Of a stretch of 64,000 nt of DNA, positions 1-64,000 are shown in pieces (positions within the stretch are counted from its first letter, which is position 1; each line of letters opens with the position of its first letter). The position numbers and the translations under genes were made by a program. The DNA is taken from the NCBI GenBank assembly GCA_025617745.1, contig CM046859.1, positions 248,001 through 312,000 of the forward strand, in the 5' to 3' direction. The notes under the pieces were generated by a model, which saw only the letters and a list, made by a program, of their open reading frames with translations, ran no database searches and was not told the origin of the DNA. This DNA is from Heliocidaris erythrogramma. Lineage: Eukaryota > Echinodermata > Echinoidea > Camarodonta > Echinometridae.

Positions 1-284
1 AATAAATAATAAATAATAAAGAAGAAAAATCTTGACGAAATTAAGAGGTGATCTGTCGATGTACGACAGATCACCTAATAATAAATAAATAAAGAAGAAA
101 AATCTTGACGAAATTAAGAGGTGATCTGTCGATGTACGACAGATCACCTAATAATAAAGAAGAAAAATCTTGACGAAATTAAGAGGTGATCTGTCGATGT
201 ACGACAGATCACCTAATAAAGAAGAAAAATCTTGACGAAATTAAGAGGTGATCTGTCGATGTACGACAGATCACCTAATAATAA
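1..284 (-). repeat. Hairpin minisatellite, block 1 (about 4 copies)
   Basis: Four tandem copies of a 60-70 bp unit. Each has an A-rich lead, the word CTTGACGAAATTAAG and a perfect 13-bp inverted repeat (AGGTGATCTGTCG, loop ATGTA, CGACAGATCACCT), followed by a variable AATAAATAA spacer that sets the unit length. The word GGTGATCTGTC also lies next to the terminal hairpin of the long units that follow, so the short unit looks like a multiplied end of the same element family. Confidence 0.9.
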
Positions 285-285
285 A

Positions 286-2308
286 CTAGAGTTTAATTCG
301 TCATGACGAATTAGGTGATCTGTCTTTCACTTTGTACGATCATGATTGTAATCAGGATGATCATAATAATGGGGAAATGCTAAACTGAAGATAGGAAGTC
401 AAGAATGCCATGAATGGAGATGCTTCTTGAGGACAGGAATGTAGCAAAATGTGTGAAACGGTCATTGTAAAAAGATTACGGTGATGATGATAATGGTGAT
501 GATGATGAAGATGATAATATAATGATGGTGATGATAATGATATTCATGATGATTATGGTGTTGGTGATTTTGAAGATGATTGATGATATAATGATGATAA
601 TGATAATGATGATAATGATGGGGATAATGGTAAGGATCATGACTGCAATGACAGTGACGTTAACCATGCCAAATATGAACGAGAAATCACATTTCGTTAT
701 GAAGATACGACCATAAGTTGATTTGTAGAAAATGGCGTCTAGATGACGTCACAATAAGATAATTAAGATAATTGACTAAGCCAATTTTGAGAAATTGTGA
801 TATCTAATAGGACTAATGATATTGTAGGATAGCTTTAATACACGTCAGTGAAACAGATTTTCCATAGGGATATACATAAACCACTGCACAGCACTTTGCA
901 ATAGACATAACATGCAAAATAAGGCATTTTATTACTTGGTTTGTGATTGTTTATGTTATAATAGTCGTAGAGGATGGTAAAATGACAAGTAAAAAGAAGC
1001 AAAAAAAAAAAAAAAAAATCGGCCCCGGGGATCGAACCAGGTACCTTGACCATGGTAGTCATGTGCTTTACCGATAGACCAAAAATATTTCCCATAGAGA
1101 TAACACGTAAACGAAAAACGTGATCTCAAATCCCATTTGGTACTGAAAAATTGGGCATGATCCCGACATCTGATCAAAAATTGGAGGGCTTACTAATAAA
1201 AGCTTATAGTCTCAGCTACAACATATTAAAATCTGGAAGGAAATAGACCAAAAATAACTGAGATACTGCTCAGAGAACGATGTCATGTAGATTCATGATT
1301 CGAAAAAAAATCATCTTCCATAGACATAACACGCAAATAGGGAAAAATTTGACATGTCGTCTTTAATTGAAGATTTCAGTGTGATGACGTCATCAAAATG
1401 AATAATGGTGGCAAGATGTCTCGTAGAGAATTGTTGCAGCTATAACATATCAAAATTTGGGAGAAAAACGACCAATAATTACGAATCTAGAGCCAAATTT
1501 GCATAATGTGATGACGTCAAAACATGAAAAATGGAAATTTTGACTTCTGGTGCCATTTTGATGACGTCATAATGTTTATATGGATGAAATGATACATGAA
1601 ATGAAATCTATGATTCATACCCTACCTGATGATGACAAAAAATTTGGGGGTCAACGGACTATCTAACGAGCTACAATGAATTTTGTAGAGGCATGTTTTT
1701 GCACGTTTTTACGTTATTTTCGCCATAGACGCGCGCACGGATTTCGAACTTTGACGCGCCCGTACGACCTTATTATTGATTGAAATTGATTCAAATTGAT
1801 GGAAATGATGAAGAAAAGTGTCAGGATTGCAAATCAATAAAAAAAAACAGCGTTCTAACGTTATTTACGATTTGTGCGCGCGTAAAACGCGCGCGCGGAC
1901 GCTTACGCACGGACATTTTTGAAATGCTCAAACTGACCTGAAACGTGTGCAGACTTGATCCTACGTGATTTTGAGCATTTTAAAATTTTGACGCGCGCGT
2001 ACGCGTACGTCCTGACCTCTAGATGACCTGTGAGGACATGACCTGATGACCCGTCATGTGAAGTTTATGTGATGTAAATATAGTTGATTTTTGATGATCG
2101 ATTATGAAGATATAATCGATCTTGTAAATTTACAAAAATGGCGTCTTGATGACGTCATGATAACCTGATGACCTTGAATGAGATGCCACATCTTGACATT
2201 GACCAGTCTGATAAGTGACGAAAATTTGAAGAAAATTGAGAATGAAATTTTTGAGGAATCATGGTAACAAGAAATGGGCGAAAAATAAAAATAAATAATA
2301 AATAATAA
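286..2308 (-). mobile_element. Long array unit A, Helitron/Helentron-like non-autonomous element
   Basis: Read on the minus strand, the unit ends with the subterminal word GACAGATCACCT, then a palindrome (AATTCGTCA/TGACGAATT), a few bases, CTAG at 286-289 and a T. Hairpin, short spacer, CTAG and T is the 3' end seen in Helitrons and Helentrons. The body holds a GAT-rich microsatellite near 480-640, a tRNA-like box pair at 1019-1080, several TGACGTCA palindromes and two CGCGCG-rich stretches near 1730-2010. No transposase is visible, so it would be non-autonomous. The family assignment rests on end structure alone. Confidence 0.55.
1019..1080 (-). tRNA. tRNA-like pol III box pair in unit A (degenerate)
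   Basis: On the minus strand there is an A-box-like TATCGGTAAAGCACATG, then the B box GGTTCGATCCC, and within a few bases a run of more than 15 T, the pol III terminator type. The T-arm has the TTCGATC loop with a nearly paired stem. The acceptor stem is not convincing, so this is a tRNA-derived sequence and not a working tRNA. Confidence 0.55.
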
Positions 2309-4110
2309 CTAGAATTTAATTCGTCATGAGACGAATTAGGTGGTCTGTCCTTAAATTTGCACGATCATGATTGTAATCAGGATGATCATATTAATGGGGA
2401 AATACTAAACAGAAGACAGGATGTCAAGAATGCCATGAATGGAGATGCTTCCTGAGGACAGGAATGTAGCAAAATGTGTAACGGTCATTGTAAAACGATT
2501 ATGGTGATGATGATAATGGTGATTATGATGATTATAATGATATAATGATGATGGCGATGATATAATAATAGCGATGATGATCATGACGGTGATGGTAATA
2601 ATGATGATGATACAGGATACTTGGGAGATTAACCCCATAGCTCTAATACAGGACAGGAAAGCACAATTTCCATAGGGTTGTACACAAACTACTGCACACT
2701 ACTTTCTAATAGACATAATATGGAAAATAAGGCAGTTTATTACATGATTTGTGATTTTTTATGTTACAATAGTCGAAGAGGATGGTAAAATGAAAGGCAA
2801 AAAGAAGCAAAAAAAAAAAAAAAAAAAAAAATCGGCCCAGGGGATCGAACCAGGTACCTTGACCATGGTAGTCATGTGCTTTACCGATAGACCAGAATAT
2901 TTCCCATAGAGATAACACGTAAACGAAAACGGGATTCTCAAATCACATTTTGTACTGAAAAATTGGCATGATCCCGACATCTGATCAAAATTGGAGGCCT
3001 TACTAATGAAAGCTTATAGTCTCAGCACAACATATTAAAATCTGGAAGAAATAGACCAAAAATAACTGAGATACTGCTCAGAGAACGATGTCATGTAGAT
3101 TCATGATTCGAAAAAAAATCATCTTCCATAGACATAACACGCAAATAGGGAACATTCTGACATGGCATCTTTAATTGAAAATTTCACTGTGATGACGTCA
3201 TCAAAATGAAAAATGGTAGAAACTGATCTGGTAGAAAATTGTCTCAGCTATAACATATCAAAATTTGGAAGAAAATCGACAACCTATTATTGAAATATTA
3301 ACAAAAGAATACAAAAATGATGACGTCATTTTTTCAAAATCATTTTTTGAGTTTCATATGCAAATATGATGACGTTAGAACATGAGATCGGCAAAATTTC
3401 TACATGAATTCAAATCTACAACTCCCAGGCTTTCAGAATATGTAAAGGAATTGGAGTTTCCGTGTATTCTGAGGAGCTATGGCGGATTCTAGATAGGCAT
3501 GTTTTTACCACCTTTTACATTAGAAATGCCCATTGACGTGGGCACGAATTTGAAAGTTTGATGCGCGCGTACGACATTATGAAGGTCGAGAATGACTGTA
3601 AATAGTTGGAAATTGTCAAGAATAGATCAGGAAGATGAAACATGCGAAAAAAAATACATTTTTACGTTCTCTACGCGCTGTGCGCGCGCATAACGCGCGC
3701 GCGGACGCGCACGGACAGGAAATTTTTAAAATGCTTAAAATGTCCTGAACAATACCCTAATTTGATTAAAAAGTGATTTGGAGCATTTTTTAAATTTTGA
3801 CGCGCGCGTACGTGCGCGTCATGATGCGCGCACGGATTTTAATGACATTTTATGTTGACCCATGACCTGAAGTTCATCTGTGTCAAATATGGTTTAATTT
3901 TTGATAACTCGTTATGAAGATATGATTGATAATGTGATTTCACAAAATGGCGCCTGGATGACGTCACGATGACCTGATGACCTTGAAAATAGATACCCGA
4001 CCTTGATCTTATAAATCCTCATAACTATAAGAGATTTGATAAAAATTGACTCAGCCGATATTGAGGAATCATGGTAACAAGAAAGTGGTGGAAAAAATAA
4101 AAATAAATAA
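2309..4110 (-). mobile_element. Long array unit B, diverged copy
   Basis: It has the same layout as unit A: CTAG at 2309-2312, terminal hairpin, GAT-rich stretch, tRNA-like box at 2832-2893, CRE palindromes and CGCGCG blocks near 3540-3840. It is clearly diverged from A in the right half, for example in the sequence around the CGCGCG blocks, so it represents an older or separate lineage of the family. Confidence 0.55.
2832..2893 (-). tRNA. tRNA-like pol III box pair in unit B (degenerate)
   Basis: Nearly the same tRNA-like sequence as in unit A, minus strand, with B box GGTTCGATCCC followed by a run of about 20 T. The stem next to the T-loop has one change relative to A (CCCAGGGG in place of CCCCGGGG on the plus strand). 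Confidence 0.5.
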
Positions 4111-4248
4111 TAAATAAATAATAATAAATAAAGAAAAAATCTGACGAAATTAAGAGGTGATCTGTCGATCTACGACAGACCACCTAATAAAGAAGAAAAA
4201 TCTTGACGAAATTAAGAGGTGATCTGTCGATGTACGACAGATCACCTA
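4111..4248 (-). repeat. Hairpin minisatellite, block 2 (2 copies)
   Basis: Two copies of the short hairpin unit. The first has changed bases in one arm (GATCTACGACAGACC), so its hairpin is imperfect. The second is perfect and abuts unit C, which begins mid-unit. Confidence 0.85.
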
Positions 4249-6022
4249 ATGATGGTGATGATAATGATATTCATGATGATTATGGTGTTGGTGATTTTGA
4301 AGATGATTGATGATATAATGATGATAATGATAATGATGATAATGATGGGGATAATGGTAAGGATCATGACTGCAATGACAGTGACGTTAACCATGCCAAA
4401 TATGAACGAGAAATCACATTTCGTTATGAAGATACGACCATAAGTTGATTTGTAGAAAATGGCGTCTAGATGACGTCACAATAAGATAATTAAGATAATT
4501 GACTAAGCCAATTTTGAGAAATTGTGATATCTAATAGGACTAATGATATTGTAGGATAGCTTTAATACACGTCAGTGAAACAGATTTTCCATAGGGATAT
4601 ACATAAACCACTGCACAGCACTTTGCAATAGACATAACATGCAAAATAAGGCATTTTATTACTTGGTTTGTGATTGTTTATGTTATAATAGTCGTAGAGG
4701 ATGGTAAAATGACAAGTAAAAAGAAGCAAAAAAAAAAAAAAAAAAAATCGGCCCCGGGGATCGAACCAGGTACCTTGACCATGGTAGTCATGTGCTTTAC
4801 CGATAGACCAAAATATTTCCCATAGAGATAACACGTAAACGAAAAACGTGATTCTCAAATCCCATTTGGTACTGAAAAATTGGGCATGATCCCGACATCT
4901 GATCAAAAATTGGAGGGCTTACTAATAAAAGCTTATAGTCTCAGCTACAACATATTAAAATCTGGAAGGAAATAGACCAAAATAACTGAGATACTGCTCA
5001 GAGAACGATGTCATGTAGATTCATGATTCGAAAAAAAATCATCTTCCATAGACATAACACGCAAATAGGGAAAAATTTGACATGTCGTCTTTAATTGAAG
5101 ATTTCAGTGTGATGACGTCATCAAAATGAATAATGGTGGCAAGATGTCTCGTAGAGAATTGTTGCAGCTATAACATATCAAAATTTGGGAGAAAAACGAC
5201 CAATAATTACGAATCTAGAGCCAAATTTGCATACATGTGATGACGTCAAAACATGAAAAATGGAAATTTTGACTTCTGGCGCCATTTTGATGACGTCATA
5301 ATGTTTATATGGATGAAATGATACATGAAATGAAATCTATGATTCATACCCTACCTGATGATGACAAAAAATTTGGGGGGTCAACGGACTATCTAACGAG
5401 CTACAATGAATTTTGTAGAGGCATGTTTTGCACGTTTTTACGTTATTTTCGCCATAGACGCGCGCACGGATTTCGAACTTTGACGCGCCCGTACGACCTT
5501 ATTATTGATTGAAATTGATTCAAATTGATGGAAATGATGAAGAAAAGTGTCAGGATTGCAAATCAATAAAAAAAACAGCGTTCTAACGTTATTTACGATT
5601 TGTGCGCGCGTAAAACGCGCGCGCGGACGCTTACGCACGGACATTTTTGAAATGCTCAAACTGACCTGAAACGTGTGCAGACTTGATCCTACGTGATTTT
5701 GAGCATTTTAAAATTTTGACGCGCGCGTACGCGTACGTCCTGACCTCTAGATGACCTGTGAGGACATGACCTGATGACCCGTCATGTGAAGTTTATGTGA
5801 TGTAAATATAGTTGATTTTTGATGATCGATTATGAAGATATAATCGATCTTGTAAATTTACAAAATGGCGTCTTGATGACGTCATGATAACCTGATGACC
5901 TTGAATGAGATGCCACATCTTGACATTGACCAGTCTGATAAGTGACGAAAATTTGAAGAAAATTGAGAATGAAATTTTTGAGGAATCATGGTAACAAGAA
6001 AATGGGCGAAAAATAAAAATAA
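4249..6022 (-). mobile_element. Long array unit C, lacking its CTAG end
   Basis: The sequence joins the family in the GAT-rich stretch, matching unit A from about 521 onward, and continues to the unit end with very few differences from A. The CTAG/hairpin end and the first 235 bp are absent, replaced directly by a short hairpin unit. This junction looks like unequal exchange between a short-unit block and a long unit. Confidence 0.6.
4748..4809 (-). tRNA. tRNA-like pol III box pair in unit C (degenerate)
   Basis: Identical in its boxes to the unit A copy. Minus strand, with a T-run directly downstream. Confidence 0.5.
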
Positions 6023-6329
6023 ATAAATAATAATAAATAAAGAAGAAAAATCTTGACGAAATTAAGAGGTGATCTGTCGATGTACGACAGATCACCTAAT
6101 AAATAATAAAGAAGAAAAATCTTGACGAAATTAAGAGGTGATCTGTCGATGTACGACAGATCACCTAATAATAAATAAAGAAGAAAAATCTTGACGAAAT
6201 TAAGAGGTGATCTGTCGATGTACGACAGATCACCTAATAAATAAATAATAAATAAAGAAGAAAAATCTTGACGAAATTAAGAGGTGATCTGTCGATGTAC
6301 GACAGATCACCTAATAAATAAATAAATAA
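6023..6329 (-). repeat. Hairpin minisatellite, block 3 (4 copies)
   Basis: Four perfect hairpin units with variable AATAAATAA spacers between unit C and unit D. On the minus strand they sit at the 5' side of unit C, the position expected if the palindrome is the element's 5' terminus. Confidence 0.9.
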
Positions 6330-8127
6330 CTAGAGTTTAATTCGTCATGAGGACGAATTAGGTGATCTGTCTTTCAATATGTACGATCATGATTGTAATC
6401 AGGATGATCATAATAATGGGGAAATGCTAAACTGAAGATAGGAAGTCAAGAATGCCATGAATGAAGATGCTTCTTGAGAGGAATGTAGCAAAATGTGTAA
6501 CGGTCATTATAAAATGATTATGGTGATGATGATAATGGTGATTATGATGATTATAATGATATGATAATTTAAGATAATTGACTAAGACAATTTTGAGAAA
6601 TTGTGATATCAAACAGGACTATTTGATATTGCAGGATACTTGGGAGATAAACCCCGTAGCTCTAATACACGACAGGGAATCAAAATTTCCATAGGGTTGT
6701 ACACAAGCTACTGCACACTAATTTCTAATAGACATAACATGCAAAATAAGGCATTTTATTGCATGGTTTGTGATTGTTTATGTTATAATAGTCGAAGAGG
6801 ATGGTAAACTGACAAGCAAAAAGAAGCAAAAAAAAAAAAAAAAAATCGGCCCCGGGGATCGAACCAGGTACCTTGACCATGGTAGTCATGTGCTTTACCG
6901 ATAGACCAGAATATGACCCATAGGGTTTACACGTAGATGGAAAATGGGATTCTCATATCGTATATTCAGCGGAAAATTTCGATATGTTCCTGGAATTGGA
7001 TTGAAAAAACCGAACCCTCATAGAAAGAGTATTAATCAGGCTACAATATATTAAAATCTGGAAGGAAATAGACCAAAAATAACTGAGATACTGCTCAGAG
7101 AACGATGTCATGTAGATTCAGGATTCGAAAACAAATCATCTTCCATAGACATAACACGCAAATAAGGGAAATTCTGACATGTCGTTTTTACTTAAAGATT
7201 TCACTATGATGACGTCATCAAAATGAAAAACTGTGGTAACTGATCTTGTAGAGAATTGTCTCAGCTATAACATATCAAAATCTGGGCGAAAAACGACCAA
7301 TAATTAAGAATCTAGATCCAAATTTGCATAAATGTGATAACGTCAAAACATGAAAAATGGAAATTTTGACTTCTGGCGCCATTTTGATGACGTCATAATG
7401 TTTATAAGGGTCAAATGATATATGAAATGAAATCTATGATTCATACTCTACCTGATGATGACAAAAAAATTGGGGGTCAACGGACTATCTAACGAGCTAC
7501 AATGAATTTTGTAGAGGCATGTTTTTGCACGTTTTTACGTTATTTTCGCCATAGACGCGCGCACGGATTTCGAACTTTGACGCGCCCGTACGACCTTATT
7601 ATTGATTGAAATTGATTCAAATTGATGGAAATGATGAAGAAAAGTGTCAGGATTGCAAATCAATAAAAAAAACAGCGTTCTAACGTTATTTACGATTTGT
7701 GCGCGCGTAAAACGCGCGCGCGGACGCTTACGCACGGACATTTTTGAAATGCTCAAACTGACCTGAAACGTGTGCAGACTTGATCCTACGTGATTTTGAG
7801 CATTTTAAAATTTTGACGCGCGCGTACGCGTACGTCCTGACCTCTAGATGACCTGTGAGGACATGACCTGATGACCCGTCATGTGAAGTTTATGTGATGT
7901 AAATATAGTTGATTTTTGATGATCGATTATGAAGATATAATCGATCTTGTAAATTTACAAAATGGCGTCTTGATGACGTCATGATAACCTGATGACCTTG
8001 AATGAGTTGCCACATCTTAACATTAACATGTCTGATCAGTGACGAAAATTTGAAGAAAATTGAGAATGAACTTTTTGAGAAATCATGGTAACAAGAAAAT
8101 GGGCGAAAAATAAAAATAAATAAATAA
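6330..8127 (-). mobile_element. Long array unit D, mosaic copy
   Basis: CTAG at 6330-6333 and a terminal hairpin with loop. The left two thirds, including a stretch near 6908-7020 that is unlike A, is diverged, but 7,450-7,990 is essentially identical to units A, C and E. This mosaic similarity suggests gene conversion or unequal crossing over within the array. Confidence 0.6.
6846..6907 (-). tRNA. tRNA-like pol III box pair in unit D (degenerate)
   Basis: Same boxes as in A to C, minus strand, with a run of about 17 T downstream. Confidence 0.5.
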
Positions 8128-10140
8128 CTAGAGTTTAATTCGTCATGAGGACGAATTAGGTGATCTGTCTTTCACTTTGTACGATCATGATTGTAATCAG
8201 GATGATCATAATAATGGGGAAATGCTAAACTGAAGATAGGAAGTCAAGAATGCCATGAATGGAGATGCTTCTTGAGGACAGGAATGTAGCAAAATGTGTG
8301 AAACGGTCATTGTAAAAAGATTACGGTGATGATGATAATGGTGATGATGATGAAGATGATAATATAATGATGGTGATGATAATGATATTCATGATGATTA
8401 TGGTGTTGGTGATTTTGAAGATGATTGATGATATAATGATGATAATGATAATGATGATAATGATGGGGATAATGGTAAGGATCATGACTGCAATGACAGT
8501 GACGTTAACCATGCCAAATATGAACGAGAAATCACATTTCGTTATGAAGATACGACCATAAGTTGATTTGTAGAAAATGGCGTCTAGATGACGTCACAAT
8601 AAGATAATTAAGATAATTGACTAAGCCAATTTTGAGAAATTGTGATATCTAATAGGACTAATGATATTGTAGGATAGCTTTAATACACGTCAGTGAAACA
8701 GATTTTCCATAGGGATATACATAAACCACTGCACAGCACTTTGCAATAGACATAACATGCAAAATAAGGCATTTTATTACTTGGTTTGTGATTGTTTATG
8801 TTATAATAGTCGTAGAGGATGGTAAAATGACAAGTAAAAAGAAGCAAAAAAAAAAATAAAAAATCTGCCCCGGGGATCGAACCAGGTACCTTGACCATGG
8901 TAGTCATGTGCTTTACCGATAGACCAAAATATTTCCCATAGAGATAACACGTAAACGAAAAACGTGATTCTCAAATCCCATTTGGTACTGAAAAATTGGG
9001 CATGATCCCGACATCTGATCAAAAATTGGAGGGCTTACTAATAAAAGCTTATAGTCTCAGCTACAACATATTAAAATCTGGAAGGAAATAGACCAAAAAT
9101 AACTGAGATACTGCTCAGAGAACGATGTCATGTAGATTCATGATTCGAAAAAAAATCATCTTCCATAGACATAACACGCAAATAGGGAAAAATTTGACAT
9201 GTCGTCTTTAATTGAAGATTTCAGTGTGATGACGTCATCAAAATGAATAATGGTGGCAAGATGTCTCGTAGAGAATTGTTGCAGCTATAACATATGAAAA
9301 TCTGGGCGAAAAACGACCAATAATTACGAATCTAGAGCCAAATTTGCATAAATGTGATGACGTCAAAACATGAAAAATGGAAATTTTGACTTCTGGTGCC
9401 ATTTTGATGACGTCATAATGTTTATATGGATGAAATGATACATGAAATGAAATCTATGATTCATACCCTACCTGATGATGACAAAAAATTTGGGGGTCAA
9501 CGGACTATCTAACGAGCTACAATGAATTTTGTAGAGGCATGTTTTTGCACGTTTTTACGTTATTTTCGCCATAGACGCGCGCACGGATTTCGAACTTTGA
9601 CGCGCCCGTACGACCTTATTATTGATTGAAATTGATTCAAATTGATGGAAATGATGAAGAAAAGTGTCAGGATTGCAAATCAATAAAAAAAACAGCGTTC
9701 TAACGTTATTTACGATTTGTGCGCGCGTAAAACGCGCGCGCGGACGCTTACGCACGGACATTTTTGAAATGCTCAAACTGACCTGAAACGTGTGCAGACT
9801 TGATCCTACGTGATTTTGAGCATTTTAAAATTTTGACGCGCGCGTACGCGTACGTCCTGACCTCTAGATGACCTGTGAGGACATGACCTGATGACCCGTC
9901 ATGTGAAGTTTATGTGATGTAAATATAGTTGATTTTTGATGATCGATTATGAAGATATAATCGATCTTGTAAATTTACAAAATGGCGTCTTGATGACGTC
10001 ATGATAACCTGATGACCTTGAATGAGATGCCACATCTTGACATTGACCAGTCTGATAAGTGACGAAAATTTGAAGAAAATTGAGAATGAAATTTTTGAGG
10101 AATCATGGTAACAAGAAAATGGGCGAAAAATAAAAATAAA
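8128..10140 (-). mobile_element. Long array unit E, near-identical to unit A
   Basis: Starts with CTAG at 8128-8131 and matches unit A along its full length with only scattered differences, including an interrupted A-run next to the tRNA-like box. A and E are the two most similar full-length units although B, C and D lie between them. Confidence 0.6.
8864..8925 (-). tRNA. tRNA-like pol III box pair in unit E (degenerate)
   Basis: Same A and B boxes. The downstream T-run is broken by an A, giving two shorter T tracts. Confidence 0.5.
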
Positions 10141-10704
10141 TAAATAATAATAATAATAAATAAATAAAGAAGAAAAATCTTGACGAAATTAAGAGGTGAT
10201 CTGTCGATGTACGACAGATCACCTAATAATAATAAAGAAGAAAAATCTTGACGAAATTAAGAGGTGATCTGTCGATGTACGACAGATCACCTAATAAAGA
10301 AGAAAAATCTTGACGAAATTAAGAGGTGATCTGTCGATGTACGACAGATCACCTAATAAATAATAAATAAAGAAGAAAAATCTTGACGAAATTAAGAGGT
10401 GATCTGTCGATGTACGACAGATCACCTAATAAATAAAGAAGAAAAATCTTGACGAAATTAAGAGGTGATCTGTCGATGTACGACAGATCACCTAATAAAT
10501 AAATAATAATAATAAAGAAGAAAAATCTTGACGAAATTAAGAGGTGATCTGTCGATTACGACAGATCACCTAATAAAGAAAAATCTTGACGAAATTAAGA
10601 GGTGATCTGTCGATGTACGACAGATCACCTAATAATAAATAAAGAAGAAAAATCTTGACGAAATTAAGAGGTGATCTGTCGATGTACGACAGATCACCTA
10701 ATAA
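10141..10704 (-). repeat. Hairpin minisatellite, block 4 (8 copies)
   Basis: Eight hairpin units, the longest block in the window. One copy has lost two bases of the loop, and another has a shortened A-rich lead. Spacing is 60-78 bp because the AATAAATAA spacer varies. Confidence 0.9.
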
Positions 10705-10894
10705 CTAGAATTTAATTCGTCATGAGGACGAATTAGGTGGTCTGTCTTTCACTTTGTATGATCATGATTGTAAGCAGGATGATCATAATAATGGTGAAAT
10801 ACTAAACTGAAGATAGGAAGTCAAGAATGCCACGCATGGAGATGCTTCTTGAGGACAGGAATGTAGAAAAATGTGTGAAACGGTCATTGGAAGA

Positions 10895-11190
10895 TGTGAT
10901 GACGTTGATGATAATCATCATCATGAATATCATGACAGTGATGATAATGATGATGATAATCATGATGATGATCATATCATGCCAGTGATGATGATAATGA
11001 TTTTAATGTTAATCATCATCATCATCATCATAAATATCATGACAGTGATGATGATAATGATGTTGATGATAATCATCATCATGAATATCATCATGACAGT
11101 GATGATGATAATGATGTTGATGATAATCATGATAGTGATATAATGATGATGATGGTGATGGTGATGGTGATGATAATGGTGATGACCATG
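10895..11190. repeat. GAT/ATC-rich imperfect microsatellite
   Basis: Imperfect GATGATGATAATGATG and ATCATCATCATG words inside unit F, partly as opposite-sense blocks. It produces long but meaningless open frames on both strands. Confidence 0.85.
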
Positions 11191-11566
11191 ACTGCAATGA
11201 CAGTGACCTTTACCATGCCAAATATGAAAGAGCAATCACATTTCGTTATGAAGATATGACCATAAGTTGATTTTTACAAAATGTCGCCTGGATGACGTCA
11301 CGATAATCTGATGAGCTTGAAAAAGATGCGCGAACTTGACTTTATTAGGACTGATGACTGCCGAAAATTTGAAGATAATTGAGTATGCCAATTTTGAGAA
11401 ATTTCCATCTGGTTGTACACAAACTTCTGCACACTACTTTCCAATAGACAAAACACGCAAAATAAGGCAGTTTAGTACATGGTTTGTGATTGTATATGAT
11501 ATAATAGTCGAAGAAGATGGTAAAATGAAAGGCAAAAAGAAGCAAAAAAATTTTTTTTTTTTTAAT

Positions 11567-11630
11567 GGACCCACCGGGGATCGAACCTGGGTCACCGGAG
11601 TGAGAGGCAAGTGCTTTGACCAATATACCA
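11567..11630 (-). tRNA. Different tRNA-like box pair in unit F
   Basis: Minus strand, with A-box-like TATATTGGTCAAAGCACTTG and B box GGTTCGATCCC. The anticodon-loop position reads CTCTCAC, as in Glu(CTC) tRNAs, but the anticodon stem is poorly paired. A T-run lies nearby downstream. It is a different tRNA-like head in the same place as in units A to E. Confidence 0.5.
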
Positions 11631-12838
11631 AAATATTTCCCATAGAGATAACACGTAAACGAAAAACGGGATTCTGAAATTCCATTTTGTAGTGAAAAAT
11701 TGGGCATGATCCCGACATCTGATCAGAAATTGGAGACCACATTTATAAAAGCTTATAGTCTCAGCTATAACATACTAAAATCTGGAAGAAAATAGACCAA
11801 AAACAACTGAGATACAGCTCAGAGAAGAATGTCATGTAGATTCATGATTCGAAAAAAAATCATCTTCCATAGACATAACACGCAAATAGGGACAATTCTG
11901 ACATGGCATCTTTAATTGAAAATTTCACTGTGATGACATCATCAAGATGAAAAATGGTGGAAACTGATTTTGTAGGAAATTGCCTCAGCTACAACATATT
12001 AAAATCTGGACGAAAAACGACTAATAAATACGAATTTAGAGCCAAATTTGCTTAAATGTGATGATGTGAAAACATGAAAAATGGAAATTTTGAATTCTGG
12101 CGCCATTTTGATGACGTCATAATGTTTATAAGGGTCAAATGATACATGAAATCATATCTATGATTCATACCCTACCTGATGATGAAAAAAAATTGGGGGA
12201 TTTATGGACTATTTAAAGAGCTAGAGTTAATTTTGTAGAGGCATGTTTTTGCACGTTTTTACGTTATTTTCGCCATAGATGCGCGCACGGATTTTGAAGT
12301 TTGACGCGCCCGTACGACCTTATTATTAATTGAAATTGATTCCAAGTTGATGGAAATGATGAAGAAAAGTGTCAGGATTGCAAATCAATCGAAAAAACAG
12401 CGTTTTAACGTTATTTACGACTTGCGCGCGCGTAAAACGCGCGCGCGGACACTTACGCACGGACATTTTTGAAATGCTCAAAATGACCTGAAACGTGTGC
12501 AGACTTGATCCTACGTGATTTTGAGCATTTTTAAATTTTGACGCGCGCGTACGCGCACGTCCTGACCTGTAGATGACCTGTGAGGACATGACTTGATGAT
12601 TCGTCATCTGAAGTTTATGTGATGTGAATATAGTTGATTTTTGATGATCGATTATGAAGATATAATCGATCTTGTAAATTTACAAAATGGCGTATTGATG
12701 ACGTCACGATGACCTGATGACCTCCAAAAGCTTAATGGACCATGTCCATGATTGACCTTATACATGACATGAAACTCGATGATATTGACGTGGCCGATTT
12801 TGAGATTTGGTGGCCACAAGAATTTGTCATAAAGAGAA

Positions 12839-12961
12839 GAAATAAAAAGAAAATTCTGACAAAATTAAAAGGTGATCTGTCGATACCGACAGACCACCTA
12901 ATAATAATAAAGAAAATTCTGACGAAATTAAGAGGTGATCTGTCTACGACAGACCACCTAA
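12839..12961 (-). repeat. Decayed hairpin units, block 5 (2 copies)
   Basis: Two diverged short units in which the hairpin loop is reduced and the arms differ (GACAGACCACC). They form the edge of the array. Confidence 0.75.
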
Positions 12962-13303
12962 TAAGATTTTTTTTTAACGTGTATAGAGAGGTAGAGACTA
13001 TTTGAGCACCAAGACGGACACATTATTATTCATGAGCTTCATGCAACACGCGCGCGTGCGCCTTCTTATTACATGTGGCTATTATAGTGGGCATCGAAGT
13101 GGGCAAAATCGCGCATTAGTGCTTATTATAGTGACTTGGTGCTCATGAAACGTGTGCTAAACCCTACGAGGATTGTAGGAATGATTATCTTGAAAATTAT
13201 GATTCAAATGAACTTTATTTACGTCTCAATATTGTTTTTAACATCTATTTATCCAGACACTGACTTTGATTTTCTGAAATTACAATCTTGATGACAATTT
13301 TAT

Positions 13304-13506
13304 GGGGGGGGGGGGGGGGGGGGGGTTATGGGGGTCCAGTCTCCCTCCATAATTCTCTGACAAGCAAAAAAAAAAGTTTTCATTCTAAATGGGGGGAGGG
13401 CACAATCGATAAAAGGGCGGATCCTCTATGGTCAAAATGCATACTTTTCTTCCAAAGGGGGGGGGGGGGGGGGCACGGGCCGGAAGTGCCCCCTGGATCC
13501 GCCAAT
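13304..13506 (-). mobile_element. hAT-like MITE with G-runs, copy 1
   Basis: About 200 bp between two poly-G runs, ending in GTGCCCCCTGGATCCGCCA. Two other copies are at 17,086-17,270 (opposite orientation) and 47,371-47,582 (same orientation). The complementary end GGCGGATCCAG resembles the CAGnGGCGGATCC ends common in hAT-type elements. Confidence 0.6.
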
Positions 13507-13559
13507 GGACGTTATTATTGTTCTTGGTGCTTCGTGATACCTTCATTCTTTCCAACTGG

Positions 13560-14690
13560 AGCAACTAATTTTTAATTTAAGTTGAATGAAACATGCTGAG
13601 ATAATTATTTCTACAAGACAGTGTAAAATATGATTATTAATGTATAATTTACACATACCTTAAAATAGGTTATACTGGCTGTAGCAAACTTTTAGCTTGT
13701 CATCACCAAAGCATCGAATTTCACTTTGTTTATTAAAAACTTTGTTTATAAAAAGTTGTGTTGTGTAAACTGTCCGTAATTTTCTTAAATAATATATCTT
13801 AGGTATTATATATGTTTGGGGTCAAACCTCTGATAGACCCTTGGCCTTTGTCCCTCCACATATATATTTTCTGTTTATTTGTAACTATGTCAATCAGGGG
13901 CGGATCTAGCATTTAAGGATATAAGGGGCACACAAATGCATACAGGTGTGCCAAATTTTGTCTCGAAAAGTCGCTCAGTGGGTGGGGGGGGGGTATTTAT
14001 GTTATTATTAATATTTCGGTATATATTCCAATTGTATTCTATCACTGTCATTTTTATCAAATGTGGAATATATTTAATTTAATTCAATTGAAAAAAAATA
14101 CTTGCAAAGAACAGGTAAGACTATACGAAAAATACTGAATACCTGAACACAAAGAGAATATGATGTTATGTATTGCATAATGAATTTATATAGTCAAATA
14201 ATTTTACACATTCATGCATACTAAATGACAAAATTAACGTGTTAAAAAATTGCCTTATTTTAGTAGCCTGCCTTACCATAATATGCTTTGGACACTGTAA
14301 TTTTCATTATGGATATGTAGACATTTAGATCCACTGGATAATATTTTCCATAATGTAAACCACAAAATCATCATCATCATGTCAGATTTATATGTGTTTT
14401 GAGATTGACAGATAAAAATAGGCCCATGGTTGCAAAACTTTATCAAGCATTATAGAATCATTTGAATGTAATTAAGATTCTATCATCATCTGAAAAGCAA
14501 AGTGAGTTCAGCATTATCAAATTATATTACTTGTAAGCAATAGACGTCATTAATAGACGTCCATGCACTCTTAAATGTTCATCAAAAGATAATTCTTGTG
14601 TGCAATGTAAATCATATCACAATATATAAATAAAAAGAGCAAAATAGGAGGTAAAGATCAGAATCCAGAACTTTAGTAACCCCTAGTATG
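13560..14690. other. AT-rich interior of the 5 kb element, no gene seen
   Basis: AT-rich DNA. A solitary hAT-like end, CAGGGGCGGATCTAGC, is at 13,896, with no matching end found nearby. No coding signal on either strand. Confidence 0.5.
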
Positions 14691-14698
14691 GGTGATAA

Positions 14699-15827
14699 CA
14701 GGGGCGGCGGAGCGTCTTTCGAAGTGGGCGGGAGGGGGGGGGCACCAAAAAAAGGGGCACTTTGAGGGAAAGGGCCCCTACAAAGGGTGAAAATATTGCA
14801 GAAAATGCCACTTTGAGCTCTAGATAAAAAAGAAAAAAAAAAGAAAAGAAAAAATTACTTCGCAGTTGAGTGCAATGGTCTGATTATTCATATTGAAGAT
14901 ATTTTGAATAGCAGCGATTTTCCTAATATGATAAAAAGACAATGGTAAATGCGAGCGAGCGTATGTAAGGGCACTGCTCATTCTTGTATAACTTAGAGAA
15001 TTGTGCCCCTCCTGCCCCCTGCTCCACTGCTCTCATTGTGCTGATATCAGTAGGGGATCGGAATCTATTATTATGAAGCCTCTCTGAGCTAGGTAGGCCT
15101 ATGTGGTTCTTTTGTGGACTTTAGGGCTCAGTTTGTAAGCGAAATCGGAGTATATAGGTACAATATATTAAATATATATAGGTATATAGGTAGGGCACTT
15201 ATCAGAAGACAAAGGGGCACTTATCAAAAGGGAAAATAATACTAGTAGAAAGAAAAAAAAGGCACTGATCAGAAGTAAAAGGGGCACTAAAAAGAGGTAT
15301 TTATCAGAAGGTGAAAAGGGCACTTATTAGAAAGAAGAAGGGGCAGCCATTCAAAGAAAAAGAGTCACTTATCAGAGGTGAAAAAGGGCACTTATAAGAA
15401 ATGAAAATTGTACTATTAGAACGGAAAATTGGCACTAATCAGACGGGAAAAAAGCCACAGATTTCAAAAGGGGTTACTTATCAGAAGGTGAAAAGGGCAT
15501 TTATCAGAGAGAAGAAGGGGCGCAGTTATACGAAGCCTGAAAAGGGGGCACTTATCCGAAGTGAAAAGGGACACTATGTCTTATCAGAAGGAAAAATTGC
15601 ACTATTAGAATGGGAAATGGGCACTAATTATACGAAAAAGGGCAATTATTGGATTCCATAAACGGCAGTAATGTCTGAGATTAAAGGAGGCACTTATCAG
15701 AAGGTAAAAGGGCACTTATTAGAAAGAAAAAAGGGCACTATACGAAAAAAAGGGGGCACTTATCAGCTATGAAAATGGGCACTTTTTGGGTACTTGAAAA
15801 AGTGGGGGCACTGGAGCGCCGCCTCTG
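14699..15827. mobile_element. hAT-like non-autonomous element nested in the 5 kb element
   Basis: It starts CAGGGGCGGCGGAGCG and ends in the inverse CGCCGCCTCTG. The 8-bp flanks are GGTGATAA and TGTGATAG (6 of 8 match), the duplication length of hAT elements. The core from about 15,190 to 15,790 is a degenerate tandem repeat of about 25-35 bp built on GGGCACTTATCAGAAGG. Related sequence recurs at 43,860-44,230 and 60,478-60,835. No transposase is present. Confidence 0.65.
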
Positions 15828-15835
15828 TGTGATAG

Positions 15836-17080
15836 GTTGCATGATTCTCATATAAATAAAAAAGTAACAAACACAACACAGCCAATAAAGTAATATTTAA
15901 ATATTATATTAAGCATTTATACTTCTTTGTCAACTCAATATATTTGATATCAATAACAAGTGTATGTTCTTCTCATGTAAATGTAATTAATTCTACTTGA
16001 ATATTCCACTGTCTCGACAAGCATCATAAAAACGACATTACTTTAATTGGTCAGAACTATTACAACTATTATTTTGTGATTCCCTTTTACTGTTATTGTA
16101 CTTTGTATTCTCTGTTATATTGTTTTCCTGAAAATGAAATAAAATAAAATAAACTGTTATTAAGATAGAGATTTCTGTTGTTGAAAGATCGCAATATATA
16201 ACCAATAATATCTAATGACTACTCTACAAAATATAACCAGCAAGATATGCATTCTAAACTACAACGTCTACGCAATGCCTAATTTGTTATAAAATATTTC
16301 ATTATTGATTAAATCAGATTTCAGTTTCATCAATGAGCCTAAAAGTGTGAAATCAGATTGTTGTCAATGATGTCCAATCACCATTTGTTCACATGAAATA
16401 TTCAGTGTTGCAAGTTCAAGGTTCAAAATAACCATAGTGGCTATACAGCTTACCATCACAGTAGGCCTACATTGAAGCCACTAAGGTTACGACTTTGGAT
16501 TTAAAAAGAAATCACATATTATCAAAATGGTAGATTGTATGATTCATAAATTTGTTAATACCTCTAAAGTTATGCATCATAATTTATATTCAAAGAAATA
16601 ATTTCATTATTAGCATTTTTTTATTCAACATGAGTAAGGTAATATTGGTTGTTCCAGTTAGCAAGAATAAAGAAATCTCTAGGCACAATTAGAGAGAAAA
16701 TCGACTAAACAAATAAAGATTTCAAAACGATCATAAAGATAAGATTAATAATCACTCCTGATCTTATCTGGGTGTATTAGAGGTACAAACAATACCATAA
16801 CTGCCTGGTTATTATATCTAACTCATATTTACACGGAATTATATAAAAATATATTTGTTAAAAAAAAAATCATTAAAAACTACATTTACATGAATAACGG
16901 TTACCATGGCAATGAAAATTGATAGAAATATATTTTTGTTAGTTTAAGTCATGGAGAATATCATTCTGAACAGAACATCCAAGTTTAAATGAAGTAGGAT
17001 TATGAGATAAAAAGTTATGGCCTCTAAGGTCACTGTTTATGTGTTCTGTTTGTTGACATTTTTCTAAAACGGAGGTTGAT
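15836..17080. other. AT-rich interior of the 5 kb element, no gene seen
   Basis: AT-rich single-copy-looking DNA without long frames or clear splice-bounded exons. A run GAAATAAAATAAAATAAA lies near 16,135. Confidence 0.5.
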
Positions 17081-17085
17081 TGCAG

Positions 17086-17270
17086 CAGTGGCGGATTTAG
17101 GGGGAGGGCACATCCGGCCCGTGCCCCCTCCCCCCTTTGGAAGAAAAGTATGCATTGTGCCCCCTTTTTTAGAACGAAAAACCTTGTTGCTTGTCAGAAA
17201 ATTACTGAGGGAAACTGGGACCCCCCCCCCCCCCCCCGAGCGAATTTTTGAGGTCTGGCGAAAAAAAATC
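17086..17270 (+). mobile_element. hAT-like MITE with C-runs, copy 2 (inverted)
   Basis: Begins CAGTGGCGGATTTAGG and is the inverse of the copy at 13,304-13,506, sharing the segment around GAAAAGTATGCATTGTG. It continues past a C-run into GAGCGAATTTTTGAGGTC, which is also present, inverted, at 47,371-47,400. Confidence 0.6.
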
Positions 17271-17307
17271 TCGCAACTAGTTCATTTTGAAACAAAAAAA
17301 TCAAGAT

Positions 17308-17820
17308 AATGATTCCTACATTCCCCGTATGGTTTAGCACACGTTTCATGAGCACCAAGGCACTATATGAGCACCAATGCGCGATTTTGTTTAAAAACAG
17401 TCATCAAGATTGTAATCTAAGAAAATCAAAGTCATTGTCTAAATGAATAGATGCTAAAGACAATGTTGAGACGTAAATAAAGTTCATTTGAAACAAAATT
17501 TTACAGATAATCATTCCTACAATCCTCGTAGGGTTTGGCACACGTTTAATGAGCACCAATGAGCATGCACCAATGCGCGATTTTGTTTGAAAACAGTCAT
17601 CAAGATTGTAATCTAAGAAAATCAAAGTCATTGTCTAGATGAATTAGATGCTAAAGAAAATATTGAGACGTAAATAAAGTTCATTTGAAACATAATTTTC
17701 AAGATAATCATTCCTACAATCCTCGTAGGGTTTAGCACACGTTTCATGAGCACCAAGTCACTATAATGAGCACCAATGCGCGATTTTGCCCACTTCGATG
17801 CCCACTATAATAGCCACATG
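17308..17820. repeat. Tandem repeat of about 190 bp within the right arm
   Basis: About 2.6 direct copies of a unit running from AATGATTCCTACA through TTTAGCACACGTTTC and GCGCGATTTTGTTT to CAAAGTCATTGTCTA. The left arm has a single copy, so the duplication arose in this arm only. Confidence 0.75.
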
Positions 17821-17930
17821 TAATAAGAAGGCGCGCGCGCGCGTGTTGCATGAAGCTCATGAATAATAATGTGTCCGACTTGGTGCTCAAATGGTCTCTA
17901 CCTCTCTCTATACACGTTAAAAAAATCTTA

Positions 17931-18388
17931 TTTAAAGATCAGTGCTGACGAAAAAGCAATTATCTGTTTCCTACAGGCCTATTAATAAAACATTTTACGT
18001 TTTGTCCAAGAATAGGCCTATGATTTCGTCAGAAATTGAATGCAATTATATTTTATTTTAATAGCATGAAGATAAAAATTAAAAAAAAAATAAACAATGA
18101 CTAGGAATATGTAATATTTTGAAAGCGGTCTCACTGACTTTTTTCCCCGGATACATGTAAAAACATATAACTATAATCGTCTATGATCATAGGTTCAAGT
18201 TATGAGGAAATCATATTCTGGGAAAATCATTGACGGCTTGTGATGAGGAAATGGGACGTTACAAATTCATGACAAAGTGGCCAATTTGTCTAGTGATTTT
18301 CTTTGTTTTCATTAGCTTTCAGTGTCATAAAGATTCATAACTTCATTTTGTTCGATTTTACTGGAACAGAGTCGAACTGCTTTATTGT
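17931..18388. other. Spacer, no feature seen
   Basis: AT-rich spacer between two mobile elements. No coding or RNA signal recognised. Confidence 0.5.
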
Positions 18389-18389
18389 A

Positions 18390-20408
18390 TCCCCCGGCAG
18401 TATGCCGGAGGATACTTTGGATTCAGCAGCGTTTCGCCGCCGCCGCCGCCGCCGCCGCCGCGTCACATTCTTGTGTGCGCTCTAGCGGTCGCATTTCTCG
18501 ACGAATTTTTTTCAAACTTCCTGTGGACGTGTATCTTGGTAAAATCTGGACCCCTATAGTTTCTGGTGATGCTGCCCCCAGTGTTCCGTCTTTTATAGGG
18601 TAAAAGGCCATATTTTTTTGGATAGTTTGTGTGCGCTCTAGCGGTCACATTTCTCAACGGATTTTGTTCAAATTTTGTATGGAGGTGTCTCTTGGTAAAA
18701 TCTGGAACCCTATAGATTTTGGTGATGCTGCCCCCAGTGTTCCGTCTTTTATAGGGTCAAAGGTCATATTTTGATAGATGTCTTGTGTGTACTCTTGTGT
18801 GCGCTCTGGCGGTCACATTTCTCAACGGATTTCGTTCAAATTTTGCATGAAGGTGTCTCTTGGTGTAATTTAAAAACCTATAGTGTTTGGTGATGCTGCC
18901 ACCAGTGTTCCGTCTTTTATAGGGTCAAAGGTCATACTTCAGGGCATGGCATGAGTGCACTCTGCAGGCCACATTTCTCAACGGATTTTGTTCAAATTTT
19001 GTATGGAGATGTATCTTGGTATAATCTACACATGTTTAATTTTTGGTGATGCTGCCCTCATTGTTCCGTCCTTTAAAGGGTCAAAGGTCATTTTTCCATT
19101 TCTTGCACTCTTACTTCTGCATTTCTCGACGGATTTCGTTCAAATTTTGCATGAAGGTGTCCCTTGGTGTAATCTAAAAATCTGTACTTTTTGGTGATGC
19201 TGCCACCAGTGTTCCGTCTTTTATAGGGTCAAAGGTCATACTTCAAGGGATGGCGTGAGTTCACTCTGCAGGCCACATTTCTTGATGGATTTCTTTCAAA
19301 TTTTGTATGGAGATGTATCTTGGTATAATCTACACATCTTTACTGGTTGGTGATGCTGCCCTCATTATTCCGTCCTTTATAGGGTCAAAGCTCATTTGTC
19401 CCTTTTGTGCAATCTTACTTCTGCATTTCTTGACGGATTTCATTCAAATTTTGTATGGAGATGTATCTTGGTATAATCTACACATATTTAATTTTTGGTG
19501 ATGCTGCCCTCATTGTTCCGTCCTTTATAGGGTCAAAGGTCATTTTTCCATTTCTTGCACTCTTCTGCATTTCTTGACGGATTTCGTTCAAATTTCGCAT
19601 GAAGGTGTTTCTTGGTGTAATCTAAAAACCTATAGTTTTTGGTGATGCTGCCACCAGTGTTCCGTCTTTTATAGGGTCAAAGGTCATACTTCAGGGAATT
19701 GCGTGAGTGCACTCTGCAGGCCACATTTCTTGATGGATTTCTTTCAAATTCTGTATGGAGATGTATCTTGGTATAATCTACACATCTTTACTGTTTGGTA
19801 ATGCTGCCCTCATTGTTCCGTCCTTTATAGGGTCAAAGCTCATTTGTCCCTTTTGTGCACTCTTACTTCTGCATTTCTTGACGGATTTCATTCAAATTTT
19901 GTATGGAGATGTATCTTGGTATAATCTACACATATTTAATTTTTGGTGATGCTGCCCTCATTGTTCCGTCCTTTATAGGGTCAAAGGTCATTTTTCCATT
20001 TCTTGCACTCTTACTTCTACATTTCTTGACGGATTTCGTTCAAATTTTGCATGAAGGTGTCTCTTGGTGTAATCTAAAAACCTATAGTTTTTGGTGCCAC
20101 TAGTGTTCCGTCTTTTATAGGGTCAAAGGTCATACTTCAGGGCATGGCGTGAGTGCACTCTGCAGGCCACATTTCTTGATGGATTTCTTTCAAATTTTGT
20201 ATGGAGATGTATCTTGGTATATCTCTCAACACATTTCTTTCAAATTTTATATGAAGATGTGTCTTAGTGAAACCTACACATCTAATTTCTACACCATCCT
20301 TTTGTTTGAGGGAGGGGATGGGGGAGGGTCTTTGTCCCTCCTTCAAATCGCTGCCAGTGCCGGGGGATACATTTAGCATTGCGCGGCCCCAGCAATGCAC
20401 ATTTCTAG
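18390..20408 (+). mobile_element. Helitron/Helentron-type non-autonomous element with tandem core
   Basis: The element begins TCCCCCGGCA as part of a near-perfect palindrome (18,387-18,414: GTATCCCCCGGCA against TGCCGGAGGATAC) and is preceded by A. Near the other end a half copy of that palindrome (TGCCGGGGGATAC, ending at 20,370) is followed by a 7-bp hairpin GCATTGC/GCAATGC at 20,376-20,398, six bases, CTAG at 20,405-20,408, then T. A|TC...CTAG|T with a subterminal hairpin is the Helitron rule, and a short repeat shared by the 5' end and a point inside the 3' end is known for Helentrons. The core is about 12 copies of a unit of about 150 bp. No Rep/helicase gene is present. Confidence 0.7.
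18470..20290 (+). repeat. Tandem units of about 150 bp (Helitron core)
   Basis: Degenerate units with the fixed words ACATTTCTCAACGGATTT, CAAATTTTGTATGGAG, TGGTGATGCTGCC and CCGTCTTTTATAGGGTC. Two subtypes alternate, one with ATGAAGGTGTCTCTTGG and one with ATGGAGATGTATCTTGG, which implies higher-order duplication. The short open frames here repeat with the unit and are not genes. Confidence 0.85.
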
Positions 20409-20458
20409 TTCTGTTTTGATTTGTCTGGGACCGGACTTGCCGCTGGGAAAGTGAAGAG

Positions 20459-20477
20459 GCACACACACACACACATA
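20459..20477. repeat. CA dinucleotide microsatellite
   Basis: About nine CA units directly after the Helitron-type element. Confidence 0.8.
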
Positions 20478-20631
20478 TCCACCAACACACGTCACACACC
20501 ACACAAATGTTGAGGTTTCTTCACACTAGACAAGCTAGAGCCCACAGGCTCACAATATTGTGGCAAATCAACGGGAATCGACGGATAATAATAAGGCAGC
20601 TGTGTAATTTCAACCTTTTTCACGTGTGATT

Positions 20632-20822
20632 TATTACGTACGTACGTAGTAATTATCACGTACGTACGTAGTAATTATCACGTACGTACGTAATATTATC
20701 ACGTACGTACGTAATATTATCACGTACGTACGTAGTAATTATCACGTACGTACGTAGTAATTATCACGTACGTACGTAGTATTATCACGTACGTACGTAG
20801 TATTATTACGTACGTACGTAAT
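20632..20822. repeat. Tandem repeat of alternating ACGT blocks
   Basis: About eight units of 23-25 bp, each a CACGTACGTACGTA block followed by GTAATTAT or ATATTAT. Each block is self-complementary, contains overlapping TACGTA palindromes and is alternating purine-pyrimidine. Confidence 0.9.
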
Positions 20823-20989
20823 ATTTTTTTTTTTACGTCGTCAGTTTGGCCCTTCCAGGTCTTCGTAGATCCGAGATCCAGCTAAAAAGAAAAAGAAAAA
20901 GAAGATTTTCCTCTTCACGGAGGTAAGTTTACCTTTCTCTTAGGTGGTGCCGGCAGACTTCAAAACCTTTGTTAATATCACTCTTCGCC

Positions 20990-21240
20990 TCAGTTGCAAA
21001 CATTATCCTGCGGTGGCCGTGCGTGAAGACAAGTTAAACCGGGCTTAAACTACCCCTAGCTGTGGTCTAACTTTCTGTACAAAATTAAACCACGCTTAGA
21101 CTGGAGTTTAAGTTAAACCGGAGTTCAGAATGTGATTTTCTTAAACTCCGGTCTAAAGGGCAGATTTAAACTACACTTAGACTCGAGTTTAAGCTAAACC
21201 GGAGTTCAGAATACGGGCCAATGTGTCCTCTTAAAATTTG
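20990..21240. repeat. Dispersed repeat with TTAAACCGG words
   Basis: Contains two similar segments of about 60-65 bp, each ending in TTAAACCGGAGTTCAGAAT, plus inverse AAACTCCGGTCTAA, so it can fold. It looks like a SINE or MITE fragment; the family is not identified. Confidence 0.5.
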
Positions 21241-21257
21241 TTGCAAAGTTATAAACC

Positions 21258-21440
21258 CGGGGGGGGGGGGGTACTCACGTATATTGGGTATACGGGGACG
21301 TGCCGCTGGGAAGGGTGACTTTTTGAAGAAAGATCCTTAGACATGGGTCCCATTTTCCCCAAAAAAATCCTTAGACATGGGTCCCATTTTCCCCAAAAAA
21401 ATCCTTAGACATGGGTCCCATTTTCCCCAAAAAAATGTTG
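21258..21440. repeat. G-run followed by a 34-bp minisatellite
   Basis: A G-run leads into about three copies of the unit AATCCTTAGACATGGGTCCC plus ATTTTCCCCAAAAA. The leading part (GGGTATACGGGGACGTGCCG) resembles the G-run repeat at 28,855-29,000 (GTGGGTATGTGCCGCCGG), so both are probably copies of one family. Confidence 0.7.
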
Positions 21441-21994
21441 TCCCAATTTTGGTTTTACTCAGAGTTCTAAAACTAAACTCTGAGAACTCTTCTCTTTTCT
21501 TGCTAATAAAGTTACGTAAGGCAAAACACAGTGGAGACTTATTACAACAAGATTCCTTCTATAAACAAGGTAATTTTGCTGGTCACATGCCTTTTATGTT
21601 CTTTTGGGATTTTTTACCCCAATATAAGGAGATTCCTGATAGAACAAGATCACATGGTTCTCTTTGTAGTGACTGTCCAATGTATAACAGAAATGCTTGA
21701 AATTTGCATGAATTGACATCAATTACATAGAAATTATTTTTGTCTATTAGCAACAACAAAAAAAAAAACAATCAAGTTTCAACATTCAAAGTGGAGTCTG
21801 ATAATTTTCTTATGGTTTTAGTTCCATTTATACTTGCAAATTTAATATTGAGCAGCATTCTGTAGATGGGGATCATGAGGGTGCGGGGGAGGAGCCAACC
21901 CTTCCCCCTCTCTTCCCCCTCCCCCATCCAATGATCGCAGCCATGTTATTTTGTTCAAGTACACAACATTGAATTCAGTTCATCCACTTTAGGC

Positions 21995-22037
21995 CCCCCC
22001 AAAAAAAAAAAATAAAATAAAAATAAAAAATAAAAAA

Positions 22038-22078
<41 letters not shown>

Positions 22079-22095
22079 AAAAAAAAAAATTAAAT
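21995..22095. repeat. A-rich and AAAT microsatellite
   Basis: A run of A followed by about a dozen AAAT units and another A-run. Confidence 0.85.
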
Positions 22096-22118
22096 AAATA
22101 ATTACATTTTGGGTCCAT

Positions 22119-22291
22119 ACAGTTAACCTTGCATAACTAGAACTCGCATAAGTCAAACTTTCCTCACGTCAAATCTTCTTTTTTTGACCTATGCAAAACA
22201 TGTGTTATTTTACAATTCCTAAGTCAAAATTTGCATAATTTGAACTATTCCTTGTGGTCCCAACAGGTTCGACTTATGCAAAGTTAACTGT
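22119..22291. mobile_element. Small inverted-repeat MITE, pogo/Tigger-like
   Basis: The left end CAGTTAACCTTGCATAA is inverted at the right as TTATGCAAAGTTAACTG. TA precedes the left end. Length is about 173 bp with no coding. CAGTTnACC ends with TA duplication fit the pogo/Tigger group of Tc1/mariner. Confidence 0.6.
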
Positions 22292-22299
22292 GTTTCCAC

Positions 22300-24249
22300 A
22301 TTTTCCTTATTACCATGTTTAAATATCAAAAGTAGTGTGGGGAGTATCTATAATTGAATTGCAGGAAAAATGAGAGAAGTTGTCCTTGGACAGTGTGTGC
22401 GCTCTGTAAGTTTTCACCATTAATTCATACACCACAATCACATGATCCAATTACAATGGCATTGGCATACATGATCTCTAACTTAAATCTTTCAATTTGA
22501 AAAAAAAAATAACTATGTATATATTGTCATGTAGGCCTACACTCCATGTTCACGCAAGTTCACCCCGAGCAACATGTTATATGCAGTTTGGATTACCTGT
22601 TGAAACCTCATTCAGACATGACAGAGTAAATCAGCAAAAACAACAACCAACCACTGTGGCAAAACTATGCCAAGAATGAATGACGAGAAAGAAAGAAAAT
22701 CGAGGGGGGGGGGGGTAAATTTTTTGTATTAAAGACCTAATTATTTTTGTTTTATAGTTTTGTTTTTAGAGATTTACTTCCTGTGTGAATGAGACCTTCG
22801 AAACATTTTCAAGCATATCATTCAAAATACCGACATACTACATAAAGAGATGGAACATTCCCGTAAAGTGTTTTAAGTACGTGTACATGTGTACAACAAA
22901 ATTTGTTTTATTCTGCACACATGCTGGCTTCATAGGATGAATGATTCTCGTCTGATGTGAGAGAAGCCTTCGTGATTTACATACAAGTAAATGTGTTATT
23001 TCTTTAATGACGTAGATCATAAACTAAACATCACTTGTACAACATACGATACATTGATTAATGTTCAACTGGAAGTATAAATTAGTTGTCTACAGTACAT
23101 TTGGTAGAGTAGAATTATCAAGCTATAAAAATAAAACTATCTTGTCCATATGAAGTCTTGGTCAGAGTAGTCATAATATACACTCTCAATCTGTTAAAAA
23201 GAATTCTGAACTAAACAGCAAATGCAAAAACTGAAGCACATTGGTTTGGTAAAAACAAGAAAATAACCGAAACCCAACATTAACACAAATCTGATTCCAT
23301 GGTTGAAACGTGTCTTGAATAATACAGTTTTCTGATTTAGCACTAACTGATGAATTGGCACTTTGTCAGAGAAAGATTACAGTCACATTTATGCCCATCC
23401 CCCTCCCCCCCCCCCCCCATTACATGTACATTCTTTCCCCCATTATGTGCCATAATTATGTGGACAAATATCAAACAAACTTCCAGAGTCATTCCAAGAT
23501 TAGACTGCTTCACTGCCGATTCGTTGGCATGTTCCTATTTCTTAATTATTTGTGAAGAATATTTTGGCCACTATTATCTTTAAAAAGGGGTACGAGGTTT
23601 AAATTCTTGGGTGCGGTGCGGTTTGCAGCCATACAATAGTCTAACATCCCTCCAGTGGCTCTTTCTCTACAAAGCTATCAAAAAGTCACTGCATATACCT
23701 CCTAGTACACAATATTCCATAAGATCAGCTTTTCACTTGTGGGTCCCACTCTCATTGTAGATTAAATTGACTACGGTGTTGTTGAATCAGTTGATTTCCT
23801 CCTTGGAAGGATATGTGTGCTGACTGCTCAAAGAAGGTGGGGCAGCCTCTACTTTGTTTAGCTTTGTCTGTGTCTTGCAATACCAGCCATCAGATCATCA
23901 ACGTATGCTGTAAGAGGTAGCACAAAGAAGGTAAAGTATACATGAAAAAAACATACAAAACTACTTTTAATTTGGGGACCATAAAGCAGCCCTTAGGCCC
24001 ATACAATGACTTAGGATCATTAATGTCCTATATTATGTAATGCACAGTATGCATCAATTTCAAAATAAAAACTGTTGTAATTACAAAGATTTATTGCAAG
24101 GCGATGTTGAGCACATGATAACATTTGGCAAAAAAAGGCTCAGTACGAAAGCTGTTTTTTAACTAAAGAATCAACTAAATGATTTTCATATTGCATAGCT
24201 ACTGCTGCGTTATTCAAATGTAATAAAATAAATTAAAAACAGAACTTAC
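22300..24249. other. No gene recognised
   Basis: AT-rich sequence with a G-run near 22,705 and a C-run near 23,400. I found no splice-bounded coding segment, RNA gene or inverted-repeat element here. Confidence 0.5.
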
Positions 24250-24402
24250 AGAAAGCGTTTCGTTCCTTGACAGCTTTGACAGTTGCTTTTCCAGGCTTGA
24301 ATTTTGGTTTGCTCAAACTAGTTGTAGCACTTATCACCCTTCAATGTTGCGGCCTGCTTACGGTCGCTATTTTCGTTGTAGTCCATAGCAGCGAGTTCAA
24401 GC
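24250..24402 (-). pseudogene. Exon remnant of an unnamed conserved animal protein family
   Basis: On the minus strand an AG acceptor (TTTGTACCCAG) opens a segment reading LELAAMDYNENSDRKQAAT, and the segment closes at a good donor (CT|GTAAGTTC). After CYN the frame meets a stop, and the following piece (SKPKFKPGKATVKAVKERN) is in another frame, so one small indel appears to break it. From memory, the pattern LAxLxxNEN..R.QA.T..G..Y....K..G...VK is shared by many unannotated fish and invertebrate proteins; I cannot name the family. It could be a decayed host exon or a piece of a transposon-borne gene, and it may belong with the THAP-like exon at 27.4 kb. Confidence 0.4.
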
Positions 24403-24570
24403 CTGGGTACAAAGAGCATGAAAAGTAGGATTTAGAACTCTGGAACAACTATCATTTTCAAACCAAATTTTGAAAAATTTAATGAAATGTTAGTCATAAA
24501 ATTTGTTTCAAAATGCTTCAAAATATGAACCACAAAGCTTCTAGCAGGGCCCTCAAGCATTCTCTGCACT

Positions 24571-25213
24571 GGAGTCTGGGGCGGTATTCTGAAGACTATG
24601 TTATCCTTTATGTTAAGGAAAAGTATTTTAATTGTCGTAACAAATTAAAATTGCATGCAATAAACATTAATCAATGTAATCATTGCCATTGGTGCTTGTG
24701 TAGATGTCTCTGTTAACGTTGCGCGGACGTCACAGCTATCTGTGCACAATGAATTATTCTGATTTTGATTTGTTATGACAATAACAATTAACATCGTTAA
24801 TAAAAAGGAAAAAATCCAAAAGACCATGAAGAGCAAATGATACAGTGATAATGAGTTTATTTGCCAATTGAGATGAATGGTAGTTATAAACTGAAATGAC
24901 TTCAAATTGAGAACTGTTCTACAACTCATTCCATCGAACGTGAGGAAATAATTAGTGAATTAAAACTGAATTTTCATTTCAGAGGTTTTTTAACTATTTG
25001 AATTAAAAATACCAATAAGTTAATGCTGATAAGGCATAAGATTTGCGGTGAATCGTATTTAAACTGATCCATTGATAAATATTGGGCAGCGAATTCCAGA
25101 AAAAGGATTTTTAAAGTTTTGAGGAAATAATGAACAAAAATTTGTTCATTTTGAAAAGATTTGCTGTTTAACATAAAAGTTAAGTTTTCAGAATACTGCC
25201 CCTGGACTCCGGC
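24571..25213. mobile_element. Inverted-repeat MITE of about 640 bp
   Basis: The left end TGGGGCGGTATTCTGAAGAC is inverted at the right as GTTTTCAGAATACTGCCCC. The match continues inward through the TTATGTTAA words, about 50 bp in all. Flanks GGAGTC and GGACTC may be the target duplication. No coding sequence. Confidence 0.6.
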
Positions 25214-25401
25214 CAAAATGGACCTTTCGTTTCGCACCTCAAGTTGCGATTTCATTTTCATTTGTGGACCACCAAATGAATGTGACAAGACCACCCTGTC
25301 CATACACGAAATAACTGAAACATATGCTGGACTATACACAGATTTATATAGACCTATATACCAAAACTAAGTCTATAGACTTAGTTTTACTTAGGTATAT
25401 A

Positions 25402-27074
25402 CAGTTAACAACAAAATTATTCATACCCCTTGGAAAATTCTAGTTTTTTGCATTTTTCCTAAAAATGAATGGTTAACTGAATTTAATTGCACATCACTTG
25501 AATACATTTAGGTATCATCTGCAAATGAATGCTGTTTCTGGTTTCACCTCATTTGCATAACAATAGAAAAGGTGAATTATCCAAACTGGGTGATGTTCAA
25601 AATTATTCATACCCTTGGTGATCTATTGACTTTGTCAATCTGTATGAATCCAGTCCTTGTGATTAATGCTCGTAACACTATCTTCACACTGTCACAATGC
25701 TTCTGGAGGTCTCTACTGAGATATCAGGCCAATACCTGGTCTCCAATGGCCCAATCTCCTTGAGGATGTTGTCCACACATGCCATCACCTGGTCTTCAGG
25801 GGATTCGATGGATTTAAAGCAGATTTTGTGTTTGCAGGTGTTGTAGTTTTAGACGTCATGAGGATAGGACTATGATATTGATATTTTCGTTAATATTCCT
25901 TACATTTTAATGACAATTCTGTATCTAAGTTGAAACAAAGCACTCTTCCTGGAGAGACTTCCCTAGAGGCATTCACTGTTGCACTGTCAAGGGAACGTAT
26001 TTCCTGATACTTTTGTTCCATTATTATTAAGAATGTTTAGGGAGGCCATGGTAGTTGTCTAAAGGTTGGATGGTGCCAATTTTATCAGTTTATTCAGTTA
26101 CACTGATTGACACATTTTTGATATGGACACCTGCAAGTGGGTACTCTAGTGAAGCTTAAAAAAATACTGATCTTTATGTTCCAGTGCACTGTCAAAGTAG
26201 TAGCATTTTGTGCACTGCAGCTGGTAACATGGAGGGCATATGGTATAAATTTGGTTTACATTCATTTTGATATCAAGGATTGTAGCTTTCATACCAAAGA
26301 TACAAAGAATATACCATATGAAGATTGATATACAGTAACAGTCAATGTGGGATGTGTATGGTACTCAAAGGTTACATACTGTTATTCATGGTGACCTGAC
26401 GTTAAAGTCATGCAATGACTTTAATATCACCAACATGGCCTTCCTGAGCACTCTGATTAAGAATGGGGCCAATGAATAAAGGTGAACCCTCCCACAGGCA
26501 GTGCAAAAGGGAAGGGCTCTTCAGGAATGGTGCTTTGCTTCATAAGTAGATACAGAATTTTCATTAAAATGCATGGAATAAATGACCGAAAATTTCAATA
26601 TCATAGTCCTGTCATCATGAAGTCGATAACTGCATCACCTGTAGGACACGAAATCTAATGAACTCCCTGAAGGTCAGGTGAAGGCATGTGTGGACACATC
26701 CTCAAGGAGATTGAGCCATTGGAGAACAGGTACTGGCCTGATATCCTAGCAGAGACCCCTCCGGAAGCCTTGTGACGGTGTATAAAAAAATAAGGTGAAT
26801 TAAAAGCATTAATCACAAGGATCGGATTCATACTGATTGACAAAGTCAATAAATCACCAAGGGTATGAATAATTTTGAACATCGCCCAGTTTGGATAACT
26901 CACCTTTTTCTATTGTTATGCAAATGAGGTGAAACCGCAAACGGCATTCATTTGCAGATGATAACTAAATGTATTCAAGTGATGTGCAAGTAACTTCATT
27001 TAACCATTCATTTTTAGGAAAAATGCAAAAAACTAGAATTTTCAAAGGGGTATGAATAATTTTGTTGTTAACTG
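25402..27074. mobile_element. Tc1/mariner-like foldback element
   Basis: The ends are CAGTTAACAACAAAATTATT and its inverse, each flanked by TA (25,400-25,401 and 27,075-27,076). The inverted similarity does not stop at a normal terminal repeat. It runs inward for about 560 bp on each side (to about 25,960 and from about 26,510), leaving a centre of about 550 bp. No DDE transposase frame is visible. It looks like two mirrored end fragments around a filler. Confidence 0.75.
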
Positions 27075-27399
27075 TAGGTCTATATAAATCTGTGTATAGT
27101 CAATAAGTTAATAAGTTCACGTTAGATCTATTTCATTTGTACACAGTCAGTATGATGGAGACAGACACTGACAGTGCAGTCATGGGCATGGCATGGACAG
27201 AAAATCAGTCTGTTACTTTGGAGGACATGGAGGAGTTTTTTTTATAACATTTTGATTTTTAAATTATGAATTTGAGCTTTGACTTGAGTTGAGGCATGCT
27301 CTGCTTACCCTCATTCTTTTCCTTTTCTCGGCGGCTGGCCTCTCACTCCCTTTTGCTTCAGTTACACCATGTAGTACACCTTGGCATGACATTTTCCTC

Positions 27400-27511
27400 T
27401 TAATTTTGGGTACTGCTTCTGCCTGGTTTGAGCCGTCTGCTCCGCTTCATGTTGAAACTGGCATACAACCCGTCATCGAAATCGTCGTTATCAAACTGCT
27501 CACTACACACC
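27400..27511 (-). pseudogene. THAP-type zinc-finger exon remnant
   Basis: The minus strand reads RVCSEQFDNDDFDDGLYAS and then RRLKPGRSS before a stop at 27,400-27,402. This matches the second half of THAP domains (RVCSxHF..DDF.....RLKPGAVPT), with the zinc-ligand His of CSEHF replaced by Gln. An AG (TTAGTGCAG) sits just before, where THAP genes often have an intron. The first half of the domain (C2 pair, AVPG, W) is not visible upstream. The origin could be a THAP host gene or a P-element-type transposase; the lost ligand argues for decay. Confidence 0.45.
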
Positions 27512-27519
27512 CTGCACTA

Positions 27520-28060
27520 ACTCCGCTGCGCGTTGGAGCTCCCTGGAGTTAACCCTGCACGAGAGTCACTCGGCCCGTTCCAACTTGCTCTTGTTAGCTT
27601 CACTTTAGACGTCCATATTCTCCTTAAATTCGGATCTTTGAGAAATACATGAAGACTTACGCTGTCCTGATTAGTTTTGCTTCATCCCCCGACGATACAT
27701 ATCAATGGCATTTTGAAAATAAATTATATATTTGCAAACTTGCTGAAAGACTTCGGAAACTTTTCAGCAACAAAAGAAGCTGGATACGCTATAGCACGTA
27801 AACACAATAGAGCTGAAACTTTGCACATAATATGCTCGATCGGCAGGTTCTGGCGATGACGTAGGGTCACGTGATTTGCGAGTTCGCAGAGTTTGGGGCA
27901 TTTTTTGGGAGGCGGGGCTTAGTAGCGTGGGAAAACATAATTAATGAATGAAAAGCACTGTAATTAATTAATCTGTGATCGAAAAATAAATAAAATCACG
28001 TCATATTGATCATAGGAGTATTTTCTACATGATGAAAACAAGAAATATTTTGATTACATG
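27520..28060. other. No gene recognised
   Basis: Mixed sequence with a GGGAGGCGGGGCTTA box near 27,909 that resembles a GC-box promoter element on the plus strand. No transcript unit can be tied to it. Confidence 0.35.
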
Positions 28061-28119
28061 GGACCTTTAAAACTGGCAGACAAGGGAGGAGCATTTTTAA
28101 TAATGAATGAAGATTTTTA

Positions 28120-28843
28120 TATTTAAAAAATGAAGGACGAGCTTCAAGACGAATCAACATATTTAAAATTAAACGAGAATACAGATAATAAAATGAGCAA
28201 GATGAAGAAATTAATTAATAAATACAAACGTTGCTTAACAAAAGATGAGGTAGACTTTTTGACTAATTTTGAATTTAGGAGTAGTAACCTGTATGGATTA
28301 TCCCCCCCCCCCCCCCCCAAAAAAAAAAAAAAAAAAAAGATATACAGGATGAAATGAAAAGTAAGCAGTCTGCTCATATTCAATGTAAAATGCCTAACCA
28401 GCTTAAAATGAGACCGATTCTAGCTTGTCCAGTTTGCCCTACAATCATATAGACTAAGCAATTTTATTGATATCACATTGAAACCCATTACACAATTTGT
28501 TCCTAGCTTTGTCAGGGATGATTTAGACTTTCTGAACCACCTACCCGAATCAGTAGATGAAAACTCTTTCCTTGCCACGTATGACGTGAACAGTCTGTAT
28601 ACCAATATTCATCACGATGCAGGAAAAGAAGGCATAACTTTTTGGCTAGAAGAACATCGCAATGTTGTTGACTCACGTTTTACCAAGGGGTTCATTATTG
28701 ATGCTGTAAGATTTATCCTAACTAATAATTCTTTTTGTTTTGATAATGAATTTTATTTACAAATAAGAGGAACAGCCATGGGAAATAAAATGGCCCCCAC
28801 ATATGCCACTTTATTCATGGGCTATCTAAAAATTAAGTTATAG
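28120..28843 (+). mobile_element. Penelope-like element, reverse transcriptase fragment
   Basis: The first part reads CLTKDEVDFLTNFEFRSSN, the N-terminal RT region of Penelope-like elements that leads to the YGLPKIHK motif. A C-run and A-run interrupt it. The second part holds ATYDVNSLYTNI and RGTAMGNKMAPTYATLFMG, both typical of this RT. The YIDD catalytic box and the GIY-YIG domain are absent, so the copy is truncated at its 3' side and broken in a few places. Confidence 0.8.
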
Positions 28844-28854
28844 CGAGGTTAAAT

Positions 28855-29000
28855 CGGGGGGGGGGGGGGGCACTCGACCCCAAAAGTGGTGGGTATGTGC
28901 CGCCGGCAAGGCAAACAAAAAGGGGGCTTCGGAACGAGCGTATCATGAAAAGGATGGGCTTCGGAACTACTAATATTTTGGGACAAGGGGGTCTTTGGAA
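28855..29000. repeat. G-run dispersed repeat
   Basis: A G-run then CACTCGACCCCAAAAGTGG and GGTATGTGCCGCCGGCAAGG, with degenerate copies of a GGGGCTTCGGAACT word. Related to the repeat at 21,258-21,440. Confidence 0.6.
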
Positions 29001-29059
29001 CTGGATTACAATATAACTAGAACTGCAATCGAATCAGAACGATGTGCATCCTTTGACGT

Positions 29060-29213
29060 ATGTATTTTGTATTTCTTTGAACATGTAGTTAAATCAAGAA
29101 CAACTCTTGGACTATCTAAACCTTTTTATTTGAAGTCTGTAGCATCTAGAATAGTGGAGATTATGCAAGCCGAACGAAAGGTACGAAAAACAGACAAAAT
29201 GGCGCCTGGGCGG
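29060..29213 (+). repeat. Dispersed repeat R1, copy 1, left part
   Basis: Matches 31,738-31,865 and 36,527-36,620 (CTGTAGnATnTAGnATAGTG ... AAAATGGCGCCTGG). It is split by the MITE that follows and resumes at 30,494. Confidence 0.7.
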
Positions 29214-30493
29214 CCTGCGTCTTTTTTTTTTGTAACCAAGCCTAGGCAGATTTCGCATTTTTTCATGAATATTCATGACGCAGGGTCGGGAAACGGTTCC
29301 GATTGGTCTTCATGAAAGCACGGTCGCCGGTGGGGGAAAAAAGTCCCTGGCCTGCACGCACGTACGCATATTATGATCGTATGTGTTCAACGTGTAGGCG
29401 CCTAGCCTACGTTTTTGCACTGAATTTATTATCGATCTAAGTTAGATCTCAATAATTTTATAAGAGTTAGAATTGCCTCCACGTATCCCTCAAAATGCTG
29501 GCCTAATAATAGACGTGTGGTAGACCCAACTTCAAAATGGAATCGGAATGTGATGGTGTGATATCATCAAATTTGCAGGTCTAGCCAAGACTCTAACTAC
29601 TCTAGATCTACTCTAACTAGACCAATTTTGTTACAATTTTCAATTTCAGTTAAGTTTAGATTAAGTGAATGTTATTTTAAGGTCAATGAGCATGATGAGT
29701 TAGACCTAGATCTAATCAGTTTTAGTAAATGATTGATGATGGGGGTAGATCTACATCTAGATGATTTTAGATCTACCTACAATAACTAGTTACGCACTTT
29801 GTTTTCATCAGCTGAAAGGTCACCAAAATAATTTGTTTTCTTGGTACTAACGTTTGGAACGTTAGTAGTAGTCTGCTTCTTTCAGTCCTGAAGACTCTTG
29901 TAGTTCTTCTACCTCAGGGCAATGTGCGTTACAGGAGCAGGGTGCAAGTGCTAATTACAGTGTGCATGCAAGGAAATTTAATTTCTAACGTGAACAGTAA
30001 GACTCTAACGTTGTTAGACCTAGCCTAGAGTCTGTGTCTTGATTCTGCATATTGTTGTAAAGTTCATTTGTGGAGAACATTACGATGGGCAGTTGTCAAT
30101 ATACGCATAGCCTAGGCCTAGACCTATTTTCAGAGTAATGCCAACTACAACTGCAGTGTCAATTTTGGTCGGAAAAGGAAGGTGTACTCAAAAGAGCTAA
30201 TTACTAAATTAGATCTACGCACATGCAATAAATTAATGCAAAACTTGATTTTGAAATTGACTGCTCAATCCAATTTTTTACGTGTCACATTGCATAGGTG
30301 GGGTGAATATGTTGAGAATTAAACAATACATACATGAACGTAGGCTAGGCGCCTACGTACACGTTGAACGTTTTTTCCCCCACCGACCGTGCTTTCATGA
30401 AGACCAATCGTAACCGTTTCCCGACCCTGCGTCATGAATATTCATGAAAAAATGCGAAATCTGCCTAGGCTTGGTTACAAAAAAAAAAGACGC
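29214..30493. mobile_element. 1.28 kb inverted-repeat MITE inserted in repeat R1
   Basis: The left end GCGTC plus a T-run, then GTAACCAAGCCTAGGCAGAT, is inverted at the right over about 125 bp. It includes ATTCATGACGCAGGGTCGGG and a GTAGGCGCCTAGCCTAC palindrome. A 6-7 bp flanking word GCGG(C/T)C is present on both sides. The interior has no coding frame. The intact R1 copies at 31.7 and 36.5 kb show the empty site. Confidence 0.7.
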
Positions 30494-30660
30494 CGGCGGT
30501 CAGGCATGAGTGTACGAATAGGCACGAATAAGCCTGTGACGTAAACGGGGTGCCAAGGAAGTTGCAGACAAAATTTGAAACGAAATGAACAAGGGGAAAG
30601 GACCTAGACAGTGATCACAAGCACTGCATGCAAAACAAATGGGACATAATGGAAATCCGG
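30494..30660 (+). repeat. Dispersed repeat R1, copy 1, right part
   Basis: Continues R1 after the MITE: GGTCAGGCATGAGTG ... GGGGAAAGGACCTAGACAG ... CACTGCATGCAAAACAAATG. Confidence 0.7.
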
Positions 30661-30706
30661 CTCTAATCACACGCCACAGTTATGTCGGTAATGGCATCTA
30701 TGCAGG

Positions 30707-31048
30707 CTATAAAATTGTGTTTAAAACGAAGCGCTTGATAGATTTTAAAAACCTGGCTTCAAGATGACCTGCGTTTTGCCTCAAAGAATGTGCCTGCAAA
30801 ATTTCAAATAAAATAAAGATCGTTCAGGGGACCAAAACCGGTCTGCCGTTTTGCCCCATAGACAATACGTGTAATCGGTATAAAATTGTGTTTAAAACGA
30901 AGCGCTTGATAGATTTTTAAAATCTGGCTTGGAGATGACCTGCGTTTTGCCTCAAAGAATGTGCCTGCAAAATTTCAAATAAAATAAAGATCGTTCAGGG
31001 GACCAAAAGCGGTCTGCCGATTTGCCCCATAAACAATACGTGTAATGC
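30707..31048. repeat. Two tandem copies of a 171-bp unit
   Basis: Two direct copies of the unit that starts TATAAAATTGTGTTTAAAAC and ends CAATACGTGTAAT. They differ at only a handful of sites, so the duplication is fairly recent. Confidence 0.85.
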
Positions 31049-31059
31049 ATGTGCAGGAT

Positions 31060-31735
31060 CCGTATAATCACCTGACTTCAATTGCGATTAACTGAAAATA
31101 TTCTGTGAGACCAAATATCGTTTTTTGCATCTCTGAGCAGGGCACTGTATTGCGGTCACTTTGAGCCGACTGCCACGTGCGCACCATTTAAAATAAGCAT
31201 ATTATGCAATATTATGTAATGCATGGTAAATTAAGGTTTTTGCGCAATATCTTCGGGATGACGTCATCGATTTCGACCGAATTTGGCTGTTAGTTGTCGA
31301 ATACACAAATACACATACCCACCAAATTTCAAAGACGTACGTTGAACGTTCACAAAATTAGAGCAAGTTGTCTTTATTTCGGCATTCATGTAAATATTGT
31401 GATTTTCAAGTGCAATTTTCTCAAAGTCGGTCAGTGATAAGGTATATATTTTTTTTATTTGGCTGAAAAGGGTATATCTTGAAGTATCTAAATCCAAAAA
31501 AGGGTACGGGTTTGCCCAGGCATGACGGAGATACGGCCACATGAATAGAGCCGTTTTGAAAAATTTAGAGGGCGCTGTTTATAAAATGCGTAATCAGAAA
31601 CGCATGAAATTTAGCAGAAATGTGTGCAGCGACAAGACTAAGACACAATGAAAAAATTTGAGACAAATATGAATTGATATGAGAAAGTTATAGGAATTTC
31701 TAATATTTGGGATTTAATTAATTTTTTTATAAGGA
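31060..31735. other. No gene recognised
   Basis: AT-rich sequence with no recognisable coding, RNA or repeat structure. Confidence 0.5.
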
Positions 31736-31737
31736 TG

Positions 31738-32165
31738 TAAAGAGCAACTCTTGGAATATCTAGAGAAATTTGTTAGAAGTCTGTAGGATGTAGGATAGTG
31801 GAGATAGGCAAGGAGAATAAAAGGCATGAAAATGGCCCCAAAAGGGACAACATGGCGCCTGGACGGTCATGCATGAGTGATTTCGGAAAATGAGGAGTTC
31901 AGTGCACAACTTGACATGCCAAAGAACATGCATACGAAATTTGAAATGAAATGGACAAGGGGAAAGGACCTAGACAGAGCTCACAAGCACTGCATGCAAA
32001 ACAAATGGCCAAAAAACGCCAAGAAGAAGAAGAAAAGGAAAGAAGAATAAGAATGCAGAACACGAACAAGAATAGACCATTGACTGACGTCAATGGAAAG
32101 AAGAGGAAGAATAAGAATGTAGAACACGGACGAGAATAGACCAGTGACTGACGTCAATGGAAAAA
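31738..32165 (+). repeat. Dispersed repeat R1, copy 2 (uninterrupted)
   Basis: A complete-looking R1 copy with a duplicated 3' end. A segment of about 65 bp ending in GACTGACGTCAATGG occurs twice in tandem. The AAGAAGAAGAAAAGG stretch inside it may be the seed of the GA-rich tract that follows. Confidence 0.7.
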
Positions 32166-32234
32166 TGCACCAAGGATGTAGTGCATAGCGCGTAATTATT
32201 GTCAAAACAACAAGCGTAAATAAACAACAGAGTC

Positions 32235-32670
32235 AAGGCGCGAGAAAGAGAGAGAGAGAGACACACACACACACACAGTGATGAAGAAAGATAAAGAAAG
32301 CAAAGGATAGGAAGAGAGAGGAACAGAGAGAGAGGGGAGTAAAGGAGGAAGAGAAAAATAAGGAGAGAGGCGGAAAAAAGGTGGGAAGAAAGAGGATAGA
32401 GGGTTAGAAAACAGAAAAGGAAGACAAAAATGAAAGAAAAAGAAAAGAAGAAGAATAAGAAGAAAGGAAGAAAGAAATATGGAAAAAAAATGAAAAAGAA
32501 AATAGAAAGAGTAGGGGAGAGAAGGAAAGAAACGAAAGAAGAAAGAGAGAGAGAGGAAGAAAGAAGCAAGGGAAGAGAGCAAAAGCAAAGTACAAAAAGG
32601 AAGGAGAAAGAAAGAAGCAGGACAAAATTACGAAGAATTACGAAGAAGGAAATGAACGGAAACTGGCATT
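32235..32670. repeat. GA-rich simple sequence
   Basis: AG, CA and AAAG/GAAG purine tract of about 430 bp. It opens long low-complexity frames on both strands (Lys/Glu/Arg on plus, Ser/Leu/Phe on minus) that are not genes. Confidence 0.9.
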
Positions 32671-32689
32671 GATACCATGAGGTTGGAGC

Positions 32690-34336
32690 GTGCCAAGCTA
32701 AAAGATGATCCTTTCCTCCTGGTTCATCCTTTCCTCATCTGTTACCCAGCACTGCTTAAAAACACAAACTCTCAGACCGTTGATCGTGTGATATTAGCAA
32801 GATTGAATTGTTGGGCAACGGGGAGACCACGAAGATGCTCCGTCACTCGATCAGGCAGTCTCCGTTTCGTCTCCCCTACGTACAACTTTCTGCAAGAAAT
32901 GCAAGTTATGCAATAGATAATTTTTGTAGAAGTGCAGGATAAATTTTTGGTCACATTCCATGATCCCTTGGGTCCAGCGATGGTGGTGGCATCCGTTACA
33001 TGAGAGTAGGTCTTGCATCTAGGTCGACGGCAGGGAACTGTATTAAGGGGTGATAGCGTATCCGTTCCCGAGCAGGCTGTATAGAAGATTTCACAAGAAT
33101 TCTTCTTAGACTAGAATCCTTCCTATATGGCATTAAAGGCATATCTCTGAAGATATCCTTAGTTTGGGGATGGTCGCTGAGCATCTTGAAGTTTTTCCTC
33201 ATGACATGGGCGACTTGAGCACTTGAGGGGTGATTATGTGAAGACCATAGATACTCGGGCAGCATTTTCCTTCTCTTTGGGCTGTAGCAAGGCTTCGTGC
33301 TGGGTCTGGGGGACAATCTTCTGCTTTGCTTCTTCGATAACTTCTGAATCAGTAGGGTATCCCCATCTGTTTAAAGAAACCAGCCATCTCGTTGATACGG
33401 CATTTGCAGTCCTCGTCAGTGCTACATAGTCTACGAAGCCGCGCGAACTGTGATCTGGGGGATAGATCGCTTACACGAAGGTGGATGGGACGAGCTGTAG
33501 TTGAGGGAACAGTGGGCATCAGTTGGTTTGTAGTGAACCCCAGTTCTAACGCTGGTCCCATCAACAGTGAGTTCTACGTCCAAGAAATCGATGGAAGTAG
33601 AATGGCGTGAGTGAATTTGAGGGATGGATCGAAGCCATTGAAATGAAAGGTGCACTTCTCTCGAGCAAGTGGCAATGCCTAGATAGTCATCTATGTAACG
33701 TAAGAGAAGGAGGGGCTTGGTTCCGTTGAAGGTAGATAAGATCTTACTCTCCACATAGCCCATAAATAGACAGGCATACGAAGGGCCCATTTTAGTTCCC
33801 ATAGAGACTCCCTGTCTTTGCAGATAGCATCTTCCGTCAAACTGGAAAGATGACAAGTTGAGAACCAGTTCGGTTAGGCGTAGCACGGTCCTGTCATCGG
33901 GCCTATCAGCTGAGGGGTTTGCAAGTAAGAAATGCTGGATAGCCTTCAAACCCTTGTTGCTTGGTATGTTCGTATACAATGCCGAAACATCCGTGGTGAA
34001 GAGGAAGTGATCCATACCCTGTGGTAGAGTGATGTTCTGTACACGTAGAATAGCATCTGACGAATCCCTCACATAATATGTAGGTAGTGACTTCACCAGG
34101 GGGGGGGGGGGAATGCTATCGAGATATCGGCTAGCAATAGGTCTCCCTGGGTTGCCCAGCTTGTGTATCTTAGGCAGCAGATAGAAGGTAGAGAGTTTAG
34201 GGTTCCTTTGAATTAGATTAGTAGCGCTCTGCGGTAGATGTTCATTCTCGATGAGATCCCGTATGGTGTCTTTCACTATTTGTTGGTGCTCCTCTGTAGG
34301 GTCTTCCCAACTAACAATCGGACGTTTTCTGAACAT
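32690..34336 (-). mobile_element. Penelope-like element with RT and GIY-YIG regions
   Basis: In order on the minus strand: an N-terminal region (KRPIVSWEDP), the RT motifs FYLLPKIHKLGNPGRPI, FTTDVSALYTNIP, QGVSMGTKMGPSYACLFMG and the catalytic YIDDYLG, then the RT thumb region with HYKPTDAHCSLNYSSSHP. A GIY-YIG endonuclease segment follows (IYCITCISCRKLYVGETKRR). This order is diagnostic for endonuclease-bearing Penelope-like elements. A G-run sits within the RT region, and the copy appears broken in several places, so it is inactive. It is a different lineage from the fragment at 28.1 kb. Confidence 0.9.
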
Positions 34337-34339
34337 TCT

Positions 34340-34620
34340 AAAAAAGTTAGTTACTTGGACGTTTTGTAAACACGTTTTTAGAACGTGTTTTGTGGAAGAT
34401 TTTAGACGTTTTTAGAACGTTTTAACAGGACGCTTTTCAAACGTTTTCTAAACGTTAGAAAAACCAATAAAAATCTTTTATGCATTTGCTTTTAAGTGTA
34501 AGGACATGCAGAAAACCCTCTCGGACGCTGGAGACGTTTTTGCAAACGTTTTAAGAACATCAAAAAACGTCCAGAAAACCTTTTAAGAACGCCTAAAAAC
34601 GCCTGAAACCCCCATTTCTT
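34340..34620. repeat. Degenerate AACGTTTT/AAAACGTT repeat
   Basis: Short words such as GTTTTTAGAACGTTT and AAACGTTTTCTAAACGTT in both orientations, giving local hairpins. It directly abuts the 5' side of the Penelope-like element. Confidence 0.6.
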
Positions 34621-34624
34621 TATG

Positions 34625-35185
34625 CATTTGGTGACAGTTAGTAAATCGGGCGACCCCAAACGATACCCAACTAAAAAATAATGAATATTCATAATATATT
34701 CAAATACAGCAAATCTTTTAAGAATGTCTAAAATGTCCTGCCGATCGGTAAGTATCATACAGAGATAATGAAAAAGGGGGTTTAACAATGATCCCTGTAA
34801 TTTCTTCAAAGTCTGACTGAGTAGAATTATAAATAGTACATTGATGACGATTATTTATGTAGCTAGAAAATGCATTTTAGCCTCATTATCTCAATATTTC
34901 AAGGACCATTTGGACCATGCACTTTAAACTTGGTACCAATATGTACATATATCGTCTTATAGTGAGATGAACTGTATAAGTAGGTCAGAGATCAAAGTTC
35001 ACAAAGGTCAATGTGTTAGCAGTTTTAGTTTTGGTCTTGATCATAAATGGAAGTCTCATAAAAAACCTATTGATGGACATAAATCGAAGTATGCAGCATC
35101 GTATTGAGATAAAGTATGCAGACTTGAGTCAGGTCATAAGATAAATGATTTATAGTGCAAAAATGTTATGATTCATCCAGTAATG
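34625..35185. other. No gene recognised
   Basis: AT-rich DNA with no recognised structure. Confidence 0.5.
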
Positions 35186-35196
35186 CTAAATGTCAT

Positions 35197-35327
35197 TGGT
35201 ATTATAAATCAAATACTGGACATAAGCTACTCACTGAATAAGCCAGAAGAAATTGGTGAAACGTTGCGAAGAAACAGCTATAGTGAGTAGCTTATGTCCA
35301 GTATTTGATTTTTAATACCAATGATAC
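35197..35327. mobile_element. Small perfect foldback (MITE-like)
   Basis: Two arms of about 45 bp, nearly perfect inverses (ATTGGTATTATAAATCAAAT ... AGTGAGTAGCTTATGTCC), around a loop of about 45 bp. The stem contains AAATACTGGACATAAGCTAC. No coding sequence. Confidence 0.7.
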
Positions 35328-35329
35328 CA

Positions 35330-36060
35330 ATAGTGCACATTATAAACATGTAGTAGAAAATTGTCATAGTGAATTATTTACCAAATTTAGACGGAAGCGT
35401 ATAGGAGACGGGTTTTTTTTTTTCTTTTTTTAAACCTTATATTATCTGTCTTTGCAAAATGTAAAACATTTCAAAATTATCATGAAAATGTAGGCCAACA
35501 TAGATAAGCAATTTATTTAAAGAATCATTGATTGCGTTAAAAATATTAGCCTTCCGACGCTTTACAGTGTGCGTCAATGAAAAGGAAATCCGTATTCAGG
35601 TCATAATACCTATAAGCAGATAAGCAAGTGAAATCGCTCAAAAAGTAAAGCGGTATATGATAGTTGATAATGTCTTCTTTAATTTTAAAGGCAGCTCACG
35701 AAAATGTGATTATGGATGTCTGATCACTGGCCAATTTTAAAAAGCATCAAAGTGTCAAATCAAAGGAAACAGGATAGGCTACAATGCAGAAATCTTTGAT
35801 TATCTCTTTATAAATTTATACTAATTGCAACGATATTTAGGGTTGAATGATGGTTTCCTTTTAATAGACTCACATTGCAATCGTGTAACATTCATTCTTT
35901 TTATTTCACTTTCAGATGGTCAAATAAAGAGGAATTCTCGAAAGGTAAATATGATTATGCATATTAACATGTATTATTTTAAGTTAGGCACATTCTTTAT
36001 TACAATGCAATATAGGCCCTTCACCAATTACGTAAATAACTGTGCATATTTGTATGGGGC
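35330..36060. other. No gene recognised
   Basis: AT-rich DNA. No element ends or exons recognised. Confidence 0.5.
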
Positions 36061-36066
36061 GCCAAG

Positions 36067-37388
36067 TGTTCACCAAGTTATTCTGTAGAAACTTGCCTGA
36101 TTTTGTGACAAAATTCACTAAAAACTCGGTTTTCTTACAAAATTATTGAACAGCAATTCATTTTGTAACAAAATGAATTTTAAAAGGTAATTTTTTAACA
36201 AAAAATATTCTGTTACAAAATTAACATTACAGAAATATTTTTTCCGATTTCATTTTGTAACAAACATCATTCTGTTACAAAATTAACATGACAATTTTTT
36301 TATTTTGATACAAAAATCATTCTGTTACAAAATGAACATGTCCAATTATATTTTGTAACGAAAATTATTTTGTCCTTTCTCATTTTGTAACGAAAATAAT
36401 TTTGTTACAAAATTAACATGGCGAATTTATTTTGTCCATTTCCATTTTGTAACAAAAATCATTCTGTTACAAAATGAACATAACAAAATTATTTTGTAAC
36501 AAAAATTATTTTGTGCATTTAGAAGTTAGAAGTCTGTAGGATGTAGGATAGTTCAGATAGCCAAGGAGAACAAAAGACATGAAAATGGCCCCAAAACGGA
36601 CAACATGGCGCCTGGACGGTCATGCAAGAGTGATTCCGGAAAACGAAGAGTCAGGTGCCCAACTTGACATGCCAAAGAACATGCGTACGAAATTTGAAAT
36701 AAAATGGACAAGGGGAAAGGACCTAGACAGAGCTAACAATCACTGCATGCAAAACAAATTTGCTGCAGAGGAACAAGAAGAAGAAGTCGAAGAAGAATGC
36801 AAAACTCGAACGAGAAAAGACCACTGACTGACGTCAATGAATTATGTGTCCATTCTCATTTTGTGACAAAAATCATTCTGTTACAAAATGAAAATTGACA
36901 AAATGATTTTTGTTACAAAAAATCGGACAGAATTAGTTTGTGATGTTAATTTTGTAACAGAATGAGTTTTGTTACAAAATGAGGATGAACCAAATTATTC
37001 TGTCATGATTAATTTTGTAACAAAATGATTTTTGTTACAAAGTGAGGATGAACCAAATTATTCTGTCATGATTAATTTTGTAACAGAATGAGTTTTGTTA
37101 CAAAATGAAAATGAACCAAATTATTCTGCCATGATTTATTTTGTAACAAAATAAAAAAAATTGTCATGTTAATTTTGTAACAGAATGATGTTTGTTACAA
37201 AATGAAATCGGACAAAATAATTCTGTAATGTTAATTTTGAAACAGAATATTTTTTGGTTACAAAATTACCTTTTAAAATTCATTTTATTACAAAATGAAT
37301 TGCTGTTCAATAATTTTGTAACAAAAGTTTGTTAGAGTGGATTTTGTCACAAAATCTGGCAAGTTTCCACAGAATAACTTGGTGAACA
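36067..37388. mobile_element. Foldback element made of TTTTGTAACAAAA words
   Basis: The ends TGTTCACCAAGTTATTCTGT and its inverse face each other across 1.3 kb. Each arm is a chain of variants of the self-complementary word TTTTGTAACAAAA and of TTCTGTTACAAAA, so the whole element can fold on itself and each word can also fold locally. The centre carries a copy of repeat R1 (36,527-36,838). There is no coding frame. Confidence 0.75.
36527..36838 (+). repeat. Dispersed repeat R1, copy 3, inside the foldback element
   Basis: Matches 31,770-32,095 with about 10 percent difference and the same 3' end GACTGACGTCAATG. It sits at the centre between the two foldback arms. Confidence 0.75.
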
Positions 37389-37450
37389 TATATTTGGAGT
37401 AGTGTAATGGTCTTATCTTCAATATGTTCATTTGTACAACAGAATATTAA

Positions 37451-39089
37451 CCCCTACCGTGCCACCCATTCTGTACATTCCCCCCTTGTCTGGCCACCCC
37501 AAAAAAGGCAAAGTCAGACTTTCACCTTCATGCATGTTTATCACCATTTTATCATACCTTCTCTTCATCCTACACAATTAATTTCTACACAAAATATATT
37601 CTCTAATATATCCTTTCAATGAAAACATTAAAAGTAATTCATTTTTCCACCCCTAAATTCACAAACTAAATGATTTAAAAATCTTACTTTTGGGGGGTCA
37701 AAACTCTCATTTCCTTCTCTGTTCATACATGTAAACCCTATTGACCCATTTCAGAGCACGTATAATAGGAATGTTCCATTCAGGTAAAATAGGGGTGTTG
37801 CATTAGCAAGTTCATTGGACCAATCCAAGTGAAAAATAGGGGTTCTGTCAGAAATGTACGGAGGGGCTAGCATTACAAAATATAAGAAGAATAAATAATT
37901 AGGACGATATCATGTATCCCTACAAAATATACCTATTGTACAGTTTTACAGTCCATTTTGAAAATGCATTCAAATTGATAACCATTCAGGGAGGTATTAG
38001 GCCTACAGGGGGATAATCTCAGCTGAGAGCTTTCTATTCATAGCGTCTGAACTTGGCTTTTCTTTCCTGTCGTAGAAATGCCTATAGGATGGAGTTTTTG
38101 TATTGTAAGCCTGATGCTTTCTTGTATGTATTTACTACATTGTGATCATCACAGCTTGTATAGTAGGAGAGTGGGATTATAATGTACATTCCAAGTTATA
38201 AATGTTTTGGGAGAGTAGAAATAAAATATTATATGCATGTATATATTTCACTTATTACACAGGGTTTTTCCCCCTTTCATTCTAATATCAGTTTAGAAGA
38301 TATAAAAAGTTTCTTCTCTTTTTTTAAGGGGGGGGGGTGGATATAAGATATGAAATCATCGCTTGCAAGAGGGGCAGGGACCCGGGCTGGAGCAGGCTGA
38401 GCCTGAGGGATGTCACTCTCTTCCCAATCACCGTCGTCTGATTCGGTCTCCGACTCGGAACTTATGTCCATGGGTTCCCCGTCAAAGTCTCCATTTTCGC
38501 TGACATTGTCGGCAACATAGAGACCATGGTATAGTTGTCGTGCTTCATCTCCGTCATATACCTTTCGCGGTTGTTTTCTGGTCATGGTTGGAGCATTCGA
38601 ATTCGATATCAATTAGCGCAAAGTAGAAGGCTGGCTGTATAATCTGACGTCTGCTTGATTTAGCGTTTCGGTTTTTGCTGGTGCATGAAGCATCGTTCGA
38701 TAGCGCTAGCGAATGGAAGCGGTAAATATACAGCGCACGTAAAGGACCTTTGCTGGGCCCAGCGAAGTGTAATGCATTCTGGGATATGTTTTCCGCGCGC
38801 GCGAGCTCAAGAAAGTTATCGTAGTACATTATGCCTCCGTGATCTGACTTTCTACCAAGAAATCATGTTTTCGCACTAAATTCGAATGTAACCCCATATA
38901 AAACTGACTCGAAATCGTAAGTTTATAAAACAATGAAGCTTTTCATGTATTTAGAAAACTACAATATTTTGGCAATAATTTGACATTTGATGTTAAATGT
39001 GATGATACTTGGCGGGCGGCAGATGCCGCCCACGGCCAGCTGTAAGGATAACTCCCGGGCGGATATAACCGCCCACGGCCCGCTAGGGG
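37451..39089 (-). mobile_element. piggyBac-like deletion derivative with TTAA duplications
   Basis: TTAA at 37,447-37,450 is followed by CCCCTACCGTGCC. At the other side TTAA at 39,090-39,093 is preceded by the inverse of CCCCTAGCGGGCC, so two matching terminal repeats face each other at TTAA sites, the piggyBac signature. Just inside the 39 kb end lie two strong hairpins (GGGCGGTTATATCCGCCC and GGGCGGCATCTGCCGCCC). An acidic coding segment is retained (38,277-38,612), but the DDD catalytic part and the Cys-rich C-terminus are missing. Confidence 0.75.
38277..38612 (-). pseudogene. Acidic N-terminal segment of a piggyBac-like transposase
   Basis: The frame opens at Met (38,612), or MTRKQPRKVYDGDEAR slightly inside, and continues through an acidic tract (SSESETESDDGDWEESD) and a Pro/Ala linker. 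It then hits a C-run and low-complexity tail with a stop. Acidic Ser/Asp/Glu leaders are usual in piggyBac transposases, and the position inside matched TTAA ends supports this. It is about 100 residues against the usual 550-600, so only the leader remains. Alone, the sequence could also be an acidic host exon. Confidence 0.55.
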
Positions 39090-39093
39090 TTAA

Positions 39094-40278
39094 TGTACAA
39101 TAGAAGAGAAAAAAAGCTGATGCTGGGGTAATAATATGATACTTGCGGGGCCCTGTCACAAGGTGACTTTGAATAATATATAGTGTAGACAAGACTACTT
39201 GTATGTTGAGTAGACATAATCGATATTGTATTTTGTAAGATGAATCAAGTAATAATTATTCGGAAGGCCATAATTATTTAGTATTAGACGAAGATGATGC
39301 CATAAGTATGTATAAACTTTATCTTAGGTAGTGATGTATTTTCTATATATTATTATGGTTGTATTGCATGTATCACATATAGGATTTTATATATTAGATT
39401 AACAAGTGCCTCCCCTCCCCCCCCCCCCCCCCCCCCCCTCTCTTTGAAGAGATATAATCCATCACAAAATTATGTTTTATGATGAGTCAAAATAGCTTTT
39501 TATTCAATGTAAAGAAAGGAGACGTTTCATTGCAATGAAAGGTTTCATGAGAAATAGGTGGAAAACTTCCTGTGGAAGTTTCCAAGTAGTTGTACAAAGG
39601 ATATGACGTTGGTCAGAGGTCACAGTGAGGAAAAAATGAATCGGTATTCTGGGCATTATCCCTGACAAGGAAACCCTATGCCCATATAAGATGAAGGAAA
39701 AGGATGGATGGGGAAAAATGTAAACATCCACCGGTAAAGTGCTGGTCCTTCCGGCTCGTAGCAGGTGAAAGTTTCAACCAATCAGGGGCAAGTTGTAAAA
39801 TGAGTGACCAGGCACAAGCCAATGACAGTTGGGTGGGGCGTAGACATTAAAACATTTTCTGAGAATACTAGTCACCCAAAATCTTGACCATTAGGCCTAT
39901 GGGAGAAAATGAGTATAAGTATGCCAGTAAAGTCACTTCCAATTCAGATGCTAATGCGAATTGAGATAACTTCAAGACTACAGTAGGGTGGGAAGATGTG
40001 TATACGGCTCTCTGTGAATACAACATTGGTATTTGTATTTTATTTGTTTGATCACGGTAAAAGACCTCTATCAGCTAAAAGCTGCTTTTCAGCAAGGACG
40101 TGAACATAACGATAACATAACGATGAATACATAAATACGAAATTATGTACAAAAGAAATCACAAAATCATTAAAAGAATTAAATAATAAAGTGAATACAA
40201 AGAAACATAAAGAGAAATGGTATATGAAAATCAAAACTAGAAACATAACATGAAATCATATAAAATGATTTCATGAAT
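39094..40278. other. No gene recognised
   Basis: AT-rich DNA with a C-run of about 27 bases at 39,412-39,438. Two CCAAT-type words (ACCAATCAGGGG and GCCAATGACAG, 39,778-39,830) could be promoter elements, but no transcript can be assigned. Confidence 0.4.
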
Positions 40279-40284
40279 TTAAAA

Positions 40285-43150
40285 TATTATGTAACATTCA
40301 GCGATGGATGTGTGTGTGTGGGGGGGGGGGGTGTATTGTTGAGATGGGGATAGACTCCTTAAAAATGTCGGGGGGTTTTCTGCTCGGATGTCTGACGGTA
40401 AATTATTGAAGAGTTTTGAAGCAGAATACAGGGGACTATTTCTAAGAAAGTTTATGAGTGGCCGGGGTAATTTAATTTGAAAGTTGATATTACGTAACAT
40501 ATATTCACTTGATTTAAGACGAATGCGAGAGCATAGGGAAGATGGGGCAATGTTATTCACTAATTTGTATATAAACTAAAATAGATTAAAATTCTAATTT
40601 TCACATTTTCAAATGACAGTAATTTTATCAATATTGATCAACAATTCATTATTTGAGAACCATTTTGAAATAGAGAGCAAATCTTTGTTTATAACCGTTT
40701 TTAAAGCTGCTAGGTCTTTCGAAGAAAAATAAATACAGTATCGTCTGTATATAAAGAGAGAGAACAATTTTCGACTGATTTAACAAAATCATTCAGAGTA
40801 AGTATAAAAAGGAGGGGGCCCAATATAGCCCCTGGGGCACCCCGCTTTCTACTCCTCGAAATCTTGACATGTTACCATTGACAAATGTGGATTGCTCCCG
40901 CAGAAATAGTCTCGGAACCAATTAATTGCACCTTCATCAAATCCAAAGTGTGACAATTTTTTTCAATAGTATGTTAAACGAAATCAAATCAAAAGCCTTC
41001 TCCCAGTCTATGGTAACCATGTCCACAATATATCCTTGGTCGATTTTGGGGGGAAAATCATCAGTAATATTTAACAAAGCAGTAGCAGTTGAATGACCTG
41101 GGCGGAACCCGTGTTGGCATGCATGGATCAAGTATGCTATTACAAGACGAGTAGTTTATACACTTGATCGAACACAATCTTTCCCAACACTTTAGACAAT
41201 ACAGGAAGAACCGAGATCGGTCTATAGTCGGGCGGATTTGTTGTGTCACCACTCTTAAAGATCGGTGTAACACGAGCCCTTTTCCATGCATCAGTGATTT
41301 TACCAGTACACAATGAGCTATTAAGGATATATGTGTCAAAGGTGAAAGGATGTAGTCAACCGCATCTTTAATCACACAGGCAGGGATTTGATCTAGTCCC
41401 GTAGCTTTGTTTCCTGCAATGTTATTGATCTTGAATGGAAATCGATTTAAACCTGAAAGTAGTTTGATCTTTAGTCAAAAATTGTTCAAAATCATCACTG
41501 AAGGTAAAATGCTGTTTACGTTTAGAAGCCATATCAACAATATGATCATTCAATCGAGAAGTAATTTCTTTGTATCCCAAGAAATCTCCATTAAAAGACA
41601 ACTTTTTAATCAATTTCATATTCTTTTTGTTTGGTAACATACATACTTCCACATTGCCACACAATTTCCTTTACTACTCAGAATGCTTTCAGAGATATAT
41701 GACCGTTTTGCCTTTCTTATCACATCAGTAACCATATTTCTCAGTTTTCTATACGATTTCCAGTCTTTTTCTGATCTGGAAGTTTTAGCTCGGTTTTTTA
41801 TATCATCTCTCTCACCTATTTTATCTAAGATATCGCTATTTATCCATGGCGTTTCTTTTTGCCGTACCCTCTTTTTACGAAGTGGAGCGTGTTTATCCAA
41901 AACCGAATTAAATTTCCGAGACCAGATTTCGTAAGCGATGCTAGGGTCCGTTTCTGAGAGAACGTCTTGCCAACATATTTGACGTAAGTCATTCTTAAAG
42001 TCGACTAAATTCATTTTCTTCAAATTTCTTGAATAAACAAATTTATGACATACATGTACTTCCATTCCATTAAGCATGATCACTCATGCTTAATGGAACG
42101 ACATCGCAGAATGTAACTTTGTTGTGATTGGAAGAGTATAATACATCAATTAAAGGAGAAGAATTGAGATGTTTGCGTTATTCTCGTAGGCTTTTCAACA
42201 TGTTTCAAATCGTAAAATTCAACTAAGCTCAGTAATCGCTTTGTTTGGCAAGAGGGTGGCTGTTTCATAATGGCACAATTAAGATCTCCTAAGAGAATGA
42301 AATCTTTAGATAATGATTCTATAGACAGTAGCAAATTTCAAACAACTCAAATACGGCAGTCTGAGTGTTTGGTTGTCTATACCAGTGTACAATTAGAAAA
42401 GGTTTCTGTTTAAGGATGCATATCTCAACACACCAAGAAACGAATCATGTCTTACATTGAACTGAAGAAATTCCTTGAATGCATTAGCGCCTATCATGGC
42501 AGCTCGGCTAAAGCCGGGGTAATGTGATACTTTGATTTAAGCGCAGTAGAGTATTATTTGTATAGTAGCTGCGCTATATAAATGGACATATTATTATTAT
42601 TATTATTTAAGATATAACAATATTCCACCTCCATTTCGGTTTCTATCTCCTCTGATCATTCTATAACCTTGAACGTCTATCTCTTTATTAGACACAGAAG
42701 CATCTTACCATGTCTTACAGAGACACAATATTTGAATATTTTGCTTGCACAACATATTACGCTCTTCATCTAATGATAATTTCCAATAGAAAACATACGT
42801 TTAAGTGGGCAATGTTAATACCCGATAACGAACTGGTTTTGTTTAAAATATCGTCGGCACTGTGATAATTATCATAAATAGCTGCATCGAGTTGACGAGG
42901 AATAATCTCAGGCGGTGATATCTCAATACATGTACATGTATTATTAGGTAATTCATCGAATAGGCATGCATCACAAATCCAGTTAGTATCGGACAAGAAA
43001 ATATCATGGGATGCCCGAGAACATGCCAAATTGGTCCATCTATTACAGATACGCATAATAAAGCATTTTGATATATTTTAGTTCTTTCAAACATAACAAA
43101 CATAGGAATTCCAGATTTCGAGTGACTGTAGGTGTACGAGTCAATCATGG
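40285..43150 (-). mobile_element. Decayed LINE (CR1/Jockey-type superfamily)
   Basis: Minus-strand pieces in correct LINE order. A Cys-rich PHD-like segment (CNRWTNLACSRA ... WICDACLFDELP) is followed by the start of an AP-type endonuclease (INIAHLNVCFLL, then DFILLGDLNCAI). Next come the linker (DKHAPLRKKRVRQ..PWINSDI), RT pieces (ACQHGFRPGHSTATALL, then SGVPQG) and the C-terminal SPLYSASKLFNNLPSDIR. The frame is broken in many places and a short plus-strand tail repeat is inserted near 42.5 kb. It is an old, inactive copy. Confidence 0.85.
42488..42608 (+). repeat. SINE or LINE 3' tail with ATT repeat
   Basis: The sequence GTAGCTGCGCTATATAAATG followed by an (ATT)n run, a common 3'-end form of short retroposons. 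It is inserted in the endonuclease region of the minus-strand LINE. A related reverse-oriented tail is at 51,520-51,575. Confidence 0.55.
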
Positions 43151-43229
43151 GTTTACTGTTAAAGGCATAATTATGAGATGAAAAATAGGTTAAATGACAG
43201 CTGCTGAAAAAGAAATGAACTATGAATTT

Positions 43230-43800
43230 GCATTTTCAAGATCTTGGATGCTTCTCACCATGGTTTTTCGGTGGTCGACAGTCAATACGCGGTGTTGTAA
43301 GGACAACATGATAGTCCGGATCTTGGTTGAGTTGAGCAGGCTGTGAAGCCCCACCGATGTGTCGGCGGTGCCCTGTCGATTTCCCGTCGGTCGCCGGTCG
43401 ATTTGGGGTCAAAACTGGGCGAAATCGGGGGGGGGGGGGCTTCTCTGCGCGGCGTCCAGGCAGTGACCACCTAATGACCCACCGATTCCCAGGCGGTGAC
43501 CCACCGGCCACCGGCCGATTTTGAACTCGCAGCCCCGTAACCAACCGATCTCCCAGCGGCGACCGGGCGGCAACCGCTCGGCAGCCTTTAATCTAGCGGC
43601 TTCGATTTTTGACCTAAATCGCTCGACGGCGACCGTCCGGGCACCGAGCGTATTTAGGGCGGCGAGTGGAAAGTCGGCAGGCGCCGCCAGAATTTTAACT
43701 CCGTGCTAAAACTTCAGCGGCGACCGAGCGATACCCTAAAAACCAGCGATGCCCGGACGCGAATTTTGTTCCGCAAGACTGAATTGCGCAAGCGCGTGGG
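43230..43800. repeat. GC-rich block of CGGCGACCG-type words
   Basis: A sharp GC-rich island in AT-rich surroundings, made of degenerate GGCGACCGGGCGGCAACCG-like words in both orientations and a G-run. It opens frames rich in Arg/Pro but without recognisable domains. Confidence 0.5.
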
Positions 43801-43859
43801 CTCTCCAAAACTGCACTCATAGCCCACAGGGACAGAAGCAGTTGGTCAATTGGTCATTC

Positions 43860-44235
43860 TTTTTTTCTTCTCATGAAGAAGGGGTAGTCATACAAAGAAA
43901 AAGGGCCACTTGACAGAGGTAAAAACGGGCACTTATAAGAAGGTAAAATTGCACTTTGCACATTAGAACTGAAAATGGGCACTAATCCACCAGACGAAAA
44001 AACAAAGGCACAGATTTCAAAAGGGGCAGTAATTTCTGAGGTTAAAAGGGGGACTTATCAGAAAGATGAAGGGTGGGGTGGGCAGTTACACGAAGGAAAA
44101 ATGGGCACTTATCAGAGGTGAAAAAAGCCACTTATCAGAAGGGAAAATTGCACTATTAGAACGGAAAAGGGGCACTATAATCAGACCAAAAAAAGGGCGC
44201 CTTTTAGATTTTAGAAATTCCCCAAAACCTCACGA
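43860..44235 (+). repeat. Relict of the hAT-like GGGCACTTATCAGAAGG repeat
   Basis: Degenerate tandem words GGGCACTTATnAGAAGG and CACTATTAGAACGGAAAAG match the core of the element at 14,699-15,827 (15,340-15,660). The CAGGGGCGGCG ends are not seen, so this is a fragment. Confidence 0.65.
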
Positions 44236-44484
44236 AAAGGAGACACTGTACTAATCCATTCGATCCCGAACAGTCGTGAAAATGAAGGACGAATTGATGC
44301 GTGAACAATGATTAACATTGGCGTAAATTTTTCGTGATTCAGGCTTGACGCCCAATTCGGCGATGACCACGCAATGGCACGCACTGGTATGCAATAATGC
44401 GGGCCTGTGCGGGGACCAAAGTGCGGGCAAATGTAAATGGGGCATATCGCCTCCGCACACCGTCGACGTCCCGTCTGCTTCGAT

Positions 44485-45584
44485 GGCTCTGTTCAGGCGC
44501 TTTTTGGAAGCGAACCGTGCCAGGGTGGTTAGAAAACGTGCGTTCAGGCGCTTATTGGGAAGCGTACCTCGGAGGTAAATATTCGGTACGCTTTGCGCTC
44601 GAATCCGGGGGACGATACGTTGCGTAGCAACCGGAGTCAAAGGTAACGAATTTGGCGCGCTATTCAACACAACTAATTCGCCCTGGGCTCGGCTGGTTTC
44701 ATCACGCTCAATCGAGCTCTCGATCACTGTACAACACTGTATTGCTAATGAATTCCTTCACATTGTCCGTTGTATGATTTATCGGTATTCTCGCATGTAG
44801 TTTAATAATACGACGAATACATAACATGCAATTTAGCGCACTCGTTGAATTACCACTTCCGGTACAGTACGGTTTACGTTCAGGTGCTCGCCGAGGCACG
44901 GTACGGTTCGCTTTGGCACGCCCTGGACGACCTCGGCCCTGTTCAGGTGCTCTTTTGAAGCGTACCGTACCCGTGCCAGAGCGTACCATACTGTGCCAGA
45001 GGAGGCGCCTGAACGCTCTAAAGTGAACCGTAACCATACCGTACCGCTCCAGAAGCGTGCCACGGCGGACCACCTCTCGAGGTGGTCCAGTGCGTGCCAA
45101 AACGTGCCAAAGCGATCCGTACGGTGCCTCGACGAGCATCTGAACGCAAACCGTATTGTACCGGAAGTGGTAATTCAATGAGCGCGCTAAATTGCATATT
45201 ATTTATTATTCACGTACACTGCATGTGTTTATTAGCAATACAGTGTAGTGCAGTGATCGAGAGCTCGATTGAGCGTGATGATATCAGCCGAACTCTGGCT
45301 CTAGAGTTTTGTTGAATAGCGCGCCAAATTCCTCACCTTTGACCCCGGTTGCTACGAAAAGTATCATCCCCCGGATTCGAGTGCGAAGCGTACCGAATAC
45401 GTACCTCCGAGGTACGCTTCCCAATAAAGCGCCTGAACGCTCGCTTTCTAACCACCCTGACACGGTACGTTTCAGTGGTGCGGCACGGGTCGGCACGGCC
45501 CTCGAGAGGGGGTCCGGTGTGGCATGCTTCTGGAGCGGCACGGCACGGATCCGGTACACTTTAAAAGAGCGCCTGAACAGGGCC
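44485..45584. mobile_element. 1.1 kb near-palindromic foldback element
   Basis: The left end GGCTCTGTTCAGGCGCTTTT is inverted at the right (AAAAGAGCGCCTGAACAGGGCC). The two arms match for most of their length around a centre near 45,015, including CAATCGAGCTCTCGATCACTG and the motif TACCACTTCCGGTAC. Within the arms, short words GTGCCnnAGCGTACC and GCGCCTGAACG recur. The open frames on both strands follow from the symmetry. Family unknown. Confidence 0.7.
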
Positions 45585-45735
45585 TATGATGTAGTTCTGG
45601 CTAGTCCACGGGCTTGCCCACTTCGGTCTTGCAGCTCAGCTTATGAATAATTCATGAAATTTGCGTTAACATGTGCGGGAAAAAATTCGGTGCCCGGGGG
45701 CTAAAAGCTCGCCGCCCGGCCGCCAAGGAGGCCAG

Positions 45736-45737
<2 letters not shown>

Positions 45738-45772
<35 letters not shown>
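45738..45772. repeat. Poly-G run of 35
   Basis: Uninterrupted G run. Its true length is likely uncertain in the assembly. Confidence 0.9.
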
Positions 45773-45775
<3 letters not shown>

Positions 45776-45779
45776 GACC

Positions 45780-46691
45780 ATAGCTTTACTGGTACTTGAG
45801 ACAGGACGGAACGTTGGTCCAAGTTCATCCAGCAACATTAGCGAGCTTTCGATTTGCACGTCGACATAGTCGACTGGTCCGAGATGACCACATTTTGAAG
45901 CTCTGTGCATGCGCCACGTCGTCTCCCTCGTCCACTAGCCGAATCGAGGACGCGTGCACCCTGAATTTGCCGTCTCCTCGATTCAGCACTTTGTTCACAT
46001 ATAATTATGACGTCATACAAGCTCCGAAAATGGATGAAACTGTGATCCATAACGTCGTGAGAGATTGAAAGCTTAACGCGAAGAGAAAGGACTTGGCCTG
46101 TGCGACGTCTCCACGTTCTGGTGACTCGTTGTAAAAGTCGTTCGGTGCAGAAATCGAAAGCTCGCTATTTGCTGAAGTTAGACAGACCAATCATCGTAAG
46201 AACACTCTCAGCAAGCGAGAATACACGAACTCAAGAAATAACTAAGGATCTATGTCGATCATTGAATATTCTGTAACTTCTTTTAATTCTCATGTTTTTG
46301 TATTTGTTTATTCTTTTGTAACCCTTGTTTTACAATAGTTCACATTATTAATGGTTTCTTAAACCTAGATATATTTGTGCATTAGTCTTCTGTTTGTAAG
46401 ATCACCAAAGTCTTTAGTGGAAGTACCAACATTAGTTAAATATTCTTAATATGAAAATGTTCAACGTTTAGGGCCACTTATTTGACAAACAATTGAAAAT
46501 GAACGTCAGTGAGTCGTATTCTTTGTTCCAGTTGTTTCTTTTCATTGTGAAATTGGACATTGAGATAATCCTCCTCCAAAACAAACTTGGCTAAACGATT
46601 TCATTTACCTTTTTTTGCTTTTCCGAGGAGAGAAACTAGCCTCGTCAAGACATACAACAGCAACATTCTCCACTTGCTCAGACAATCCCTC
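45780..46691. other. No gene recognised before the gap
   Basis: Contains the word GCGAGCTTTCGATTT(n)GCAC once forward (45,850) and once inverted (about 46,150), so a foldback-like relationship of about 300 bp exists. No splice-bounded exon or RNA gene recognised. Confidence 0.4.
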
Positions 46692-47191
46692 NNNNNNNNN
46701 NNNNNNNNNNNNNNNNNNNNNNNNNNNNNNNNNNNNNNNNNNNNNNNNNNNNNNNNNNNNNNNNNNNNNNNNNNNNNNNNNNNNNNNNNNNNNNNNNNNN
46801 NNNNNNNNNNNNNNNNNNNNNNNNNNNNNNNNNNNNNNNNNNNNNNNNNNNNNNNNNNNNNNNNNNNNNNNNNNNNNNNNNNNNNNNNNNNNNNNNNNNN
46901 NNNNNNNNNNNNNNNNNNNNNNNNNNNNNNNNNNNNNNNNNNNNNNNNNNNNNNNNNNNNNNNNNNNNNNNNNNNNNNNNNNNNNNNNNNNNNNNNNNNN
47001 NNNNNNNNNNNNNNNNNNNNNNNNNNNNNNNNNNNNNNNNNNNNNNNNNNNNNNNNNNNNNNNNNNNNNNNNNNNNNNNNNNNNNNNNNNNNNNNNNNNN
47101 NNNNNNNNNNNNNNNNNNNNNNNNNNNNNNNNNNNNNNNNNNNNNNNNNNNNNNNNNNNNNNNNNNNNNNNNNNNNNNNNNNNNNNNNNNN
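46692..47191. other. Assembly gap of 500 N
   Basis: Exactly 500 N, a conventional placeholder length, so the real distance is unknown. It lies where downstream phosphatase exons could be expected. Confidence 0.95.
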
Positions 47192-47370
47192 GGGCGGAGG
47201 CATAATAAATGACACATATCTCTAAGGCTCGGATTCTCTTCTTTCATTTGATGCACTCATATATTACATACTTCACGCATTGGTGACTAAAGACAATATG
47301 ATTGCAGGGCTACCAAAATGTCGTTTGGCCAACGGGGGTTGGGGGGGGGGGGGCGGGGGTGTCGACAAAT

Positions 47371-47582
47371 TTTTTTCTTCGCCAGACCTTCTAAATTCGC
47401 TCAGTGGCAGGGGGGGGGGGGGGGGGGTTTATGGGGTTTAGTTCCCCTCCATAATTCCTGACAAGCAAATAAAAAAGGCCTTCATTCGAGAAAATGGTGG
47501 ATCGTCTATGGTCAAAATGCATACTTTTCTTCAAAAAAGGGGGGGGGGGCACGGGCCGGAAGTGCCCCCCTGGATCCGCCAA
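47371..47582 (-). mobile_element. hAT-like MITE with G-runs, copy 3
   Basis: Same family and orientation as 13,304-13,506, ending CCCCTGGATCCGCCAATG, and preceded by another G-run segment. It lies directly downstream, on the minus strand, of the last visible phosphatase exon. Confidence 0.65.
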
Positions 47583-47741
47583 TGATTATGAGAGTTACTG
47601 AGAAATTTGATAATTATTTGTCTCGCATTATTATTATCTACATGTATATGCCTATCTTCTATTAACAATGGTTCATGATCGCCATTACATTCGAATAACT
47701 TTTTGTCCAATATCCATAAGGAGGACTTCATCAAATTGTAC

Positions 47742-47866
47742 CTTTCGTAGCACAAGCGATCGCGTTGATCCCCACTGCACTTCTGAACAGCCTCCAACTC
47801 AACCGTGATGTCACCAAACAAATGATGGGCTGTGCTAGTTCCCGGCCAGTACTGACGACACTTGAT
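47742..47866 (-). CDS. RPTP exon with the KCxxYWP motif (3' border uncertain)
   Basis: The acceptor CGACAACCCAG is followed in phase 0 by IKCRQYWPGTSTAHHLFGDI and TVELEAVQKC, the PTP segment after the IVMxT strand (KCxxYWP then the G-I-x-V strand). The donor is unclear: GAAAG|GTACAA at 47,742 is possible, but the next residues YNLMK could still belong to the domain. The open frame continues to about 47,585, where a MITE begins, and that extension does not look like PTP sequence. I use the first donor with reservation. Confidence 0.75.
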
Positions 47867-48247
47867 CTGGGTTGTCGAAGAAAATATTGGTTATGTTATG
47901 TAAAATATTATTTTACTGGGACAACTTACTACCCCCAGATAAATAACCGCTGACAGCAACCGACAAGGATGGGGTGCTTTAAACAAGGAGATGGCGGAAA
48001 GGGATATGAGCATAGCTGCCGGGGTAAATTTCCAGGGGGCAGTAGTCGGTACAAGAAAATATGAAATTAGACGTTTTTTGAAATTCTTAGGAATACAGGT
48101 CAATTAAATTGAGATGAAATTTTGAATTTACGTGTGATAAAATGGAATTTACAAGAAATTAATGTAAACCCGATACTCATTTTGTTTTGATGAGGGTGTT
48201 GGGGGGGGGGGGGTGAGGAAATATGCCTCTGTTTTTCATGTTCGTAC

Positions 48248-48345
48248 CTTGTTTGCTTCATTGAGGTTTGTGACCATGGCAATAGTCGCAACATTCTCCT
48301 GCCATACCATCCTCCAGAAATCATCCATGGATGCACTGTTGGGTC
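48248..48345 (-). CDS. RPTP exon: QGP/DFWxMxW and IxMVTNL segment
   Basis: 98 bp, acceptor TTACTGAAAG, donor AACAAG|GTACGAAC. Together with one base of the previous exon it encodes GPNSASMDDFWRMVWQENV and then ATIAMVTNLNEANK, matching PTP motif 3 (QGPxxxTxxDFWxMxW) and the hydrophobic core strand IVMxT. It begins in phase 1 and ends in phase 0. Met replaces the usual Thr/Val in SMDDF, a tolerated position. Confidence 0.92.
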
Positions 48346-48609
48346 CTTTCAGTAATGAAAATGAATCATGCAGAGGTAATCTTAACAATCTATATTCTGT
48401 ACAATAACTGAGACCCCCAAACAGTCTCAAAATGGAACGGACCTCGCCTGACAAGGAACACATTCACAGAAAGAGAAACGGACAAGAAATGGATTCGAAC
48501 AAAAACGGACGGATTGGAAATTTCCCTCTCCGTCGGTTTAACGCTATCCAGCTATGTGTAACAGCTGCTTAACAAACGTGCATATTCCCTTTTTACGTAA
48601 TCATGGGTA

Positions 48610-48922
48610 AAAGTTTACTCAACATTTTTTAGAGTGCAAGGAGCAGGCAAACTAACTCGCCAACACATCCATTATTCCTACTTGCACCTGGATCAATTTA
48701 AATGTGTTAAATAAGGAATTATCGTAAAACAATTGACAGTTCATAAAAGAACTTTTGTTTAGGTTTGTCTTCTTACGATAATTATTTTTACACATGTGTT
48801 TAATGTAAAAATGAGTGAAATTATTATGTTCATATATGTATACTAACTTACTGAATAATGTTCTACATAATTATGTAAAAGTTTGTTTATCCGTGGAAAT
48901 GAAAATAAATTGAATTGAATTA
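48610..48922 (+). repeat. 3' end of a LINE-type repeat next to a second LINE
   Basis: AT-rich tail ending AAATTGAATTGAATT at about 48,905-48,922, the same tail form as at 51,235-51,270. A second LINE body begins immediately after it, so a 3' fragment and a 5'-truncated copy lie head to tail. Confidence 0.55.
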
Positions 48923-48924
48923 AT

Positions 48925-51272
48925 GACGATATAATTGAAACAATGCGTGAAAGAGATCATGCCCATGATGTGGCGCTTAAGAAAGGTGGTGACACATCAT
49001 GGGCTAGGTACAAAGAACTGAAGAACAAAGTGAATTATCTTCTGAAAAAAGAAAAAAGAAATTATCACAGTTCTCAGATAGATATGAGTAAAGGGAATAG
49101 CAAAAAAATGTGGCAGAGTATCAAGCACATTATTCCTAAATCCAATCATGTCTTACCCAGCAGCCTAGACGTGAATGGGACCAAAATTACTGATGACAAA
49201 GGTATTGCTCAAACATTTAATGAATATTTTGTTACTTGTGCTCAAAATATTACGCGTGATATCCCAAAACACGCTGAAATCATTCTAGAAGAAAATGAGC
49301 TAGCTAATACTGAAGAAAAGTTTGAGCTACATCAAGTCACGAACGCATTTGTTTTAAAAGAAATTGAAAACATGAGTGACGATAAAGCAACAGGTGATGA
49401 TGGAATAAGTTGCCGTCTTTTGAAAATGGCGAAATATGTCATTGTTGACTCTTTAACGTGCCTTATCAATAAGTCAATTGCAACAGGACAAGTGCCTAAA
49501 ATCTTGAAAAAAGCGAGAGTTATTCCAATTTACAAGGCTGGTGATATGTCCACTCCCAGTAATTACAGACCAATATCGATATTATCCGTAGTAAGCAAGA
49601 TTCTAGAAAAAGCTGTGCATTTCCAACTATGTGATTTTCTCGACAAATATGAAATATTGTGTGCTAACCAATCAGGTTTTCGTCCCCTTCACTCTACTGC
49701 AACAGCTCTTATGAAATTAGTTAACCAATGGTCATTGAATATTGATAACAATGAATTAACAGGTGTTGCTTTCATTGATTTGAGGAAAGCATTTGACACT
49801 GTTGATCACGATATTCTGTTACATAAACTGAAAGCCATTGGCTGTTCTGATAGGAGTGTTCAGTGGTTTGTATCATATCTGTCTAACCGAGAACAGACGG
49901 TTTGTTTTAAAGGGACCACTTCAAGTTCCTCAAAAATTGTGATGGGTGTCCCACAAGGTTCAATTCTTGGGCCACTTCTTTTTTCTATCTACATTAATAG
50001 CTTACCAAAATGTATTGATGAAGGTATTGTTGATATGTATGCCGACGACACCACTCTAACAGTTAACGGAAGAAGTGTTGCAGAAGTAGAGCGAAAGCTA
50101 ACAAAAGGTTTAGAAAATGTTTTTTCGTGGGTAACAAAAAACCGTCTAGTTCTTAATGCTGATAAGACAAATGTGATGCTTATTGGACCACGATCCATTC
50201 TTAATAGTGTAAAGGATTTTTCTGTCACACTAAACGGCAGTTGTCTGAAAAGAGTTAAAGTTGCCAAGTGTCTAGGTGTCATGATCGATGAGGAGTTGCG
50301 ATGGACGGAACATGTGGAAAAAGTTATTAAGACTGCTCAAAAAAATATTAGTGTAATTAAGCGAGCAAAAAGTTATGTTCCAACTAGGTCTCTGAAACTT
50401 CTATATAATTCCATCGTCCTTCCTCATTTTGATTATTGTTCCTCTGTTTGGTCCGAAAGATTTCAAAGACAAACTATTAAACTACAAAAGGTTCAGAAAC
50501 GGGCTGCCCGTATAGTGTTGGGAGAAGGATTCGATGTATCCTCAAAAGATATGTTTAGTCGGTTAGGTTGGATGACTATTCAGACAGTTTGGACGTGCAG
50601 TGATGATGTATAAAGCAATGCATGGCGTGGCACCAGAATACTTAAAAAAAGATTTACAACATGTCAGCTCTCTACATGATCACAGCACAAGACATGCTGT
50701 AAGAGATACATTGCGTGTACCTAAATTTAGGACGGACACATACAAAACATAGTCCCCTAATATCTGGAATTGCAGTATGGAACCAACTTGAAACTTCTAT
50801 CAAAATGTTGCCTACTTTAAACAGTTTCAAATACACTCTAAAAGCTCTGTTATCTGCAGAGGAGATGTAAGCTGTGAACTATATGGGGATATTATGCATA
50901 GCAACTTCTTTGGTATATGTGTTGTTAATTAATTATTTCCCCTCATTTTGATGTGTGGTTATCATCCATATTTTAATTTGATTATTTCACAGTTTACAAT
51001 GCTAATAATCCTTAATTTAAAATTCGATTCGAAAATTCTTGTAAATAGTCAATGAATATTACTGAATGATTACTTAACTAATGAGGATACCGATTAATGT
51101 GTATTATACGTGTTTATGCTTGTGTATTTATATATATTGATTATTGTTGATGTTATTTGTTTTATTGTTACCAAACAGGGCCTCATGGAAGACCACCAAA
51201 TTGGTGATATGAGCCACCCTGTATAAATATCAGAAATAAATAAATAAATAAATAAATTGAATTGAATTGAAT
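48925..51272 (+). mobile_element. LINE, 5'-truncated, CR1/Jockey/L2-like group
   Basis: Inserted in the phosphatase intron between exons 51,287-51,323 and 48,248-48,345, in the opposite direction to the gene. It holds most of an RT ORF, a 3' UTR and an (AATTG)/(AAAT) tail at 51,235-51,272 that ends 14 bp from the next exon. The endonuclease part is absent. One long frame is retained, so it is younger than the LINE at 40-43 kb. Confidence 0.85.
48943..50613 (+). pseudogene. LINE reverse transcriptase ORF, C-terminal two thirds
   Basis: 556 codons open. A Lys-rich linker (SKGNSKKMWQSIKHIIP) precedes RT motifs SNYRPISILSVVSKILE, ANQSGFRPLHSTATAL, AFIDLRKAFDTVDHDILL, GVPQGSILGPLLFSIYIN and the catalytic YADDT, then the thumb (CLGVMIDEELRWTEHV) and the C-terminal LYNSIVLPHFDYCSSVW. 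A frame change near 50,590 moves the normal ending (MMYKAMHGVAPEYLKKDLQ ... LLSAEEM) into another frame, and a second break near 50,750 follows. Residual coding reaches 50,870. The enzyme would have copied its own RNA at a nicked target; this copy lacks its endonuclease. Confidence 0.88.
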
Positions 51273-51286
51273 GTAAAATGTATTAC

Positions 51287-51323
51287 CTTGTGAAGCAATG
51301 TATCTTTGCGGATGTTGGAAGCT
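51287..51323 (-). CDS. RPTP micro-exon: YIASQG segment
   Basis: A 37-bp exon, acceptor TTTCTCCGACAG, donor CAAG|GTAATA. It encodes SFQHPQRYIASQ plus the first base of Gly and fits exactly between the NASF(I) exon (phase 0) and the GPNSASMDDFW exon (phase 1). It matches the PTP motif x-x-YIA(T/S)QGP. The exon is bordered by the LINE tail within 14 bp of its donor, close to splice signals. Confidence 0.9.
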
Positions 51324-51519
51324 CTGTCGGAGAAACCAGGATGCAATGACATTAGACGTACAACGAAAAAAAGTATTCTAATTAAATTCCATAACTGAAT
51401 ATTAGGAAAGCTAAGGAAATATAAGGAGGATGAGGGAAAGTTAAAGTTAATTTTAGTACACATGACTGATACAATACATGACAGGTACAATACAGTTTTT
51501 CTTGATATTTGCAAGTGTG

Positions 51520-51605
51520 ACTAATAATAATGATGATGATAATAGTAGTGGTTTCTTGTATAGCGCCAAGGTCCATCACGATGTGACGCTCATGCGGCTC
51601 CAATA
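51520..51605 (-). repeat. SINE or LINE tail, reverse orientation
   Basis: AATAATAATGATGATGATAA next to TTTCTTGTATAGCGCC reads on the minus strand as GGCGCTATACAAGAAA plus an (ATT)-type run, the tail form also found at 42.5 kb. Confidence 0.5.
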
Positions 51606-51609
51606 CTAT

Positions 51610-52235
51610 TACTCTGGTCATAGCCGTGATGCTAAATAAGTAGCACTTCAGCATATCGGGTTCCCATTTACACCTGGTGCGTGAACATTTCCATTAAACA
51701 ATTGATATGTAAATCTTATCTACTGATAGATAATGTTGAGAATCGGTCATGCAATTGCACTGTGAAAGAAAATAGCGGAAATGCAGATGCTACTTTTTAA
51801 TGTTTGACGACATAATGAAGAGGAATAAGGATAATCCCTGATTAACATGCTTATGGTAATATGGGACATCAGAATGCAAAAGCATATTTTTGTATGCTTG
51901 ATTGCGTAATGAAAAAAGTGGATAATCTTTTGCTCTAAATCACTAATGAAAAGTACTGGGCACGAGTATGGTTTTATCAGAATTAACAGAAACAACGAAC
52001 AATCGAAAATAAAGGATAACTTAATTTATCTTTTTTTCTAGGTAGGGGTCCTTTCGGAAATATTATGCAAGTAATCTAACAGAAACCATTTAGATGTATT
52101 GTTACTTTGACAATCTTCCACATGAGAATGAAAAGGGTGAGCAAAAAATTCTTGAGCGTAATAGTGCGTTCCAATAATGAAACTAGGCTAATTTTTCAGC
52201 TATTCATACACTCTCCTTGAACAGAATGACACACT
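51610..52235. other. Phosphatase intron, nothing further seen
   Basis: AT-rich intron sequence with no recognised element. Confidence 0.5.
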
Positions 52236-52238
52236 TAC

Positions 52239-52315
52239 TGGAATGAAAGATGCATTGAAGTAATCCGTATCTGGGTCATTATTGCGTATAGCCAGCTGTA
52301 CCCTCGCTGAGTCAT
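52239..52315 (-). CDS. RPTP exon: DYFNASFI segment
   Basis: 77 bp, acceptor ATTACAG, donor TTCCA|GTAAGT. It completes the split Tyr codon and encodes DSARVQLAIRNND and then PDTDYFNASFIP, the PTP motif 2 (DYINASYI) with Phe in two positions. Phase 1 in, phase 0 out. A strong donor consensus. Confidence 0.92.
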
Positions 52316-52319
52316 CTGT

Positions 52320-53190
52320 AATAACGATATACATATCCTTTATTTCCAATCTAAACCATGATTGCACTAGAAATTCAAATACCAACACGGACAGTGCGTC
52401 CCCCCCCCCCACCGAAAAAAACCCAACCAAACTCTAAAACAAAGGGTTATTATGACCAAACTATGTGCTCTATGACAATAATCAGCTGTTTTAAATAAAC
52501 TAGAAGTATTATGCTTTTAAATGATAACTTGATTGCATCCATCCGTAAATGCCTTACCGAGCAGCAGCATCTAAAAAAATGACATGTAAAAACTAAGTTG
52601 GGCCGGATTTGGATAAAGCCGTGAAAACGTTAGGATCAGATGGGAACATGACGCAAATGTAAGATGACTATTAAATCCTATAAGAACGCTGTTTTCATCT
52701 GTTTTTAATGATAATGCCCTCATCATAAAATAAAGGATGATCAATGTATTGTCGATGTTGGGGATAAAGAAATTATATTGAAATGGCACCTGCAATCGAA
52801 ATAAAAGTAGTAAATGGCACTTTCCATTGTCATCAAATGGAAATACAATGTAGAACGGGCACATCAGGCAAAAAAAAAAAAAGAATAAGAAATTAATAAA
52901 TAAAGATTATGGCGATTTCCCACGTAAGAAGGGGCACCTTTTCCATGACACGAAGGTGACTTTTGATCTTTTGATAGATATTTCTTAACTTTTTCTTTTT
53001 TATTTATTTATTTATTTTTTTATTATTATTTATTTTTTTATTTATTTATTTATGCATGCCATCACACGCGGGAAGTTCAGGTACCGTATCTCTTAAAGCT
53101 TGTATTTCCCTCTCCTTTTCGCATGTGATACTAACGTCTTTTACCCAAATCTAATGGCCTTGACATTTCATTAACCTCGAAAAGTTGCGC
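52320..53190. other. Phosphatase intron with TTTA microsatellite
   Basis: A C-run near 52,400 and a TTTATTTATTTA stretch at about 52,990-53,055. No exon recognised. Confidence 0.5.
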
Positions 53191-54043
53191 AGACTGAAGT
53201 TTTTTTGTTGATTTGTGATCTTATGTGGTCCTAGAACAATTTCAGCTTTGTTGCCCTTTGGGCAACCTTGAGCAATTTGCATAATTTGCATAAATCCAAA
53301 ATGGCGCCTGGTAGCCATATTGAAACCCAACTTTTGAACTAAGGTATGATGTATGTATATAGGGGTTTTGAGGGACTGGATTTCATTTTAACGCACTTCT
53401 TGCAATTTAAGGTCACGTTTAGGTCATAAAGGTCAAATAATAATTTGTTACCTGTTTACATGACCGTACATTCGTTAGATTTGTAAAGTGTTATGTCTAA
53501 TGTTTACATGAAGGGGTTTTAGGTATGTAGAACTAATCTCTGAGATCATTCATTCATTCATTGTCAGAAAGGGTCAATTGATAGTCAAAGTTAGAACTTC
53601 AAATGGATAGTATTTAGAAATGATTTGTCTTTGACGGGTATGTGCTGCGGAATGCCTTGATGGTGTTATATTTTCACTATTTAAGTCGAGTTCACTAACT
53701 AAAGGTCAGGTCAAAGTTCAATTTTACCCCTGGATCACAAAGGTCAAATTCAAATATGTGTCATATTTAGTCCATTAATTGTCAGGACTCAGAGAGTAGT
53801 ATATGTATTCAGAATTGTGCCGCTTCAAATCATCTCAGTTTAGATTCCATACGGTTTGAAATACTGCAAACCATTGAATGCTGAATTACTAAAAATATAT
53901 TAGGTCGTATGACTCGAGGTGATACAGTTCAGGATCCACCTCTCTGGGATAACCATAGTATCTATGCATATCACTGACGTCTGTCACAGTCTTGTCGGGG
54001 CTGTTGATGATGTAATGCACTTTGACAATTGGACTATCATTTT

Positions 54044-54482
54044 GTACGGAAGCTTAAAAGTGCCACCGAGATGACGAGATAATTCCCCATCTTCTTGACC
54101 TTTTTTGGTCCGAGAAGGCGAGATCCGTCATTTCGTCTTCTCGACCTTTTTGGTCCGAGAGGCGAGAAGGCGAGATCCGTCATCTCGTCTCCTCGACCTG
54201 TTTTGGTCCGAGAAGTCAAAAAGGCGAGATCCGGTCTATCGTCTTCTCGACTTCTTGGGTCCTAGAAGTCGAGAAGACGAGATTTGGAATCTCACCTTCT
54301 CACCTTCCTGGACTCAAGAAGTCGAGTTGACGAGATTCTGATCTCACCTTCTTGCCTTCTTGGACCCAAGAAGTCGAAAATACGATAGGCCGGATCTCGC
54401 CTTCTCGGAACAAAAAAGTCGAGAAGACGAGGAATTATCTCGTCATCTCCATGATCTTGGTGGCACTTTTAAGCTTCCGTAC
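54044..54482. mobile_element. MITE with AAGTCGAGAAGACGAGAT repeats
   Basis: The ends GTACGGAAGCTTAAAAGTGC and its inverse are followed inward by CACC(A)AGAT and GACGAGATAATTCC. The interior consists of about seven alternating words of the AAGTCGAGAAGACGAGAT type and their inverses (ATCTCGTCTTCTCGACTT), so every part can fold. It is nested within the 3.3 kb foldback element. Confidence 0.75.
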
Positions 54483-54489
54483 ATTTGGA

Positions 54490-55855
54490 TTGTATTACCG
54501 GTAATGATCTTTGATGGAACCAAGAGCGATCGTTACTGAGATTCTGAAGCTGTTACGTAATTTTTCTTGTACATCAAGTTAACAGATAGCGTCAGCATAC
54601 ATGTAGGTTATATGCTCCGCCATAAATTTACGTCTCACTCATCAAGCTCAAAATGTCCAAGAAGGCAAATTCTGTCACCTGCTAATTGAGTAATAACACA
54701 GCCCTTTAAGTTGTAGGAATAAAGATCTAGCACTATAATAAGATGATGCATTTCCTTTTAATTGCTCAGACACTACATATAATATTATTCTGATGAGAGG
54801 TGCTTGACAGGAAAATATGGAAATCTTCTGGATGATACTGGAATGTACCTCTACTATCCGAGAACGAAAAATCCCTTAACACAGTATATTTCTTAGATGT
54901 GTCAAAAATTGATGTATAGGTGCATGTTGAAAAGCCATGTAATATATCATGATTGTGGATTTCTTCTGCCACTCTTGATGGAAATTTGTCAGTATGTTAT
55001 ACTATGTATGAGATAGTCTGATCTAGATTCTTGCAATTATAGCGCAAACTTTCCGTTTGAGATATACTTTGCAGACCTAGCATGTAGATTAAGATTACGA
55101 CTATGCACTTTCTATGCATGAAGGTCCATGTGTTCATCACGGAGTGTAGTGTTGGGTAGGTAGGGCCTACAGTTTCATACGATATAAAGAACCTTCCCTT
55201 GCCTAATTTAATGACACCCTGTAACACAAAGATTTTCAGTCAATCGTAAAGTGTCACTAGCCAATCTAGATCATTTTGTCATGAACACCCCTGCAGACAA
55301 ATCAAAACCGTTGTTTCAAACGTTGCTTGGGGAAGTGTCATTTAATAACCATGAAGAATACCACCAAATCTGTGCTATATCCCATCACCATGCTTCTGGG
55401 TTTTCAACTCGACAAATATTGGACGACACAATAAACATAATCCATACTTTATATCACATGTTTGCAGATAATCCTACAATTGTAAATTTTGGGTACAGCT
55501 GAGGGTGTAAATGGTGATATCCATTATTTATAACAGATCATCATCACCATATACATCATTGTGAATAATTGTGGACTAAAACCCTGGACTACAACATTGT
55601 TTCAAGTAGGCCTATATTATTTAGAATATACGTGTGACAAAAACTGACGGTGGTAGTCCCCTGTTTGTTCCAATGGTTGACCAAAGAGAGCAACTTGGAG
55701 TTCATTTTTTGTTTTTGGTCAGTAGAAATGTAAAACAATTGGGTCGAAGACAAATCATTCCTATTCATTTGTGCCATATACAAAACATACTTGACCTCTC
55801 ACCCTATGATCAAGATGCTTCAGAGTTTGACTTCACTTTAATTGGCCGATTATGA
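54490..55855. other. Centre of the foldback element, no gene recognised
   Basis: Three modest open frames are present (minus 54,766-54,972; plus 55,251-55,502; plus 55,634-55,855). Their composition is not simple-sequence, but I recognise no domain, and no start or splice context supports them. They could be relics of a gene carried by the element. Confidence 0.35.
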
Positions 55856-56847
55856 GTTGTAAATCTAAAAACATCATCACGAGATTCGGACCCGAAACCT
55901 TCATAGGCATATTATACTAACTAATGCAGTATCCACGGTCAAGTTCAACTTTGACTTTGAACTGATCCCTGTGTGACTGATATTAACTTGAATTTTGAAT
56001 GAATAATATCATCATAGATTGATTCTGCATTTATTATCCACAATTTGGTCGGACCTTATTTTGAATACAAATATTATCCTCCAAACCTTGACAATGAAAT
56101 AAAAATGACGGATACGCTGTATTTGAATTTGACCTTTTTGACCCAGGGGTAAGATTGAACTTTCAAAAGACCTTCAGTTTGTGAACTCCAGGTTTAAACT
56201 GAAAACATAATATCATCAAGGCATTCGGCACCACATACTGGTCAAAGAAAAATCACATATAACAAAGCACTATCCATAATATCAAGTTCAAGTTTGACCT
56301 TGAATTGACCCTTTCTGACCAATAAATGAATGAATGATCTCAGAGATCAGTTCTACGCACCCAAAGCCCCTTCGTATAAACATCTATAGCAGTTTTAAAA
56401 ATCTACCAGGCGCCATTTTTAGATTTATGCAAATAGCTCAAGGTTGCTCAAAGGGCAACAAAGCTGAAATTGTTCTAGGACCACATAAGATCACAAATCA
56501 ACAAAAAAAAACTTCAGTGAACTGGACTTTTCTAGGCTGTCATTTTCAAAATGCTGCTGCTCGGTAAAGCATGTACGGATGGATGCCATCAAGGTATCAT
56601 GTAAAAGCATAATATTTCTAGTTTATGGAAAATAGAGCACATAGTTTGGTCATAATAACCCTTTGTTTTAGGGGTTTTTTTCTGGTACGCACTGTAAAAG
56701 CCCATATTTACGATCCACACACACAATTCTTCCACATTCTGTAAGTAAGAACACTGTCAACTGTTTAGTACATAATTTCTAAAATAATTATTATGAAAAA
56801 GCAGGTAAAATTATCTATTCACTGATATTTAGCATAATTATACTCAC

Positions 56848-56935
56848 AGGGCAGGATATTCTTGTATCTGTTCTTCTCGAAATTTATCTCCTTCTTGGCT
56901 ACAGTTTGCGGATATATATTTGCTTCCGGCAAGTC
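56848..56935 (-). CDS. RPTP exon: KNRYKNILP segment
   Basis: 88 bp, acceptor TTAACGCAG, donor CCCT|GTGAGTAT. It encodes DLPEANIYPQTVAKKEINFE and then KNRYKNILP, the classic start of a PTP domain (motif 1 NxxKNRY), with the Tyr of ILPYD split into the next exon. Phase 0 in, phase 1 out. Confidence 0.93.
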
Positions 56936-57122
56936 CTGCGTTAAGGAGATGAAAACTTTAAATGCAATTATAATAGATGCAAACAGAATTGAATAACTGA
57001 GATTATGTAATCCATTAAATACGTATTTCTTATCATCGGGAGAGTCAAAGAAGCTTTTAGGAAAAAACATGGAATAAATTATATCTTTAGGTCTTCCTTG
57101 GCTTCAGGTGTAAACAACTTAC

Positions 57123-57379
57123 CTTGAATTCATCTTGAAAAGCATTGGAATGCCTGTTCTTCTGAACGAAAGCAGGAAAGTCAGACAATGGTATGGGATG
57201 ACGGCCCTTGGGACAGCTCTCCGGAGAACTCAAGGGTGGTACCTCAGCTTTCTCCCCATCTATTGAGTCCAGTTGTGGTGTTGCCAGTGTCAAACGTTTG
57301 GGAGGAACGGCTGGTCTCTTCCGGCTTGCTGACTGGGCCGACGGTAATGGAACAGAACTTCCTATTTCTTCATCTGCTT
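57123..57379 (-). CDS. RPTP exon: juxtamembrane plus wedge-like start
   Basis: 257 bp, acceptor ATGGTACAG, donor TTCAAG|GTAAGTTG. It encodes a Ser/Pro-rich basic linker (SASRKRPAVPPKR) with a PPxP-type stretch, an acidic piece, and then GRHPIPLSDFPAFVQKNRHS with NAFQDEFK. This is the helix that precedes RPTP catalytic domains (HPIxxxxFxxHVxxx...F..E(F/Y)). Phase 1 in, phase 0 out. Confidence 0.9.
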
Positions 57380-57384
57380 CTGTA

Positions 57385-57775
57385 CCATGGTAGGGGTCAA
57401 GAAGAGTATTCGATGAAATGGCCAGAAAAAGAATGGTTGAAATTAATATTCAGTTTTAGAAACTGTTTAACAGTCTTGGATATCTACAACATGTTCAGTT
57501 TACGTATAATATTGTAATTCCACATTACATTCAACTGGCAAATAATTCCTCAAAACTTAACCTTAGCCAAACCTGGTCAAGGTTCTGTACTCTACAGAAG
57601 TTTCAGCATGGTTGTAAAATTCTCCCGATTTCATCGATACCTTTCCAATTTTTAAATAGTAATAAAAAAAACCTAGACGCATCTAGTTTAGTCATCTAAG
57701 GGACGCCCTGAGGATATAGGAGTATAGAACTATTCCTTGCTGTTTGTATTAGTTTGTATTATTATCTTCTTGAAC
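57385..57775. other. Phosphatase intron, nothing seen
   Basis: Short AT-rich intron without recognised elements. Confidence 0.5.
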
Positions 57776-57779
57776 TTAC

Positions 57780-57859
57780 CTAATTGGCCTTGAGATGTAT
57801 AGTCATTATGTACAGGCTGAGGAAGAGTTGGGTGTTTAGCAACATTCTCATGTAGGGTT
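57780..57859 (-). CDS. RPTP exon: juxtamembrane segment
   Basis: 80 bp, acceptor TTATTTTCAG, donor AATTAG|GTAAGTTC. It encodes TLHENVAKHPTLPQPVHNDY and TSQGQL. With the previous exon the join reads RRKR-TLHENVAK, a usual positive stop-transfer border. The Tyr in NDYTSQG could be a phosphorylation site (inference). Phase 2 in, phase 1 out. Confidence 0.85.
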
Positions 57860-57929
57860 CTGAAAATAAATGGGGAAATAGACATCCTTATCCTTTTCGT
57901 AAATGCGCTACCATTAGATACGTTTGGTC

Positions 57930-59110
57930 AGAAAACAGTAAATCCTCGATACAGTATATTCACAATGACAAAATGAGTTGGGGAAAATAAATTGTCCAAA
58001 CTGCAACAACTCCTATATCATTGGAGAAGTAGAAAGTATTATTCGGCATAATTATTGTTGTTAAACCACTTGCTTTAAGTCAAATAGTTCACCAAATGAT
58101 AATAGATACGAATCCACCAACATATGTAAAGAAACTGAATAAATCAATATTCAGTTTTATTTGGAATTCCCAAATCGAAAGAGTGAAAAGATGCATTCTC
58201 ACTCAAAATTATAGCGAAGGAGGGTTACGTATGATTGATGTCACAAAGCAGGTGTTGAGTTTTCGCCTAAGATGGCGTATTAGATTATTGGATAACCCTA
58301 TTGGACCGTAGAAGGTTATGTGTAATTTTTGGTATAATTGTCTTGGTGGAATAAATCTCCCGTTGAATTGTAATTATGACCATAAATTAATTGATGTTCA
58401 TATAACTTCCTGATTTATACTTAGAAATATTACAAGCCTGGTATTGTGTAAATGGCTATACTTATAGTGAAAATCGGCCAATACAAAACCAACATTTTCA
58501 AAAACGAATTATATGGCATAATAAAAACATCGTTTGGAATACGAAACATTTGTTTTACGCAGATTGCTTAAACTTGTGGAATAATAGACCTATACAAAGA
58601 CCTATTTGATAAAGGAAATTTTATATCTGTTACTAAGCTTTTAGCACGCCTTAAAACAAGAAAAAGCAACTACGCAAAATCTGTTATTTGATTATACCAA
58701 ACTGAAGAACGCCATCCCCAAAATATGGGTCAAAGATTTCACATGTGAAGATATGGAATCTCAAGATCAATTTTACCCTCTTGAAATATCTCATTTTGCA
58801 TTTGGAAAAGTGTCTTTACCTATCAGTGACGTAAGCAGCAAACGTGTTTACAGACATTTACCATCAGATACTGTCTTTTGGGGGGAAATGTACTACAGAT
58901 AGACATTGGTTGGCTTTCCGTGTTCAAAAGGCATTTGACGTATACAAGGAAATTTCATTTACGAGAGCTCAATTTTAAATTGTTGTACAATAAACTACCT
59001 TTCAGTAACAAACTTTGCAAATGGGGAATAGCTGACAATATGGATATTGTTCTCAGTGCCACTTAATAGAAGATGTAGTACGCGTGTTTAGTGAATGCAA
59101 ACTGAACAAA
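57930..59110 (+). mobile_element. L1/Tx1-like LINE C-terminal fragment
   Basis: Plus-strand pieces match the region after the RT of L1-clade LINEs: KKLNKSIFSFIWNSQIERVK, then NYSEGGLRMIDV and LRWRIRLLDNP. Later comes WLSVFKRHLTYTRKFHLREL, then LYNKLPFSNKLCKWGI, the usual WxxIF...L..RIL..N..L.K.GI. Several frame breaks. The Cys-rich ending has decayed. It lies in the intron between the transmembrane exon and the first juxtamembrane exon, antisense to the gene. Confidence 0.7.
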
Positions 59111-59114
59111 CATT

Positions 59115-59655
59115 TCTTTGCAGCTGTATATTTTTGATGTTGATATTTGCATTTATATATCTTGTTAACTTAAATAAATACTGACAGTGATACAGATGTT
59201 GTAATAATAGTTACCTTTTGGTGTGTATATATATAATTACAAAATGTCAATTCCCGGAATAAATATGGTGTTGACGAAAAAAGTTTCAAACTACCTTATA
59301 TTTCAAAGGGAATTAAAAACAGGATTGTTACAGGCTGAAACAGGCTGATAAAAGGCTACCGGATAAATTGTTAAATTTAATCTAAAATGTATGTATTGTC
59401 GAAAAATATGTCTTTGCTATTGACTTAGTTGAATTATTTTCCCAATTTTTGTTGTGGTTGATGTTTGAATGTATACTGTATAAAAAAATTCACAATGGTA
59501 TCATGCCAGCTGTTACGTTAGAGTTAACTAAATCGACTCATACTTGTACAAAAGAAATGTCGGTTCCAGTCTCCGGTAGAATACTGGCCTCCATTTTTAG
59601 TCCTCAGAAATGACATTCAGGCGATAAAATGTATCACAGTGCATCCTTTTGCCCT
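59115..59655. other. Phosphatase intron, nothing seen
   Basis: AT-rich intron without recognised structure. Confidence 0.5.
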
Positions 59656-59658
59656 TAC

Positions 59659-59773
59659 CTTTTTCTTCTTAACAGCAGGATGATAGTGACAAGACTAAGA
59701 ATGACCAACAATCCTCCTACAACTCCTCCAGCAATGGGTCCTGCTAATACTGTTCCTCTTCCATCATCCGCAG
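59659..59773 (-). CDS. RPTP exon: transmembrane helix
   Basis: 115 bp, acceptor CACGTGACAG, donor AAAAAG|GTAAGG. It encodes ADDGRGTVLAGPIAGGVVGG and LLVILSLVTIILLLRRKR: a Gly-rich start, a hydrophobic helix of about 24 residues and a basic stop-transfer end, as in single-pass receptors. Phase 1 in (first two bases complete a codon), phase 2 out, which fits the following exon. GxxxG-like spacing in the helix start could favour helix pairing (inference). Confidence 0.88.
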
Positions 59774-59779
59774 CTGTCA

Positions 59780-60470
59780 CGTGTAATTATGCAATCAAAA
59801 TAGACATTTAGCCATATCAATAATGACAATCTCGCTTAACATAAAAATGACTGCAATTAAACATTCCGTTTAATTTTCTGAAAGAAAATACTCGGAGGAG
59901 AAAATATAATATTAATGCTGTGGCTTATGCACTATGTACATGATTTAATAACCGATCATGCCAACAGCAGAGGATGCGCCTGGACAGCCACATGAGACCT
60001 ATTTCGGCTCATGGGGATCTGAGATAGAATAGAAAAGTGCAGACCTTCATGACTTGCCATGCACCCTTACTTCCACTTCCCTGATTTCCACATTTCATAG
60101 CTGATCGTTATCGAAAGAGATTTAAAACAAAATAACGGGCACCGAGTCTGATTCACTGTACATTACACTAAAAACCCTGGATGAAAGCAGAATCAATACA
60201 CCTCGTCAGTCACTCCGTAAGATGTGCAATATCGAGGTTCTAGATCCCCTTTTCACTTAAATACATTTCAGGTACTCATTACTTGCACTATACCAGTTTA
60301 GTAGAAACAAATAAAAGTGTTTTAGAGTTTATTAGAAACATTTATGTATTATTAATGCAGGCTTATTCTATGAATAAGATGAATGTGGACAGAGAGCAAG
60401 CAGCAAATCAATTTGATTGGCCTATCCAGGCAAGACTCTGCTTGTGGGGACTGCTGCCTTCCCCAGCTGT
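59780..60470. other. Probable phosphatase intron, nothing seen
   Basis: No ectodomain exon (fibronectin, Ig or MAM pattern) recognised before the retroelement begins. Confidence 0.45.
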
Positions 60471-60477
60471 CAACAAT

Positions 60478-60838
60478 GCACGGGCGGCGGAGCATCGGAG
60501 CGTCTTTCAAAGTGGGAGGGGGGGGGGGGCAATTGGGGGGGGGGGGGGGGGGAAGGGGGGAAGGGCACCTACAAAGGAGAAAACAAGGCAGAAAATGCCA
60601 CTTTGAGACACTAGTATACCGCTACATTCTCTTTAATACACATTATTGTTTATGTCTTAACATGGTTCTAGATAAAACTACTTTGCAGTTGAGTGTAATG
60701 GTCTGATTATTCATTTGTGAGCGAGCGAAACGAGCGAGCAAAATATTGAAGATATTTTGAATAGCAGCGATTTTCCTAATATGATAAGAAAACAATGGTA
60801 AATGCGAGCGAGCGTAGCGAGCGGGCTTTGGAAATAAA
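60478..60838. repeat. Copy of the hAT-like CGGCGGAGCGTCTTTC repeat
   Basis: Matches 14,701-14,975: CGGAGCGTCTTTCAAAGTGGG, G-runs, AGAAAATGCCACTTTGAG, TAAAACTACTTTGCAGTTGAG, GATATTTTGAATAGCAGCG. It has extra GAGCGAGCGAAACGAGCGAGC words and an insertion of about 55 bp. No terminal pair was found. It abuts the DIRS-type element. Confidence 0.7.
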
Positions 60839-60849
60839 TTTGAAAAAAT

Positions 60850-63800
60850 TGTCCTCCTTCCTGTTATGATTTTAGGGGCAACTGACGTTGCAGCTTGCAA
60901 CGTCTTGTTAGAAAAAGACTCTTCAACTGTCAGAACATCTTTTAAATAAAAAGATGTGAAGGACGTGGAGGAGCGCCAGAAAGCAGCCCTCATAATGTCC
61001 ACTAGGGGCACTCCTTGGAAAAGAGCCCAAGAGGCACTGATGCCCCTGGTATCGTGAGCACGGGGCTTCCCATCACTCAATAGGGCCTCCGGCCCAGCTG
61101 CCTGGATCGCTTCGACTATCCATCTAGAAATGGATTCTCTGGAAGCGGGGGAAAAGGGCTCTCGAGTGATGACAAAAAGCTGATCACTCTTACGAAGAGT
61201 CTTAGTCCTATCTAAATACCATTTCAAGGCCCTCACCGGACACCAGACCTTATCCTCCTGCACCGAGGAATGGTCCGACAGCGGTCTAAGAAAAATCTCA
61301 ACTGGTCCAGAGGAAGCAGTCTGATTTGGGGCAATAAAGGAGGGCTTGGGTATAAGTCGCACACCATGGTTCTCCCAACGGATGTGACCCGGTGTGATAC
61401 ACAGAGCATGAAGAGTACTCCTCCTCTGTGCAGAAGCAATAGCAACTAAAAACAGCGTCTTGACCGTTAAATGGTGAAGGGACGCTTTACCCAACGGTTC
61501 AAAAGGTGGCTTCGCAAGCACGTCAAGGACCTTGGGTAGACTCCAAGAAGGAGTCAGGCTACGAGTTGATGGACGCTGCAAGAAGAAGGAGCGAGTCAAC
61601 CTAGCCAAAAGAGGGGAGTTGGAGACTCCCGAACCATCAGCAAAACCAACGTGGACGGCGGCAATAGCCGAACGATAGCCACGTATGGTTGAAATCGATC
61701 TACCCTTATCGAAAAGGGAGATAAAAAACCGGCAATAACACCAATAGGGGCTTCACGTGGCGAGACACCCTGATTCTCGCACCAAGAAAAGAAGGCCCCT
61801 AGACGAGAGTTGTAGAGATCTCTAGTGGAGTCTCTACGGCTTCTCATTACAAACTGGGAGGCCCTCTCGGAGAGCCCCGAGTTTCTGGCGTCTTCCCCAA
61901 CAACGGCCAGGCAGTCAAGTGGAGGACCGCTGGGCGTTGATGAACAATCCCCGAGAGGGGTTGAATTATCAAATCCTCCCTGAGAGGAAGGGGAAACAGC
62001 TGGCCGGCCAGGAGACTCAGCAGGTCTGGAAACCAATGTCTCGCTGGCCAATGTGGGGCTATCAACAAGAGCCAAGCCCCGTCCTCCTTGACCTTCCTCA
62101 AGACCTGAGGGATCAGAGGAATGGGGGGAAAAGCGTACCCCCGGATAGCTCCCCAATGGAGGGAAAAGGCATCCATCGCCCACGCCTCCTGATCCCGAAC
62201 CCGCGAGCAATACCTCGGGAGTCGGTGATTGAGGGTGGAGGCGAACAGATCGATCTCCAGAGGACCCCACACCTCTTGGAGAAAAGCAAACACCTCCGGA
62301 TGAAGAGTCCACTCTGACGGGAGGCATTTGCCCCGAGACAGAAAATCCGCGATCAGATTGTCCTGACCGGGAATGTAGGAGGCTACCGGAATAATGTTCA
62401 TAGACCGGCACCACCTCCACAACTGGGCAGCTAAGGTGTTCAGAGAGGAAGACCGAGTGCCGCCTTGGCGATTGATGTAGGCAGCTACTGTGACATTGTC
62501 CGTAAGAACGAGTACAGTTCGACCAACAAGACCGGGCCTGAAATGATGAAGAGACAGGCTGACCGCCATCATTTCCAAAACATTGATATGGGGCATAACT
62601 CTCAAGTGAGACCAGTCCCCTGAAATCATCTCGCCCCGGCAATGACCGCCCCAACCGAGAAGGGAGGCGTCTGTCGCCAGAGAAACTGACGGAAGAGGGG
62701 TACAGAGAGGCTTGCCTTGGGCAAGAAGGAGCTTGATATCTCTTGGGAGTGGAATCCACCCCAAAGGAGAATCTTTGCCCGGTCTGAAAAATTTGAGGAG
62801 GTGCCTCTGAAAGGGCCTCATCAACAGCCTGCAGTCTGGTAAGACGTCGACTAGACTGGCCAGATAGCCCAGGAATTGAAGCCATTGTCTGGCTCTGACC
62901 CTGCGGTCATGGTGATAGTCCGAATTCTGTCCCGACTGGGGCGGGCAAGCTGATTCGGGATATCTATCTCCGCACCTAAGTACACCGGGGTACGTGTGGG
63001 AGATAATTCCGATTTTTCCCAGTTTATCAGAAAGCCTAAGTCTTGCGTTAGCCGCAGTAAAAGGCATAACTGATCCAACAGGAGGGACTCTGAGTTTGCA
63101 ACTAGGAGCCAATCGTCTAGATAGACGAACAATCGGAGGCCGCGATTCCGTAGAAACGCGGCTAGGGCCGACACTATTCGGGTAAAGACTCGAGGGGCCG
63201 GCCTCAGCCCGAAGGGCAGGGCACGAAATCGAAACGTTTCGCCCTGGAACGCGAATCCCAGCAAATTTCTCGACAGAGAGTGAATGGGAATGTGAAAGTA
63301 CGCGTCTTTGAGATCGAGGGAGATCGCAAGGTCGTCCCGCTTGATCAAGGGCAGAATAGATGCCAAGGTCTCCATGCGAAAATGCACTGGAGGTATAAAC
63401 CTGTTGATCCTTTTCATGTTTAGAATCATACGTAAACTTCCCGAGCGCTTGGGAATGACAAAAATTGGGGAGAGACAGAGATGAGGATGATCTCTCACCC
63501 TTTCTACGGCGCCCTTTCCCAGCAGCGTGGCGATCTCTGAGGAGATGTGCTGCTGGAAAAGGGCGGACATTGGAGGCGGGCGGATTCTGATGGCGCCGTT
63601 TGGAATCGGCTTTATCAGATCTATGTAAAAGCCGTCGCGCACGACGGATAGCACAAAGGCGTCGCCGGAGATTGCCTCCCAAACTGGGAGGAATCTCCGG
63701 AGCCGCCCGCCTACACTGTCCACAAGCACTCGGGGTAAGGTATCAAAAGGCCGACTTGGGCCTGACCGGGCCCTTGGCGGCGGTCTTACGCCCCCCTCTT

Positions 63801-64000
63801 CCTCTCGCCGAGCCTCTACCACGGTTGCCCAGGGTAGGGGTCTCAACCCGAGGGATAGTCACAGTCACTCGACGATTTAAGCGGTTAGCGCCTGTCGAGA
63901 CCGACTTAGACTTCGGAAAGGACCGAGCAGGCTGAGTGGGCAAGAATTGTCTGGCCATCTCCTTTGCCTGTTTGCGACCCTCTATCTCTTTGTGGAAGAC
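60850..64000 (-). mobile_element. DIRS-type tyrosine-recombinase retroelement (fossil, runs off window)
   Basis: Parts in order on the minus strand: an Arg-rich leader (about 63,750-64,000); a reverse transcriptase (about 62,900-63,700) with SGSLRMILNMKRIN, SLDLKDAYFHIPIH and the catalytic VYLDDWLL; an RNase H region (about 62,100-62,850) with LATDASLLGWGGH and LTDNVTVAAYIN; and a tyrosine recombinase (about 60,900-61,850) with the core-binding part (STRDLYNSRLGAFFSWC), the first Arg (SAQRRSTL), the HDTRG box and the Tyr near SFYLKD. RT, RNase H and recombinase without an integrase define DIRS. About one to three breaks seem present, though overlapping frames are normal in this family. It looks fairly young. 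Terminal repeats are not visible: the 5' part lies beyond 64,000, and the 3' side meets the hAT-like repeat. Confidence 0.88.

Follow-up and report, generated by a model that had tools for sequence, protein, structure and literature searches.

The window analysed, a stretch of 64,000 nucleotides, starts within a repeat array that occupies positions 1–12,964, and the left end of the array thus lies beyond it. The array consists of six long units (A to F; ~1.8–2.1 kb each) and 20 copies of a short palindromic unit of ~65 bp, all in a single orientation. Along the minus strand come, in turn, the flank, two short units, F, eight short units, E, D, four short units, C, two short units, B, A and at least four short units up to the window edge; in the order of the coordinates, the 20 copies fall into groups of four before A, two between B and C, four between C and D, eight between E and F and two after F, leaving aside the self-matches of the palindrome on the reverse strand. 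The boundaries of the long units were set by us from alignments, and these alignments confirmed what an earlier note on this DNA had described: six related units of this size in one orientation. The same note had placed two to eight short units between most of the long ones, with D and E adjacent. The copy numbers and the D–E contact held, but A and B are joined directly as well, and short units occupy three of the five gaps. Long reading frames are absent from the body of the long units (the longest frame in the array has 125 aa), and outside the array the long units match only stretches of 18–35 nt of the window. The features are listed below; short units are called 5' modules, a reading argued further on, and A-type and G-type refer to their variable position.

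15–281, minus strand: four 5' modules, A-type; on our reading part of the next element, which lies off the window
285–2300, minus strand: long unit A, without a 5' module of its own; complete 3' end with CTAG at 286–289 and inverse repeat at 310–324
2308–4105, minus strand: long unit B, divergent and mosaic; complete 3' end with G-type inverse repeat at 2335–2349
4123–4190, minus strand: 5' module adjoining B, G-type, the same as B's own 3' end
4186–4250, minus strand: A-type 5' module joined directly to C, whose 3' side is truncated; differs from the variant of B
4247–6025, minus strand: long unit C, without hairpin and CTAG
6036–6317, minus strand: four 5' modules of C, A-type
6329–8118, minus strand: long unit D, without 5' module; 3' inverse repeat at 6357–6371
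8127–10140, minus strand: long unit E; A-type 3' inverse repeat at 8155–8169
10163–10704, minus strand: eight 5' modules of E, A-type
10704–12842, minus strand: long unit F; G-type 3' inverse repeat at 10732–10746 and a different tRNA-like block
12841–12964, minus strand: pair of G-type 5' modules belonging to F and forming the outer 5' end of the array
12961–13301, no strand assigned: host sequence flanking F at its 5' end, similar to 17590–17931 up to the start of the 5' palindrome
17590–17931, no strand assigned: second copy of the 5' flank of F, in opposite orientation, continuing beyond the insertion point into other sequence

On the minus strand, five of the six long units close with a hairpin of 8–9 bp, a CTAG that is complete 8 nt later and then a T; C lacks this end, and the earlier description of the 3' termini was correct in both respects. 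The minus strand of the array contains 18 CTAG motifs, of which five are followed by T and five have the hairpin arm GACGAATT just upstream, and these are the same five. All five 3' ends fold better than most of their shuffled versions (z −2.1 to −3.7; 4, 6, 0, 1 and 1 of 200 shuffles fold equally well), whereas the hairpin stems are invariant across the five ends and the pairing is therefore without covariation support. TTATT or TTTATT comes after all five complete 3' ends. A plain end-to-end joint of CTAG to a defined 5' terminus, which would be the proof of a circle, is found in none of the five sequences after CTAG, all of which begin with TT.

The short unit, read on the same strand, starts with ATTAGGTG[A/G]TCTGTCG, contains a palindrome and passes after ~25 nt into a TTTATT microsatellite. 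Its common form folds into a 13-bp stem, and the palindrome was recovered in all three of the 20 modules that were folded (z −5.3 to −7.6; 0 of 200 shuffles as good). An exact inverse copy of the 15-mer ATTAGGTG[A/G]TCTGTC lies immediately internal to the 3' hairpin, and the 15-mer is exact in 20 of 20 modules and in all five complete 3' ends. When the two ends were compared, using one module for each of four elements, none of 2,000 shuffles reached a shared word of 15 bp (longest 10). All 20 modules were covered by a window-wide pattern search, in which the 15-bp end pattern with up to three mismatches gave 49 matches against 2.65 expected from whole-window shuffles; four of the matches lie outside the array, each with three mismatches. 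By this excess and by the folding of the three modules, the array is no chance pattern.

At the variable position of the 15-mer, G is carried by three of 20 modules (the one adjoining B and the two of F) and by two of five 3' ends (those of B and F); the remaining 17 modules and the ends of A, D and E have A. In the elements that possess both ends (B, E and F), the body-adjacent module shows the same variant as the 3' end of its element in three of three cases; these elements are few, and the A and G variants may simply mark two subfamilies. Were the modules instead tails of the preceding element, the eight A-type modules beside F would disagree with its G-type end. Of the two modules between B and C, the second is A-type, unlike B, and is read as belonging to C; A and D have no 5' module. 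Since the inverted subterminal repeats and the agreement of their variants tie the short and the long unit together, the short unit most probably represents the 5' end of the same element rather than a separate unit lying between the long ones, as had been proposed before. The complete element on the minus strand would accordingly be composed of (TT)ATTAGGTG[A/G]TCTGTCG with its palindrome and ~25 nt, a TTTA/TTA microsatellite, the body, the inverse 15-bp repeat, the hairpin, CTAG and T.

In order to place the outer 5' end, the flank beyond F (12,961–13,301) was compared with positions 17,590–17,931, to which it is 93.9% alike over 344 aligned positions. The flank copy reads ...TTAAAAAAATCTTATT followed by TAAAGATCAG, and the array ...TTAAAAAAAAATCTTATT followed by AGGTGGTCTG, which places the joint at CTTATT|AGGTGG in the filled site and at CTTATT|TAAAG in the flank copy; the comparison is one-sided, and the flank repeat itself may end at this joint. 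AAAATC precedes the first module of F, and the same TC is present in the flank copy without element. The apparent A|TC start is therefore host sequence, and a Helitron1-type TC start at F was rejected on the evidence of this one flank. The element would start within or after TTATT. Because TTATT is common to the flank and the modules (those within the array start with TTATT or TTTATT), the exact cut is ambiguous, and three placements fit: T|T, described for Helentrons; TTAT|T, described for two Fusarium subgroups; and A|T with a 5' TT, the arrangement of the proto-Helentron. A 197-bp tandem repeat (2.5 copies, 17279–17788) lies beside the flank copy, and its unit is also found in the flank of the array.

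Published accounts describe Helentrons, HINEs and Helitron2 elements as carrying inverted subterminal repeats, with palindromes at one end or both, and as inserting into T-rich targets (PMC4067079, PMC5148889, PMC7492417). Helentron ends are described as T-rich, not CTAG, and the proto-Helentron as ending in CTAG (PMC4067079). Helentrons are reported to insert in TT (PMC4067079), and two Fusarium Helitron2-like subgroups in TNAT|T, one Fusarium element sitting 2 bp upstream of a partial copy (PMC5148889). In the present units, both ends have an inverse subterminal repeat, which is palindromic on the 5' side, and a hairpin stands near the 3' terminus at five of five complete ends, lost in C; the 3' repeat lies ~24–42 nt from the 3' end, that is, at the edge of the published HINE range of about 38–60 bp. 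With HINE/DINE-1, as described in PMC4067079 and PMC7492417, they share a palindromic 5' subterminal repeat a few nucleotides from the likely 5' end, a 3' inverse copy with a hairpin, a microsatellite, tandem repeats, a T-rich target and no visible coding. They differ in the 3' end, which is CTAG|T here, in what is repeated, here the 5' module itself and not a set of central repeats flanked by the two end modules, and in that no autonomous partner was seen among the 8 of 30 window frames scanned. FoHeli1/2 of Fusarium, Helitron2-like (PMC5148889), are alike in their asymmetric inverted repeats with hairpins at both ends and in a 3' repeat roughly 20–40 bp from the end; their target TNAT|T corresponds to TTAT|T as one possible placement here, whereas their terminal sequences are different and autonomous copies are known. 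The proto-Helentron of Phytophthora (PMC4067079) has the 3' CTAG and the 5' TT, and its A|T target is another possible placement, but it is about 14 kb long and coding; the comparison covers its termini and target.

The profile scan that covered 8 of the 30 frames in the window, all outside the array, found no Rep/helicase gene; it returned three reverse transcriptases (one below cut-off), one sub-threshold match and four frames without a match. The anatomy of the element, with its inverted subterminal repeats, 5' palindrome, TTTA microsatellite and 3' hairpin, indicates HINE/DINE and Helitron2 rather than the canonical Helitron1. The assignment to the rolling-circle superfamily in the earlier note is supported, while a canonical Helitron is not, in view of the 15-bp inverted subterminal repeats and the 5' palindrome, the sole apparent A|TC start being host sequence. 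The Helitron name should be narrowed to Helitron2/Helentron-type, HINE-like in workings and most probably also in kind, as a provisional member.

Divergence among the long units is very uneven. Identity over the longest aligned piece ranges from 76% (B–F) to 99.3% (A–C, A–E and C–E). A and C differ by a single substitution in 1,773 aligned positions and 12 indel events, A and E by 5 substitutions in 2,008 and 8 indel events, and C and E by 7 in 1,774 and 6 indel events. B, D and F are more divergent (about 14–24% apart) and mosaic, and the young A, C and E alternate with them along the array. Units D and E, which agree at 92% overall, are identical over 537 consecutive aligned positions, a length that none of 2,000 column shuffles reached (longest 162). 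F, compared with E in successive blocks of 100 columns along roughly this stretch, agrees at 79%, 92%, 97%, 93%, 94% and 88%, and constraint alone is therefore insufficient to account for the tract. The tract in D is conversion-like, and the units exchange sequence. Further identical runs extend over 144 (B–E), 72 (B–D), 67 (D–F) and 64 (B–F) positions, each unmatched in 2,000 shuffles, and a weaker one over 67 (F–E; reached by 3 of 2,000 shuffles, longest 85), but column shuffles disregard the clustering of conserved columns and the shorter runs thus tell little. Among the modules, a 55-nt core is identical in 16 of 20, and the spacers between them vary in length.

The array contains 20 5' modules and five 3' ends. 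Unit C passes from CATCATTA directly into GGTGATCTG, with ATTA common to the body and the module at the joint, and the modules are flanked on either side by TTTATT-like repeats. The surplus of 5' ends and the joint of C agree with published rolling-circle amplification after loss of the 3' terminator. Circular templates that lose this terminator by internal recombination and yield arrays with many 5' ends were proposed by Xiong et al. 2016, as cited in PMC12628747 and PMC8268682; the tandem truncated Helitrons described there are alike in their surplus 5' ends and in having a 3'-less unit followed by a new 5' end, but they are from plants, whereas here five of six units retain the 3' end and the surplus is in a ~65-bp 5' module. 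For Helraiser, the 5' end is reported as essential and the 3' hairpin as a terminator open to bypass (PMC4778049), and the Helitron-borne satellites of Caenorhabditis are described as having palindromic repeats (PMC4595182).

Taken together, the locus is probably a tandem array of non-autonomous, HINE-like rolling-circle transposons of the Helitron2/Helentron side, which would have grown from 3'-less circles and later been homogenised. An autonomous partner would provide Rep/helicase, and replication would begin at the 5' module and ordinarily halt at the 3' hairpin. Circular templates might lose the 3' end by recombination between microsatellites or through a short shared sequence, as at the joint between C and its module; the 3'-less circles would be copied into strings with surplus 5' modules, and subsequent exchange from unit to unit would homogenise the array. 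Such tandem growth by rolling circle, for which there is precedent in print, is plausible. A variant that we consider improbable takes the module as the minimal rolling-circle unit itself, the palindrome acting as a premature terminator, so that the module alone would be copied and re-inserted in strings of up to eight. The module does fold more strongly than the 3' end (−10.0 to −15.2 kcal/mol for three modules versus −7.5 to −9.0 kcal/mol for five ends, in pieces of 56–61 nt).

The same elements could also have accumulated by nested insertion, each newcomer landing in the TTAT/TTTAT microsatellite 5' of a resident copy as a preferred target, and this we hold to be possible without being probable. 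In its favour, TTATT or TTTATT stands behind every complete 3' end, the outer target is likewise CTTATT, and the alternation of young A, C and E with the more divergent B, D and F fits it, as do the TT and TNAT|T targets and the Fusarium element 2 bp upstream of a partial copy described in PMC4067079 and PMC5148889. Nested insertion alone, however, leaves the strings of four to eight near-identical modules and the fusion of C to a module unexplained. An ordinary satellite, shaped by replication slippage and unequal exchange alone with transposition long past, would account for the common 55-nt core with spacers of varied length and for the D–E identity; it appears rather unlikely, as B, D and F at about 14–24% divergence beside near-identical A, C and E are not expected from plain unequal exchange of a dimer.

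A canonical Helitron1 (5' TC, 3' CTRR, target A|T) whose copies are separated by unrelated satellite units is very improbable. Its 3' feature of hairpin, CTRR and T is found in five of six units, AAAATC stands ahead of the first module of F, and the shared TTATT leaves room for an A|T target (CTTA|TT), but the TC occurs in the element-free flank copy (one flank), the sequences after CTAG all begin with TT, and Helitron1 has no terminal inverted repeats, yet 15-bp inverse repeats with matching variants link the short and the long unit. We are equally sceptical of a partial assembly artefact, in which near-identical units or modules were mis-joined or mis-counted. Near-perfect repeats at the window edge invite this suspicion, as does a run of 500 N near 46.7–47.2 kb, which marks the assembly as scaffolded; B, D and F are nevertheless distinct enough to anchor the order, and the module spacers differ in length.

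On the preferred reading of amplified Helitron2-type elements, the locus holds a two-ended rolling-circle element that is apparently turning into a satellite and in which divergent units adjoin near-identical ones; the trend towards a composite satellite suggested before is supported. Matched end variants assign modules to elements, and the 3' terminator of C is replaced by a new 5' end, making the array a concrete place for studying the origin of surplus 5' ends. The element class and the general idea are already in print, while a repeated 5' end module beside complete HINE-like elements was not met in the literature surveyed, which consisted mostly of titles and the openings of abstracts.

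Each long unit also carries on the minus strand a tRNA-like stretch followed by a T run (1016–1095, 2829–2907, 4745–4823, 6843–6921, 8861–8939 and 11574–11643), in which we assume certain letters to be boxes A and B. In F the block is a different tRNA-like sequence, 75% identical to that of A, whereas the sequences on either side of it appear far more similar in the alignment, which gives the impression of an exchanged cassette. No tRNA gene was found within the units by ARAGORN (bacterial code) or by Rfam at gathering score; a tRNA family was not among the matches listed up to E 5, nor, for two of the six units (the blocks of F and A), among those up to E 10. In the block of F, the matches listed include tmRNA models aligned along the T arm (E 0.29 and 5.1), one lower-scoring match of the same clan being omitted. 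A tRNA gene inside the units is thus without ARAGORN or Rfam support, and the weak T-arm matches of F count against a flat no. F further contains a long GAT-rich stretch (10893–11185) with a 54-bp tandem repeat (10899–11130), and miRNA matches in this part, which reach E 2.8e-05 but only 40.8 bits where the gathering score is 150, were taken as low complexity.

A viral source was considered and dismissed: one IMG/VR contig, represented by 1,863 of its 19,614 bases, shares 20–24 letters with the array; its other matches to the window are weak (E at least 0.35 apart from that stretch), and the likeness was taken as chance. This contig has one match to the 20-letter pattern with which the viral-contig collection was searched, and the same pattern gave none in the genome-contig collection, so that neither search yielded a relative; the window's own genome is possibly left out of both. 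The motif TGACGTCA, which we take to be the CRE/ATF palindrome, occurs 24 times in the array, by eye at corresponding places of the units, against a mean of 0.28 in 50 resampled sequences, and five times in the rest of the window.

Elsewhere in the window, a 156-bp tandem repeat is present in 11.5 copies at 18470–20221, and dense palindromic tandem repeats similar to ATTTTGTTACAAAAT occupy 36339–37152. Reverse transcriptase frames (PF00078) are found at 33431–34411 on the minus strand (E 1.9e-05, below the curated cut-off), at 48919–50613 on the plus strand (E 2.1e-38) and at 62851–63858 on the minus strand (E 3.6e-21). The last of these lies within 60643–63858 on the minus strand, beside neighbouring long frames that resemble a DIRS-type element.
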